In this document: piece by piece, positions 1 through 49,531 of the stretch | How the letters are laid out: the number at the start of each line of letters is the position of its first letter | Position numbering within the stretch: position 1 is the first letter of the stretch | From: Paludibacteraceae bacterium | Lineage (GTDB): Bacteria; Bacteroidota; Bacteroidia; Bacteroidales; Paludibacteraceae | DNA length: 49,531 nt | NCBI GenBank assembly: GCA_017962005.1 | Contig: JAGCWE010000084.1 | Coordinates: forward strand, 1 to 49,531 | Reading direction: 5' to 3' | Position numbers and translations under genes: made by a program | Notes under the pieces: model-generated | Databases searched by the model: none | Seen by the model: the letters and a program-made list of their open reading frames with translations, nothing else | Told to the model about the DNA's origin: nothing

Positions 1-11
1 CCCCTGTATCG

Positions 12-19
12 TATCTTTG
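12..19 (+). promoter_or_regulatory. Orphan -7 promoter box (TATCTTTG)
   Basis: TATCTTTG matches the Bacteroidota -7 consensus TAnnTTTG, but no convincing plus-strand gene follows; the next real gene (ending at 121) is on the minus strand. It could drive a short untranslated RNA, belong to something cut off at the left edge, or be chance. A hairpin at 102-119 (7-bp stem counting a G-T pair, GAAA loop) lies downstream. Confidence 0.3.
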
Positions 20-120
20 CACTCTCATTCAAAACTCAATATATAGGGAGCGCGGCATCCCGACCCAAAAGTCCGCGAGTGTTCTTTGACGTATGGAATT
101 CGCCTGTTGAAAAGCAGGCA

Positions 121-1668
121 TTATCGGATTGTCTTGTCAGCAGGCGATTTTACGGTGTATTCGAGGTACAGTGTCTGGGCAGCGGAGGGCTGGATGTTCA
201 GTTTGTACGTCAGATAGCCTTTGTCTGTATCGTTGTCCGCACCCGGAGTGGTCTTGTTGGAAAGGGTGACGCGGATGTCCTTGTTGGCGGATACGGGATA
301 CTGGTCCTTCACGACTATGTCAACAGGCTCGTTCTTGGTGTTGCGGACGGTGGTCTGCCAGGCGTAGGTTTGCTCCCTGGTGTTTCCCAGTGTCTTGGAG
401 GAGGAGAACTCCTTCGCCTGTTCGCGCTTGACCTGAATGGCGGGGTCGGAGCCGAGTGTGAGGTTGATATTCTCATTGACAGAGGAGGCGGTGAGATAGG
501 TCTGTCCGAAATAGGTGCCGTTGTAATGAACGGATGCCAGTCCGTCAAGCAGGTTCAGGCGTGTCCAGTTGCGGATTTGCGCCACAAGGAAGACATCGGT
601 GTTGTGTTTGGGAACGACCTGATACACATAGTCAATGTCGGTTATTTGCTCTTCCCCGAGAGCGATAATCTGTTCCTTGCCGTTACCCTGCACGTCATAG
701 GGCACATCGATACGGTATTCGAGCGAGAGGTCGGTTTGTGTGGTGGTGATGACTGAAGCGGCGGTATTGTATTCAACTTCGGCTTCCTCCTCATAGACCA
801 TTGCCCTGTCCGCCATCGGTTCCGCCATCTTCGCCATAACCATATTCGCGCTCCGGCGGGGTTTGGGCGCCGGTTCCTCAAGACGCAGATACCACGGAGA
901 TAGTTCGGGTACCTGATTGTTGGAGGACGGTTGGGCGGTGGAGAGCGTGAGGCGCACCTGTTTCCAGTCAAGACCGGTGGTCTGTGTGATGAAGGCTTTC
1001 TTGACCAGCCTTGCGGGTTGTCCTATACGGTCGATATTGACATCATACTGCATGTTCCATGCGGCGGCGGTGGTGAAATACTTGATGCGCAGTTCCTGCT
1101 TTTGTGATTTCGGGCTGCTGACGGTCAGGAGCAGCACGCCGCAGCGGTTTTTGCCCTTTGTGGACTGCTCGGAAATCTGTTTTTTCAGCCGCTGTATCGC
1201 CTGGTTGGCATCCTCAACCGCCTGCTCCGCCTGCGCCAGTTGCTGCTGGAAGGCTGCGGACTTGTTCTGGTAATACATCAGGTTGGCGTCAATGGTGGCG
1301 GTGGACACCTTGTCGGACGAAACGGAAGCCTGCACTCCTTCCTGCAGGAGCGCGAGGGAGTTGGTCAGCGTGGTCTTGAGCGCCTGCTGTCTTTTGAGTT
1401 CATCCTGCTGTTTCTGCAACTCCTTTTCCAGACTGTCCTTGGACAGACCGGAGGATGCGAGGTAGTCTGTAATGAACTGCGAGGAAGTGATCACCGTTCC
1501 GCCTCCCAGCGTGAGCTGGACGGAGGGAATGTTGAGTTTGGGACTGAGACCTTCGACGCGGATCTCGTTCTGGCCTTTCTGCAGGCTAATCGTTTCTGTC
1601 TGTTGGATTTCCGCTCCGTTCAGAAAGAGGGAAACGGAGGTGACAGTGGCTAAAAGAATGGTAAGCAT
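121..1668 (-). CDS. DUF4139 domain-containing protein (MuiA-like)
   Basis: A 515-residue protein of the DUF4139 / mucoidy-inhibitor MuiA-like family, usually exported and of unknown biochemical role. The N-terminus (MLTILLATVTSVSLFLNGAE) looks like a short signal or membrane segment followed by a DUF4140-like beta domain. Residues from about 70 to 165 form a Gln/Lys/Glu-rich coiled coil. The rest is the beta-rich DUF4139 part, with YFTTAAAWNMQYDV and the closing YLEYTVKSP. The frame is open upstream to 1995, but that part lies over the gtrA-like gene and does not resemble the family, so the ATG at 1668 is chosen. It lies 14 nt downstream of the GtrA-like gene and is probably cotranscribed with it. 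The family assignment is good; the function is unknown. Confidence 0.85.
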   Translation of the reverse strand: MLTILLATVTSVSLFLNGAEIQQTETISLQKGQNEIRVEGLSPKLNIPSVQLTLGGGTVITSSQFITDYLASSGLSKDSLEKELQKQQDELKRQQALKTTLTNSLALLQEGVQASVSSDKVSTATIDANLMYYQNKSAAFQQQLAQAEQAVEDANQAIQRLKKQISEQSTKGKNRCGVLLLTVSSPKSQKQELRIKYFTTAAAWNMQYDVNIDRIGQPARLVKKAFITQTTGLDWKQVRLTLSTAQPSSNNQVPELSPWYLRLEEPAPKPRRSANMVMAKMAEPMADRAMVYEEEAEVEYNTAASVITTTQTDLSLEYRIDVPYDVQGNGKEQIIALGEEQITDIDYVYQVVPKHNTDVFLVAQIRNWTRLNLLDGLASVHYNGTYFGQTYLTASSVNENINLTLGSDPAIQVKREQAKEFSSSKTLGNTREQTYAWQTTVRNTKNEPVDIVVKDQYPVSANKDIRVTLSNKTTPGADNDTDKGYLTYKLNIQPSAAQTLYLEYTVKSPADKTIR

Positions 1669-1682
1669 ATTGAATTGGTTTT

Positions 1683-2222
1683 TTATTTGCGGAAGGAGTA
1701 GTATTTCTGCGCAAAGAAACTGACAGCCACGGTTACAAGCGTAATGATCACCTTGGATGGCGTGGGATACCATCCGAGCAGTTCGACTGTCAGTTTCAGT
1801 CCCGCGTAATTGATAAAAAGATTGAGTGCCACAATCAGTATGTACCGGATGAGTTGTTTCCGTCCGCGAATGGACGAGCCTGTGAAGGTTACGTGGCGGT
1901 TGAGCCAGAAGCCGGTCATCAGCGTGATAGGGAATACCACGCAAAGCGAGGCTATGTGCGGTGTGATACAGATGGTGTACTGAAGCGGAAACCAACCGGG
2001 TAAGGATATATATACCAACTCATGCGCAGAGTGCAGTCCGGCAGCGAAAACAAAGTTATAGACAAGAAAATAGAGTACCCAGTCAAAAACGAGGTTGGCA
2101 CCGCCGCAAACAGCATAACGAAAGAGCTGTTCAGGGAAAATGCGTTGGAAAGGACGGTACAAAAAATGTATGAAATTGGTAATAATTTGAGCAATTCTTT
2201 GCATAAATGACTGGAAGCACAT
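1683..2222 (-). CDS. GtrA-like membrane protein
   Basis: A 179-residue integral membrane protein of the GtrA family, small four-helix proteins thought to help move undecaprenyl-linked sugars across the inner membrane or to assist polysaccharide glycosyltransferases. Four hydrophobic segments are visible. The family-typical start (FRYAVCGGANLVFDWVLYFL) and the motif GFWLNRHVTFTGS between helices 2 and 3 are present, as is the ending SFFAQKYYSFRK. An alternative start, seven codons in, is the ATG at 2204. A complete minus-strand promoter lies just upstream (2246-2276). The gene is divergent from rsmA and first in a probable two-gene unit with the DUF4139 gene. The substrate cannot be deduced from sequence. 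Confidence 0.85.
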   Translation of the reverse strand: MCFQSFMQRIAQIITNFIHFLYRPFQRIFPEQLFRYAVCGGANLVFDWVLYFLVYNFVFAAGLHSAHELVYISLPGWFPLQYTICITPHIASLCVVFPITLMTGFWLNRHVTFTGSSIRGRKQLIRYILIVALNLFINYAGLKLTVELLGWYPTPSKVIITLVTVAVSFFAQKYYSFRK

Positions 2223-2229
2223 AATTTTG
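2198..2229 (+). promoter_or_regulatory. rsmA-corA promoter
   Basis: TTTG at 2198-2201, a 20-bp spacer and TAATTTTG at 2222-2229 fit the Bacteroidota sigma-ABfr consensus. It lies about 70 bp before rsmA. The -33 box is inside the first codons of the divergent gtrA-like gene. Confidence 0.7.
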
Positions 2230-2245
2230 CGCGCCTTTTGAAAGG

Positions 2246-2276
2246 CAAAAGTACATCATTTCCGATAAACAGCAAA
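2246..2276 (-). promoter_or_regulatory. gtrA-like gene promoter
   Basis: Read on the minus strand: TTTG (2276-2273), a 19-bp spacer and TACTTTTG (2253-2246), just ahead of the ATG at 2222. It is back to back with the rsmA promoter, with only 16 bp between the two -7 boxes. Confidence 0.7.
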
Positions 2277-2301
2277 AAAATGGACGACTATCACGAAGAA
2301 A

Positions 2302-3078
2302 ATGCAATACGTTCGCGCCAAAAAATCTCTTGGTCAGCATTTCTTGCGGGACTTGTCGGTCGCCTCACGGATAGCTGACACGGTTACGGGAGGACCTGTC
2401 ATGGAAATAGGTCCGGGAACGGGTGTACTCACGCAGTTTCTTCTTCAGAATTCCGGCATTTCCCTTACAGCGGTCGAGCTGGATCACGAAAGCGTAACTT
2501 ATCTTCAGAATACGCTTCTTTCGGCGCATCCATTCCGACTGATAGAAGGGGACGTGCTGAAGATGGACTGGAGCGCGCTCTTCACGGGTGAGTTTTCGGT
2601 AATAGGCAATTATCCGTACAACATCAGCAGTCAGATTTTCTTCAAGGTTCTCGAATATAAGGACCGGATACCCGTATGTTCGGGTATGCTGCAGAAAGAA
2701 GTGGCGGAGAGGTTGGCTTCCGCTCCGGGAAAAAAGGCGTACGGTATATTGTCCGTGCTGCTGCAGGCATGGTACGACATAGAGTATCTGTTCACCGTGG
2801 ATGCGCAGATGTTCAATCCTCCACCGAAAGTGCAGTCCGCCGTTATTCGTATGACTAGAAACAGGCGACGAAGTTTGGATTGTGACGAGAGTCTGTTCAA
2901 ATCGGTAGTTAAAACATCATTTAACCAGCGACGAAAACAGATGCGCAATTCTCTTCAGCAGCTGGCAGGAAAGGGAAATCCTATCTTGGAAGAGGATATA
3001 TTTAGTTTGCGCCCCGAACAGCTGTCAGTGGAACAATTTGTCGAACTCACCAAACTTTTGCAAAAATGTCAGAACTGA
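2302..3078 (+). CDS. rsmA: 16S rRNA (adenine1518-N6/adenine1519-N6)-dimethyltransferase
   Basis: RsmA (KsgA) uses S-adenosylmethionine to dimethylate two adjacent adenines in the 3' terminal hairpin of 16S rRNA during small-subunit maturation. The 258-residue length is normal for the family. Visible motifs are the N-terminal KKSLGQHFL, the SAM-binding EIGPGTGVLT (about residues 34-43), the acidic EGDVL, and the catalytic NYPYNIS, a form of the family's NLPYN motif. The C-terminal helical part contains FNQRRKQMRNSL, typical of KsgA. The ATG follows a good promoter at 2198-2229. The last 13 nt overlap corA, which suggests translational coupling. Confidence 0.97.
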   Translation: MQYVRAKKSLGQHFLRDLSVASRIADTVTGGPVMEIGPGTGVLTQFLLQNSGISLTAVELDHESVTYLQNTLLSAHPFRLIEGDVLKMDWSALFTGEFSVIGNYPYNISSQIFFKVLEYKDRIPVCSGMLQKEVAERLASAPGKKAYGILSVLLQAWYDIEYLFTVDAQMFNPPPKVQSAVIRMTRNRRRSLDCDESLFKSVVKTSFNQRRKQMRNSLQQLAGKGNPILEEDIFSLRPEQLSVEQFVELTKLLQKCQN

Positions 3079-4016
3079 AAATATTCTACAAGGACGATAA
3101 TGAGAGAATCCGTGTTGCACGCTCCATCAACGCGCTCAAAGACCTTGACAAGCACGATATAGTATGGATTGACCTGCTGGATGTAAGCGACAAGACGGAG
3201 GACACGCTGGAAGGATTCCTCAAGATAGATATCCAGGAGGACGAGGAAATGGAGGAAATCGAGATGTCCAGCCGGTACATTCAGACGGATGATTCTATTG
3301 TGGCGAACTCCAACTTCCTGAAGGAAGACTACTCGGTTGAACCTGTCAACTTCATCATCAAGAACAACATACTGGTAACAACCCGCGACACGGAACTGGG
3401 CAGTTTCAACGAGACAATGAAGAAGATGTTTGTCAATGCCCGTAATTATCCGAACGGATACCACGTATTGGTGGCACTTATGGAAACTCGTGTTGAAAAG
3501 GACGCGGATATGATTGAGGATACAACAGATTTGATTACCGATTTGTCCGGAAAAATCAACGCGAAGGAGGAAATGGACGAAAAGGTACTGATACAAATCA
3601 AGGACTTGCAGGAAAAAGTGACGCTTATACGTCAGAACGTGATGGATAAGCAGCGCGTGATTAGTAATTTCCTCAAGTGCGACCTGTTCCCGCAGGAACT
3701 TCAACCGAGACTGACGATGATTATCAAGGATATCAATTCGCTGTTGGACTACACGCGTTTTGGTTTTGACCGTCTCGACTATCTGCAGGATACTTTCCTC
3801 GGTCTTGTAAACATCGAACAGAACAATATCATCAAGATATTCACGGTGGTCAATATCGTGTTCCTGCCCCCTACCCTGATTGCCAGTATGTACGGAATGA
3901 ACTTTGATTTTATGCCTGAACTGCATTGGCAATACGGATATATATGGGCCATTGTTCTGATGGTGGTTTTCACACTGGCTGTGCTGCTGTTTTTCAGACT
4001 GAAAAAATGGTTATGA
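3066..4016 (+). CDS. corA: Magnesium/cobalt transporter CorA family protein
   Basis: A 316-residue CorA-type divalent metal channel. A large cytoplasmic N-terminal domain rich in Asp/Glu precedes a long helix and two C-terminal membrane segments. The first segment ends in the signature YGMNF (GMN motif, about residue 278), and the periplasmic loop MPELHWQYGY follows before the last helix and the basic tail RLKKWL. Family knowledge says it works as a homopentamer that takes up Mg2+, and Co2+ or Ni2+ in some members. It overlaps rsmA by 13 nt and probably shares its promoter. The metal specificity cannot be read from the sequence. Confidence 0.94.
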   Translation: MSELKIFYKDDNERIRVARSINALKDLDKHDIVWIDLLDVSDKTEDTLEGFLKIDIQEDEEMEEIEMSSRYIQTDDSIVANSNFLKEDYSVEPVNFIIKNNILVTTRDTELGSFNETMKKMFVNARNYPNGYHVLVALMETRVEKDADMIEDTTDLITDLSGKINAKEEMDEKVLIQIKDLQEKVTLIRQNVMDKQRVISNFLKCDLFPQELQPRLTMIIKDINSLLDYTRFGFDRLDYLQDTFLGLVNIEQNNIIKIFTVVNIVFLPPTLIASMYGMNFDFMPELHWQYGYIWAIVLMVVFTLAVLLFFRLKKWL

Positions 4017-4020
4017 ACAT

Positions 4021-4054
4021 TTTCAACAACAGGCGAAAGGTATGTTTGTTGAAA
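4021..4054 (+). terminator. Possible terminator hairpin after corA
   Basis: TTTCAACAA (4021-4029) pairs with TTGTTGAAA (4046-4054), a 9-bp stem with a 16-nt loop, starting 5 nt after the corA stop. No T-run follows directly, so termination is uncertain. Confidence 0.35.
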
Positions 4055-4239
4055 GCATATGATAACTTGACTTTTTCAAACCAATCTACTTTGATTCCAT
4101 AGAATTCTGCATTTGTAATTATAAAAAAATGTAGTGTTTATCGGAATTATTCACATTATCTACATTCAATTATTTCTTTGGATTTATAAACCTTTCATTA
4201 ATAAAATAGAATCCGAATAGTTTTCGCGCTTAATTTTGT

Positions 4240-4764
4240 ATGTATAAAACAGAAGGTATTGTATTGGCCATTCAGAGGAAAAGTGACAGTGCTTCGCTTG
4301 TGCATATCTACACACGTGAATACGGAAAGGTTTTGTATATGGTATATGGCGGTAATGGAAGGGGAAGAAAACGTTCAAGAGGTATAAACAGAAACATATT
4401 AACGCCGCTTTCTTGGTTGGAAATAGAAGGGGATGAGTTGTCTGGGAAGTCACTGCATAGTATGAAGTTTGCGCAATTACACTACGTTCCTCAGCATCTT
4501 TCGTTCGATGTAAGGAGACAGTGTTTGGCAATGTTCATGGCAGAGACTCTGTATAAGACACTGCGGCACCCTTTGTCAGACGACAGGGTGTTTGATTATA
4601 TATGCAATCAGATAGTGGAACTGGATACAAGTGACTCGATAGAGCATATATCAAGTCAGTTTGTCAGTCAGTTGTCAGAATTATTGGGGTATGGCGGCGA
4701 GCCTTTGGAAGAGTTTCAAAATTTGCGTTCCGCCGCGTTGCTCAATATGCTTTCCACTAGTTGA
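4240..4764 (+). CDS. recO: DNA repair protein RecO, C-terminally truncated
   Basis: RecO anneals single-stranded DNA and, with RecR, loads RecA onto SSB-coated gaps. The N-terminal OB-fold part is clear: KTEGIVLAIQRKSDSASLVH (residues 3-22), then YTREYGKVLYMVYGG. The helical middle contains RRQCLAMFMAETLYKTL and FVSQLSELLGYG. At 174 residues it is much shorter than the usual 230-250. The last 16 or so codons lie over the 3' end of the opposing cobB gene and do not look like RecO, so the C-terminal domain is missing. No clear consensus promoter was found in the 223-bp gap upstream; a TAATTTTG at 4231-4238 is too close to the ATG to serve this start. It may be a pseudogene or a working short form. 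Confidence 0.8.
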   Translation: MYKTEGIVLAIQRKSDSASLVHIYTREYGKVLYMVYGGNGRGRKRSRGINRNILTPLSWLEIEGDELSGKSLHSMKFAQLHYVPQHLSFDVRRQCLAMFMAETLYKTLRHPLSDDRVFDYICNQIVELDTSDSIEHISSQFVSQLSELLGYGGEPLEEFQNLRSAALLNMLSTS

Positions 4765-5423
4765 GGTACTCCTTCTGTGGCCTTTTTCTGTATATGGTGG
4801 ATTTTTGATGATGGAGTGAATGCGGGTTGTCCTGGGTCAATGAGGTATATTTCTGCCTGTCTTGGAGCATATTGGAGCAAGGATGCTGCGGGATAGACAT
4901 TGAGACTTGTTCCCACCACTATCATTATATCTGCTGTTGATGCTATTTCGCATGCTTCTGTGAAATAAGGGACTCCTTCTCCGAAAAAGACTATGTAGGG
5001 TCTCAGTAGTGAGCCGTCGGGATGACGGTCACCATAGTGTTGCTCCCACCCTTTCAGCTGAACAGTGGCTGTTTCGTTGATAGAAGAACGGAGTTTGGTT
5101 ATCTCGCCATGCAGATGGACCACGTTCTTTGCTCCAGCGCGTTCATGCAGATCATCCACGTTTTGGGTGATAATACGTGTGGAGGGTATAGATTGCTGCA
5201 GGCGTGCAATGGCTATATGTGCCGCATTGGGTTGTGCATTCATCGTGTCACGGCGGCGTGCGTTGTAGAAATCAACAAGCAGTTGCGGATTCCGTTCCCA
5301 CGCTTCGTGAGTGCAGATGTCCTCTACACGGTATTTCTCCCACAGTCCGTCTGAATCTCTGAAGGTACTTAATCCGCTTTCGGCACTGATACCCGCGCCG
5401 GTAAAAACAACAATTTTTTTCAT
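4716..5423 (-). CDS. cobB: NAD-dependent protein deacylase, Sir2 family (CobB-like)
   Basis: A 235-residue sirtuin, which removes acyl groups from lysine using NAD+. It shows GAGISAESGLSTFRD (NAD binding), TQNVDDLHERAG and the catalytic-His motif VHLHGEI. FYNARRRD carries the Tyr and Arg that, in SIRT5 and E. coli CobB, read the acidic group of succinyl or malonyl lysine, so desuccinylation is likely as well as deacetylation. The region that normally holds four zinc-binding cysteines (after HLHGEI, up to LRPYIVFFGE) contains none. The start at 5423 is chosen because the family begins at MKKIVVFTGAG; the frame is open 11 codons further. The gene converges on truncated recO with a 49-nt overlap. 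Confidence 0.93.
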   Translation of the reverse strand: MKKIVVFTGAGISAESGLSTFRDSDGLWEKYRVEDICTHEAWERNPQLLVDFYNARRRDTMNAQPNAAHIAIARLQQSIPSTRIITQNVDDLHERAGAKNVVHLHGEITKLRSSINETATVQLKGWEQHYGDRHPDGSLLRPYIVFFGEGVPYFTEACEIASTADIMIVVGTSLNVYPAASLLQYAPRQAEIYLIDPGQPAFTPSSKIHHIQKKATEGVPQLVESILSNAAERKF

Positions 5424-5453
5424 ATACGTGACTTGTTTGATTGTTTGTGGAAG

Positions 5454-5485
5454 CAAAGGTATATTGCTGTCAGTATCTTTGCAAG
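5454..5485 (-). promoter_or_regulatory. cobB promoter
   Basis: On the minus strand: CTTG (5485-5482), a 20-bp spacer and TACCTTTG (5461-5454), about 31 bp ahead of the cobB ATG. The -7 box is a full match; the -33 box is partial. Confidence 0.55.
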
Positions 5486-5551
5486 CAATTTTATTTCTTG
5501 TCTATGGTATTTACTGCAAATGCTGATATTTGCTTTTTGTATGAAGTATTT

Positions 5552-5583
5552 TTTGTAAGGATATGATAATTATGCTATCTTTG
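5552..5583 (+). promoter_or_regulatory. tsaB operon promoter
   Basis: TTTG (5552-5555), a 20-bp spacer and TATCTTTG (5576-5583), 31 bp before the tsaB ATG. Both boxes match the Bacteroidota consensus. A second TATCTTTG at 5474-5481 could be an additional upstream start site. Confidence 0.75.
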
Positions 5584-5614
5584 CGCGCTTTTAGTGTGCT
5601 GTCAGTAGTATGAT

Positions 5615-6325
5615 ATGAAGCGGACTATTCTTTGCATAGAAACGAGTACGGACGTTTGTTCTGCCGCTGTATGTGCGGTTGATGATTCTGTTGCAGGCGG
5701 AACAAGTGAGTTGGTGTCGTATAGATTGTCCGAAGCGGGTTCCAATCATGCGCGGTTGTTGCCGCTGTATTTGGATGAGTTAATAGGTGAAGTCAGGGAA
5801 AAATGTTTGCATATTGACTGTGTGGCAGTAAGCAGCGGTCCGGGCAGTTATACGGGGTTGCGCATAGGGGTGAGTACTGCTAAGGGACTTGCGTATGGAT
5901 GGAACGTGCCTTTGGTGGCTGTGCCTACATTGGAAGTACTTTGCGAGAGCGTGTTAAGGAAAGAAAATGTAAAGAGCGGTTCGTTACTGTGCCCGATGAT
6001 TGACGCAAGGCGGATGGAAGTCTATACTGCCTTGTATGACAGGTCATTGAAGGAAGTGATGGGTGTAAGACCGCAAGTGGTGGAGGACTGCAGATGGTTG
6101 CCTGATGATGAGATTTTGTATTTTGGTAATGGTGCAGAGAAGTGCAGTAGCATACTGAATACTGCAAACTTGCATTTTATCAGTGGTATAAAGGCTGATG
6201 CACGTGTTATTGGCAGGTTGGCTGCGAAGTATATGAATGAGGGTAAAACAGCGGATGTGGCGTATTTTGAACCTTTCTACTTGAAAGAGTTTGTTGCCGC
6301 TCCGTCACATATAAAAGGTTTGTAA
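5615..6325 (+). CDS. tsaB: tRNA threonylcarbamoyladenosine biosynthesis protein TsaB
   Basis: TsaB is the inactive ASKHA-fold partner that, with TsaD and the ATPase TsaE, transfers threonylcarbamoyl to A37 of ANN-decoding tRNAs (t6A). The 236-residue protein has the N-terminal ILCIETSTDVCSAAV phosphate-loop-like strand pair and the family signature SSGPGSYTGLRIGVSTAKGL (about residues 70-89). The usual PMIDARRMEVYTALYD stretch follows. It has its own promoter and is first in a run of plus-strand genes. Its stop overlaps the next ATG by one base (TAATG). Its partner tsaE lies at 27,615 in this window, in another operon. Confidence 0.95.
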   Translation: MKRTILCIETSTDVCSAAVCAVDDSVAGGTSELVSYRLSEAGSNHARLLPLYLDELIGEVREKCLHIDCVAVSSGPGSYTGLRIGVSTAKGLAYGWNVPLVAVPTLEVLCESVLRKENVKSGSLLCPMIDARRMEVYTALYDRSLKEVMGVRPQVVEDCRWLPDDEILYFGNGAEKCSSILNTANLHFISGIKADARVIGRLAAKYMNEGKTADVAYFEPFYLKEFVAAPSHIKGL

Positions 6326-8952
6326 TGAGAAAATCGTTTCTTTTTTTCGGTTTCATTTTCAGTATTTGTTTGTTGACTGCTTGTTCGACAACGAAGAATA
6401 CGGGTGCCACTCGTGGTTATCACGGTATGCGGGTTGTGCATAATGTGTATTTCAACGGACGGATAGCATATAACGAAGGGCTGCAGACTATCAATAAGTC
6501 CAATAAGGATGACTATTCGGATATTATTCCTTTGTATCCGATTAGCAATACTGCTTCACAGCAGGCGGCTGCAAGTGAGATGGAGAAGTGTATAGAGAAG
6601 TGCCGCAAATGTATCAAGCTCCATTCCATACACGCCAAACCGGTTATTGACCCGAAGCGAAGCAGTGATTCTGAATATAAAAACTGGTTGAAAAGTAAGG
6701 AGTTTAATCCGGAGATGCATCGTGCTTGGATGCTTTTGGCGCAGGCGGAGTTCCACAAGGGTGACTTTCTGGGTAGTATAGGCACGTTCAATTATGTGGC
6801 AAGATTATATGAGAACGACCCTGACATAGTGGCGCAATGCCGGTTGTGGGTGGCGCGCGCATACGCGGAGTTGGGTTGGATATACGATGCGGAAGATGTA
6901 CTCAGTAAGGTGAAACCTGACAACCTGAAACTTAAGAACCAGCCTTTTTATTCCGCTGTGAGTGCTGATATCCATCTGAAAGCCAAACGTTATAAGGAGG
7001 CTATACCGTTTGTTAAAGTGGCGGAGCGCGGAGAGAAGCGCAGCGTGTACAAGCCCCGTTTTGAGTTTGTGTTGGGGCAATTGTATCAGAATACCGGACA
7101 AAAGAAGGCGGCAAAAGCGGCTTACAAGCGTGTGATTGATATGCAGCCGGATCACGAGATGAATTTTCAGGCTCATTTGCGGTACTATGAGTTGCAAGGG
7201 GACACATTGCGCACAATGAAGCGGTTGCGCAGTATGGTGAAGAAAGAAAAATACAAGGATAAGTTGGATGTTATTTACGGGACGATGGGTAACCTCTATC
7301 TTGCCAATAAAGATACAGTTCAGGCTTTGCGCTGTTATGAGGAGGGTATAAAAGGCAGCAAGGCGGGCGGTTCGGACAAGGCGTTGATACTGGTGAAGGC
7401 GGGTGACCTGTATTATGAGCGGATGGCATACGAGCAGGCTGCTCCCTGTTATGAGGAGGCCGCGCAACTGATAGGGCACAACCACGAGTCATATGAGCGT
7501 GTGTCGAAGAGGCAGGAAGTGCTTTCCGACCTCGTTCAGCAGGTTCAGACCATTCATTTGCAGGATTCTCTGCAGTATCTCTCGACTCTCAGTCCGGAGG
7601 AACAGTTGAAGGCGGTGGAGCAGGTGATAGCCGACTTGAAGGAACGTGAGCGGGCGGACAGTATTCGTCAGGCGGAAGAAGCCCGTGCACAGGAGCTTGA
7701 ATCTGATCCTTTGTCTGTTAATACGGATATGATAGTAGGCGGTAACAGGGACAACAGTTGGTATTTTTACAATGCTGACCTGCTTCAGAAAGGCAAGCGT
7801 CTGTTCCGTCAGCAATGGGGAAACCGTACGTTGGAGGACAACTGGCGTCGTCTCAGCAAGTCTGTAACACCTGCTTCGGTTGAAGTTGCTGAAGGAATGG
7901 ATACAGATTCGGTTTCTGGGGATTCTGTTGCCAATACATCTGCTTCCGAAGCACCTGTATTGGATGTGTACCAACCTGAATATTACCTTCGTCAGATTCC
8001 TAGTACTGAAGAGGATATAGCCGCTTCCAACGCGCAGATAGCCGATGCGCTTTATACGCTTACGGGTATTTACAGGGACAGGTTAGAGGACTTGTCACTC
8101 AGTCGTCAATCAATGGAGGATTATACAAGGCGTTTTCCGGATGACGAGGAGGTTGTCGAGTTGTTGTACAGGCAGTATCTGTCTGCTGTCAAACTTGATG
8201 ACGATAAGGAGGCGGAGCGTTGTAAACAGTTGTTGGTGAGCAGTTATCCAAACAGTGAACAGGCGCGTATCGTGTCTGATCCGGCATACCTGGAGTCGCT
8301 ACGGCGTATGGCGAAGGAACAGGACTCGGTGTATGTGGAGACGTATGCGGCATACCGAGAGGGTCTGTACGATGTGGTTAAAACAAACAAGGAATATGCT
8401 CAAGCGCGTTTTCCGCAATCGTATTTGATGCCGCGTTTCCTGTTTCTCAATGCGGTCGGCGTGGCTCGCACGGAGGGTCAGAAACCTTTTGCAGGCTGTC
8501 TGCAGGAATTGGTGGACCGTTATCCCGAACATGAGCTGAGCGCAATGGCGAAGTCCATGCTCGCGATGATGGGTGAGGGTCAGGAGGCGCAGCAGGGCGG
8601 TTCGCCTGCCTCTCTTGAGGATGCGCGCACGGAGGAACAGACGCAGGCTGCTGCTGAAACGGATTCTTTGAAACAGACGGAAGCGGAGAACACCATTGTT
8701 ATCATAATAGCGAAAGACGAGACTAAACTGAACAGCTTGCTGTATGAGGTGGCTGTTTATAACTTCAGTCAGTTCCTTATCCGTGACTTTGACCTTCAGT
8801 CAATTCTGAATTACAAGTCGGGGTACAGTGCCGTGATAGTCAGCGGATTTGAAAAAGAAGAGGATTTGCTGTGGTATCTCGACAAACTGCAGTCGGATGA
8901 GCATATATCTCAATTATTGCAATCGCTTTCTGCGCAAATAGAAACACACTAA
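6325..8952 (+). CDS. TPR-repeat lipoprotein, PorW/SprE-like
   Basis: An 875-residue lipoprotein. A signal peptide ends in the lipobox LLTAC with Cys20. The start of the mature protein (YHGMRVVHNVYFNGRIAYNE) and the stretch with EKCIEKCRKCIKLHS resemble the PorW/SprE family, which in gliding or type-IX-secreting Bacteroidota is an envelope lipoprotein linked to the T9SS. Several tetratricopeptide repeats follow between about residues 130 and 410. The middle has Glu-rich linkers and the C-terminus a small alpha/beta domain. Homologues are, to my knowledge, also annotated in Bacteroidales without known gliding, so a T9SS role is inference; no other T9SS gene is in the window. It is coupled to tsaB, and rfbC begins 6 nt after its stop. 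Confidence 0.82.
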   Translation: MRKSFLFFGFIFSICLLTACSTTKNTGATRGYHGMRVVHNVYFNGRIAYNEGLQTINKSNKDDYSDIIPLYPISNTASQQAAASEMEKCIEKCRKCIKLHSIHAKPVIDPKRSSDSEYKNWLKSKEFNPEMHRAWMLLAQAEFHKGDFLGSIGTFNYVARLYENDPDIVAQCRLWVARAYAELGWIYDAEDVLSKVKPDNLKLKNQPFYSAVSADIHLKAKRYKEAIPFVKVAERGEKRSVYKPRFEFVLGQLYQNTGQKKAAKAAYKRVIDMQPDHEMNFQAHLRYYELQGDTLRTMKRLRSMVKKEKYKDKLDVIYGTMGNLYLANKDTVQALRCYEEGIKGSKAGGSDKALILVKAGDLYYERMAYEQAAPCYEEAAQLIGHNHESYERVSKRQEVLSDLVQQVQTIHLQDSLQYLSTLSPEEQLKAVEQVIADLKERERADSIRQAEEARAQELESDPLSVNTDMIVGGNRDNSWYFYNADLLQKGKRLFRQQWGNRTLEDNWRRLSKSVTPASVEVAEGMDTDSVSGDSVANTSASEAPVLDVYQPEYYLRQIPSTEEDIAASNAQIADALYTLTGIYRDRLEDLSLSRQSMEDYTRRFPDDEEVVELLYRQYLSAVKLDDDKEAERCKQLLVSSYPNSEQARIVSDPAYLESLRRMAKEQDSVYVETYAAYREGLYDVVKTNKEYAQARFPQSYLMPRFLFLNAVGVARTEGQKPFAGCLQELVDRYPEHELSAMAKSMLAMMGEGQEAQQGGSPASLEDARTEEQTQAAAETDSLKQTEAENTIVIIIAKDETKLNSLLYEVAVYNFSQFLIRDFDLQSILNYKSGYSAVIVSGFEKEEDLLWYLDKLQSDEHISQLLQSLSAQIETH

Positions 8953-8958
8953 ACGACT

Positions 8959-9507
8959 ATGAATATAATAAAAACACCCATCAAGGGTTTGTTGGTGATT
9001 GAGCCGGATGTTTTCCGTGACTCACGCGGGTTTTTCTTTGAGGTGTATAATGCATCCCGTTACAAGGCGGCTGGTATCCTTTCGGACTTTGTGCAGGACA
9101 ATACGTCTCAAAGTTCGTATGGCGTGGTTCGCGGTCTGCATTTTCAGAAAGGCGATTGGGCGCAGGCGAAATTAGTAAGTTGCACTGTGGGATGCGTGTT
9201 GGACGTTGCGGTTGATTTACGCAAAGGATCACGGACATACGGTCAGTGGTATGGTGTGGAAATCAGCGATGAGAACCACCGGCAGATGTACATTCCACGT
9301 GGTTTTGCGCACGGATTCTCTGTGTTGAGTGAGAAAGCCCTGTTCACCTACAAATGCGACAATCCTTTCCATAAGGAGGCGGAGGGCGGCATTTTGCTCA
9401 GTGATGGCGATTTGGCCATCGACTGGCGCGTACCCGTTGCGGACCGCATATTAAGTGACAAGGACAAACAGTATCCTCTTTTTAGGGATGCGAAAATAGA
9501 ATTCTGA
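8959..9507 (+). CDS. rfbC: dTDP-4-dehydrorhamnose 3,5-epimerase
   Basis: RfbC (RmlC) epimerises C3 and C5 of dTDP-4-dehydro-6-deoxy-D-glucose on the way to dTDP-L-rhamnose. The 182 residues are the usual length of this cupin-fold enzyme. Visible motifs: GLLVIEPDVFRDSRGFFFEV at the N-terminus, DNTSQSSYGVVRGLHFQ with the catalytic His, the DVAVDLRKGS strand, and PRGFAHGFSVLSE. The downstream rfbD performs the next step. rfbA and rfbB, needed for the first two steps, are not in this window. Confidence 0.96.
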   Translation: MNIIKTPIKGLLVIEPDVFRDSRGFFFEVYNASRYKAAGILSDFVQDNTSQSSYGVVRGLHFQKGDWAQAKLVSCTVGCVLDVAVDLRKGSRTYGQWYGVEISDENHRQMYIPRGFAHGFSVLSEKALFTYKCDNPFHKEAEGGILLSDGDLAIDWRVPVADRILSDKDKQYPLFRDAKIEF

Positions 9508-9521
9508 TACAATTGTTGTGT

Positions 9522-10385
9522 ATGAATGTATTGGTAACAGGCTGCAAGGGACAGTTGGGAACGGAGATGCGCAGATTAAGCGGTCTTCATCCGAAACATC
9601 AATATGTGTTTGTGGATATAGATGAACTGGACTTGACAAACAAAGAGGAAGTGCAGCGTTTTGTGGAGGATCAGCAGACGGATGTGATTGTCAACTGTGC
9701 TGCCTATACTAATGTGGACGGAGCCGAAGATAATGAGGAATCTGCCCGTTTGGTGAATGCGGAAGCGGTGGGGAATCTGGCTCGGACAGGCAGGAAGATT
9801 ATCCATATATCCACCGATTATGTCTTTTCCGGCGAAGGCTGGCTGCCGTACAGAGAGGATGATGTACCCGCCCCGCGGACGGCTTACGGTCGCACCAAAT
9901 TGGAGGGTGAGGAGCTTTTGCGCCGCCTTTGTCCGGATGCCATTGTGTTCCGCACGGCATGGCTGTATTCACCGTGGGGTAAGAATTTTGTAAAGACGAT
10001 GCTTCATTACGGTTCGGAGCGGAACGAATTGCGTGTTGTGTATGACCAGATTGGCTCACCCACGTATGCCGCCGATTTGGCGGAAGCAATCTTTGCGGCG
10101 TTGGATGCGGACGAGTGGCATCCTGGAACTTATCATTTTACAGATGAGGGCGTATGTTCATGGTATGATTTTACCGTGGTAATACTGCGTCAGGCTAATG
10201 ATATTCTCGGTGAAAACAGGTATAATGCACGTGTTACACCCATCCGTTCGGAGGAATATGCCTATAGAACGCCGCGTCCGCATTACAGTGTGCTGGACAA
10301 GCGGCTTGTGAAACAGATATTCGGTATTTCTGTTCCTCATTGGACGGAGAGTCTGCGGGAATGTCTGAAGCAAATGGTTTTGTGA
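9522..10385 (+). CDS. rfbD: dTDP-4-dehydrorhamnose reductase
   Basis: RfbD (RmlD) reduces dTDP-4-dehydro-L-rhamnose to dTDP-L-rhamnose with NAD(P)H. The 287-residue protein begins MNVLVTGCKGQLGTEM, a Rossmann GxxGxxG dinucleotide-binding loop. It shows the SDR catalytic set STDYVFSG and YGRTKLEGE (Tyr and Lys), as well as FRTAWLYSPWGKNFVKTML. An upstream in-frame TTG at 9513 is possible, but the ATG at 9522 matches the family start. It lies 14 nt after rfbC. Its TGA overlaps the ATG of the DUF2461 gene by one base. Confidence 0.96.
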   Translation: MNVLVTGCKGQLGTEMRRLSGLHPKHQYVFVDIDELDLTNKEEVQRFVEDQQTDVIVNCAAYTNVDGAEDNEESARLVNAEAVGNLARTGRKIIHISTDYVFSGEGWLPYREDDVPAPRTAYGRTKLEGEELLRRLCPDAIVFRTAWLYSPWGKNFVKTMLHYGSERNELRVVYDQIGSPTYAADLAEAIFAALDADEWHPGTYHFTDEGVCSWYDFTVVILRQANDILGENRYNARVTPIRSEEYAYRTPRPHYSVLDKRLVKQIFGISVPHWTESLRECLKQMVL

Positions 10386-11092
10386 TGGAAGATATATTAC
10401 AGTTTCTGTCAGAACTGGCGGTGAATAACAACCGCGAGTGGTTTGAGGCTAACCGAAGTCGGTACGAGATGTGCCGTAAGCGGTTTGTGCTGTTCACGGA
10501 GGAGTATCTGCACGGTTTGGTTGAAATGGACTCTTCTTTGGCGGGTTTGGAACCGAAGGACTGCATCTGGCGTATCTACCGCGATGTCCGTTTTTCGCAC
10601 GACAAGCGTCCGTACAAGGACTGGTTTGGAACGTTTGTTGCAGCTGCGGCTCCTGGTAAACCTAAGACAGGCGGAAAAAAATCAATGCGCGGAGGTTATT
10701 ATATCCATATCCAGCCCGGTCATTGTATGTTTGCAGGCGGTATATGGTGTCCGACCAAAGATTTGTTGAAGGCTCTTCGGCAGGAGGTTTATGCGAATTA
10801 CGAGGAGGTGGAAGCGATTATGCAGCATCGTGACTGGCAGCGGTATTTCGGTGATTTTGACACCGAATGGATGCTGAAGAAAGCACCTCAGGGTTTTCCT
10901 CAGGATTTTGAGCATATCGACTGGCTCAAACGAAAGGCATTCACATTCTCTACTCCGTTGACGGATAAGCAGGTATGCAGCAAGGACTTTGTTGCGTTGG
11001 CATTGGATATTGCCAAGGCGGCGAAGCCGATGAACGATTTCCTTAACTATACATTTGAAGAATACGGAGAATTTACACCGGATGAACGGTAA
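10385..11092 (+). CDS. DUF2461 domain-containing protein
   Basis: A 235-residue protein of the DUF2461 / TIGR02453 family, widespread and without a known function. Family features include the N-terminal FLSELAVNNNREWFEANR, IYRDVRFSHDKRPYKDWFG and GGYYIHIQPGHCMFAGGIW. The frame is open 15 codons upstream inside rfbD, but the ATG at 10385, overlapping the rfbD stop as TGATG, fits the family's N-terminus. It sits between rfbD and a polysaccharide flippase and is probably cotranscribed. Nothing in the sequence ties it to polysaccharide work beyond this position. Confidence 0.9.
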   Translation: MEDILQFLSELAVNNNREWFEANRSRYEMCRKRFVLFTEEYLHGLVEMDSSLAGLEPKDCIWRIYRDVRFSHDKRPYKDWFGTFVAAAAPGKPKTGGKKSMRGGYYIHIQPGHCMFAGGIWCPTKDLLKALRQEVYANYEEVEAIMQHRDWQRYFGDFDTEWMLKKAPQGFPQDFEHIDWLKRKAFTFSTPLTDKQVCSKDFVALALDIAKAAKPMNDFLNYTFEEYGEFTPDER

Positions 11093-12566
11093 AACAGGAG
11101 CGATGCGGTTGTTGGCGAAAGAGACCGCCATTTACGGTCTTTCGTCCATTATCGGCAAGTTTTTGAACTGGCTGTTGGTACCGTTGTACACCTATGTATT
11201 GGCGCAGCAGGCGGATTACGGCATAGTGACCAACTTGTACGCTTGGACGGCCTTGCTGCTCGTTATCCTTACGTATGGTATGGAAACGGGGTTTTTCCGT
11301 TTTGCCAACGAACAAGGAACGAATCCGATAACCGTTTACCGCACAGCGATGGCGAGTATAGGTACTACTTCGTTGCTGTTCGCTTTGTTATGCTGGCTTT
11401 TCCGCGCGCCTATAGCCGGTTGGCTGGGGTATGCCGGACATAAGGAGTTCGTGGGGCTGCTGGCTATCGTGGTGGCGATGGATGCGTTTGCGTGTATTCC
11501 GTTTGCCTATCTTCGTTATCAGAAACGTCCTATTCATTTTGCGGCACTCAAACTGCTGTTCGTCTTTTTGAATATAGTTCTGAACATTTTCTTTCTGGTG
11601 CTTTGTCCGCGTTGGCAAGGGAGTGCATTGATAAACAGTTGGTATAATCCGGATTACGGGGTCGGTTATGTGTTTGTGGCGAATATTTTGGCAACCGCCA
11701 TCCAGACCCTTTGCCTTGTCCCGACGATGGTGGCAGGAGGAAAGGCGGAGCGCAATTTCTCATGGGATTTGCTGAAGCGGATGCTCAAATACTCGCTGCC
11801 GCTGCTGGTGTTGGGCGTTTGCGGCATTATGAACCAGACGATTGACCGTATATTGTTCCCGTTCCTGTATCCTGCTTCGGATGCGCAGGCACAGTTGGGC
11901 ATATACGGAGCGTGCTTCAAGGTAGCGATGGTGATGATGATGTTCACGCAGGCGTTCCGCTACGCTTACGAACCGTTTGTGTTCGCCAAACAGAAAGAGA
12001 AAAACTCGTTGTTGGCATATGCCGATGCGATGAAATACTACGTCTATTTCTCGTATCTTATTTTATTGGCAATGGTGGTGTATCTGGATTTGTTGAAATA
12101 CCTGATTGCCCCGTCATATTGGGTGGGTCTGCGTGTGGTTCCTGTCGTATTGTGGACCTACATCTTCCAAGGTGTTTATTTCAACCTTTCCTTCTGGTAC
12201 AAACTGACCGACAAGACGCAGTGGGGGGCGTGGTTCTCCCTGATAGGTTTGGTTATCACACTTGTGCTCCAGATTGTTTTGGTACCGCGATACGGATATA
12301 TGGCATCGGCGGCATCCTCGCTGGTCTGCTACTTTGTGATTATGGTTCTTTCATACGTGGTAGGAAAGCGTCATCTGGTCATACCGTATGACCTGCGTCG
12401 TATTGCAGCAGTAACGGCTGTCTGCCTGTTGTTGTTAGTCATGTACTACGTTTCAGACGGGATGAATACTTGGTTGCGGATGGCAGCTGGTACAGGTCTG
12501 ATAGCGGTCTATCTGGTGGCTGTATGGCTGCTTGATAGGAAACTCATTCCAAGTCCCTCGCATTGA
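11082..12566 (+). CDS. Polysaccharide flippase, Wzx-like (MOP/MATE superfamily)
   Basis: A membrane protein of 494 residues with roughly 12-14 hydrophobic helices, of the kind that moves undecaprenyl-linked oligosaccharides to the periplasm. The N-terminus LAKETAIYGLSSIIGKFLNW and VPLYTYVLAQQADYGIVTNL are typical of Bacteroidales oligosaccharide flippases. The start is ambiguous: the ATG at 11082 overlaps the DUF2461 gene by 11 nt, while the ATG at 11103 is preceded by AGGAG. With rfbC and rfbD upstream it suggests rhamnose-containing surface glycan synthesis, although no glycosyltransferase is nearby. Its 3' end overlaps the convergent DoxX gene by 23 nt. Confidence 0.88.
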   Translation: MNGKTGAMRLLAKETAIYGLSSIIGKFLNWLLVPLYTYVLAQQADYGIVTNLYAWTALLLVILTYGMETGFFRFANEQGTNPITVYRTAMASIGTTSLLFALLCWLFRAPIAGWLGYAGHKEFVGLLAIVVAMDAFACIPFAYLRYQKRPIHFAALKLLFVFLNIVLNIFFLVLCPRWQGSALINSWYNPDYGVGYVFVANILATAIQTLCLVPTMVAGGKAERNFSWDLLKRMLKYSLPLLVLGVCGIMNQTIDRILFPFLYPASDAQAQLGIYGACFKVAMVMMMFTQAFRYAYEPFVFAKQKEKNSLLAYADAMKYYVYFSYLILLAMVVYLDLLKYLIAPSYWVGLRVVPVVLWTYIFQGVYFNLSFWYKLTDKTQWGAWFSLIGLVITLVLQIVLVPRYGYMASAASSLVCYFVIMVLSYVVGKRHLVIPYDLRRIAAVTAVCLLLLVMYYVSDGMNTWLRMAAGTGLIAVYLVAVWLLDRKLIPSPSH

Positions 12567-13638
12567 GTTTCTTCTGTACTGTTCCGTTCTGTATTACCAC
12601 GATTCCGGGATTGGCGCGTACAATCGTTTTGAGCGTTACGGGGTCGCATGTGCAGAAGTCTTCCGCATCGAACTGTGGATGCTGCAGGCAGAATGCCAGT
12701 ATCTCGTCTGTCCCGCTTCCGGTCACGTAGTATTTGTTCTCTACAGGTAACTCGGCAATCCTGTCCAGACTGTTTGTTTCCGTTTTTGCGAGGTCGTACA
12801 TCACTACCAGTGTGACAGGCTCTTCGGATTCAAGCAGGTCGTATGTGATGTTCTCGTCTTCCGCGTTGAGAATGTCGAAGTCGTGGATGGGCGGTTCGTA
12901 CCCTTTTTTGACCAGTGTCGATTGCTGGCTCACGAAGGTCCAGGTCGAGTCCCCTTTCGGGTAGTTCTCCAGCGTGAAGGTCTGTTTCTGTCCGTCTTTC
13001 TCATAAACCAGTGCGACTTCATATACGTCTTTTTCGGCATCTTCGGGGTACTCCATCAGCGCGGGAAGATAATTGCCTGTCTTGAACGGGCGGAAATCAA
13101 TAACGGGCAGATGATGGAGAGTCCATATCATAAACCCGGTGACCATTCCTGCGGCGATGAGGCTGATGACCAGTTCGGCCTGCCATATCCACCGTCCGGA
13201 AGCGTGTTTTTTGGTACACAGCCAGAATATGACCAGACATAGCAGGACAACGTCTTTCCAGAAGGTCTGCCAGTTGGTGAGGATGATAGCGTCGCCAAAG
13301 CAGCCGCAGTCGCTGACGGGGTTCATAATGGCGATGTACAGCGTCAGCGGCGTCATTACCGCATAAAAGACAAGCGTGAGCCACGACGTCCACTGCGGGC
13401 GGATATTCAGAACGAGGCACACGCCAAGCACAAACTCTAAACCGATAAGCACGAATGCTGCAGTCTGTGCCAACGGTACAAGGTCGGTGAAAAAGCCACC
13501 GAAGGCTTTCAGATAATCCTCTATCTTGTAGGTCGTTCCAAGCGGGTCAATGGCTTTGACGCTTCCTGAGAACAGGAACACGATTCCCAGCAATGTGCGG
13601 GATATGTGGGCGGATATGCAGGCAGTTTTGTTAATCAT
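12544..13638 (-). CDS. BT_3928-like DoxX/MauE-type membrane protein
   Basis: A 364-residue protein with an N-terminal DoxX-like four-helix membrane domain (SRTLLGIVFLFSGSVKAIDP, residues 13-32) and a cysteine pair in a loop, SDCGCFGDAI. A further membrane segment lies near residue 160. A soluble C-terminal domain carries another Cys pair (DFCTCDP) and ends IVVIQNGTVQKKL, which resembles a thioredoxin-like fold. This two-part layout matches what is annotated as BT_3928 family protein in Bacteroidales. The membrane domain resembles MauE/DoxX redox proteins, so thiol chemistry in the envelope is a reasonable guess but unproven. It is divergent from ileS and convergent with the flippase gene. Confidence 0.85.
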   Translation of the reverse strand: MINKTACISAHISRTLLGIVFLFSGSVKAIDPLGTTYKIEDYLKAFGGFFTDLVPLAQTAAFVLIGLEFVLGVCLVLNIRPQWTSWLTLVFYAVMTPLTLYIAIMNPVSDCGCFGDAIILTNWQTFWKDVVLLCLVIFWLCTKKHASGRWIWQAELVISLIAAGMVTGFMIWTLHHLPVIDFRPFKTGNYLPALMEYPEDAEKDVYEVALVYEKDGQKQTFTLENYPKGDSTWTFVSQQSTLVKKGYEPPIHDFDILNAEDENITYDLLESEEPVTLVVMYDLAKTETNSLDRIAELPVENKYYVTGSGTDEILAFCLQHPQFDAEDFCTCDPVTLKTIVRANPGIVVIQNGTVQKKLNARDLE

Positions 13639-13666
13639 ACGGCATTAAGTGTTGGTAAAAATCGCG

Positions 13667-13674
13667 CAAATGTA
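13667..13674 (-). promoter_or_regulatory. -7 box for the DoxX-like gene
   Basis: TACATTTG on the minus strand, about 28 bp before the ATG at 13638. No clear -33 TTTG was found at the right distance. Confidence 0.45.
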
Positions 13675-13726
13675 ATAAAAATAACACAGATACAGCATTT
13701 TGATGAAAAATATTGAAAAATTAGCA

Positions 13727-13734
13727 TACCTTTG
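13727..13734 (+). promoter_or_regulatory. -7 box for ileS
   Basis: TACCTTTG followed by GCGCGCTT, 41 bp before the ileS ATG, in AT-rich DNA. The best TTTG upstream (13698-13701) is 25 bp away, longer than usual, so only the -7 box is claimed. Confidence 0.55.
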
Positions 13735-13775
13735 CGCGCTTAAACAGAAAATAACAGGAAAAGATAAGAATCTGA

Positions 13776-16700
13776 ATGAAAAAGTTTACCGAGTACAAGC
13801 AGTTGAACCTTCCCGCTTTGAGTGAGGAGGTTCTGAAGGAGTGGGACAGTGAGGATCTGTTCCGTCGTGCCGAGCGGCAGGAGTCAAAAACAGACAGTGA
13901 GAAGAAGGGCGATTATATCTTTTTCGAGGGTCCGCCTTCGGCCAACGGTATGCCCGGCATCCACCACGTGCTGGCGCGTACCATCAAGGACACTTTCTGC
14001 CGCTACAAGACGATGCAGGGTTACACCGTCCGCCGCAAGGCAGGCTGGGACACCCACGGACTGCCCGTCGAACTGGGCGTGGAGAAGATGCTCGGTATAA
14101 CGAAGGAGGATATCGGTAAGAAAATCAGCGTGGACGAGTACAATGCCGCCTGCCGCCGCGAGGTGATGAAATACACCAAGGAGTGGACGGAACTGACCCG
14201 CCGCATGGGCTATTGGGTGGATTTGGAGCACCCCTATATCACCTACGACAACAAGTACATCGAGACTCTTTGGTACCTGCTCAAGGAACTGTACAAGAAA
14301 GGCTATCTCTACAAGGGTTACACCATCCAGCCCTACAGTCCCGCAGCGGGAACTGGGCTGTCTTCCCACGAGTTGAACCAGCCCGGCTGCTACCGTGACG
14401 TGAAGGACACCACCTGCACAGCCAAGTTCCGGATTAAAGATAGCAACCGGTACTTTATCGCTTGGACCACCACCCCATGGACGTTGCCGAGCAATACGGC
14501 TTTGTGTGTCGGCCCGAAGATTGATTATGTGGAGGTTCAGTTGGACGGTTGCACGGTCATACTTGCCAAGGCGCGTGTGGATGCCTACCGCAAGGAACTG
14601 ACCACTGGCGAGGGTGACGATGCCAAGGTGCGCGTCATAGCCGAGTACAAGGGACAGGATCTGGTGGGGATGGAGTACGACCAGTTGTTCCCTTGGGTCA
14701 ATCCCGGAGAGGGTGCGTTCCGTGTCATTGCGGGCGACTATGTGACCACGGAGGACGGTACGGGTATTGTTCACATTGCCCCTACCTTCGGTGCGGACGA
14801 CAAGCGCGTGGCGGAAGCCGCAGGCGTGCCGGGAATGTACTTGTTGACCCGCGAGTACGGATGGCGGCCGATGGTGGACTTCACCGGCAGGTACTGGAGA
14901 CTGGAGGATTTGGACGAAGAGTTTGTCCGCACGCGTGTAAACACCGAACTCTACAGCCGCTATGCCGGACAGTGGGTAAAGAACGCCTTCGACCCGCAGT
15001 TCACCACGGACGGCAGGTACGACGAGGCGGCGGCGCAGAAAGCCGAGAATCTGGATATTCGCCTGTGCATAGAGATGAAGCAGGACGGGCGCAATTTCCG
15101 CACGGAGAAGCACGTGCACACCTACCCGCACTGCTGGCGCACAGACAAGCCCGTCATCTACTACCCGCTCGACTCGTGGTTCATCCGTTCCACCAAGGCG
15201 CGCGAGGAGATGATTGCCCTCAACAGGACTATCAACTGGCAGCCCGAAAGCACCGGCACCGGACGTTTCGGCAAGTGGCTGGAGAACCTCAACGACTGGA
15301 ATCTCTCACGTAGCCGCTATTGGGGTACGCCTCTGCCTATCTGGCGCACGGAAGACGGCAAAGAGGAACTGTGTATCGGCTCTGTCAAGGAACTCTTTGA
15401 GGAGATAGACAAGTCCGTTAAAGCGGGCTTTATGACCGCCAACCCGTGGCAAAAACATAAAGTAGGTGACTGGTCGGATGCCAACTACGCGCCCGATGTT
15501 ATTGACCTTCACCGTCCCTACGTGGACAGCATTGTGCTTGTCAGCCCGTCCGGCAAGCCGATGAAGAGGGAACTCGACCTCATTGACGTGTGGTTCGACA
15601 GCGGAGCGATGCCCTATGCGCAAAACCACTACCCGTTTGAGAACACGGACGCGCCCCGCACGGCGGACTTCATCTCCGAGGGTGTGGACCAGACACGCGG
15701 TTGGTTCTTCACGTTGCACGCTATCCACACGATGATTGAGGGTTCCGTAGCCTTCCGCAATGTCATATCCAACGGACTGGTGTTGGACAAGAACGGCGCG
15801 AAGATGTCAAAGCGCCGCGGCAATGCCGTCAATCCTTTCGAGGCGTTGGAGAAATACGGCGCGGATGCCGTGCGTTGGTATATGCTGACCAACTCCAGCC
15901 CGTGGGAGAACCTGAAGTTCGACCCCGAAGGAGTGGACGAGATTCGACGCAAGTTCTTCGGCACGCTCTATAACACCTACGGTTTCTTCGCCCTCTACGC
16001 CAATGTGGATGGCTGGCAGATACGACAACGACACGAAAACGACACGAAAACGACTCGAAAACGACTCGAAAACGAACCGTACCAGTACACTGAGATTGAC
16101 CGTTGGATACTCTCTAAACTCAACTCCCTTGTCAAGGAGGTGACGGAGGCCTACGAAGCCTATGAGCCCACCAAGGCGGGACGTGCCATCAGCGATTTCG
16201 TGCAGGATGACTTGAGCAACTGGTACGTGCGCCTGAACCGCAAACGCTTCTGGGGCGGGGAGATGAACGGCGACAAGCAGGCGGCTTATGCGACGCTTTA
16301 TACCTGCCTCTGCACTGTCGCTCAGTTGATTGCGCCCAACGCGCCCTTCTATGCCGACCGCCTCTACCGCGACCTGACAGGCACCACTGTCCATCTGAGC
16401 GAGTGGCCCAAGGCGGACGAAACGATGATTGACAGCTTGCTCGAGCGCCAGATGTCTCTCGCCCAACAGGCGACCTCGATGATACTCAGCCTGCGCAAGC
16501 GTGCGGAGAAGAACGTGCGTCAGCCGCTCCGGAAAGCGGTCATCCCTGTGCAGGACGAGGCTACACGCGAAGCGTTGCTGCACGTGGCGGACCTGATTCG
16601 CTCGGAGGTGAACATCAAGGAACTTGACATAGTGTCGGCGGGTGAGTCGCAGATTCGTCTGGTGAAGAAGATACGCCCCAATTTCCGTGTGCTCGGCAAG

Positions 16701-17165
16701 AAAGCGGGCGCGCAGATGAAGACGCTTGCAGCAGCGATAGGACAGATGACGCAGGACGACATCGTGCGCATGGAGTCGGAGCATCGCTTCGACCTTGCGG
16801 GCTTTACGCTCACTGACGAGGACGTGGAGATTGTTACCGAGGATATGCCGGGCTGGCTCGTCATGAACGAGGGACAGATGACTATTGCGCTTGACATTGA
16901 GCTGACGCAGGAACTGATTGAGGAGGGAACTGCCCGTGAACTTGTCAACCGCATACAGAACCTGCGCAAGTCCTCTGGCTTTGAGGTGACGGACCGTATC
17001 AGAGTGACGCTCTCTTCGCACCCGCAGATTGATTCGGCTGTTCAGCATTTCCACGACTACATTGCCTCACAGGTATTGGCTACAAGACTGGTTACGGCGG
17101 AACTTGCGGATGGAGAGACGATAGAAATCAACGGTGTTTCCCTTATGGTCCGGATTGAGAAGTAA
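13776..17165 (+). CDS. ileS: Isoleucine--tRNA ligase
   Basis: A 1129-residue class I aminoacyl-tRNA synthetase that charges tRNA-Ile and edits valine. The HIGH-type motif is GIHH (residues 61-64, in PSANGMPGIHHVLARTIKD), followed by KAGWDTHGLPVE. The CP1 editing domain includes AWTTTPWTLPSNTALCVG and DGTGIVHIAPTFGADD. KMSKR lies at 676-680. The anticodon-binding part (LSNWYVRLNRKRFWGG) and a long C-terminal region follow. The length fits the long, eukaryote-like IleS type usual in Bacteroidota. An odd feature is a Lys/Arg/Thr/Asn-rich stretch starting at residue 752, made by four copies of an 11-bp repeat at the junction between the catalytic and anticodon domains. Confidence 0.97.
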   Translation: MKKFTEYKQLNLPALSEEVLKEWDSEDLFRRAERQESKTDSEKKGDYIFFEGPPSANGMPGIHHVLARTIKDTFCRYKTMQGYTVRRKAGWDTHGLPVELGVEKMLGITKEDIGKKISVDEYNAACRREVMKYTKEWTELTRRMGYWVDLEHPYITYDNKYIETLWYLLKELYKKGYLYKGYTIQPYSPAAGTGLSSHELNQPGCYRDVKDTTCTAKFRIKDSNRYFIAWTTTPWTLPSNTALCVGPKIDYVEVQLDGCTVILAKARVDAYRKELTTGEGDDAKVRVIAEYKGQDLVGMEYDQLFPWVNPGEGAFRVIAGDYVTTEDGTGIVHIAPTFGADDKRVAEAAGVPGMYLLTREYGWRPMVDFTGRYWRLEDLDEEFVRTRVNTELYSRYAGQWVKNAFDPQFTTDGRYDEAAAQKAENLDIRLCIEMKQDGRNFRTEKHVHTYPHCWRTDKPVIYYPLDSWFIRSTKAREEMIALNRTINWQPESTGTGRFGKWLENLNDWNLSRSRYWGTPLPIWRTEDGKEELCIGSVKELFEEIDKSVKAGFMTANPWQKHKVGDWSDANYAPDVIDLHRPYVDSIVLVSPSGKPMKRELDLIDVWFDSGAMPYAQNHYPFENTDAPRTADFISEGVDQTRGWFFTLHAIHTMIEGSVAFRNVISNGLVLDKNGAKMSKRRGNAVNPFEALEKYGADAVRWYMLTNSSPWENLKFDPEGVDEIRRKFFGTLYNTYGFFALYANVDGWQIRQRHENDTKTTRKRLENEPYQYTEIDRWILSKLNSLVKEVTEAYEAYEPTKAGRAISDFVQDDLSNWYVRLNRKRFWGGEMNGDKQAAYATLYTCLCTVAQLIAPNAPFYADRLYRDLTGTTVHLSEWPKADETMIDSLLERQMSLAQQATSMILSLRKRAEKNVRQPLRKAVIPVQDEATREALLHVADLIRSEVNIKELDIVSAGESQIRLVKKIRPNFRVLGKKAGAQMKTLAAAIGQMTQDDIVRMESEHRFDLAGFTLTDEDVEIVTEDMPGWLVMNEGQMTIALDIELTQELIEEGTARELVNRIQNLRKSSGFEVTDRIRVTLSSHPQIDSAVQHFHDYIASQVLATRLVTAELADGETIEINGVSLMVRIEK
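16029..16072 (+). repeat. 11-bp tandem repeat x4 inside ileS
   Basis: Two copies of CGACACGAAAA are followed by two of CGACTCGAAAA (44 bp) and then a partial CGAA. Because 11 is not a multiple of 3, each copy is read in a different frame (R-H-E-N-D-T-K-T-T-R-K-R-L-E-N). Gain or loss of a single copy would frameshift the gene. Confidence 0.9.
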
Positions 17166-17261
17166 CCGTCCTCGCTGGCTGCCGTATGCTATGTGCGATG
17201 CGGTGCAGGGCGAAAGGTGACAAATGATAGAAAAATATAGTATTTGTAAAAAAAATCGCAG

Positions 17262-17269
17262 TATCTTTG
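17262..17269 (+). promoter_or_regulatory. -7 box for the M3 peptidase gene
   Basis: TATCTTTG, 43 bp before the ATG. A TTTG at 17243-17246 is only 15 bp upstream, shorter than the usual spacer, so the -33 element is unclear. Confidence 0.55.
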
Positions 17270-17312
17270 CGGTCGGTAAATAAGACAGATACAACCAAAC
17301 CACCATATAAAT

Positions 17313-19406
17313 ATGAAAAAACAACTGATTTATTCTCTTATGGCAATGAGTCTGATAGCCTGTCAGAAAGACAACCCGCTGCTCACGGAGCAGAACACTC
17401 CCTATGGCGTGCCCGCTTTTGACAAAGTGAAAACTGAGCACTATATGCCCGCTTTCAAGCAGGCGATAGCCCAGCAGCAGGAAGAGATAAGAGCCATTAT
17501 CAACAACGAGGAGCAACCTACATTCGAGAACACCATTGTCGCGCTCGACCGTTCGGGAGCGTTACTGGAAAAGGTGGAGGGAGTGTTCTTCAACATACTT
17601 GATGCGGACGGAAACGACACGATGGACTCGATAGCCAATGAGGTGTCTCCCTTGCTTTCCGCATTGAGCGATAGTATTATGCTCAATGAGCACCTTTTTG
17701 CGCGTGTGAAGGCTGTCTATGACGAGCGTGAGACGTTAGGTCTGGATGCCGAGCAGATGCGTCTTCTCACCGAGACGTATAAGAACTTTGCCCGCAGTGG
17801 TGCCAACCTGCCCGCAGACAAGAAGGAGCGGCTGATGGAAATCAACAAGGAGCTCTCCCTGTTGAGTCTGCAGTTCGGTCAGAACGTGGTGGCGGAGACC
17901 AACGCTTACCAGTTGTTCGTTACTGATGAGAGCGAGTTGAAAGGTCTGCCGGAGAGCGCGAAGACAGCCGCTAAGGAAGAGGCGACAGCCGCTGGACGTC
18001 CCGATGCCTGGCTCTTCACGCCCAAGCGCACTTCCTTTACGCCTGTGCTGCAGTACTGCGAGAACCGCAAACTGCGCAAGGAGTTGCTGGATGCTTATAC
18101 CACACGGGGCAACCACGACAACGAGAACGACAACAAAGCCCTTATTGTCCGCACGATGCAACTGCGCGTGGAGAAAGCGCAACTGATGGGATACGAATGT
18201 CCGGCGGACTATATCCTTTCCGACTGCATGGCGCACGATTCAAAGACCGTGGATGCTTTCTTGCAGTCTGTATGGCAGCCGAGTCTGGAAGCCGCTAAAA
18301 GAGAGGCGGCTGCGTTGCAGGAGATGATGGACCGCGACCTGCCTGGCGAGAAACTGCAGCCGTATGACTGGTGGTATTATGCCGAGAAACTGCGCAAGGA
18401 GAAATACGATTTGGACGAGGAGGAGATAAAGCAGTACTTCGAACTGGGTAATGTCCGCCGCGGCGTGTTCCAACTGGCTAATAACCTCTACGGACTCAAT
18501 TTTGAGCCTCTCAAGGATATGCCTGTGTATAACGATGAGGTGGAGGTGTTCAAGGTAACAGATGCCGAAGGTGCCCTGATAGGCATTCTCTATACGGACT
18601 ATTTCCCCCGTGCGGGCAAGCGTCCGGGTGCATGGATGAACGAGATAAGCAGCCAGTACGTGGATGCGGACGGAGTGGACCATCGCCCTGTGATTATCAA
18701 TGTCGGCAACTTCAACAAGCCCACAAAGGACAATCCTTCGTTGCTGTCGATGGACGATGTGGAGACGCTCTTCCACGAGTTTGGCCATGCGCTGCACGGA
18801 CTGATGTCCCGCGCTCATTACAAAGGCCTTTCCGGCACGCGCACTCCACGCGATTTCGTGGAACTGCCCTCACAGTTTATGGAGAACTATTGCTACAATC
18901 CTGACATTATGAAGACCTACGCCTTCCACTATCAGACCGGCGAGGTTATCCCTGATGAGCTTATCGCGAAGATAAACGCAGCAGGCAAGTTCAACAAGGG
19001 CTTTGTGGAGACAGAGTTGCTTTGTGCTTCGATTCTGGATATGGACTACCATGAGATAACCACGACTGACACGTTCGACCCCATCGCTTTTGAAAAGGCT
19101 TCGATGGAAAAAATGTCGATGATACCTGAGATAATTGTCCGCTACCGTTCCACCTATTTCAACCATATCTTTACCACGGGATACGAGGCGGGTTATTATA
19201 GTTACACGTGGTCGGCGGTTCTGGATGCGGACGCTTTCGCGGCGTTTGAGGAGACGGGTGACATACTCAATCCGGAAACTGCACGCCGCTTCCGCCATCT
19301 GTTGGAGCAGGGCGGAACACGCGATGCGCAGGAGCTCTATCAGGAGTTCCGTGGCAAGCCCGCTGAGCCGCAGTATCTGCTGCGTCGGCTGGGATTTATT
19401 GAATAA
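17313..19406 (+). CDS. dcp: M3 family metallopeptidase, peptidyl-dipeptidase-like lipoprotein
   Basis: A 697-residue zinc peptidase of family M3 (thimet oligopeptidase / Dcp group), which cleaves short peptides. The zinc motif HEFGHALHG (His488-His492) is intact, and the third ligand is expected in the downstream stretch FVELPSQFMENYC. The N-terminus MKKQLIYSLMAMSLIAC carries a lipobox-like end (LIAC, Cys17), so the enzyme is probably an envelope lipoprotein rather than cytoplasmic like E. coli Dcp. The C-terminus SYTWSAVLDADAFAAFEE and FRGKPAEPQYLLRRLG is typical. Whether it releases dipeptides cannot be told from sequence. A small membrane-protein frame follows at once. Confidence 0.93.
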   Translation: MKKQLIYSLMAMSLIACQKDNPLLTEQNTPYGVPAFDKVKTEHYMPAFKQAIAQQQEEIRAIINNEEQPTFENTIVALDRSGALLEKVEGVFFNILDADGNDTMDSIANEVSPLLSALSDSIMLNEHLFARVKAVYDERETLGLDAEQMRLLTETYKNFARSGANLPADKKERLMEINKELSLLSLQFGQNVVAETNAYQLFVTDESELKGLPESAKTAAKEEATAAGRPDAWLFTPKRTSFTPVLQYCENRKLRKELLDAYTTRGNHDNENDNKALIVRTMQLRVEKAQLMGYECPADYILSDCMAHDSKTVDAFLQSVWQPSLEAAKREAAALQEMMDRDLPGEKLQPYDWWYYAEKLRKEKYDLDEEEIKQYFELGNVRRGVFQLANNLYGLNFEPLKDMPVYNDEVEVFKVTDAEGALIGILYTDYFPRAGKRPGAWMNEISSQYVDADGVDHRPVIINVGNFNKPTKDNPSLLSMDDVETLFHEFGHALHGLMSRAHYKGLSGTRTPRDFVELPSQFMENYCYNPDIMKTYAFHYQTGEVIPDELIAKINAAGKFNKGFVETELLCASILDMDYHEITTTDTFDPIAFEKASMEKMSMIPEIIVRYRSTYFNHIFTTGYEAGYYSYTWSAVLDADAFAAFEETGDILNPETARRFRHLLEQGGTRDAQELYQEFRGKPAEPQYLLRRLGFIE

Positions 19407-19456
19407 GACAATACACGCTAATTGGAGTATTCGGTATAGTCTGGTGGGAATACATC

Positions 19457-19792
19457 TTGACGTGGCGTCTGCCGCTTGGTCTTGTGTTTGTGGGACTGGC
19501 GGCATTGCCGGTACGGGAGGCTTATCGAAGCCTCCGTATCTCTGCCACGCAGTTTGGGCGCGACTATACGGAGCAGGTCTTCCTCAGCACCTTGTCCGTT
19601 GCTGTAAGTGGATGTATATACCCTTATTTGGCTTTCCTGCTTCCGTTGGTGCCTTACCTGTTCCATCGCAGGCACATACTTGATGCGAAGGGAGTATGGG
19701 CGTTTGTCATAGCGGTAGCGGTGGTTGCGCTCTATTTCTGTATCGCCATGCGCCTCGGTTGGATGGCCAATCCTTTCCTGATATACTTCTGA
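19457..19792 (+). CDS. Small membrane protein, start codon uncertain
   Basis: I do not recognise this protein. From the TTG at 19457 it has 111 residues with about three hydrophobic helices (LPLGLVFVGLAALPV, VSGCIYPYLAFLLPLVPYLF, GVWAFVIAVAVVALYFCIAM) and a basic loop. The same frame stays open upstream to the ATA at 19403 and there encodes another strongly hydrophobic stretch (YTLIGVFGIVWWEYILTW). The true protein therefore probably begins there, at ATA (19403) or ATT (19421), or once began there at an ATG. The window between the M3 peptidase stop and cca is otherwise empty, and this frame stops just before cca. Confidence 0.6.
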   Translation: MTWRLPLGLVFVGLAALPVREAYRSLRISATQFGRDYTEQVFLSTLSVAVSGCIYPYLAFLLPLVPYLFHRRHILDAKGVWAFVIAVAVVALYFCIAMRLGWMANPFLIYF

Positions 19793-19817
19793 CTTTTAGT
19801 GACACTGCTGTTGTACA

Positions 19818-21230
19818 ATGATAATCGACAATCCGAAAATACACACACCTGTTCTTCATCTCGTAGGCGAGACGGCGGATGCGCTTGGGCTGGAGTGCTA
19901 CGTCATTGGCGGCTGGGTGCGCGATCTCTTCCTGCACCGGGACAGTAAGGATATTGACATTGTGACGGTAGGTAGCGGTATACGTCTGGCGCAGGCGGTG
20001 GCGGAAAGGATGGGAAAAGCGCACTTGAGCGTTTTTCGTACCTATGGGACGGCGCAGGTGAAGAAGAACGATGTCGAACTGGAGTTTGTGGGGGCCCGAA
20101 AGGAGAGTTATCACCGTGACAGCCGCAACCCCATTGTGGAGGACGGAACACTGGAGGACGACCAGAACCGGCGCGACTTCACGATGAACGCGCTCGCTGT
20201 TTGTCTGAACAAGGATCGTTACGGTGAATTGCTCGACCCCTTTGGTGGATTGCAGGATATGGACGAATGTACCATACGCACGCCTCTTGATCCCGATATA
20301 ACCTTTTCTGATGACCCGCTGCGTATGCTGCGCGCCATAAGGTTTGCTTCTCAGTTGGGCTTTTACCTTCACGAGGAAACGTTTGACGCGGTCTGCAGTA
20401 ACCGCGAGCGCATCCTTATAATCACCAAGGAACGCGTTGCCGACGAACTGAACAAGATTATGCTGTCACGGAGGCCGTCCGTAGGGTGGAAACTGATTGA
20501 CAGGACGGGTCTTCTTCCCATAATTTTCCCGGAATTGAACGCCCTCAAAGGCGTGGAAACAAAAGAGGGCAGGGGACACAAGGATATCTTCCTGCACACG
20601 CTGCAGGTTGTCGATAATGTGGCGCAGGAAAGCGATAATCTGTGGTTGCGGTGGGCGGCTCTCTTGCACGATATAGGCAAGCCGAAAACCAAGGCATGGG
20701 ATTCGAATGCGGGATGGACATTCTTCAATCACAATTACGTGGGGGCAAGGATGGTGCCGCGTATCTTTAGGACGATGAGACTGCCGCAGAACGAGAAGAT
20801 GGACTATGTGACGAAACTCGTTAATCTTCACATGCGTCCTATCCACCTTATCGAAGACGAAGTGACTGATTCGGCGGTACGCCGTCTGCTCTTTGAGGCA
20901 GGCGATGATATAGACGACCTGATGATTCTCTGTAACGCCGACATCACATCCCGTAATCAGGAGAAAGTGGAACGCTTCCATAGGAATTACGAACTCGTCA
21001 GACGCAAGATGGTGGAACTGGAGGAAAGGGACCGTATCCGCAATTTCCAGCCTCCTGTACGCGGGGATGAGATAATGGAAATCCTTCATTTGCCACCATG
21101 CAATCAGGTGGGTGAGATAAAAAACGCTATCAAGGATGCCATCTTGGACGGCATTATTCCCAACGAATACGAACCGGCCAGAGCCTTTATGCTGGAGAAG
21201 GCGAAAGAGATGGGGCTGTGGAACGGATAA
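19818..21230 (+). CDS. cca: CCA-adding tRNA nucleotidyltransferase with HD domain
   Basis: A 470-residue class II nucleotidyltransferase that builds or repairs the 3' CCA end of tRNA. The head domain shows GGWVRDLFLHRDSKDIDIV, with the metal-binding Asp pair in DIDIV, then NRRDFTMNALAV and the neck motif DDPLRMLRAIRFASQLGF. The C-terminal part contains an HD phosphohydrolase-like motif LLHDIGKPKTK and a second motif FNHNYVGARM. This polA-head plus HD arrangement is usual for Bacteroidota CCA enzymes. The gene lies 25 nt after the small membrane protein. Pure poly(A) polymerase activity is a less likely alternative. Confidence 0.93.
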   Translation: MIIDNPKIHTPVLHLVGETADALGLECYVIGGWVRDLFLHRDSKDIDIVTVGSGIRLAQAVAERMGKAHLSVFRTYGTAQVKKNDVELEFVGARKESYHRDSRNPIVEDGTLEDDQNRRDFTMNALAVCLNKDRYGELLDPFGGLQDMDECTIRTPLDPDITFSDDPLRMLRAIRFASQLGFYLHEETFDAVCSNRERILIITKERVADELNKIMLSRRPSVGWKLIDRTGLLPIIFPELNALKGVETKEGRGHKDIFLHTLQVVDNVAQESDNLWLRWAALLHDIGKPKTKAWDSNAGWTFFNHNYVGARMVPRIFRTMRLPQNEKMDYVTKLVNLHMRPIHLIEDEVTDSAVRRLLFEAGDDIDDLMILCNADITSRNQEKVERFHRNYELVRRKMVELEERDRIRNFQPPVRGDEIMEILHLPPCNQVGEIKNAIKDAILDGIIPNEYEPARAFMLEKAKEMGLWNG

Positions 21231-21289
21231 TACGCTTGTCCTTTATTAGAAAACACGAATAACAAGGAAAAATAAAATCAACAGATACA

Positions 21290-22759
21290 ATGTTACAGAT
21301 TTACAACACTCTTACTCGTCAGAAAGAGTATTTCCGCCCGCTGCACGAAGGTCGTGTAGGGATATATGTATGCGGTCCGACTGTCTATGGCGATGCCCAT
21401 CTTGGTCACGCCCGTCCCGCTATCACGTTTGACTTGTTGTTCCGCTATCTGCGGCATCTCGGCTACAAGGTTCGTTATGTGCGCAACATAACCGATGTGG
21501 GACATCTGGAGCATGATGCCGACGAAGGGGAGGACAAGATAGCCAAGAAAGCGCGTTTGGAGCAGTTGGAGCCGATGGAAGTTGCGCAGTACTACACCAA
21601 CCGTTATCACCACGATATGGAGGCGCTTAACGTACTTCCGCCGTCCATTGAGCCGCACGCCAGCGGACACATAATGGAGCAGATTGAGTTCGTGCAGAAG
21701 ATTCTTGACAAGGGCTACGCCTATGTCAGCAACGGCAGTGTCTATATGGACGTGGAGAAATACGCGCAGGACTTCCATTATGGCAAACTCAGTGGCCGTA
21801 ATCTGCAGGACATACAGACCGACACACGCGAACTGGACGGACAGGACGAGAAAAAGCACAGTTACGACTTCGCCTTGTGGAAGAAGGCCTCTCCCGAACA
21901 TATTATGCGCTGGCACAGTCCTTGGTCCGATGGCTTCCCGGGATGGCACATGGAGTGCTCTGCAATGGGCTGCAAGTATCTGGGCGAGGAGTTTGATATC
22001 CACGGCGGAGGAATGGATCTCGTATTCCCTCATCACGAGGCGGAAATAGCGCAGAGTTGCGCCGCTTTGGGACACGATACCGTTCGCTACTGGATGCACA
22101 ACAATATGATTACCATAGCCGGCAAGAAGATGGGCAAGAGTTATGGGAATTTCATTACGTTGGAGCAGTTTTTCTCCGGTGAACACAATCTTTTGTCCAA
22201 GCCGTTCTCTCCGATGACCATCCGCTTCTTCATCCTGATGGCACATTATCGTTCCACGGTGGACTTTTCAAGCGAAGCACTCGAGGCGGCAGAGAAAGGT
22301 CTGACAAGGTTGCAGGAGACATACACACGCTTGATGAACCTCAAGGCAGGAGAGAAGACCACTATCGAACTGCCTGATCTCAACCAGCTGTGTACTGATG
22401 CAATGGATGATGACCTGAACAGCCCGATAGTCATATCCCATCTCTTCGATTCGGCACGCGCTATCAATACCATACACGATGGAAATGCCACTGTCTCGCA
22501 AGCCGATTTGGATACCATGCAAAGCGCATGGAAGACCTTCGCGGTGGACATCCTTGGGTTGCGTCTGGAAGATACGGCTGCAGGTGCGGACAATACGAAG
22601 ATGAACGCCTACAAAGGCGCGGTGGATATGCTTCTCACTATGCGCTTGCAAGCCAAGCAGGAGAAGGATTGGGCGAAAAGCGACTATATACGCGACCAAC
22701 TTGCAGCCCTCGGTTTCAGTATCAAGGACAAGAAAGACGGCTTCGAGTGGTCACTCTGA
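21290..22759 (+). CDS. cysS: Cysteine--tRNA ligase
   Basis: A 489-residue class I synthetase that charges tRNA-Cys. The HIGH motif is HLGH (residues 37-40), preceded by [10 protein letters not shown] with the zinc-ligand Cys28; further zinc ligands lie in [14 protein letters not shown] and the HHEAEIAQS stretch. The second catalytic loop reads KMGKS (280-284) instead of the canonical KMSKS, which I believe also occurs in related Bacteroidota. The C-terminal DALR-type region and the short tRNA-binding end are present. It follows cca by 59 nt, and yraN starts 6 nt after its stop. Confidence 0.97.
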
Positions 22760-22765
22760 CGCGGA

Positions 22766-23209
22766 ATGGCGTGGCATAATGACATAGGCAGATGGGGTGA
22801 GGACGTTGCTGCCAACCTGCTCGTGCAGAAAGGGTATAAGATAGAGGCGCGCAACTGGAAGGAAGGAAAACTTGAGGTGGACATTATCGCTGCGGACAGC
22901 CAGAATATTGTGTTTGTGGAAGTCAAGACACGGGCGACAATGTTCGCGGGCAAACTGCCGGAAGAATACGTGGACAGTGAGAAGGAGACCAATATATGCC
23001 GTGCCGCTCATGCGTACATCAAGCAAAACCGTATTACGAAGGCCGTACGTTTTGATATTGTCAGTCTTTTGGTGGATGGCTCAACGCACGAAATATCCCG
23101 CTTGGAACATATCGAAGACGCTTTCTATCCGCCTTTGCGGACAGTGACTGCGGGTTCTTATTCTGGACAGCATCGTTGGCAGACAAAAGGCAAACGGCGC
23201 GGACTGTAA
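22766..23209 (+). CDS. yraN: YraN family protein (UPF0102)
   Basis: A 147-residue protein of the UPF0102 family, which has a PD-(D/E)XK nuclease-like fold and no firmly assigned role. The signature residues are in place: GRWGEDVAANLLVQKGYKI, then a short strand ending EVDIIAADSQNIVFVEVKTR (Asp, Glu and Lys of the putative active site). The C-terminal tail is longer than in the shortest family members. It starts 6 nt after cysS and ends one base before an alternative mnmG start, so it belongs to the same transcription unit. Confidence 0.92.
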   Translation: MAWHNDIGRWGEDVAANLLVQKGYKIEARNWKEGKLEVDIIAADSQNIVFVEVKTRATMFAGKLPEEYVDSEKETNICRAAHAYIKQNRITKAVRFDIVSLLVDGSTHEISRLEHIEDAFYPPLRTVTAGSYSGQHRWQTKGKRRGL

Positions 23210-23248
23210 ATGTTACAAACAGGTAAGCACAAACGAGAGAATACGTAT

Positions 23249-25201
23249 ATGCAATCGCTTCCGACGGATTATGATATCATAGTGGTGGGTGCCGGTCACG
23301 CAGGTTGTGAGGCGGCTTCCGCTGCGGCACGCTTGGGAAGCCGGACACTGCTCATCACGCCTGATATGAACAAGATAGCACAGATGAGTTGTAACCCCGC
23401 TGTTGGGGGAATAGCAAAGGGTCAGATAGTCAGGGAAATAGATGCCATTGGGGGTATGATGGGTATCGTTACTGACCGCACGGCTATACAGTTCCGTATG
23501 TTAAATCAGAGCAAAGGTGCAGCAATGTGGAGCCCGCGCAGTCAGAGTGACCGCAAGCGCTATATTGAGGAATGGGTGAATATTCTCTCTTCTACGCCCA
23601 ACTTGTCTATTTGGCAGGACACAGTAAATGGCTTGGTGATTAAGGACACCTCATCTTCTAAAAGTGCTTCTCAACGGTTTGTTATAAAGGGCGTTACAAC
23701 TCAATTAGGTATCACTTTCACGGCTCGGGCAGTAGTTCTTACCGTGGGTACGTTCCTTAATGGGTTGCTTCATTTCGGAGGGCAGAAGATATCGGGTGGT
23801 CGCATCAGCGAACCCGCCTCATTGGGTATTACGGAACAACTCAGGCAGTTGGGATTTCGAGCCAACCGTATGAAAACAGGTACCCCTGCCCGTATAGATA
23901 AACGAAGTATAGATTTCTCTGTTCTCACCGAGCAAAAAGGTGATGACACCTTCCATCATTTCTCGTATTTGCCTTCCGTTCATCGTCGCTTGAAGCAGGA
24001 GAGTTGTTGGATAACCTATACCAACGAGCGGACACACGACCTTCTTCGCGACCATTTGGAAGAGTCGCCGATGTACAACGGACAGATACAAAGTATCGGT
24101 CCTCGCTACTGCCCCAGTATCGAAACGAAGATTGTAACGTTTGCTGACAAGAACGCCCACCAGCTTTTCCTTGAACCGGAAGGTGTAGACAGCAACGAGT
24201 ACTATGTGAACGGTTTCTCCTCCAGTATGCCGTGGGATGTCCAGTGGCAGGCGTTGCGTACCGTACCGGGATTGGAAAACGTAATTCTGTATAGGCCTGG
24301 CTACGCAATAGAGTACGATTTTTTTGACCCTACCCAGCTTTTTCATTCGTTGGAAACTAAGATTGTAGGAAGCCTGTTCTTTGCGGGTCAGATCAATGGC
24401 ACCACCGGCTATGAAGAAGCTGCGGGACAGGGATTGATGGCAGGTGTCAATGCTCATAGGAAAATCTCTGGTGAGCAGCTGTTGGTTTTGGGCCGGGACG
24501 AGAGTTATATTGGTGTGCTTATTGATGACTTGGTTACAAAGGGAGTGGACGAACCGTACCGTATGTTTACATCCCGCGCCGAGTACCGCATTCTTTTGCG
24601 TCAGGATAATGCAGATATGCGACTGACAGAAATGAGTCATTCTATCGGTCTTGTTTCCGCAGAACGCTATAGACTGTATAGCGTCAAGCGGGATATGATA
24701 GAAAGCATGATTCGTCATTTGCAGCAAACAACTGTCCAGCCAAACAAGGTGAATGACTATCTCTGTCGGATAGGTTCTTCTCCTCTTTCCCATCCTGTCC
24801 ACTGCAGCGAATTGGTTTCCCGCCCGGGAGTAATGCTGACAGAACTAATCGATCAGGATGCGGAACTTCAGTCTGTCTTTGATTCTGCCTTTTCTGCGGT
24901 AGAGGGTCTGTATTCCGATGAAGAAAAGTCGGTATTCCGCCATGAATTGACTGAAGCGGTCGAGATAGAAATCAAATATGATGGTTATATCCGCCGCGAG
25001 AGGCAGATGGCTGACAAACTGCATCGTCTGGAGGCGGTGCGGCTTCCTGATGATTTCGACTATATGTCTGTTCAGTCGCTTTCTACGGAAGCGCGTCAGA
25101 AGCTTTCCTCTATCCGCCCTGCCACTATTGCCGAGGCAAGCCGCATTCCCGGAGTGGGTCCTAACGATATCAGCGTCCTTCTTCTGCTGATGGGGCGGTA
25201 G
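23249..25201 (+). CDS. mnmG: tRNA uridine-5-carboxymethylaminomethyl modification enzyme MnmG
   Basis: MnmG (GidA), with MnmE, installs the cmnm5 group on U34 of tRNAs reading codons that end in A or G, using FAD, NADH and methylene-tetrahydrofolate. The 650-residue protein shows the FAD-binding YDIIVVGAGHAGCEAASAAA and the family signatures MSCNPAVGGIAKGQIVREID and GQINGTTGYEEAAGQGLMAG. The conserved C-terminal SRIPGVGPNDISVLLLLMGR is intact. The frame is open from 23210, but the ATG at 23249 matches the normal start. The stop is TAG at the expected family end, showing that TAG is read as stop in this genome. In many bacteria mnmG lies near the replication origin. Confidence 0.97.
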   Translation: MQSLPTDYDIIVVGAGHAGCEAASAAARLGSRTLLITPDMNKIAQMSCNPAVGGIAKGQIVREIDAIGGMMGIVTDRTAIQFRMLNQSKGAAMWSPRSQSDRKRYIEEWVNILSSTPNLSIWQDTVNGLVIKDTSSSKSASQRFVIKGVTTQLGITFTARAVVLTVGTFLNGLLHFGGQKISGGRISEPASLGITEQLRQLGFRANRMKTGTPARIDKRSIDFSVLTEQKGDDTFHHFSYLPSVHRRLKQESCWITYTNERTHDLLRDHLEESPMYNGQIQSIGPRYCPSIETKIVTFADKNAHQLFLEPEGVDSNEYYVNGFSSSMPWDVQWQALRTVPGLENVILYRPGYAIEYDFFDPTQLFHSLETKIVGSLFFAGQINGTTGYEEAAGQGLMAGVNAHRKISGEQLLVLGRDESYIGVLIDDLVTKGVDEPYRMFTSRAEYRILLRQDNADMRLTEMSHSIGLVSAERYRLYSVKRDMIESMIRHLQQTTVQPNKVNDYLCRIGSSPLSHPVHCSELVSRPGVMLTELIDQDAELQSVFDSAFSAVEGLYSDEEKSVFRHELTEAVEIEIKYDGYIRRERQMADKLHRLEAVRLPDDFDYMSVQSLSTEARQKLSSIRPATIAEASRIPGVGPNDISVLLLLMGR

Positions 25202-25209
25202 CAGACAAA

Positions 25210-25225
25210 TGTTCCACGTGAAACA
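25210..25225. promoter_or_regulatory. parS (ParB-binding) site
   Basis: TGTTCCACGTGAAACA matches the 16-bp bacterial parS consensus TGTTnCACGTGAAACA at every fixed position and is a near-perfect palindrome. It sits in the 41-bp gap between mnmG and apt. ParB bound here would spread and load SMC, or segregate the origin region. parA and parB are not in the window. Confidence 0.88.
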
Positions 25226-25242
25226 TAAAAAACACATATACT

Positions 25243-25767
25243 ATGACACAAGAGCTATTCAAGCAACTTATCCGCAACGTGCCCGACTTTCCCAAGCAGG
25301 GCATACAGTTCAAGGACATTACCACCGCATTGAAAGACCCCGCCTGTCTGCGTTGGATACGCGACGAGGTGGCTGACTTGTACCGTGACAAGGGCATCAC
25401 ACAGGTGGTCGGACTGGAGAGTCGCGGCTTTATTATCGGTCCTGCAGTCGCAATGGAACTTGGTGCTGGGTTCGTACTCGCCCGCAAGCCGGGCAAACTG
25501 CCTGCGGACGTAATCAGTGCTACCTACAACAAGGAGTATGGAACCGACACCATCCAGCTTCATCGGGATGCGCTGACAGAAAACGACATTGTGCTTATTC
25601 ACGATGACCTGTTGGCAACAGGCGGTTCCGTACAGGGCGCTATACAACTTGTCAAAAAAGCGGGTGTGAAGAAAATCTATGTGAATTTCCTCATCGAGCT
25701 GGACGGACTGGACGGCCGCAAGGCTATTGACAAAGACATCGAGGTGACAAGTCTGATACGGCTCTGA
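25243..25767 (+). CDS. apt: Adenine phosphoribosyltransferase
   Basis: Apt salvages adenine by joining it to PRPP to give AMP. The 174-residue length and the motifs are standard: the start LIRNVPDFPKQGIQFKDITT, VVGLESRGFIIGPAVAMELG, the flexible-loop ARKPGKLP, and the PRPP-binding VLIHDDLLATGGSVQGAI. It lies downstream of mnmG and the parS site, and uvrC begins 4 nt after its stop, so apt and uvrC are probably cotranscribed. Confidence 0.97.
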   Translation: MTQELFKQLIRNVPDFPKQGIQFKDITTALKDPACLRWIRDEVADLYRDKGITQVVGLESRGFIIGPAVAMELGAGFVLARKPGKLPADVISATYNKEYGTDTIQLHRDALTENDIVLIHDDLLATGGSVQGAIQLVKKAGVKKIYVNFLIELDGLDGRKAIDKDIEVTSLIRL

Positions 25768-25771
25768 ACGG

Positions 25772-27592
25772 GTGGTTCCGGTAAGCGAACATATAAGGCA
25801 ACTGCTTCGGCAGATACCCGAAGAGCCCGGTGTCTATCAGTACTTTGACAAGGAAGGCACGGTCATCTATGTGGGGAAGGCGAAGAACCTCCGTCGGCGC
25901 GTATCGAGTTATTTCCAGAAGGAGCACGAGTGGCTCAAGACACGGCAACTGGTACGGCATATAGCCGACATACGCTATGTGGTGGTGCCGTCGGAGCAGG
26001 ATGCTTTCCTGTTGGAGAACAATCTGATTAAGCAGTATCAGCCCCACTACAACATTCTCCTGAAGGACGGCAAATCTTACCCGAGTATCTGTATTACGAA
26101 GGAGCCGTTTCCTCGCGTTTTTAAGACCCGCAAGATACTGAAAAATGCGGGTGAATACTACGGTCCTTACAGCTACGGGAATACGGTGGATCTGGTGTTG
26201 GAACTCATCCACCGCCTATGCCCCATCCGCACATGCCAGATGCCTCTCACGCAGAAAGGCGTGGAGGAAGGGAAGTACAAAGTCTGCCTCAAATACCATC
26301 TGCATACCTGCTGCGGAATATGTGAGCGGAAAGTGAGCAGGGAGCAGTACGATGACTATATCGAAATGGCGCGAAAGATTATTCGTGGTGACGCACGGTT
26401 GCTTGCACGTCGGTTGCAGCAGCGTATGAGCGAATTGTCAGCATCGATGCGGTATGAGGAGGCGGGTGAGGTGAAGTCACAGTTGGAGATGTTGGATAAG
26501 TTCTGTAGCAAAACAGTGATTACCAATACTGTGTCGGGCGATTTGGACGTGTTCGGCTACATAGAGGAGGGGCAGAACATCTATGTGTCTGTGCTGCATG
26601 TGCATAACGGATCGATTGTACAAGGTCAGACCGTTACGTTCCGCCGCCAGTTGCAGGAGAGTAAGGAGGAGATGTTGGCAATGGCTATGCACCGGCTGCG
26701 GGAGATGCTTGGCAGTACGACAAAGGAAGTGATAGTACCTTTTATTCCTGATTTATTCGATGAAAATCTGCGTGTGAACATAGCGATTTCCGGCGACAGG
26801 AAGCGGTTGCTCGACCTTGCGATGAAGAATGTGTTGCAATATAAGGACGACTGCCTCCGTCAGGCGGACAAGCTTAACCCCGACCAGCGGAGCATGCGTC
26901 TTTTGGGACAGTTGCAATCGCTTTTGCAGTTACCAACTTTGCCTGTTGTCATCGACAGTTTTGACAATTCAAACATTCAAGGATCGGATGCGGTGGCAGG
27001 TTGTGTGGTGTTCCGTAAGGCTCGACCTGCAAAGAGCGAGTACAAGCGCTTCAAGATTCGTTCAGTCAGCGGACCGGATGACTATGCTGATATGCGCGAG
27101 ATTGTTAGGAGACGTTATTCGGATTTGCTCGATGAAAACAAGCCTTTGCCCGATTTGATTATAGCCGATGGTGGTGAGGGTCAGATGAATGCTATCCGCG
27201 AGGTTTTGGAGCGTCAGCTCGGCCTGCATATACCCGTTGCTGGACTGAAGAAGGACGACAAGCATCGTACCAATGTGCTGCTCTATGGTACACCTCCGCA
27301 GGAGTACGGAATGAAAGTGACGGATGAGTTGTTCCGTCTGTTGGTTCAGATTCAGGATGAGGTTCACCGTTTTGCCATATCGTACCACAAGCAGAAGCGC
27401 AGTAAGTCGCAGACGCATAGCGAACTCGATGATATAAAGGGAGTTGGAGAGGTTTCCAAGCAGAAGTTGCTGCGTCATTTCCATTCTGTGGCTCGCGCTA
27501 AATCGGCTGAATTGGACGAGTTGCGGAAAGTCCTCGGAAACAGTTTAGGTACAAAGGTTTACGAGCATTTCCGAGGTATTTTATCCCTTTGA
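25772..27592 (+). CDS. uvrC: Excinuclease ABC subunit UvrC
   Basis: UvrC makes the two incisions of nucleotide excision repair. The 606-residue protein contains the N-terminal GIY-YIG nuclease (PGVYQYFDKEGTVIYVGKAK, 3' incision), a Cys-bearing segment (CGICERKVSR), the UVR motif near residue 225, and the RNase H-like domain for 5' incision (DSFDNSNIQGSDAVAGCVVF and IADGGEGQMNAI). The terminal helix-hairpin-helix is LDDIKGVGEVSKQKLLRHFH. It starts with GTG at 25772, 4 nt after apt; no better start exists before the GIY-YIG domain. Confidence 0.97.
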   Translation: MVPVSEHIRQLLRQIPEEPGVYQYFDKEGTVIYVGKAKNLRRRVSSYFQKEHEWLKTRQLVRHIADIRYVVVPSEQDAFLLENNLIKQYQPHYNILLKDGKSYPSICITKEPFPRVFKTRKILKNAGEYYGPYSYGNTVDLVLELIHRLCPIRTCQMPLTQKGVEEGKYKVCLKYHLHTCCGICERKVSREQYDDYIEMARKIIRGDARLLARRLQQRMSELSASMRYEEAGEVKSQLEMLDKFCSKTVITNTVSGDLDVFGYIEEGQNIYVSVLHVHNGSIVQGQTVTFRRQLQESKEEMLAMAMHRLREMLGSTTKEVIVPFIPDLFDENLRVNIAISGDRKRLLDLAMKNVLQYKDDCLRQADKLNPDQRSMRLLGQLQSLLQLPTLPVVIDSFDNSNIQGSDAVAGCVVFRKARPAKSEYKRFKIRSVSGPDDYADMREIVRRRYSDLLDENKPLPDLIIADGGEGQMNAIREVLERQLGLHIPVAGLKKDDKHRTNVLLYGTPPQEYGMKVTDELFRLLVQIQDEVHRFAISYHKQKRSKSQTHSELDDIKGVGEVSKQKLLRHFHSVARAKSAELDELRKVLGNSLGTKVYEHFRGILSL

Positions 27593-27614
27593 GAATTGCA
27601 TATTTTTCTTTACG

Positions 27615-28091
27615 ATGAGCAGATATACGTTAAAATCTGATTCCGTTGGCGGTTTTTCGCTGTTTGATGAGGATGGTCAGTCAGTTTCGGCGAGCAAATG
27701 GCTGCAGTCGTTCTCACCGCGCCGGGTGCTTGCGTTGCACGGCTCGATGGGTGCGGGTAAGACTACGTTCGTCAAGTGGCTGTGCGAAGGGCTCGGTGTG
27801 GAGGATGCGGTGAACAGTCCCACCTTTGCCATCGTCAATGTGTACGATGTGCCTTGCCACAACCTTTATGACAATGCGGATGACGCAACGGAGGAGTTGT
27901 ACCATTTCGACTGCTACCGTCTCAACTCTCTGCGCGAGGCGTTGGATCTTGGGATGCCCGATTATCTGGATTCGGGCCGTTACTGCCTTATCGAGTGGCC
28001 CGATGTGGTGGAGCCGTTGCTGCCTGAAGATGCGGTCAGTGTCCGTTTCACGGTGTCGGCTGATGGCTGCCGTGTCTTGGAGGTGGAGTGA
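27615..28091 (+). CDS. tsaE: tRNA threonylcarbamoyladenosine biosynthesis ATPase TsaE
   Basis: TsaE is the small P-loop ATPase that works with TsaB and TsaD in t6A formation. The 158-residue protein has the Walker A loop GSMGAGKTTFVKWL (residues 44-57), NSPTFAIVNVY, HFDCYRL and LIEWPDVVEPLLPED, all family hallmarks. It follows uvrC by 22 nt. Its last 44 nt overlap the convergent helix-hairpin-helix gene. Confidence 0.95.
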   Translation: MSRYTLKSDSVGGFSLFDEDGQSVSASKWLQSFSPRRVLALHGSMGAGKTTFVKWLCEGLGVEDAVNSPTFAIVNVYDVPCHNLYDNADDATEELYHFDCYRLNSLREALDLGMPDYLDSGRYCLIEWPDVVEPLLPEDAVSVRFTVSADGCRVLEVE

Positions 28092-29010
28092 AATCGAGGT
28101 ACGGGCGCAGTCTGCCGGCTTCCTCTTGGGTGAGAACGGCGGGACAGAGGTCGTCCATTCCCGATAAGCGTATTCTGCGCCGCCGTGTTTCGTAGATGGC
28201 TTTGGCTTGCGTGAAACGGATGTAGGGATGGCGGTTCAGTTGTTCCACGGAGGCCGTCTGCACGTTGATTCTGTGTATGAGTGCCGTGTCTGCTGTCAGG
28301 TGCGGCGTCACGGAGTCCCACAAAACGTAGTCCAGTTGCTTTATTTCGCGCAGTTGGTCCGGATGGTAATAGCCGCCTAATTGGTCGCGGTAGCGGATAA
28401 TCTGCCGTGCCGTGTAGCCGCCGATGCCGCGTATGTACTGCAGGTCGTTGGTGTCGGCGGTGTTCAGTTCGATGACGGTGTCTTTCTTCTCATGTATCTG
28501 GCCTGTTTTCAGCAGACTGTCCCGCCGCGCTTGCCGTGCGCGTTCGATGCTGTCGTGGCGGGCCTCGTATATGTGGTGTATGCTGTCCCGCCGCAGGCTG
28601 TCGCGCAATATGCGTTCCTGCCGTTCGGTGAAGAAAGGCATGGTGTCGATGGCGATGTACGGCCGCAGTGCCTGGAACGCGCTGTCGGTCAGTCCGTACA
28701 GCCGCCGGAAATCATCTGCGCGGCGGAACCGTCCGCCTTTTTCTCGGTAACGGATAAGGTTGCGTATCTGCCACGGCCGGAGTCCCAGCTGTGCGAGTGT
28801 CAGGCTGTCAGCAGTGTTGGGGTCGAAGGGTCGGAGGATAACGGTATCCCTCTCTGTCTGAAGACTTTGCAGCGTGTCTTCCACAGGTCTGTTATCAGCC
28901 GACGGCGATGGCAGGAAATGGATGAAGAGTCGCAGTGTCAATACAAAAGCAAGGAACAGGAGCAGTCCTATCCCTTGTTTTCGGTTGAATATCGGCTCTT
29001 TGTCAGCCAT
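28048..29010 (-). CDS. Helix-hairpin-helix (ComEA-like) protein with membrane anchor
   Basis: A 320-residue protein with one N-terminal membrane segment (GIGLLLFLAFVLTLRLFIHF) and three ComEA-type HhH modules: FDPNTADSLTLAQLGL..., IELNTADTNDLQYIRGIGGY..., and INVQTASVEQLNRHPYIRFT.... HhH modules bind DNA backbone non-specifically. In ComEA this serves DNA uptake, but many Bacteroidota carry such proteins without known competence, so the role is open. The ATG at 29010, 4 nt after the proB stop, is preferred over an in-frame TTG at 29025. It is probably last in a proC-proB-HhH unit and overlaps tsaE at the 3' end. Confidence 0.85.
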   Translation of the reverse strand: MADKEPIFNRKQGIGLLLFLAFVLTLRLFIHFLPSPSADNRPVEDTLQSLQTERDTVILRPFDPNTADSLTLAQLGLRPWQIRNLIRYREKGGRFRRADDFRRLYGLTDSAFQALRPYIAIDTMPFFTERQERILRDSLRRDSIHHIYEARHDSIERARQARRDSLLKTGQIHEKKDTVIELNTADTNDLQYIRGIGGYTARQIIRYRDQLGGYYHPDQLREIKQLDYVLWDSVTPHLTADTALIHRINVQTASVEQLNRHPYIRFTQAKAIYETRRRRIRLSGMDDLCPAVLTQEEAGRLRPYLDFTPPPRHGSHQPTP

Positions 29011-29014
29011 CTCT

Positions 29015-29782
29015 TTATCTGACAAACTCGGTGAACACCGTCCGTTCGGGGTTCACGAATATGTCGCGCAGTATCTGTTCGGTCTTGCCGTTGGCGATGA
29101 TGACGCGGGTGCCGTTTTGGGCGGTGAGCGTTGCGGTATGGTATTTTGACTGCATGCCGCCTCTTCCCGCGCTGCTCTTTGAGGTCTGTATGTAGGCGGA
29201 CATGTCGTCGGTTGCCCGTACGGTTCGTATCACCTTGCTCTTCGGGTCGGCGGGGTTGCCGTCATACAGGCCGTCTATGTTGCTCAGGATGACCAGCGTC
29301 TCCGCTCCCATCATCTTGGCTGTCAGGCCCGACAGTTCGTCGTTGTCGGTGAACATCAGTTCGGTGACGCATACGGTGTCGTTCTCGTTCACGATGGGTA
29401 TCACGTCGTTCTCCAGCATCACTTCCATGCACTGTTTGAGGTTCTTGTATTGTTCTTCCCGCTCGAAGTCCTCTTTCATGGTCAGCACTTGCCCCACGTG
29501 GAGGTTGTGTTCGCGGAAGAGGGTGAAGTAGAGGTTCATCAGTTTGACCTGTCCCATGGCGCAGTACAGTTGTCGCTGTTCCACCGAGTCCAGCGGGTTC
29601 TCCGCTTTCAGCAGGGTCTTGCCGCATGCGCCGGCGCCGCTGGAGACGAGGATGACCTCATATCCTTGTTCGCGCAGCCATACCAGTTGGTCAACGAGTG
29701 CGGATATGCGCGTGAGGTCTATGCGTCCTTCGGCTGTGGTCAGCACGTTCGACCCTACTTTTACTACTATTCGTTTCATCAT
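29015..29782 (-). CDS. proB: Glutamate 5-kinase, PUA-less form
   Basis: ProB phosphorylates glutamate to gamma-glutamyl phosphate, the first step of proline synthesis. The amino-acid-kinase fold is clear: RIVVKVGSNVLTTAEGRIDL, VSSGAGACGKTLL, MKEDFEREEQYKNL, NENDTVCVTELMFTDNDELS, and the end segment SSAGRGGMQSKYHTATLTAQ. At 255 residues it has only the kinase domain; the C-terminal PUA domain of E. coli ProB (367 residues) is absent, and the HhH gene follows instead. Single-domain glutamate kinases are known, so the protein is probably complete. It begins 10 nt after the proC stop. proA is not in the window. Confidence 0.92.
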   Translation of the reverse strand: MMKRIVVKVGSNVLTTAEGRIDLTRISALVDQLVWLREQGYEVILVSSGAGACGKTLLKAENPLDSVEQRQLYCAMGQVKLMNLYFTLFREHNLHVGQVLTMKEDFEREEQYKNLKQCMEVMLENDVIPIVNENDTVCVTELMFTDNDELSGLTAKMMGAETLVILSNIDGLYDGNPADPKSKVIRTVRATDDMSAYIQTSKSSAGRGGMQSKYHTATLTAQNGTRVIIANGKTEQILRDIFVNPERTVFTEFVR

Positions 29783-29792
29783 TGTTGCTCTG

Positions 29793-30572
29793 TTATTTCA
29801 TACCTGCTTTCAGGCAGCTGACCACGGCGGCGTTGAAGCCCTTGCGGTCCAGTTCGTTCAGTCCTTTGATGGTGACGCCTCCGGGGGTGGTCACTTTGTC
29901 GATGGCGGCTTCGGGGTGCAGTCCCGATTCGCGCAGCAGCGACACGGCTCCCTGCATGGTCTGCATGGCTATCTGTTGCGCCTGATGCGGGTAGAAGCCC
30001 ATTTCCACGCCGCCTTCGGTCATGGCGCGAACCATGCGCATCACGTAGGCTATCCCGCACGATGCCATCATCATGCCCGCTTCCACCTGCTTCTCTTCCA
30101 CTTCCATCACCTCGCCGCAAAGGCTGTACAGACCGGTGACTTTGCGGATGTTCTCTTCTGTCGCCTGCCCGTTATGTGCCACGAAACTCATACTGTTCCC
30201 GTATTCGGCGGCTATGTTCGGTATCACGTAGAAGTACTGCCCTGCGCCACCGAGTTTCGATGACAGTTTGTCCGTGCCGTAGTTGGCGGCGTCTGATACG
30301 ATAATCTGCCTGTCGAGGTCCAGTTCGGGACGTATCTCGTCCAGTACCTTGTCCATCAGCCACGGCTTGACTGCCAGCACCACTATGTCTGCCTCACGTA
30401 CGGCTGCTTTGTTGTTATCCGTTACCGTCACGGAGGGGTACTTCTATTTGAACTCTTTGAGTGTCTGTTCGTTCTTGTCGGCGATGGTCAGTGCTGTTTG
30501 CCCCGAGTGTATCCATCCGTGAGCCAGCGCGCCGCCCATATTGCCGGCGCCTATCAGTGCAACTTTGGTCAT
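29793..30572 (-). pseudogene. proC: Pyrroline-5-carboxylate reductase interrupted by an amber codon
   Basis: ProC reduces pyrroline-5-carboxylate to proline. The frame starts MTKVALIGAGNMGGALAHGW (NADPH-binding GAGNMG) and would give 259 codons, close to the family norm. Codon 43 is TAG (30446-30444, minus strand), between LKEFK and KYPSV; the frame is the same before and after, so this is a nonsense codon and not a frameshift. The rest is intact, including VVLAVKPWLMDKVL, MASCGIAYVMRMVRAM and TTPGGVTIKGLNELD. A restart at GTG 30431 would lack the nucleotide-binding loop. TAG ends mnmG normally here, which argues against a changed code. It may be a recent null mutation or a sequencing/assembly error. 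Confidence 0.88.
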
Positions 30573-30612
30573 TGTTCTGTCTGTTTTGGTGGTAAATACT
30601 TTTTTTGCGCCG

Positions 30613-30643
30613 CAAAAGTATGGATTTTTCGGTAATCGGCAAA
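30613..30643 (-). promoter_or_regulatory. proC-proB promoter
   Basis: Minus strand: TTTG (30643-30640), a 19-bp spacer and TACTTTTG (30620-30613), 40 bp before the proC ATG. It is a full consensus match. Confidence 0.7.
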
Positions 30644-30796
30644 AAAACAATCGAAGCCTCCTGTGCCGATGCGTCTAATTGTGTGGTTCTCATTGAGTTT
30701 GTATTGTGTTTGCGGATTCTCTGCCGTCTGGTGTCATTTTTAAGTATATTGTAATCACTGTTTTTCAGCGGTTTTTATGCATACAGCATTGGGACG

Positions 30797-30851
30797 TTAT
30801 TGGGTGATTATTGGGTGATTATTGGGTTGTTATTGGGTGATTAATGGGTTA
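30797..30851. repeat. 11-bp tandem repeat x5
   Basis: The unit is TTATTGGGTGA. Copies 1, 2 and 4 are exact, copy 3 ends TTG, and copy 5 reads TTAATGGGTTA. The array is intergenic, about 225 bp upstream of the proC start, and has no protein-coding reason for its period. Confidence 0.9.
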
Positions 30852-31052
30852 GTCGGCAGACCCCAGTGTCACCTCAGCGTACTTTCAGCCGTGTCCTGTT
30901 ATTGGGAAACGCGGATATCCGTTACGTTCTTTCTTTTTGATTTTGCTGTGGTCTTGTCTGCCATGGTAGATGCACCACGGTGGCTGTGCCTTTACGGACA
31001 ATGTCGCGTCTTTTTATATGTAAAATTGTGCAAAATGATACAAAAATGTATA

Positions 31053-31131
31053 AAAAAGCAAAATAATTGCTTAAAAATTTGTGCATTATAGAAATTATCG
31101 ATACGTTTGCCGCAATTGGAGAAAACGGCGT
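31053..31131 (+). repeat. 79-bp promoter block, copy 1
   Basis: This block aligns without gaps to 36036-36114 (offset 4983) with scattered mismatches. It includes the -33 and -7 boxes and the downstream GAAAACGGCGT. Here it precedes only a stub gene; at 36036 it precedes the giant secreted-protein gene. Confidence 0.88.
31078..31109 (+). promoter_or_regulatory. Promoter upstream of the signal-peptide stub
   Basis: TTTG (31078-31081), a 20-bp spacer and TACGTTTG (31102-31109). It has the same layout as the giant-gene promoter, so any transcript from here would carry only the stub. Confidence 0.7.
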
Positions 31132-31210
31132 AAGTCTTCGGATTGTTTTTAGACCTGCCCGTAAGTCAAAAAGGTAAACCATAATACGAATGTATAAAAA
31201 TCCAAAACCT

Positions 31211-31261
31211 ATGAAAAAACTACTTTCTCTTTTTGTGCCGCTGCTGGCACTACGGGGATAG
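31211..31261 (+). pseudogene. Signal-peptide stub of a secreted repeat-protein gene
   Basis: ATG plus 15 codons and TAG encode MKKLLSLFVPLLALRG. The first 14 codons match the start of the secreted protein gene at 33004 almost base for base (MKKLLSLFVPLMAL), then similarity stops abruptly and the frame ends. It is read as the 5' remnant of a third family member left after deletion or recombination. It follows a good promoter, so it may still be transcribed. Confidence 0.75.
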
Positions 31262-31369
31262 TTGTATATACCGTGCCGCGCACACGATAAACCGCGCAAA
31301 ACGACCTTTGACAGATTGTAAACAGAGTGAAAACAGCATAAAAATTGCTGAAATCAACAAAAAATATCC

Positions 31370-31407
31370 GATTTGAGCATTTTTTAACAGAATAATTTGC
31401 TCAAATC
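31370..31407. repeat. Perfect 10-bp inverted repeat at the ATPase promoter
   Basis: GATTTGAGCA (31370-31379) and TGCTCAAATC (31398-31407) are perfect inverted copies 18 bp apart. The right arm covers the -33 box of the AAA ATPase gene, so it could be an operator or an RNA hairpin from upstream transcription. A related direct repeat, TTTTTAACA(A)GAATA, occurs at 31381 and 31435. Confidence 0.7.
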
Positions 31408-31427
31408 AGCTAAATACAGTACCTTTG
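31396..31427 (+). promoter_or_regulatory. AAA ATPase gene promoter
   Basis: TTTG (31396-31399), a 20-bp spacer and TACCTTTG (31420-31427), 25 bp before the ATG at 31453. The -33 box overlaps the inverted repeat. Confidence 0.75.
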
Positions 31428-31452
31428 CAGCACTTTTTAACAAGAATATGTT

Positions 31453-32871
31453 ATGGAAGAGCAGTTGTACGGACGCGAGAAAGAGGCAAAGCTGATAGAG
31501 AGTTATCTCCAAAGCGGCAGGTCGGAGTTCGTGGCGGTGTATGGGCGCAGACGTGTGGGAAAAACCTTTCTGCTGCGACAAGTGCTGGACAAGCATCTGT
31601 GTTTCAGTTTCACCGGTATGGCGAACACCACTGGTACGGAGCAGTTGAGGAACTTCAACCTTACATTGAGGCAATACCGTCCGGATGCCCCTGTATGTGC
31701 GAACTGGCAGGAGGCTTTTGTGGCGTTGCAGCGTTTCCTTGATAGGGTGAAACGGGAGACGAAGGTGGTTCTCTTCGATGAGTTGCCGTGGATGGACACT
31801 CCGAAGTCGCATTTCCTGTCCGCTTTCGAGCATTTCTGGAACGCTTGGGCTTCCGCCCGCAGCGACATCAAACTGTTTGTATGCGGCAGTGCCGCCTCGT
31901 GGATGTTGGACAATGTAATCAACAGCCACGGCGGACTGCACAACCGCGTCACGCACGAGATGCTGTTGCAGCCTTTCACGCTCGGCGAATGCAGGAGTTA
32001 TTTGCATGCCCGGCGTTTCGGCTACAGCGACAAGGAGGTGGCGGAGTGTTATATGGTGTTCGGCGGCATACCTTATTATCTGTCGCTTTTGGACAAAGAG
32101 CAGAGTCTTGCGCAGAATATCGACAGGCTTTTCTTCTCCCCTACCGGCGAACTGCGCAACGAGAAGGAGAATCTTTTCCGGTCGCTGTTCCGCCACTCGG
32201 AGGACTACACCGCCGTCATCAACGCTCTTTCGGCGGAAGTCAAGGGACTGACCCGCTCGCAACTGCTTGACGCGACCAAACTGAACAACAACGCTTTGTT
32301 CGGGAAGCGGTTGGATGAGTTGGAGAAATGCGGTTTCATCCGGCGGTACGAGGATTATTCAAGCCGGCAGAGGCAGACCGTGTTCCAACTTACAGACCCG
32401 CTGTGTCATTTCATCCATTCGGTGGCGGAGAAGAACCGGCATCATGATGAGGAGTTCTGGTCACATTCACAACTTAGCCCGATGTACAACACTTGGGCGG
32501 GACTGGCTTTTGAGATTCTGTGCCTGAACCATATAGCGCAAATCAAGCAGGCGTTGGGCATATCGGGGATGCAGACGAGTGTGTACTCGTGGCGCACGCC
32601 CGCCGATGCCGGCAGAGGGGCGCAGATAGATATGGTGATTGACCGTGCTGACCGCTGTGTCAATGTGTGTGAGATGAAGTTCTGCCGCGAGGAATACGAA
32701 CTGACACGTCTGGAGAGCGAGCGGCTGGAACACCGTCTGTACAGTTTTATGCGATACGCGGAGCCGCGCAAGTCACTCCGCCTGACGATGATAACGCCTT
32801 TCGGCATCAAACAGAACACACACAGTCATCTCGTGCAGAACGAAATAACAATAACTGACTTGCTCAAATAA
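31453..32871 (+). CDS. AAA-family ATPase with C-terminal DUF234 / nuclease-fold domain
   Basis: A 472-residue protein of the ATPase_2 plus DUF234 family, often multicopy in Bacteroidales and of unknown function. The P-loop is GRRRVGKTFL (residues 31-40), Walker B is VVLFDELPWMD (about 105-115), and FVCGSAASWM may be the sensor strand. A winged-helix-like region follows (LTRSQLLDATKLNNNALFGKRLDELEKCGFI). The C-terminal domain around residues 388-410 has an Asp (GAQIDMVIDR) followed by CEMKF (E-x-K), a pattern of PD-(D/E)XK nuclease folds. It has its own promoter and lies between the stub and the intact secreted-protein genes. Links to mobile DNA are suspected for the family, but no transposase or terminal repeat is visible here. 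Confidence 0.88.
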   Translation: MEEQLYGREKEAKLIESYLQSGRSEFVAVYGRRRVGKTFLLRQVLDKHLCFSFTGMANTTGTEQLRNFNLTLRQYRPDAPVCANWQEAFVALQRFLDRVKRETKVVLFDELPWMDTPKSHFLSAFEHFWNAWASARSDIKLFVCGSAASWMLDNVINSHGGLHNRVTHEMLLQPFTLGECRSYLHARRFGYSDKEVAECYMVFGGIPYYLSLLDKEQSLAQNIDRLFFSPTGELRNEKENLFRSLFRHSEDYTAVINALSAEVKGLTRSQLLDATKLNNNALFGKRLDELEKCGFIRRYEDYSSRQRQTVFQLTDPLCHFIHSVAEKNRHHDEEFWSHSQLSPMYNTWAGLAFEILCLNHIAQIKQALGISGMQTSVYSWRTPADAGRGAQIDMVIDRADRCVNVCEMKFCREEYELTRLESERLEHRLYSFMRYAEPRKSLRLTMITPFGIKQNTHSHLVQNEITITDLLK

Positions 32872-33003
32872 TCTCTTTCCGTCTTTTTTCATTCTGTGCG
32901 CCTGACCATTATGGTGGTTAGGTGCTTTTGTACAATCTGTCCCCCAAAAAATCAAACGATAGGTAATAAACAAACCAAAATATTAACGCAAACAAATACA
33001 CCT

Positions 33004-35886
33004 ATGAAAAAACTACTTTCTCTTTTTGTGCCGCTCATGGCACTGTTCCTCACCCTTTCGCCGCAGACGGCGAAAGCGGACTATGTGGATGACAACCTCA
33101 TAAAGCCGTTGACAATTGAAAAAACAGCTACCACTTCAATTAATTTAAAGTTTTATAGAGCTGCTGCAACATCCGGAAATTCAAAAGTGACCATTAACTT
33201 ACAATACAGATACTACAAAAATGGTGCGTGGTCAGCATGGACAAATGTCGCAACAGCTGGTACAACGACATACGGTGGTTTGTATTCAGCCTCTACTTCT
33301 GCAACATTATTGAATGGTGTAGCAGGAAAAATTCAATTACGAGGAATAAACCCCACTGGTTTTAGTAAAAGTTCATCAGATTATTATCAATTTGAAATAA
33401 TTTCCGGTGCATCACCAAGGCCAAGCATTACTATATCTGGTAATATAATGTCATTGATTGTTGGTTATGACACAGACAATGAAACTACAGCTCAAGCAAC
33501 TTTGGCGGCTGCTGATGAAATACCATCGGAGTATTGCTTTTACAAGTTATTTCCAAAAATAACATCAAGCTCTATGGTTCCTTTATACACGGAAGAACTG
33601 ATTTTCCCTGCAACGAAACTCAAAAACCATTGTTACGAGAGTATGTTTGATGGATTAGTAAATAGTTCATACGGTCTTTACAGTGCTCCGACTTTTTTAG
33701 CCACTGACTTTAAGGATAAAGATGGTAATGATGTTTCAAGTTCTTTTGCTCGGTTGTGTTATGGTTGTAGTAATTTCACGAATATCCATGTCAATTTCCA
33801 GCATTGCTATGCTGCCGGAGAAAACAATCTGACCAACTGGTTGAACGGTTGCAGTACAAAGAAAACTATTTATGCTCCTGAGGCTTTCCGCACCTGCGCC
33901 AATAACAATTCCGGTAATTCGGATGCTGTATGGAACGGCTGGACCAAAACAGAGTGGAGCAAGGATGTGGGTCCTTCCACACACACCGTCACGCTTGATG
34001 TGGATGCCACGGACAGTTACGGTACTCTGACAGCCGCTTCGATAGCGGATGTGCCTCACGGCGCGACCATCACCGTTAGCAGCAACACCATAACCATCAA
34101 CGGCACGACCGTCACCGCAACCAAGACATCTGACGGCGGTGGTTACAATTATGCCTTTGCCGGTTGGTACAATGGCGCGTCACAGTTGACAGGTAACAGC
34201 AATACCGTGGACGACGATATGACCATCACCGCCCACTTCACCCGCGCTGTCAACACCTACTACGTGTCATTTGACCCGGACGATGGCAGCGGCACGATGA
34301 CCGACCAGACCTTCACCTACGGCGTGGCACAGACTCTCAAACCGAATGCCTTCACCGGCCCGGCTGCCACCGTAACCTACAACTACAACGGCGCGACAGG
34401 CGGCACCAGCCCCGCTTCTGAATCAGTCAATGCCTCCTTCTATATGTGGATGGACGATGACTTCAATTTATACGAGGACGGACAGAGCGTCAATAGCCTC
34501 ACCGCCACCAACGGCGCGACCGTGGCTCTGACAGCCATTTGGGATTTCGACCAGGAAGTGACACTCCCCTCACCCGTCAAGACAGGTTACACATTTGTTC
34601 AGTGGGAATATGGAGAGGCTCCGCTTATTCTCATTGCCGGCGAAGCTGGAGAAGGGTATGCTCCTGACGAGGATGTCACATTGAACGCTCATTGGAACGC
34701 TATCACCTACAACCTCACCTACAACGGTCTGGAAGGTGCGACACACTCCAACCCGGCGACCTACACCATTGAGACACCGACCATCACGCTTGCCGACCCG
34801 GGTACACGCACAGGCTACACCTTCACGGGCTGGACTTGCGGCGGCAGCCCCATTACACAGATAACAGTTGGCTCCACAGGCGACAAGACCATCACCGCCA
34901 ACTGGACGGCGCAGAACTACACATTGGCTTGGGTGACGGACGGTGACGCGCTGACGGGCGACTACACTACCGGCACAGTGGCTTACAGCACGACCATCGT
35001 TGCTCCGAACACACCGACCAAGACGGGTTACACCTTCACGGGCTGGCGCAGCAGCATCAGCGGTAATGTTGAAACGCCCTCGACCATGCCCGCACAGAAT
35101 CTGACCTACACCGCCACATGGGAAATTGCCTTCTCGGGCATCATCCTGTGGGACAACAAGGACGATGATTACTACGATGCGTTCAAAGCCCACCACGGCG
35201 AAACGGCGGATGTGCTCTATCCCCGCCAGTTCACCCAGGGCAACTGGTCCACACTTTGCCTGCCGTTCATTGTGAACCGCGCCACGATGATGTCGCAGAA
35301 GCTGAACGGAAGCGTCTATGAGTTCAAGTACGCGACCGGCGACGCCGATGAAGGTGACAACGTAATGCTGTACTTTGCGAAAGCCAACACGATGGAAGCA
35401 GGCAAGTGCTATATCGTGAATGCGAACAGCGCGCTGGCTGCCAAGACATCATTCACGTTCAGCAATGTGACCTTCAATCTGGCGAACGATCTGGAAGAGC
35501 ACCTTACCTCGGCATCGGCTTACGACAACTTGCCGGAGACCAAGACGCAAGGCACAATCGGACTGGTAGGCACGCTGCGCAAGGGCACGCTGATAGGAAC
35601 AGCCACCGGCAACACGTACATGGGTCTGAAGAACAACAAGATCTGGTATCCGAACCCCAGTGTAGGCAATGTCATCCTTGCGTACCGCGGCTTGTTCCGC
35701 AGCACGGAGGCACTGAACGCCGGCCGCGTGCGCATCGTTGTGGAAGGCGAGACCGTGACCGAACTGGAGGTGGTCAACGGCGAACTGAAAGAAGCCACCG
35801 AGGCACGCAAGTTCGTCCAGGACGGCATCCTCTACATCGAGCGTGACGGCGTAATCTACAACGCACAGGGACAGAAAGTGAAGTAA
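33004..35886 (+). CDS. Secreted InlB/Listeria-Bacteroides repeat protein, smaller paralogue
   Basis: A 960-residue secreted protein. The signal peptide (MKKLLSLFVPLMALFLTL, ending near AKA) begins at 33004; the frame is open 36 codons upstream without signal-like features. Residues of about 30-300 form a module with RGINPTGFSKSSSDYY and EYCFYKLF and a short Cys-bearing leucine-rich part; this DNA is clearly more AT-rich than the rest. Next come beta repeats of the Listeria-Bacteroides / InlB B-repeat type (GYTFTGWTCGGSPIT, TGYTFTGWRSSISG). The last 215 or so residues, starting near WDNKDDDYYDAF and ending DGVIYNAQGQKVK, are almost the same as in the giant gene downstream. It is probably surface-exposed or released; no ligand or enzyme motif was seen. 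No clear promoter was found directly upstream. Confidence 0.88.
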   Translation: MKKLLSLFVPLMALFLTLSPQTAKADYVDDNLIKPLTIEKTATTSINLKFYRAAATSGNSKVTINLQYRYYKNGAWSAWTNVATAGTTTYGGLYSASTSATLLNGVAGKIQLRGINPTGFSKSSSDYYQFEIISGASPRPSITISGNIMSLIVGYDTDNETTAQATLAAADEIPSEYCFYKLFPKITSSSMVPLYTEELIFPATKLKNHCYESMFDGLVNSSYGLYSAPTFLATDFKDKDGNDVSSSFARLCYGCSNFTNIHVNFQHCYAAGENNLTNWLNGCSTKKTIYAPEAFRTCANNNSGNSDAVWNGWTKTEWSKDVGPSTHTVTLDVDATDSYGTLTAASIADVPHGATITVSSNTITINGTTVTATKTSDGGGYNYAFAGWYNGASQLTGNSNTVDDDMTITAHFTRAVNTYYVSFDPDDGSGTMTDQTFTYGVAQTLKPNAFTGPAATVTYNYNGATGGTSPASESVNASFYMWMDDDFNLYEDGQSVNSLTATNGATVALTAIWDFDQEVTLPSPVKTGYTFVQWEYGEAPLILIAGEAGEGYAPDEDVTLNAHWNAITYNLTYNGLEGATHSNPATYTIETPTITLADPGTRTGYTFTGWTCGGSPITQITVGSTGDKTITANWTAQNYTLAWVTDGDALTGDYTTGTVAYSTTIVAPNTPTKTGYTFTGWRSSISGNVETPSTMPAQNLTYTATWEIAFSGIILWDNKDDDYYDAFKAHHGETADVLYPRQFTQGNWSTLCLPFIVNRATMMSQKLNGSVYEFKYATGDADEGDNVMLYFAKANTMEAGKCYIVNANSALAAKTSFTFSNVTFNLANDLEEHLTSASAYDNLPETKTQGTIGLVGTLRKGTLIGTATGNTYMGLKNNKIWYPNPSVGNVILAYRGLFRSTEALNAGRVRIVVEGETVTELEVVNGELKEATEARKFVQDGILYIERDGVIYNAQGQKVK
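34912..35561 (+). repeat. Long direct repeat, copy 1 (3' part of smaller paralogue)
   Basis: About 650 bp that recur at 48879-49531, nearly identical by eye except for a variable patch at 35165-35210 with a 3-bp length difference. The similarity in copy 2 runs into the window edge, so the real repeat may extend through the end of the gene. Confidence 0.9.
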
Positions 35887-35920
35887 TCTTCGGAATATCG
35901 GGAATCCCCCGAATATAATC

Positions 35921-35959
35921 CAAGTCGGAGCAGCCGCGTATGAAGACTGCTCCGACTTG
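35921..35959 (+). terminator. Rho-independent terminator after the smaller paralogue
   Basis: CAAGTCGGAGCAG (35921-35933) pairs perfectly with CTGCTCCGACTTG (35947-35959), a 13-bp stem with a 13-nt loop, followed by TTTTGTTTG. It lies 34 nt after the stop codon. Confidence 0.85.
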
Positions 35960-36035
35960 TTTTGTTTGCGCCATTATCTTGCAAACTGGTCGGATTTTTG
36001 CCGTATGAATGTGCAAAAAGATAAGGAAAAAACAT

Positions 36036-36114
36036 AAAAAGCAAAATAGTTGCTTAAAAATTTGCATATTGTTGAAATTATTGATACGTTTGCCGCTGTT
36101 GTAGAAAACGGCGT
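36036..36114 (+). repeat. 79-bp promoter block, copy 2
   Basis: Ungapped match to 31053-31131. The AAAAGCAAAATA, GCTTAAAAATTTG, GAAATTAT, GATACGTTTGCCGC and GAAAACGGCGT parts are conserved; differences fall mainly between the promoter boxes. Confidence 0.88.
36061..36092 (+). promoter_or_regulatory. Promoter of the giant secreted-protein gene
   Basis: TTTG (36061-36064), a 20-bp spacer and TACGTTTG (36085-36092). The predicted leader is about 145 nt, long for this window. Confidence 0.75.
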
Positions 36115-36245
36115 GGTTTGCGTTTTGTTTTTCTGACAATGAATCAGACGAATAAGGAGAAGACTCCGATCCGCAGATTCAGCGGATTGAACCGATATCT
36201 TTTCAGCAGTAAATTAGTAGAAAAAATAGTATAAATCATAAGCGT

Positions 36246-39200
36246 ATGAAAAAGCATCTATCTCTTTTGGCACTTTGTGCCGCCATGTTATTCGCTTTTG
36301 CCCCGCAGACGGCAAGGGCGCAAGTGAACGAGTATCTCAAAGTGGTCGGAAACGCCACCGTTGTGGTCAAACAGACAGGTACGGTCAGCGAATGGCCCGA
36401 CCTGTGGTACCAGATTGACGAGGGTAACTGGGTGCAGGTTCTTGAACCATGTTCTTTGACTGTGCCGACCAACTCTGGCAGTGTTCCGCATTATATGCGC
36501 TTCAAGGGTAACAACCCCGACGGTTTCAACAAGAGTAGTTCTAACTTCATCTCTTTCGCTATTACGGGCGGCAATCCTGCCGTACAGGGAAACGTGATGT
36601 CGCTGATAGGTGGAGATAATTTCTCATCGCTCACCACTATCCCCTGCGACTATTGCTTCTACGCGCTGTTCTGCCCGTACCCGCCGGCTTCGTTCTCAAC
36701 CTCGTTCAGCAGTTCGTTATCCACTTCCACGAGTCTGAGCAAGACACACGAACTGGTATTGCCCGCCACGACCCTGACGGCGTACTGCTATGCGTATATG
36801 TTTGCCGGCAACTCAGGGCTTTACACCGGTCCCTCGCTGCCTGCCACGGTGATGCAGCCCTGGTGCTATGCGCACATGTTCGACAACTGTATGAACAGTT
36901 TTTACAGTTCGACGGCGGCGAACAGCGGCTGGTATTTTTCCGCCATGCACCTTCCCGCCCAGCAGTTGGCTGAAGGCTGTTACGCGTTTATGTTCAACCG
37001 TTGCAGCAGCCTATATAACAACGATGCGAACAATTATTATATTCTGCCCGCCGAGGAACTTGCCCCCAAGTGCTATATGGGTATGTTCGGTCTGTACAAC
37101 GCCAAATGCACCACGCTCAAGTATGTGGAGATCATGGCGACCTCCCTGCAGGACCGCCGTGGCGACGACCTGACCAACTGCTGCGCCTATATGTTCAACA
37201 ACGCCATAGCCAATGCCACATCATATGGCCGTGGCGGTCTGTCCCTCCGTTTCTACTGGCTTGACTGGGGTGCGTACAACGGCTCGTCGCAAACAGGAAA
37301 CGGACCGACGCAAAGCTGGTTCCTGGGTTACAGTGCGAGTTACAACACTTTCCTATACCAGAGCGGTCTGACTCCCATTACGAAAGGAGCTTCCTCTAAT
37401 TATGCCAATACCATGTATTGCAATCCGTTCCCGTATTCAAGCACTCTGACCTCCAATAGTTTCACCTACCTCACTTTCGACTGCAAAACCAACGGCGGTA
37501 CGTGGGAGTTGGATGATGACTACAACGTGGATATGCGCCGCGTAGTGCGTGCGGGCTACACCGCCAAGACGGTGCCTGCCGCCCCGCACAAGTTAGGTTG
37601 CACCTTCCTCGGCTGGTTCACCGCCCCCGACGGAGGCACACAGGTCAGCGAAGCCACTATCAAAACGCAGACCACGGCGCAGACCTACTACGCGCACTTT
37701 ATGCCCAACGATGTGGACTTCACTGTCACCATTGCCAACGGCGCGCACGGACACGTGGTGGTAAGCCGCAACAACGCCCCTACTGCTACTTACACCGCCA
37801 CCTCTTCGGTGCACAATATGTCCGAACTGACCATTACCGCCGTGCCTGACGCGGGTTACCGCTTCGCGGGCTGGACAGGCGAAGCCGCCACCATCAAAGC
37901 CGCCGAGGATGCAGGCAACACCTACTATCTGATTGACGATATCACCGTGGGCGCGACCTTTGAGGCGGACGAATGCACCGTGACCATCCAAACGCCCGCC
38001 GAGTACGGCACATTGGCAGCATCCGACGGCGTGAACGCTTATGCTTCAGGCGCCACATACACCTTCAACCGCCAGCTGGACCTCAACAAGGTGCTGACTT
38101 TCACCGCCACACCCGCCACCCACCGCCTCTTCACGGGCTTCACGGGTACGGAACTGGCAAACGTGACCGCCGCGCCTTACGTCTATGACCAGGCGGTGAC
38201 AGGCACCTACACCATCACCGCGCTGACCCCGGACGAAGTGACCGTGGGCGCGACCTTCGTCAAGCCGACTTTCACTGTCACTACATCTATCACTGGCAAG
38301 AACGGAGGTTACGTTACCCTCACTGCCGATGGCTATCCCGACCGCACGGGCAGCGGAACGTATGACATTGACACACGAGTTACCTTGACTGCAACTCCCT
38401 CTAACGAGATGTTCAAGTTTGTCCGCTGGACGGATAACGACAGCGACAACCCCGTCCGCATAATTGACCTTACCGCCGATGTTGCTCTCGAAGCCGAGTT
38501 CGACCTTGACGGAGACCTCTGGTCTGCACCCGCCACCGTGGATGTCTATTCGTCAGGTGTCACCCCGACCTGCACTTCCACTATTACCACATCCAACTAC
38601 CGCATCCTGTACAACCTCGATCCTGTGGTAGGAAATGACGGTATAACCTACACGCCCGTTGATATGGGCGGAGGTGTCGCTTGGGCGGACAGGAATGTCG
38701 GTGCTGCTGACCCGACAAAGTCCGGTTCCTATTTCTATTGGGGAGGAACAAAGGCCTACGGCGAAGACGGTTACACAACGGTATCAACCGCAAACTACTA
38801 TACAGGGGTGGCAGATATGACGGCAACCACATCAACTGCTGTCGCTTCACAGTATCCCTTGCCCGCTGAAGCCGATGCCGCAACGCAAAAGATTGGCGGG
38901 CAATGGCGTATGCCTACTTACTATGAAATGAATAACCTCATTTCTTCCACTTACACAACCAACGCGCAGGTTAATTATAACTATACAGTTACCAATAAGT
39001 ACTACACAGACGATAAGATTTTTATTCCTGCCGGTGGACGATATGCAACTGGTTTGGCTAAAGGGGCGGCATACCTATGGACAAGTACCGTAGCATATAA
39101 GAACGGAGCAAGTAGCAAACCGAATGTATATTATAATCATGCAATAAGAGGCAATACCACATCTACCGGCTATGCACTTGCCTACTATGCGATGCCGGTT

Positions 39201-42200
39201 CGTGCCGTCTATGTACCCTCGTTCGAGACCTGCACGCTGACCGTGATTGTTTATTGGGCTTCGACAGCCAAGTATTACTACAAGTACATCTGTGAAATAG
39301 GGCAGACCGTCACCATCAACCAGCATCCTGCCACTTCAGGCTATGCCTTCTCCGCTTGGCGCGAGAACACCTATTCCGGCGCGCAGCTTTCCACCGACAA
39401 TAGCTATTCCGTCACCCTGACGGAGAACCAGACGATAGCGGCGCATTACGTATCCAACAGCAACGCCAAGTGGCTTCTGACCGCCACGGCTTCTCCAGGC
39501 AAGGGCGGATATGTGGACGGAGGCGGATATTACCTTTCCGGCACGAGCGTCACGCTTACAGCCACACCGAATGCCAACTACCGCTTTGTCCGTTGGTCAG
39601 ACGGCAATACCGACAACCCGCGCACCATTACGATGCCCGGTGCCAATACGACTTATACGGCGGTGTTTGACGGCTCTGTGGCGGGCGTTACCTCCGCTGC
39701 CGCCAACGAGGAAGTGTTCGCTTATACCACCAACACCAACTACTACAAGATTCTGTATGATTATCCGTCTTCCGTAACAGGCGATGACGGCATCACGTAT
39801 CGTCCGGTGGATATGGGTAACGGCGTGCTGTGGGCGAACAAGAACCTCGGTGCCGCTACTGAAACGGATCCTGGTAACTTCTACGTATGGGGCAAGACGA
39901 CACCCTTCACATCGGTGGCTACCGGCACGTGGTACGCCGGTTCGATGGATATGCTGCTTACCACATCACAGGATGCCAGACCGCAATACCCCCTTCCCGC
40001 CGATGCGGATGCCGCCACGGTGAATATGGGCGAGCGGTGGCGTATGCCGAACTATGCGGAAGTCTATTATCTTGCCAACCCCACCGGAGCCACGGAAGCG
40101 GGTTCCGCCTCCGCAGGTATGACCTATACCAACAAACTCAGCGGCGAAACGCTGTTCATCCCCAATTCGGGGTTATATAAGTCGGGTACGACCAAGACCA
40201 CCAACCAGTGTATGTTCTGGGGCAGCACGCTCGGCGGCTTCAACACCAACGGCTATAACAGTACCGCCGCCTATTACCAGAGCGGCGGAGCAAGTTATTC
40301 CAGTTCCTCGTATTCGTATCTTTATTTCGCCCTTCCCGTCCGCGCCGTGTATGTGCCTCCGTTCGAGACCTGCACGCTGAAAGTGACGGTATCAGGCGGC
40401 TCGAACCTTGTGGGTAATAGCAGCACGAGTACCTATTATTACTACTACATCTGCGAGGTGGGCCAGCGCATCCGTCTGACCGCGCAGCCTCATGCCGTGG
40501 GAGCAACCGATTGGACCTATGCTTTCACGAAATGGACAGATGATAACAACAGTAGCGCCGTACTTGGAACTGACCCGTTGATTGATTTTGTCATCACCGG
40601 CAATACGAACATTACAGCCACGTTTGCTGCCACCACATCCAATTTCTCCACCGTCTATGCTTTGCCGACACCCCGTTCGGGAGGTCTGGTCTATGGTGTG
40701 GGACGTTACGTAAACGGTGCGACCACCCAACTGCACGCCGTACCGAATGAGGGCTACACCTTCGTGAAATGGGAGGACAACAACTCCACCAACCCCTACC
40801 GCGAGATAACCGTGAACGGACACGCCACCTACAACGCCGTCTTCACCACCGCTGTGCCTGCCGCAGCCTCTGCGCACAAGTATGTGAACGTATGGCACGA
40901 GGCGACCACTACCACCACCGAGACGCTCTACGACGGCTCGCCGCTTGAGACCTGCACGCTCACGGTCAAGACCTACCAGTCGAACACCGCCAAAGCCACT
41001 TACAACTACGTCTGCGAGAAAGGACAGACAGTGACGGTCAGTGCCTTCACTAATACATCTTCTTACTCGTTGCTCCACTGGACGAATGCCGACTACGACA
41101 TAATGAGTTATGACCCGACGGTGGAATTGGTGGTTACGGGCAATATGACCTATTACGCCACCTTCTATACCACCCGCGTCACGACCCGCACGCTGACGCT
41201 TGTTTCTTCGCCGTTGGAGGGTGCAATCTTCGATGGTGTGCTGAAGACCACCCGTCAAGGTGTGTATGAGGACGGACAGGTGACGAAACTCATTTGCCAC
41301 CCCAATCCGCACTACCGCTTCCTCTACTGGGATGACGACCACGAGCTGACCGACCCCGAGCGCATCGTAACCGTGACAGCCGACCACACTTATACGGCGG
41401 TGCTGGAAATGGATTATGACCTCTCCACTGTTCAGTCCGAAGATGCTTTTGCCAGTGTGTATGGAAGTGGAACCTATATTGGAACTTATATAAGGTACAA
41501 ACTGCCTGGCTATGATGCCAACGGCTACCGCCCCGTGGATGTGGGTGTCGGTGTGGCATGGGCGAACAAGAACATCGGAGCCGCTGACTCCACCAAGGCG
41601 GGCGACTACTTCGTCTGGGGTTTGACCACTCCCGCCACCACGGTGAACAGCAACGGAAGTGCCGGAACCTACTATGCCGGTGTCACATCCATGACCACCA
41701 CAGCGGGGTATAGTACCATTCCGCAGAACACCCTGCCCGCCGAGGCAGATGCCGCCACACAGATTATGGGCGAGCGGTGGCGTATGCCGAACTGCACGGA
41801 GATATACAACCTGCAGGGCGTTATCGGCAGCGGTTCCGCCGAGGAAGGACAAGCCTCTGCCGGATACCGATATACCAATGTGGAAAACACGTCACAATTT
41901 ATCTATATACCTGCCGCAGGATGTATGAAAACGAGCGGTTCCGGAACCGTGACCACCGGTACGACCCAGTTCTGGGGCAGTACGGTGGGTACAATCAGTG
42001 GCGCATCCTCGCGTCCGTCCTACTACCTGAGCGGCTCTTACAGTGCCGGTTCCACTTCCTACTACGCTTGGAGTGCCATGCCGGTTCGCGCCGTGTATGT
42101 GCCGCCGTTCGAGACCTGCTCCGTAACGGTGAAGACTCCTACCAACCAGTATATGTACATTTGTGAGGTGGGACAGCGCATCACTATCACCGCTTTCTAC

Positions 42201-45200
42201 GGTGCTGCAACGGCTTCTAATCAGAATTATCGGGTGCGTGATTGGATAGACCAGAACAATGTTGTCGTCTCCACCGACCAGACCTATTCTTTCATTGCCC
42301 TCTCGAATGTGACACTGACGGTGAACTTCGTTGCTCCCACCACGAAGCGCACGCTTACCTTCAATGTGTCGCCTGCCGGAACAGGTACAGTGAACAACCT
42401 TGCGACTTTTGTCGGCAACTATGAGGACGGTCAGCATGTGCGTATTCCTGTCAAGGCGGCGGAGAACTACCGCTTTGCATACTGGAGCGATGACCACAGC
42501 AACACCGACCCCAACCGTATCTTCACGGCTACAGCCAACGCAACCTACACCGCCGTCTTCGAGCAGGATCTGTCGCAGGCTGCGGAAGCCACTATCGCGC
42601 AGGCTGCTACCGCCGACACCACGAAGATTCTCTATCCGCTGCCCGTCCTGTACAAGAACTATATGTTCTACACGCCTGTGGATATGGGTACAGGTACGGC
42701 TTGGTGTGATTACAACGTGGGCGTTACCGCTCCGTCTAGCCCGAACGGCAGTTACTTCTACTGGGGTGGTACGTCCGCCAAAACTGCTTACAGATATCAG
42801 GCCAGCACAACGTATTACTACAGCGGCATCACATCGCTCACCGATGGTTCCGAACTGCCGACAGGCGCGGATGCCGCTTATAGTGCGTTGAACAGCAACT
42901 GGCGCATCCCGTCGAAAGCCCAGTGGGATGCCCTTGTGAACAACTGTTCTACAGGAACGGCGAACACCTTTGTCAATCCGGGGGATGCTTCCAAGACGAT
43001 TACGCTGCCCCAGACAGGCGTGTATGCTCCGACCACCAGTTCCAACGTAAGTATCACCAACGGCGTTACGGGTTATTGGAGCCGCACGCTGGCGGTGAAG
43101 AACACCTCCACCGTCTATGCCAGCCAGCCGTGGTGCTATTCCAATGGCGAGGTCATGTATGGCGACGGCGTACCTAACGCCAGCGGGCATGGCTATATCT
43201 GCTACGGTATGCCTGTCCGCGCCGTCTATCAGCCTTCGTTCACGCCCGACACCGTGCGTGTCCGCTATACCAACGGCGAGTCTGTGACGCGCACGAACAC
43301 CTATCTCGTGCAGCGCGGACAGCCCGTGAAAGTGACAGCCATCCCCGATGACGGATATATATTCTCGAAGTGGAGTGACGACAATGTGGATGCCACCCGT
43401 TCGTTCTTCGTTACCGGCAACGTGACCCTCACCGCCGAGTTCGCCAAGAAATCGGAGAATCCCATCATCAACTTCATGAGCGAGGACGGACTGACGAAGA
43501 TAACTTGGATGGAAGTGGAGAAGAATACGGTGCCCGTCTATGACGGCGAGGAGCCAACAAAGGAATCTACCGCCGAGTTTGACTATCCGTTTGCAGGCTG
43601 GACTGACGCGAACGACAATTTCTACGCCAAGAACACGTCTCTGCCCGCCGCCACGGAGGATATGGACTACTTCGCCACCTTCACGCCCGTGCGCCGCAGC
43701 TACACCGTCACCTTCCTCAACTGGGACGGCTCGACCCTGCAGGCAACTGATGTGGAATACGGTCAGACCCCGTCCTACTCCGGCACACCGACCCGTCCGG
43801 CGGACGCACAGTACACCTACACCTTCAACGGTTGGGACAACGAGGTGGTTGCCGTAACTGGTGCAGCCACCTACACCGCCACCTACAGCAACACGCTGAA
43901 CAGCTACACCGTCACCTTCAAGGATGCGGCGGGCAACACCATTCAGAGCGGTACGCTGGACTATGGCGTGGTACCGACCTTCACGGGCGACATTCCTGTG
44001 AAAGAGTCTGCCGACCCAGACTATGTATGGAACTTCACCGGCTGGACTGACGGAAACGACAGTTTCACCGCCAAAGGCACGGCTCTGCCTGCTGTCGGCG
44101 GTACAACCGTCTATACGGCAACGTATGTGTATGATCTGAACTACCTGACCATCACCAATACGAGTAACAAGACAGGTTACGTTTATCTTGACCGCCGCTC
44201 GACAGGAGCCTACAGCACCAACAACCTGAATGTGGCGTACAGCATCAACGGCGGTGCATGGACGGACGAGATCACCTATGGCACTTCCGCTCACGACGGG
44301 TTGTCCGTCTCCCTGCCCGCCGGCCAAAGCATACGCTTCCGCGGCTACAACCTGATCAACGGCGCATGGCAGTGCGGCAAGAGCAGCAGCATCTATTTCG
44401 GCTTCAACTTCCCGACCTCCGGCACCACCTTCACGGTGAGCGGCGATCTGATGACCCTCGTGGCGTATCAGAACGGCGAGTTGCATACCTCCGAACATCC
44501 GATGGGGGCTTACTGCTTCCGTCAGTTGTTCAAGGACTGCAACAAACTGACCGACGCTTCCGGGCTGAAACTCTCCGCCACGACATTGAGCAACTACTGC
44601 TACCAGGCGATGTTCAGCGGCTGTACGGCACTGACCTCCGCGCCGCAGATATCCGCCACCTCGCTGGCGCAGTACTGCTGCGCAAGCATGTTCAGCGGCT
44701 GCTCGGCACTGACCACCGCACCGGCATTGCCCGTCACCACATTGGCTCCGTACTGTTACCAGTATATGTTCAGCGGCTGCACGCACCTGACGGCTACGCC
44801 GCAATTGCCTGCCACCACGCTGACGGAAGGCTGCTACCAGTATATGTTCCAGGGCTGCACTCTGCTGACCGATGTGCCCGAGGCATTACCCGGCACGAAC
44901 CTGCCGCAGAACTGCTATGCATACATGTTCAGCGGCTGCTCGGCTCTGACCACCGCGCCGGAGATTATGGCTGCCGCCGATGCCGTTCCCGGACAGGGGG
45001 CGTGCGACAATATGTTCGCTTCTTGCACCAGCCTGACCAAGGCTCCGTCACGGTTGCTGCCGACCACCGTCACCAACAACCAGACCTATGGTCACATGTT
45101 CTACAACTGCACCTCGCTGACCGAAGGACCGGACATCTGCGTGACGAACATCAATGGTAATTCGTCCAACACCAAGATACAATGGATGTTTGGCAATGCT

Positions 45201-48200
45201 ACGGCTCTGACGAAGATACGCGCCTATTTCACCGCTTGGGGGGCGATGTCGTTCTGCTCATATTGGACTAATAGCATCAACACTACGGGTTCGTTCTACT
45301 GCCCGCCTGAACTGGAACGCCGCTACAACGGCAGCGAAAGCACGCCGTCGTTCATACCCACTAACTGGACCGTCTATTCCTACGACATCACCCTCATCCC
45401 CGTAGGCGGACGTTGGGCGGACAACACAAGTACGGAGAAGCAGTTCACATGGCGCACCGACAAGAGCGACATTGACGACTTCATCGCGGCGCAGGTGGAC
45501 GGGGAAGACAACAGCCTGATACAGGGCTGGTACCTCAACGCCGCCTGCACGGAAGCTACCACGGAGGAAGCCGTGAAAGCCGACCTCAGCGTACAGCGGA
45601 CCGCCGAGACCAAGCGCATCTATGTCCGCTTGAGCGGCACGAACCCGACGCTGCTTTGGGACTTCAACGGTGGTACCACCACCTCCACGGAGGCGGAATA
45701 CACCTTCGGTGTGATGGAGGTGGGTGACCCGATCACCGCTCCCGCCAACCCGACACGCTTCGGCTATACGTTCATGGGCTGGTCATCCGCACAACCTGCC
45801 GACAACACGCCGGTTGCAGTGGCAGCAACGATGCCTGCCACCGACCTCATCTACACCGCCATCTGGCAGGTGCTGCCCACCTACCTCATTACTGCCAACA
45901 CCGGCATTATGGGTACGGCAACTCTGACGGCGGACCATTATGATGATGCCGAAGGAAGCGGAAGCTACATCGAAGGCACGCAGGTTACTATCACCGTAAC
46001 CCCGTATTTCGGTTATACGTTCACCGGCTGGAGCGACAGCAACACGCAGAACCCGCGCACCATAACCGTCGGCAGCACGGCGGCGACCTACACCGCGCAG
46101 TTCTCCGCGATGGACGAGATTGACATCACCATGACCGAGGGCACGCTTGACTTCCCGACCTACGCGAAGAACTCGTTTGCCGTCATCGGCGAGAACGACC
46201 AAGTGGAAGTGCGTCTGTACTTCGGTGCTGCCATCTCCTCCGGCAACCACCTCGCCAATCTCTCTACGGACATAGCCAACAGCTACATCCTGCCCGACGG
46301 AGAGGAGAAACGGCAGATCGCTTCGGCTACGCTTGCCACAGTGACATACTTCGGCGAGACCTTCCGCGCGGCACGCCTCGTGGCGAAAGTGACCGACACC
46401 GACGGACGGAAGTACAATATCGACATCTACACCAACTACTGTATCAACTACGCCACCTTTGAGGAGGACTATACCTACAAGTATTACAGCAGTTACCTCC
46501 CCACTGAATCCAGTTGGGTGAACGGTCGCTCGTTCGAGTATGGCGAGGACAACTACATCGGTACGATGGTCATCCGTCCGGGCAATATCATGCGCTACTT
46601 CCTCAGTCAAGCGGGAAGTGACATCTATGATGTCTGCCAGATACAGTTGCAGTTCTATCCTGACAATACCAAGCCGGGTACCATACCGACAGGCGTTTAT
46701 CCGATCAACTCGACGCAGGCTCCGGGTACCGTCTATATAGGTGCCATTCCGAGCAATTATCTGACCCGCCAGAGCAACTCCGTGAACGGCTATGCAGGCA
46801 CAGGTTCGTGGGTGTTCCACGATATGGAGAACCAGTCCACGTATGTCCGCACGATAGACAACTGGGTGCTGCGCGGCGGATATGTGGAAGTGGTGAATGT
46901 GGACGAGAACTACTTCGTGCATGTTCACGCCTACACCGACGGCTATGCCACCAACGGCGAGGCGGACAATACGGTGATTGACTTCACCGCCGGTATCGGT
47001 TCTGTCTCAGCTCCTGTTACGGCGACGAACATCACCATTGCCGCGCAGACCACAGGCGGCGAGCAGCTCGCGGGTGCTGTGACGGCGGCAGTTGCCGGTG
47101 CTTCCAACTGGACGGATGTCACGCTAGGCCAGGGTACCCACAGCCTCTTCAGCGGCAACACGCTGGATATGACGGCAATGAAGCCCGGCTATATGTTCGA
47201 CCACTGGGAGGTGAACGGCTCACCTGTTGCAGGTGAGGACTTCACCTACAGTTACACGGTTGGTGCTTCCGAAGCGAATATCGTAGCTGTGTTCGCGGTG
47301 GATACCCGTCCGTATTACACCCTCACCACCGAGACTGGCGGACGCGGTACGGTTACGCTGACAGCAGCAGGCTACATGGCACAGACCGGCAGCGGCTACT
47401 ATGCGGAGAACACCGACGTTACGATGAGCGTTGCAGCCAATACGGGAAGCGCGTTCCTGCGCTGGAGCGACGGCAACACGCAGAACCCGCGCACCGTCAC
47501 CGTGACAGGGAATATCACCTACACGGCAGAGTTCAGCCTTGAGTCGGCTGACCGGGCAGTCAATGTCTATCAGGCGGCTGCGGCTGACACAATGAAGATC
47601 CTGTACAACCTTGATGCCAAGACAGGCTTGGACGGCAAGACCTATATCCCCGTTGATATGGGTTACGGCGTGGCATGGGCCGACCGCAACGTGGGTGCAA
47701 CCGGCACCAACGTAATAGGCAGTTACTTCCGCTGGGGCGACCCGGTTGCAAGCAATACGTTTAATTCGTCTATTCATATTGATGCAAGCGGATTCTCCAC
47801 CGGTGACAAACTCTCCAACGAGCAGGATGCCGCATACGTCAATATGGGAACATGCTGGCACATGCCTGACAAGAATGAACTGCTGGCATTGAAGGGTAAT
47901 ACCGACTTGTCGAACAACAACACCTTCACCAACAGGACGGACAACACCAAGTCCATCGTCTTCCTTGCCGGAGGTTATAAGGGACAAAGTCATTATGATC
48001 CGGATTACCAGTACTACTGGTCAAGGGAATATGCTATGTATGGCTACAACAGCAAGACCAAATCCAACGAGAGAACCTGTTTCGCATTCGTAAGATGTAC
48101 GGACAACGTGTATTATGCGAGCAACTATGACAAGGATGACTATTATGGCAACGAGTACTATCTCGGTATGCCCGTCCGCGCCATCTACGAGCCGCAGTAC

Positions 48201-49531
48201 GCCACTTACACGCTGACCATCAACATCGGCTCGCAGAAATATCAGTACATCTGTCAGGCAGGTCAGAACATCACCGTGACGGCTGTCGCCACCGAAGAGG
48301 GTTACGTCTTCGACAAGTGGACGGAGGACGACAACACCAGCGCCACCCGCACCTTCACCTTGACAAACGATATGACCTACACCGCTACCTTCGTACTCGG
48401 GACACAATACTACGATCTTACCATTGAGAGCAACAACACGGACTATGGTACGGTAGATGTGCCTGCTATTGATGACGTGGAAAGCGGCACTGAAATCTCT
48501 GTCAGCGGCACCACGCTCACTATCGGCGAGACCACCGTTACCGCCACAAAGACGACGGACGACGCGCAGTACACCTACACCTTCAGCGGCTGGACGGACA
48601 CCGAGGGCAACGCCCTTCCTGCCACCGTGACAGGCGACCTCAACATCCGCGCCAACTTCACCCGCACGACCAACACCTACACCGTGACATGGAAGAACGG
48701 CGATGTGGTGCTTGAGACGGACGAGAATGTGGCATACGGCGCGACCCCGACATACGACGGCTCTAACCCGACCAAAGACGCTACAGCCGAATACTCCTAC
48801 GCCTTCAACGGATGGACACCCGAAGTGGTTGAGGTAACAGGCGATGCTACCTATACGGCTGCCTTCACCGGGACCCCGCAGAACTACACGCTGACGTGGG
48901 AGACGGACGGCGACGCGCTGACGGGCACTTACACTACCGGCACAGTGGCTTACAGCACGACCATCGTTGCTCCGAACACACCGACCAAGACGGGTTACAC
49001 CTTCACGGGCTGGCGCAGCAGCATCAGCGGCACTGTTGAAACGCCCTCGACCATGCCCGCACAGAATCTGACCTACACCGCCACATGGGAGATTGCCTTC
49101 TCGGGCATCATCCTGTGGGACAACAAGGACGATGCGTACTACACCCAATTCAAGGATGACTACGACGGCACTACGGCGGATGTGCTCTATCCCCGCCAGT
49201 TCAAACAGGGCAACTGGTCCACTCTGTGTCTGCCGTTCAATGTGAACCGCGGCACGATGATGACGCAGAAGCTGAACGGAAGCGTCTATGAGTTCAAGTA
49301 CGCGACCGGCGACGCCAATGAAGGCGACAACGTAATGCTGTACTTTGCGAAAGCCAATACGATGGAAGCGGGCAAGTGCTATATCGTGAATGCGAACAGC
49401 GCGCTGGCTGCCAAGACGTCATTCACGTTCAGCAATGTGACCTTCAATCTGGCGAACGATCTGGAAGAGCACCTTACCTCGGCATCGGCTTACGACAACT
49501 TGCCGGAGACCAAGACGCAAGGCACAATCGG
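36246..49531 (+). CDS. Giant secreted multidomain repeat protein, 3' end beyond the window
   Basis: One frame runs from the ATG at 36246 to the window edge: 4,428 codons, with the reading frame spot-checked about every kilobase. A signal peptide (MKKHLSLLALCAAMLFAFA, cleavage after ARA at residue 25) opens it. Residues of about 118-385 are a Cys-bearing BspA/DUF285-like leucine-rich block (CYAYMFAGNSGL), repeated at about 2635-3030 (CYQYMFSGCTHL). Between and after come many InlB-type beta repeats (GYRFAGW, NYRFVRWSDGNTDNPRTI). Five copies of a domain like the Fibrobacter major paralogous domain start near 799, 1182, 1761, 2140 and 3795. A stretch at about 3290-3590 matches nothing I know. 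The C-terminus copies the smaller paralogue, so only about 110 more codons are expected. Probably a surface or released adhesin-like protein; no enzyme motif or sorting signal was seen. Confidence 0.9.
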   Translation, partial: MKKHLSLLALCAAMLFAFAPQTARAQVNEYLKVVGNATVVVKQTGTVSEWPDLWYQIDEGNWVQVLEPCSLTVPTNSGSVPHYMRFKGNNPDGFNKSSSNFISFAITGGNPAVQGNVMSLIGGDNFSSLTTIPCDYCFYALFCPYPPASFSTSFSSSLSTSTSLSKTHELVLPATTLTAYCYAYMFAGNSGLYTGPSLPATVMQPWCYAHMFDNCMNSFYSSTAANSGWYFSAMHLPAQQLAEGCYAFMFNRCSSLYNNDANNYYILPAEELAPKCYMGMFGLYNAKCTTLKYVEIMATSLQDRRGDDLTNCCAYMFNNAIANATSYGRGGLSLRFYWLDWGAYNGSSQTGNGPTQSWFLGYSASYNTFLYQSGLTPITKGASSNYANTMYCNPFPYSSTLTSNSFTYLTFDCKTNGGTWELDDDYNVDMRRVVRAGYTAKTVPAAPHKLGCTFLGWFTAPDGGTQVSEATIKTQTTAQTYYAHFMPNDVDFTVTIANGAHGHVVVSRNNAPTATYTATSSVHNMSELTITAVPDAGYRFAGWTGEAATIKAAEDAGNTYYLIDDITVGATFEADECTVTIQTPAEYGTLAASDGVNAYASGATYTFNRQLDLNKVLTFTATPATHRLFTGFTGTELANVTAAPYVYDQAVTGTYTITALTPDEVTVGATFVKPTFTVTTSITGKNGGYVTLTADGYPDRTGSGTYDIDTRVTLTATPSNEMFKFVRWTDNDSDNPVRIIDLTADVALEAEFDLDGDLWSAPATVDVYSSGVTPTCTSTITTSNYRILYNLDPVVGNDGITYTPVDMGGGVAWADRNVGAADPTKSGSYFYWGGTKAYGEDGYTTVSTANYYTGVADMTATTSTAVASQYPLPAEADAATQKIGGQWRMPTYYEMNNLISSTYTTNAQVNYNYTVTNKYYTDDKIFIPAGGRYATGLAKGAAYLWTSTVAYKNGASSKPNVYYNHAIRGNTTSTGYALAYYAMPVRAVYVPSFETCTLTVIVYWASTAKYYYKYICEIGQTVTINQHPATSGYAFSAWRENTYSGAQLSTDNSYSVTLTENQTIAAHYVSNSNAKWLLTATASPGKGGYVDGGGYYLSGTSVTLTATPNANYRFVRWSDGNTDNPRTITMPGANTTYTAVFDGSVAGVTSAAANEEVFAYTTNTNYYKILYDYPSSVTGDDGITYRPVDMGNGVLWANKNLGAATETDPGNFYVWGKTTPFTSVATGTWYAGSMDMLLTTSQDARPQYPLPADADAATVNMGERWRMPNYAEVYYLANPTGATEAGSASAGMTYTNKLSGETLFIPNSGLYKSGTTKTTNQCMFWGSTLGGFNTNGYNSTAAYYQSGGASYSSSSYSYLYFALPVRAVYVPPFETCTLKVTVSGGSNLVGNSSTSTYYYYYICEVGQRIRLTAQPHAVGATDWTYAFTKWTDDNNSSAVLGTDPLIDFVITGNTNITATFAATTSNFSTVYALPTPRSGGLVYGVGRYVNGATTQLHAVPNEGYTFVKWEDNNSTNPYREITVNGHATYNAVFTTAVPAAASAHKYVNVWHEATTTTTETLYDGSPLETCTLTVKTYQSNTAKATYNYVCEKGQTVTVSAFTNTSSYSLLHWTNADYDIMSYDPTVELVVTGNMTYYATFYTTRVTTRTLTLVSSPLEGAIFDGVLKTTRQGVYEDGQVTKLICHPNPHYRFLYWDDDHELTDPERIVTVTADHTYTAVLEMDYDLSTVQSEDAFASVYGSGTYIGTYIRYKLPGYDANGYRPVDVGVGVAWANKNIGAADSTKAGDYFVWGLTTPATTVNSNGSAGTYYAGVTSMTTTAGYSTIPQNTLPAEADAATQIMGERWRMPNCTEIYNLQGVIGSGSAEEGQASAGYRYTNVENTSQFIYIPAAGCMKTSGSGTVTTGTTQFWGSTVGTISGASSRPSYYLSGSYSAGSTSYYAWSAMPVRAVYVPPFETCSVTVKTPTNQYMYICEVGQRITITAFYGAATASNQNYRVRDWIDQNNVVVSTDQTYSFIALSNVTLTVNFVAPTTKRTLTFNVSPAGTGTVNNLATFVGNYEDGQHVRIPVKAAENYRFAYWSDDHSNTDPNRIFTATANATYTAVFEQDLSQAAEATIAQAATADTTKILYPLPVLYKNYMFYTPVDMGTGTAWCDYNVGVTAPSSPNGSYFYWGGTSAKTAYRYQASTTYYYSGITSLTDGSELPTGADAAYSALNSNWRIPSKAQWDALVNNCSTGTANTFVNPGDASKTITLPQTGVYAPTTSSNVSITNGVTGYWSRTLAVKNTSTVYASQPWCYSNGEVMYGDGVPNASGHGYICYGMPVRAVYQPSFTPDTVRVRYTNGESVTRTNTYLVQRGQPVKVTAIPDDGYIFSKWSDDNVDATRSFFVTGNVTLTAEFAKKSENPIINFMSEDGLTKITWMEVEKNTVPVYDGEEPTKESTAEFDYPFAGWTDANDNFYAKNTSLPAATEDMDYFATFTPVRRSYTVTFLNWDGSTLQATDVEYGQTPSYSGTPTRPADAQYTYTFNGWDNEVVAVTGAATYTATYSNTLNSYTVTFKDAAGNTIQSGTLDYGVVPTFTGDIPVKESADPDYVWNFTGWTDGNDSFTAKGTALPAVGGTTVYTATYVYDLNYLTITNTSNKTGYVYLDRRSTGAYSTNNLNVAYSINGGAWTDEITYGTSAHDGLSVSLPAGQSIRFRGYNLINGAWQCGKSSSIYFGFNFPTSGTTFTVSGDLMTLVAYQNGELHTSEHPMGAYCFRQLFKDCNKLTDASGLKLSATTLSNYCYQAMFSGCTALTSAPQISATSLAQYCCASMFSGCSALTTAPALPVTTLAPYCYQYMFSGCTHLTATPQLPATTLTEGCYQYMFQGCTLLTDVPEALPGTNLPQNCYAYMFSGCSALTTAPEIMAAADAVPGQGACDNMFASCTSLTKAPSRLLPTTVTNNQTYGHMFYNCTSLTEGPDICVTNINGNSSNTKIQWMFGNATALTKIRAYFTAWGAMSFCSYWTNSINTTGSFYCPPELERRYNGSESTPSFIPTNWTVYSYDITLIPVGGRWADNTSTEKQFTWRTDKSDIDDFIAAQVDGEDNSLIQGWYLNAACTEATTEEAVKADLSVQRTAETKRIYVRLSGTNPTLLWDFNGGTTTSTEAEYTFGVMEVGDPITAPANPTRFGYTFMGWSSAQPADNTPVAVAATMPATDLIYTAIWQVLPTYLITANTGIMGTATLTADHYDDAEGSGSYIEGTQVTITVTPYFGYTFTGWSDSNTQNPRTITVGSTAATYTAQFSAMDEIDITMTEGTLDFPTYAKNSFAVIGENDQVEVRLYFGAAISSGNHLANLSTDIANSYILPDGEEKRQIASATLATVTYFGETFRAARLVAKVTDTDGRKYNIDIYTNYCINYATFEEDYTYKYYSSYLPTESSWVNGRSFEYGEDNYIGTMVIRPGNIMRYFLSQAGSDIYDVCQIQLQFYPDNTKPGTIPTGVYPINSTQAPGTVYIGAIPSNYLTRQSNSVNGYAGTGSWVFHDMENQSTYVRTIDNWVLRGGYVEVVNVDENYFVHVHAYTDGYATNGEADNTVIDFTAGIGSVSAPVTATNITIAAQTTGGEQLAGAVTAAVAGASNWTDVTLGQGTHSLFSGNTLDMTAMKPGYMFDHWEVNGSPVAGEDFTYSYTVGASEANIVAVFAVDTRPYYTLTTETGGRGTVTLTAAGYMAQTGSGYYAENTDVTMSVAANTGSAFLRWSDGNTQNPRTVTVTGNITYTAEFSLESADRAVNVYQAAAADTMKILYNLDAKTGLDGKTYIPVDMGYGVAWADRNVGATGTNVIGSYFRWGDPVASNTFNSSIHIDASGFSTGDKLSNEQDAAYVNMGTCWHMPDKNELLALKGNTDLSNNNTFTNRTDNTKSIVFLAGGYKGQSHYDPDYQYYWSREYAMYGYNSKTKSNERTCFAFVRCTDNVYYASNYDKDDYYGNEYYLGMPVRAIYEPQYATYTLTINIGSQKYQYICQAGQNITVTAVATEEGYVFDKWTEDDNTSATRTFTLTNDMTYTATFVLGTQYYDLTIESNNTDYGTVDVPAIDDVESGTEISVSGTTLTIGETTVTATKTTDDAQYTYTFSGWTDTEGNALPATVTGDLNIRANFTRTTNTYTVTWKNGDVVLETDENVAYGATPTYDGSNPTKDATAEYSYAFNGWTPEVVEVTGDATYTAAFTGTPQNYTLTWETDGDALTGTYTTGTVAYSTTIVAPNTPTKTGYTFTGWRSSISGTVETPSTMPAQNLTYTATWEIAFSGIILWDNKDDAYYTQFKDDYDGTTADVLYPRQFKQGNWSTLCLPFNVNRGTMMTQKLNGSVYEFKYATGDANEGDNVMLYFAKANTMEAGKCYIVNANSALAAKTSFTFSNVTFNLANDLEEHLTSASAYDNLPETKTQGTI
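36600..37400 (+). repeat. BspA/DUF285-like leucine-rich block 1
   Basis: Repeats of about 23-35 residues with the pattern C-Y-x-x-M-F-x-x-C/N-x-x-L and interleaved LPATxL strands (VLPATTLTAYCYAYMFAGNS, LPATVMQPWCYAHMFDNC). It begins after the IPCDYCFYALF element that also occurs in the smaller paralogue. Confidence 0.75.
38641..39215 (+). repeat. Fibrobacter-major-paralogous-like domain, copy 1
   Basis: From ITYTPVDMGGGVAWADRNVG through YFYWGG and WRMPTYYEMNNL to MPVRAVYVPSFETC. Confidence 0.75.
39790..40356 (+). repeat. Fibrobacter-major-paralogous-like domain, copy 2
   Basis: From ITYRPVDMGNGVLWANKNLG through FYVWGK and MGERWRMPNYAEVYYL to LPVRAVYVPPFETC. Confidence 0.75.
41527..42102 (+). 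repeat. Fibrobacter-major-paralogous-like domain, copy 3
   Basis: From YRPVDVGVGVAWANKNIGA through YFVWGL and MGERWRMPNCTEIYNL to MPVRAVYVPPFETC. It is closest to copy 2, especially around the WRMPN motif. Confidence 0.75.
42664..43230 (+). repeat. Fibrobacter-major-paralogous-like domain, copy 4
   Basis: From YTPVDMGTGTAWCDYNVG through YFYWGG and SNWRIPSKAQWDALVNNC to MPVRAVYQPSF. Confidence 0.75.
44146..45345 (+). repeat. BspA/DUF285-like leucine-rich block 2
   Basis: Begins with a copy of the N-terminal module (RFRGYNLINGAWQCGKSSS, MGAYCFRQLFKDCNKL), then at least seven regular repeats of the type CYQxMFSGCxALTxAPxL. The copies are more regular and Cys-rich than in block 1, suggesting later expansion. 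Confidence 0.78.
47629..48195 (+). repeat. Fibrobacter-major-paralogous-like domain, copy 5
   Basis: From TYIPVDMGYGVAWADRNVGA through YFRWGD and MGTCWHMPDKNELLAL to MPVRAIYEPQY. Separated from copy 4 by about 4.4 kb. Confidence 0.75.
48879..49531 (+). repeat. Long direct repeat, copy 2 (giant gene 3' part)
   Basis: Second copy of 34912-35561, in the same orientation 14 kb away and in the same reading-frame context. Similarity continues to the last base of the window. Confidence 0.9.

Follow-up and report, generated by a model that had tools for sequence, protein, structure and literature searches.

An intact giant gene for a modular, signal-peptide-bearing protein in a Paludibacteraceae genome, with blocks probably exchanged between species and a recurrent C-terminal tail

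Internalin-type and BspA-type surface proteins carry InlB B-repeats and leucine-rich blocks. The giant protein described here likewise unites both kinds of module in a single exported chain, and it departs from those proteins in its scale, its Fibrobacter-type domains, its C-terminal tail, and a match to the leucine-rich family LRR_5 that falls slightly below the cut-off. Giant proteins are well documented in bacteria. Among bacterial proteins of more than 5,000 residues, surface proteins for attachment and recognition form the second main group as outlined in PMC11573180, a size class of which the giant here is slightly short. In Apilactobacillus kunkeei, Giant1-5 are summarised as extracellular proteins of 3,000-8,000 residues whose genes lie one after another, with short intragenic recombination and exchange between lineages (PMC12863079). 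Consecutive giant and paralogous genes, and probable exchange by recombination, recur at our locus; however, the A. kunkeei giants belong to another phylum and have, in that summary, beta-solenoid N-terminal domains, whereas the Bacteroidales protein is built from modules of Fibrobacter, leucine-rich, and InlB type and ends in a tail that it shares with other proteins.

For Lcl, the Legionella collagen-like adhesin, the outline in PMC11162425 gives sulphated glycosaminoglycans as what it recognises and mentions homologues in Bacteroidota. Four of the giant's five Fibrobacter-type domains weakly match Lcl_C, a faint likeness to the Lcl C-terminal domain and the Fibrobacter succinogenes major domain proteins. 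Unlike Lcl, the giant has no collagen-like family in Pfam scans of the whole protein and its segments, and its domains are repeated within the chain and singly below cut-off. Among signals for type IX secretion, those of type A have five motifs, and the last 22 residues of one sufficed to export a reporter (as outlined in PMC10202324), so that a short tail acting as a signal is not absurd. The giant resembles type IX cargo as presented there in having a Sec signal peptide, a conserved C-terminal end, and SprA and PorU in the genome, but differs from cargo with type A, B, or C domains in that its tail is of ~30 residues and lacks a consistent Pfam or NCBIfam match. Multi-modular cellulases of a rumen Bacteroidetes family have been linked to type IX secretion, in the brief account of PMC5831590.

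The window, that is, the whole stretch of 49,531 nucleotides analysed here, is an entire contig (C40) of a 2.08-Mb genome in 134 contigs. Its features, in window coordinates unless another contig is named, are as follows.

33004..35886, +, upstream paralogue, complete; 960 residues from the ATG at 33004, with C-terminal cassette and tail as in the giant
36010..36132, +, upstream region of the giant gene; second copy at 31027-31150, 81% identical
36246..49531, continuation probably C36:78-399, +, giant gene; 4,428 of its codons lie in the window, and C36 probably brings it to 4,536 residues
36246..36323, +, Sec signal peptide, cleavage ARA-Q, by inspection
36324..37445, +, N-terminal Cys-rich leucine-rich block with CYAYMF motifs; no Pfam LRR match; divergent between species
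37488..37697, +, Listeria-Bacteroides repeat (PF09479)
37722..38450 (approximate limits), +, divergent InlB B-repeats (PF18998)
38523..39245, +, Fibrobacter/Lcl_C-type domain 1
39246..39671 (approximate limits), +, InlB-type repeats, two stretches (Pfam)
39663..40385, +, Fibrobacter/Lcl_C-type domain 2
40386..41387 (approximate limits), +, InlB-type repeats, four stretches (Pfam)
41388..42125, +, Fibrobacter/Lcl_C-type domain 3; placed by alignment only, singly without Pfam match
42126..42545 (approximate limits), +, InlB-type repeats, two stretches (Pfam)
42528..43265, +, Fibrobacter/Lcl_C-type domain 4; divergent between species, adjoining a nearly identical flank
43266..44225, +, InlB-type repeat (residues 2339-2402, Pfam), the remainder repeat-like by eye
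44223..45125, +, second Cys-rich leucine-rich block, LRR_5-like, slightly below the Pfam cut-off
45657..46046, +, Listeria-Bacteroides repeat and InlB-type repeat (Pfam)
46023..47315, +, region common to the giant and the C36 paralogue (43% identical); residues ~3410-3600 divergent between species
47316..47540, +, InlB-type repeat (Pfam)
47523..48230, +, Fibrobacter/Lcl_C-type domain 5
48255..49082 (approximate limits), +, InlB-type and Listeria-Bacteroides repeats (Pfam)
48871..49531, +, C-terminal cassette; 93% DNA identity to 34904-35561 of the upstream paralogue

A sequence-only reading of this DNA had claimed one plus-strand frame of at least 4,428 codons with a signal peptide and ordered repeat domains. 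The frame is confirmed: from the ATG at 36246 to 49529 there are 4,428 codons without a stop on the plus strand, and the frame runs open off the contig end. Signal peptide (by inspection) and repeat domains are both present, and the chain contains 64 cysteines. Under a model of independent bases with the same composition, the chance of an open frame this long is ~10^-70. Stops in the other five frames across the gene number 32 to 264 (161 and 128 in the other forward frames), and since one minus frame has just 32 stops over the whole repeat-rich gene, antisense frames inside it, such as 41892-44804 (970 codons), were taken as shadow frames. The same reading held bacterial proteins of more than 4,000 residues to be rare, which is overstated for this genus, where open frames of 2,000 to 4,600 residues recur. 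Other giant families occur in the same 2-Mb genome: contig C125 (L061 reverse complement, 1083-10511 and 11165-19585) holds adjoining open frames of 3,143 and 2,807 residues, and C108 (L063, 2-6637 and 7108-12969) adjoining frames of 2,212 (cut) and 1,954 residues, each pair with similar tail ends.

Beyond the window, the gene probably continues on contig C36, whose first 77 bases are exactly the last 77 of C40, in frame; the last 108 residues given here thus come from a separate contig. C36 adds 108 codons ending in DGVIYSAQGQRVE and a stop, for a total of 4,536 residues, and the end of the completed chain reads RDGILYIERDGVIYSAQGQRVE. About 110 further codons ending like DGVIYNAQGQKVK had been predicted, and this candidate continuation comes close to that in length and ends nearly as foreseen. 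The overlap alone is no proof of the join, because the 77 bases have one further copy inside the upstream paralogue (35485-35561) and because two other contig-end pairs, among few compared, overlap by 141 bases (C2 and C129, each exactly with C81); for the latter reason the idea that 77 bases is the assembler's word length was not upheld. What backs the join is the gene order on C36, compared with that in two other genomes, G049 and G015. Behind the tail, C36 carries a paralogue of 1,833 residues that has the giant's N-terminal domain (61% identical), and next a protein starting MKKQFFLVLTALLGG; in G049 a paralogue lies 1,025 bases after the intact giant; and in G015 a 2,481-residue frame with the giant's N-terminal domain precedes a 1,869-residue paralogue frame and a protein starting MKKHFILVLTALFG. 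Contig C21 was rejected as the continuation: it has a similar tail at its start, without overlap to the window end, and no frame of more than 400 residues behind it. That C21 (L065 1-110) starts inside a near-identical tail indicates that the assembly has cut one or more further members of the cassette family.

The kinds of domain named from sequence alone proved secure to different degrees. The InlB-type calls stand strongly: over the whole protein these repeats exceed the Pfam cut-off (PF18998, E 2.7e-91; PF09479, E 7.2e-26), sit between the other domains, and account for much of the sequence. CYxxMF motifs mark two Cys-rich leucine-rich blocks, one spanning residues ~27-400 and the other ~2660-2960; the latter reaches 25.0 bits against the 27.7-bit cut-off of BspA-type LRR_5 (PF13306), and the N-terminal one had no match in a Pfam scan. 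The Fibrobacter-type domains, five of ~240 residues each, are divergent. They carry a DMGxGVAWA-type motif at residues 806, 1189, 1765, 2146, and 3804 and terminate in P[VI]RA[IV]Y, and when they are aligned with two from the C36 paralogue (seven in all), six are 37-46% identical to the first. For the whole protein Lcl_C (PF07603) scores 39.6 bits, over its cut-off of 34.9, and the four domains that match it singly do so at 14.1-16.6 bits (E 0.0097 to 0.059); domain 3, scanned singly in Pfam, had no match. One of the seven domains is matched by the NCBIfam Fibrobacter model TIGR02145 (E 3.2e-4) and one by its Pfam counterpart PF09603 (E 0.046), and a profile of the Fibrobacter-type domains had no match among solved structures.

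Directly upstream, the complete paralogue shares the giant's C-terminal end. The likeness of the window's last 661 bases to it begins abruptly in the last repeat and runs on in C36 beyond the stop into hairpin-like sequence, and over its last 133 residues the paralogue has 94% identity to the C36 end. Inspection of the giant's upstream region (36010..36132) found TTG-N20-TACGTTTG, which resembles a Bacteroidetes promoter consensus. Behind the copy of this region, the start of the paralogue's signal peptide is repeated (31213-31261) and meets a stop after 16 codons; an ATPase_2 gene (31453-32871) and then the intact paralogue at 33004 follow, and it looks as if an ATPase cassette had been inserted behind the upstream paralogue's promoter. 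In G049 (L104), a 452-codon frame (6159-7514) lies directly before the relative of the upstream paralogue (7638-12013), which consists of two overlapping frames and, unlike here, is oriented opposite to uvrC; the arrangement is an inversion with a broken copy.

Relatives of the giant are found within what is probably a genus of rumen-type Paludibacteraceae. The N-terminal 500 residues were matched at E <=0.001 in 45 of 101 sampled genus genomes (own genome included), often only through the terminal repeat, and among the matches listed 8 of the 101 genomes fall below 1e-60. The orthologue in G049, another species, has 4,590 residues, with signal peptide and stop, and is 75% identical to the giant over residues 1-4284; it carries five Fibrobacter-type motifs. 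A relative in G083 has 3,857 residues and also five Fibrobacter-type motifs, and giant residues ~2644-3109 are without an aligned counterpart in it.

Divergence from the G049 orthologue is distributed very unevenly along the gene. The stretch from mnmG to uvrC has 78% DNA identity between the two genomes, and the giant as a whole gives pS 0.45 and pN 0.16. Among its 86 fifty-codon segments, pS is <0.1 in 8, <0.2 in 13, <0.3 in 26, and >0.6 in 25, whereas none of 38 segments from six genes nearby (Pfam identifies mnmG, uvrC, and tsaE; apt, proB, and proC were assigned by inspection) falls below 0.3, the minimum being 0.33. The Fisher p of 2e-5 for this difference at pS <0.3 is too small, since neighbouring segments are not independent. 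One minus-strand gene (28048-29025) was left out of the baseline because its codon mapping had slipped (76% identical residues, pN 0.71). Segments with pS <=0.08 cover residues 832-931, 2319-2418, 2469-2518, 3260-3309, 3654-3753, and 3854-3903, and blocks with synonymous divergence near zero lie within 43266..44225; pS of ~0.3 to 1.0 with high pN marks residues 1-430, 2176-2318 (domain 4), 2669-2809, and 3410-3600 and the C-terminus. Of the presumed heads, both leucine-rich blocks and domain 4 vary most between species; variation does not extend to all of them, since domains 1 and 5 belong to the best-conserved stretches of the gene. Such a pattern suggests that some blocks of the gene probably passed from one species to another in the recent past, and the simplest reading of these comparisons would be exchange of modules by recombination, within as well as between species.

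Near-zero synonymous divergence might instead reflect selection on the DNA or on codon use, a possibility to which the raised GC at third codon positions lends something (0.70 in the giant, 36246-49529, vs 0.51 in mnmG). Such selection is nevertheless improbable as the explanation, for low pS is specific to the pair with G049: against G083, which gave no match for a housekeeping baseline, just 1 of 73 segments is <0.25. One might also suspect that the giant itself is an artefact in which repeats have collapsed or fused several shorter genes into one frame, given that the assembly is in 134 contigs, that contigs end in these repeats, and that the window ends inside a stretch also present upstream. 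We rate this as very improbable and reject collapse on account of the intact G049 orthologue, in which the Fibrobacter-type and leucine-rich motifs follow one another as they do here, all on a single 120-kb contig. The giant is a real single intact gene, and the claim of one giant secreted mosaic gene is well supported, not least by this orthologue in another species.

With C36, the giant's last 30 residues form a tail, K-x3-NG-x-LYI-x-R-NG-x2-Y-x-AQG, that recurs across the genome. A query with the upstream paralogue's C-terminal 238 residues, a stretch without NCBIfam match, hits 34 places in it, several through only the last 30 to 55 residues. A profile built from 30 tails, trained on this genus and partly on this genome, found 80 places here (100 candidates scored) and, in an 81-genome sample of the family, 53, 50, and 54 places in three other genus members; of the remaining 77 genomes, 20 have 1 to 12 places and 57 none. 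Across the order the tail was found in 8 of 295 genomes (two of the genus and one more of the family), a count that may miss divergent tails outside the genus on which the profile was trained. Neither database gave the 30 tails a consistent match: in NCBIfam two families matched one member each (best E 0.058) and in Pfam eight families one member each (best E 0.0083), with no type IX family in either.

The tail accompanies signal-like N-termini. Under a crude, lenient rule (any ATG within the first 90 residues) these are found in 29 of 32 complete tail frames vs 4 of 19 other window genes, and under a first-ATG rule in 25 of the 32. In three genomes outside the profile, all 24 tails end <=6 residues from the stop and all 18 complete tail frames have a signal-like N-terminus; these come from 20 stretches with the strongest tail matches listed, in open frames of up to 830 residues. 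As a type A signal the tail is not supported. TIGR04183 (type A) has 10 places in this genome at the E-value used for the tail profile, and none of the own-genome tail places listed overlaps them; comparison with a type A profile of nine ends (L058 left out of ten), cut by position, aligned 11-13 columns at a probability of 3-8%, and the tail's YdAQGq end alone resembles a short stretch of that profile. In the titles and opening lines of abstracts on type IX signals the tail is not described, and it may already be in print.

Within the genome are an SprA translocon (2,569 bits) and a PorU sortase (1,011 bits), which, together with a signal peptide and a tail at opposite ends of the protein, suggest type IX export. 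Whether tail and SprA occur together tells nothing about this route, because 278 of the 295 genomes of the order match SprA and only 8 have the tail. The type IX system would most likely be what carries the giant through the outer membrane, the tail serving as sorting signal, and the protein would then remain on the surface. We suggest, as a tentative proposal, that the tail may belong to an undescribed class of C-terminal export or sorting signal in one genus, used by giants whose binding modules pass from species to species.

The tail could also be the mere end of a shared domain, seeing that a domain of roughly 240 residues before it is common to many tail proteins. To this reading, which we think rather unlikely, can be opposed the matches on C125, C108, C91, C39, C16, and C129, which span only the query's last 30 to 55 residues, and the checked set, in which the tail abuts the stop and accompanies signal peptides. 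As to function, we hold with moderate confidence that the giant is exported by Sec and displayed on the surface as a modular adhesin, its lectin-like and leucine-rich modules set on InlB-type spacers. Repeats do make up much of its sequence, and large surface proteins of bacteria have roles in aggregation and biofilm formation (in the outline of PMC12863079), so that an exported structural or matrix protein of a surface layer, of aggregation, or of a gliding track might be envisaged in place of a glycan-binding adhesin. Five lectin-like and two leucine-rich modules nevertheless exceed the needs of a plain matrix protein, and it is the leucine-rich blocks and domain 4 that vary most between species, although domains 1 and 5 do not; a matrix role is therefore, in our estimate, unlikely.

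In the adhesin we favour, the heads, five lectin-like (Fibrobacter/Lcl_C-type) and two leucine-rich, would be held apart along a stalk of InlB-type repeats. A long stalk with several heads that may bind glycans is suggested by Lcl, the closest named relative of these domains, and its recognition of sulphated glycosaminoglycans; the ligands here might be glycans of plant fibre, mucin, or other cells. Adhesion, anchoring, and the route of export are in this respect predicted properties. The blocks of low divergence would have been exchanged by recombination, and exchange of heads may alter binding or antigenic properties.

Giant modular surface proteins are known already, and here the same giant can be traced across species. 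Holding blocks of apparently very different age within one gene, it may offer a test case for how gut bacteria diversify their binding repertoires. If the tail is indeed a sorting signal, it would add an extra class of C-terminal export signal and would flag, all at once, the proteins likely to make up the surface proteome of a rumen-type genus that is uncultured.
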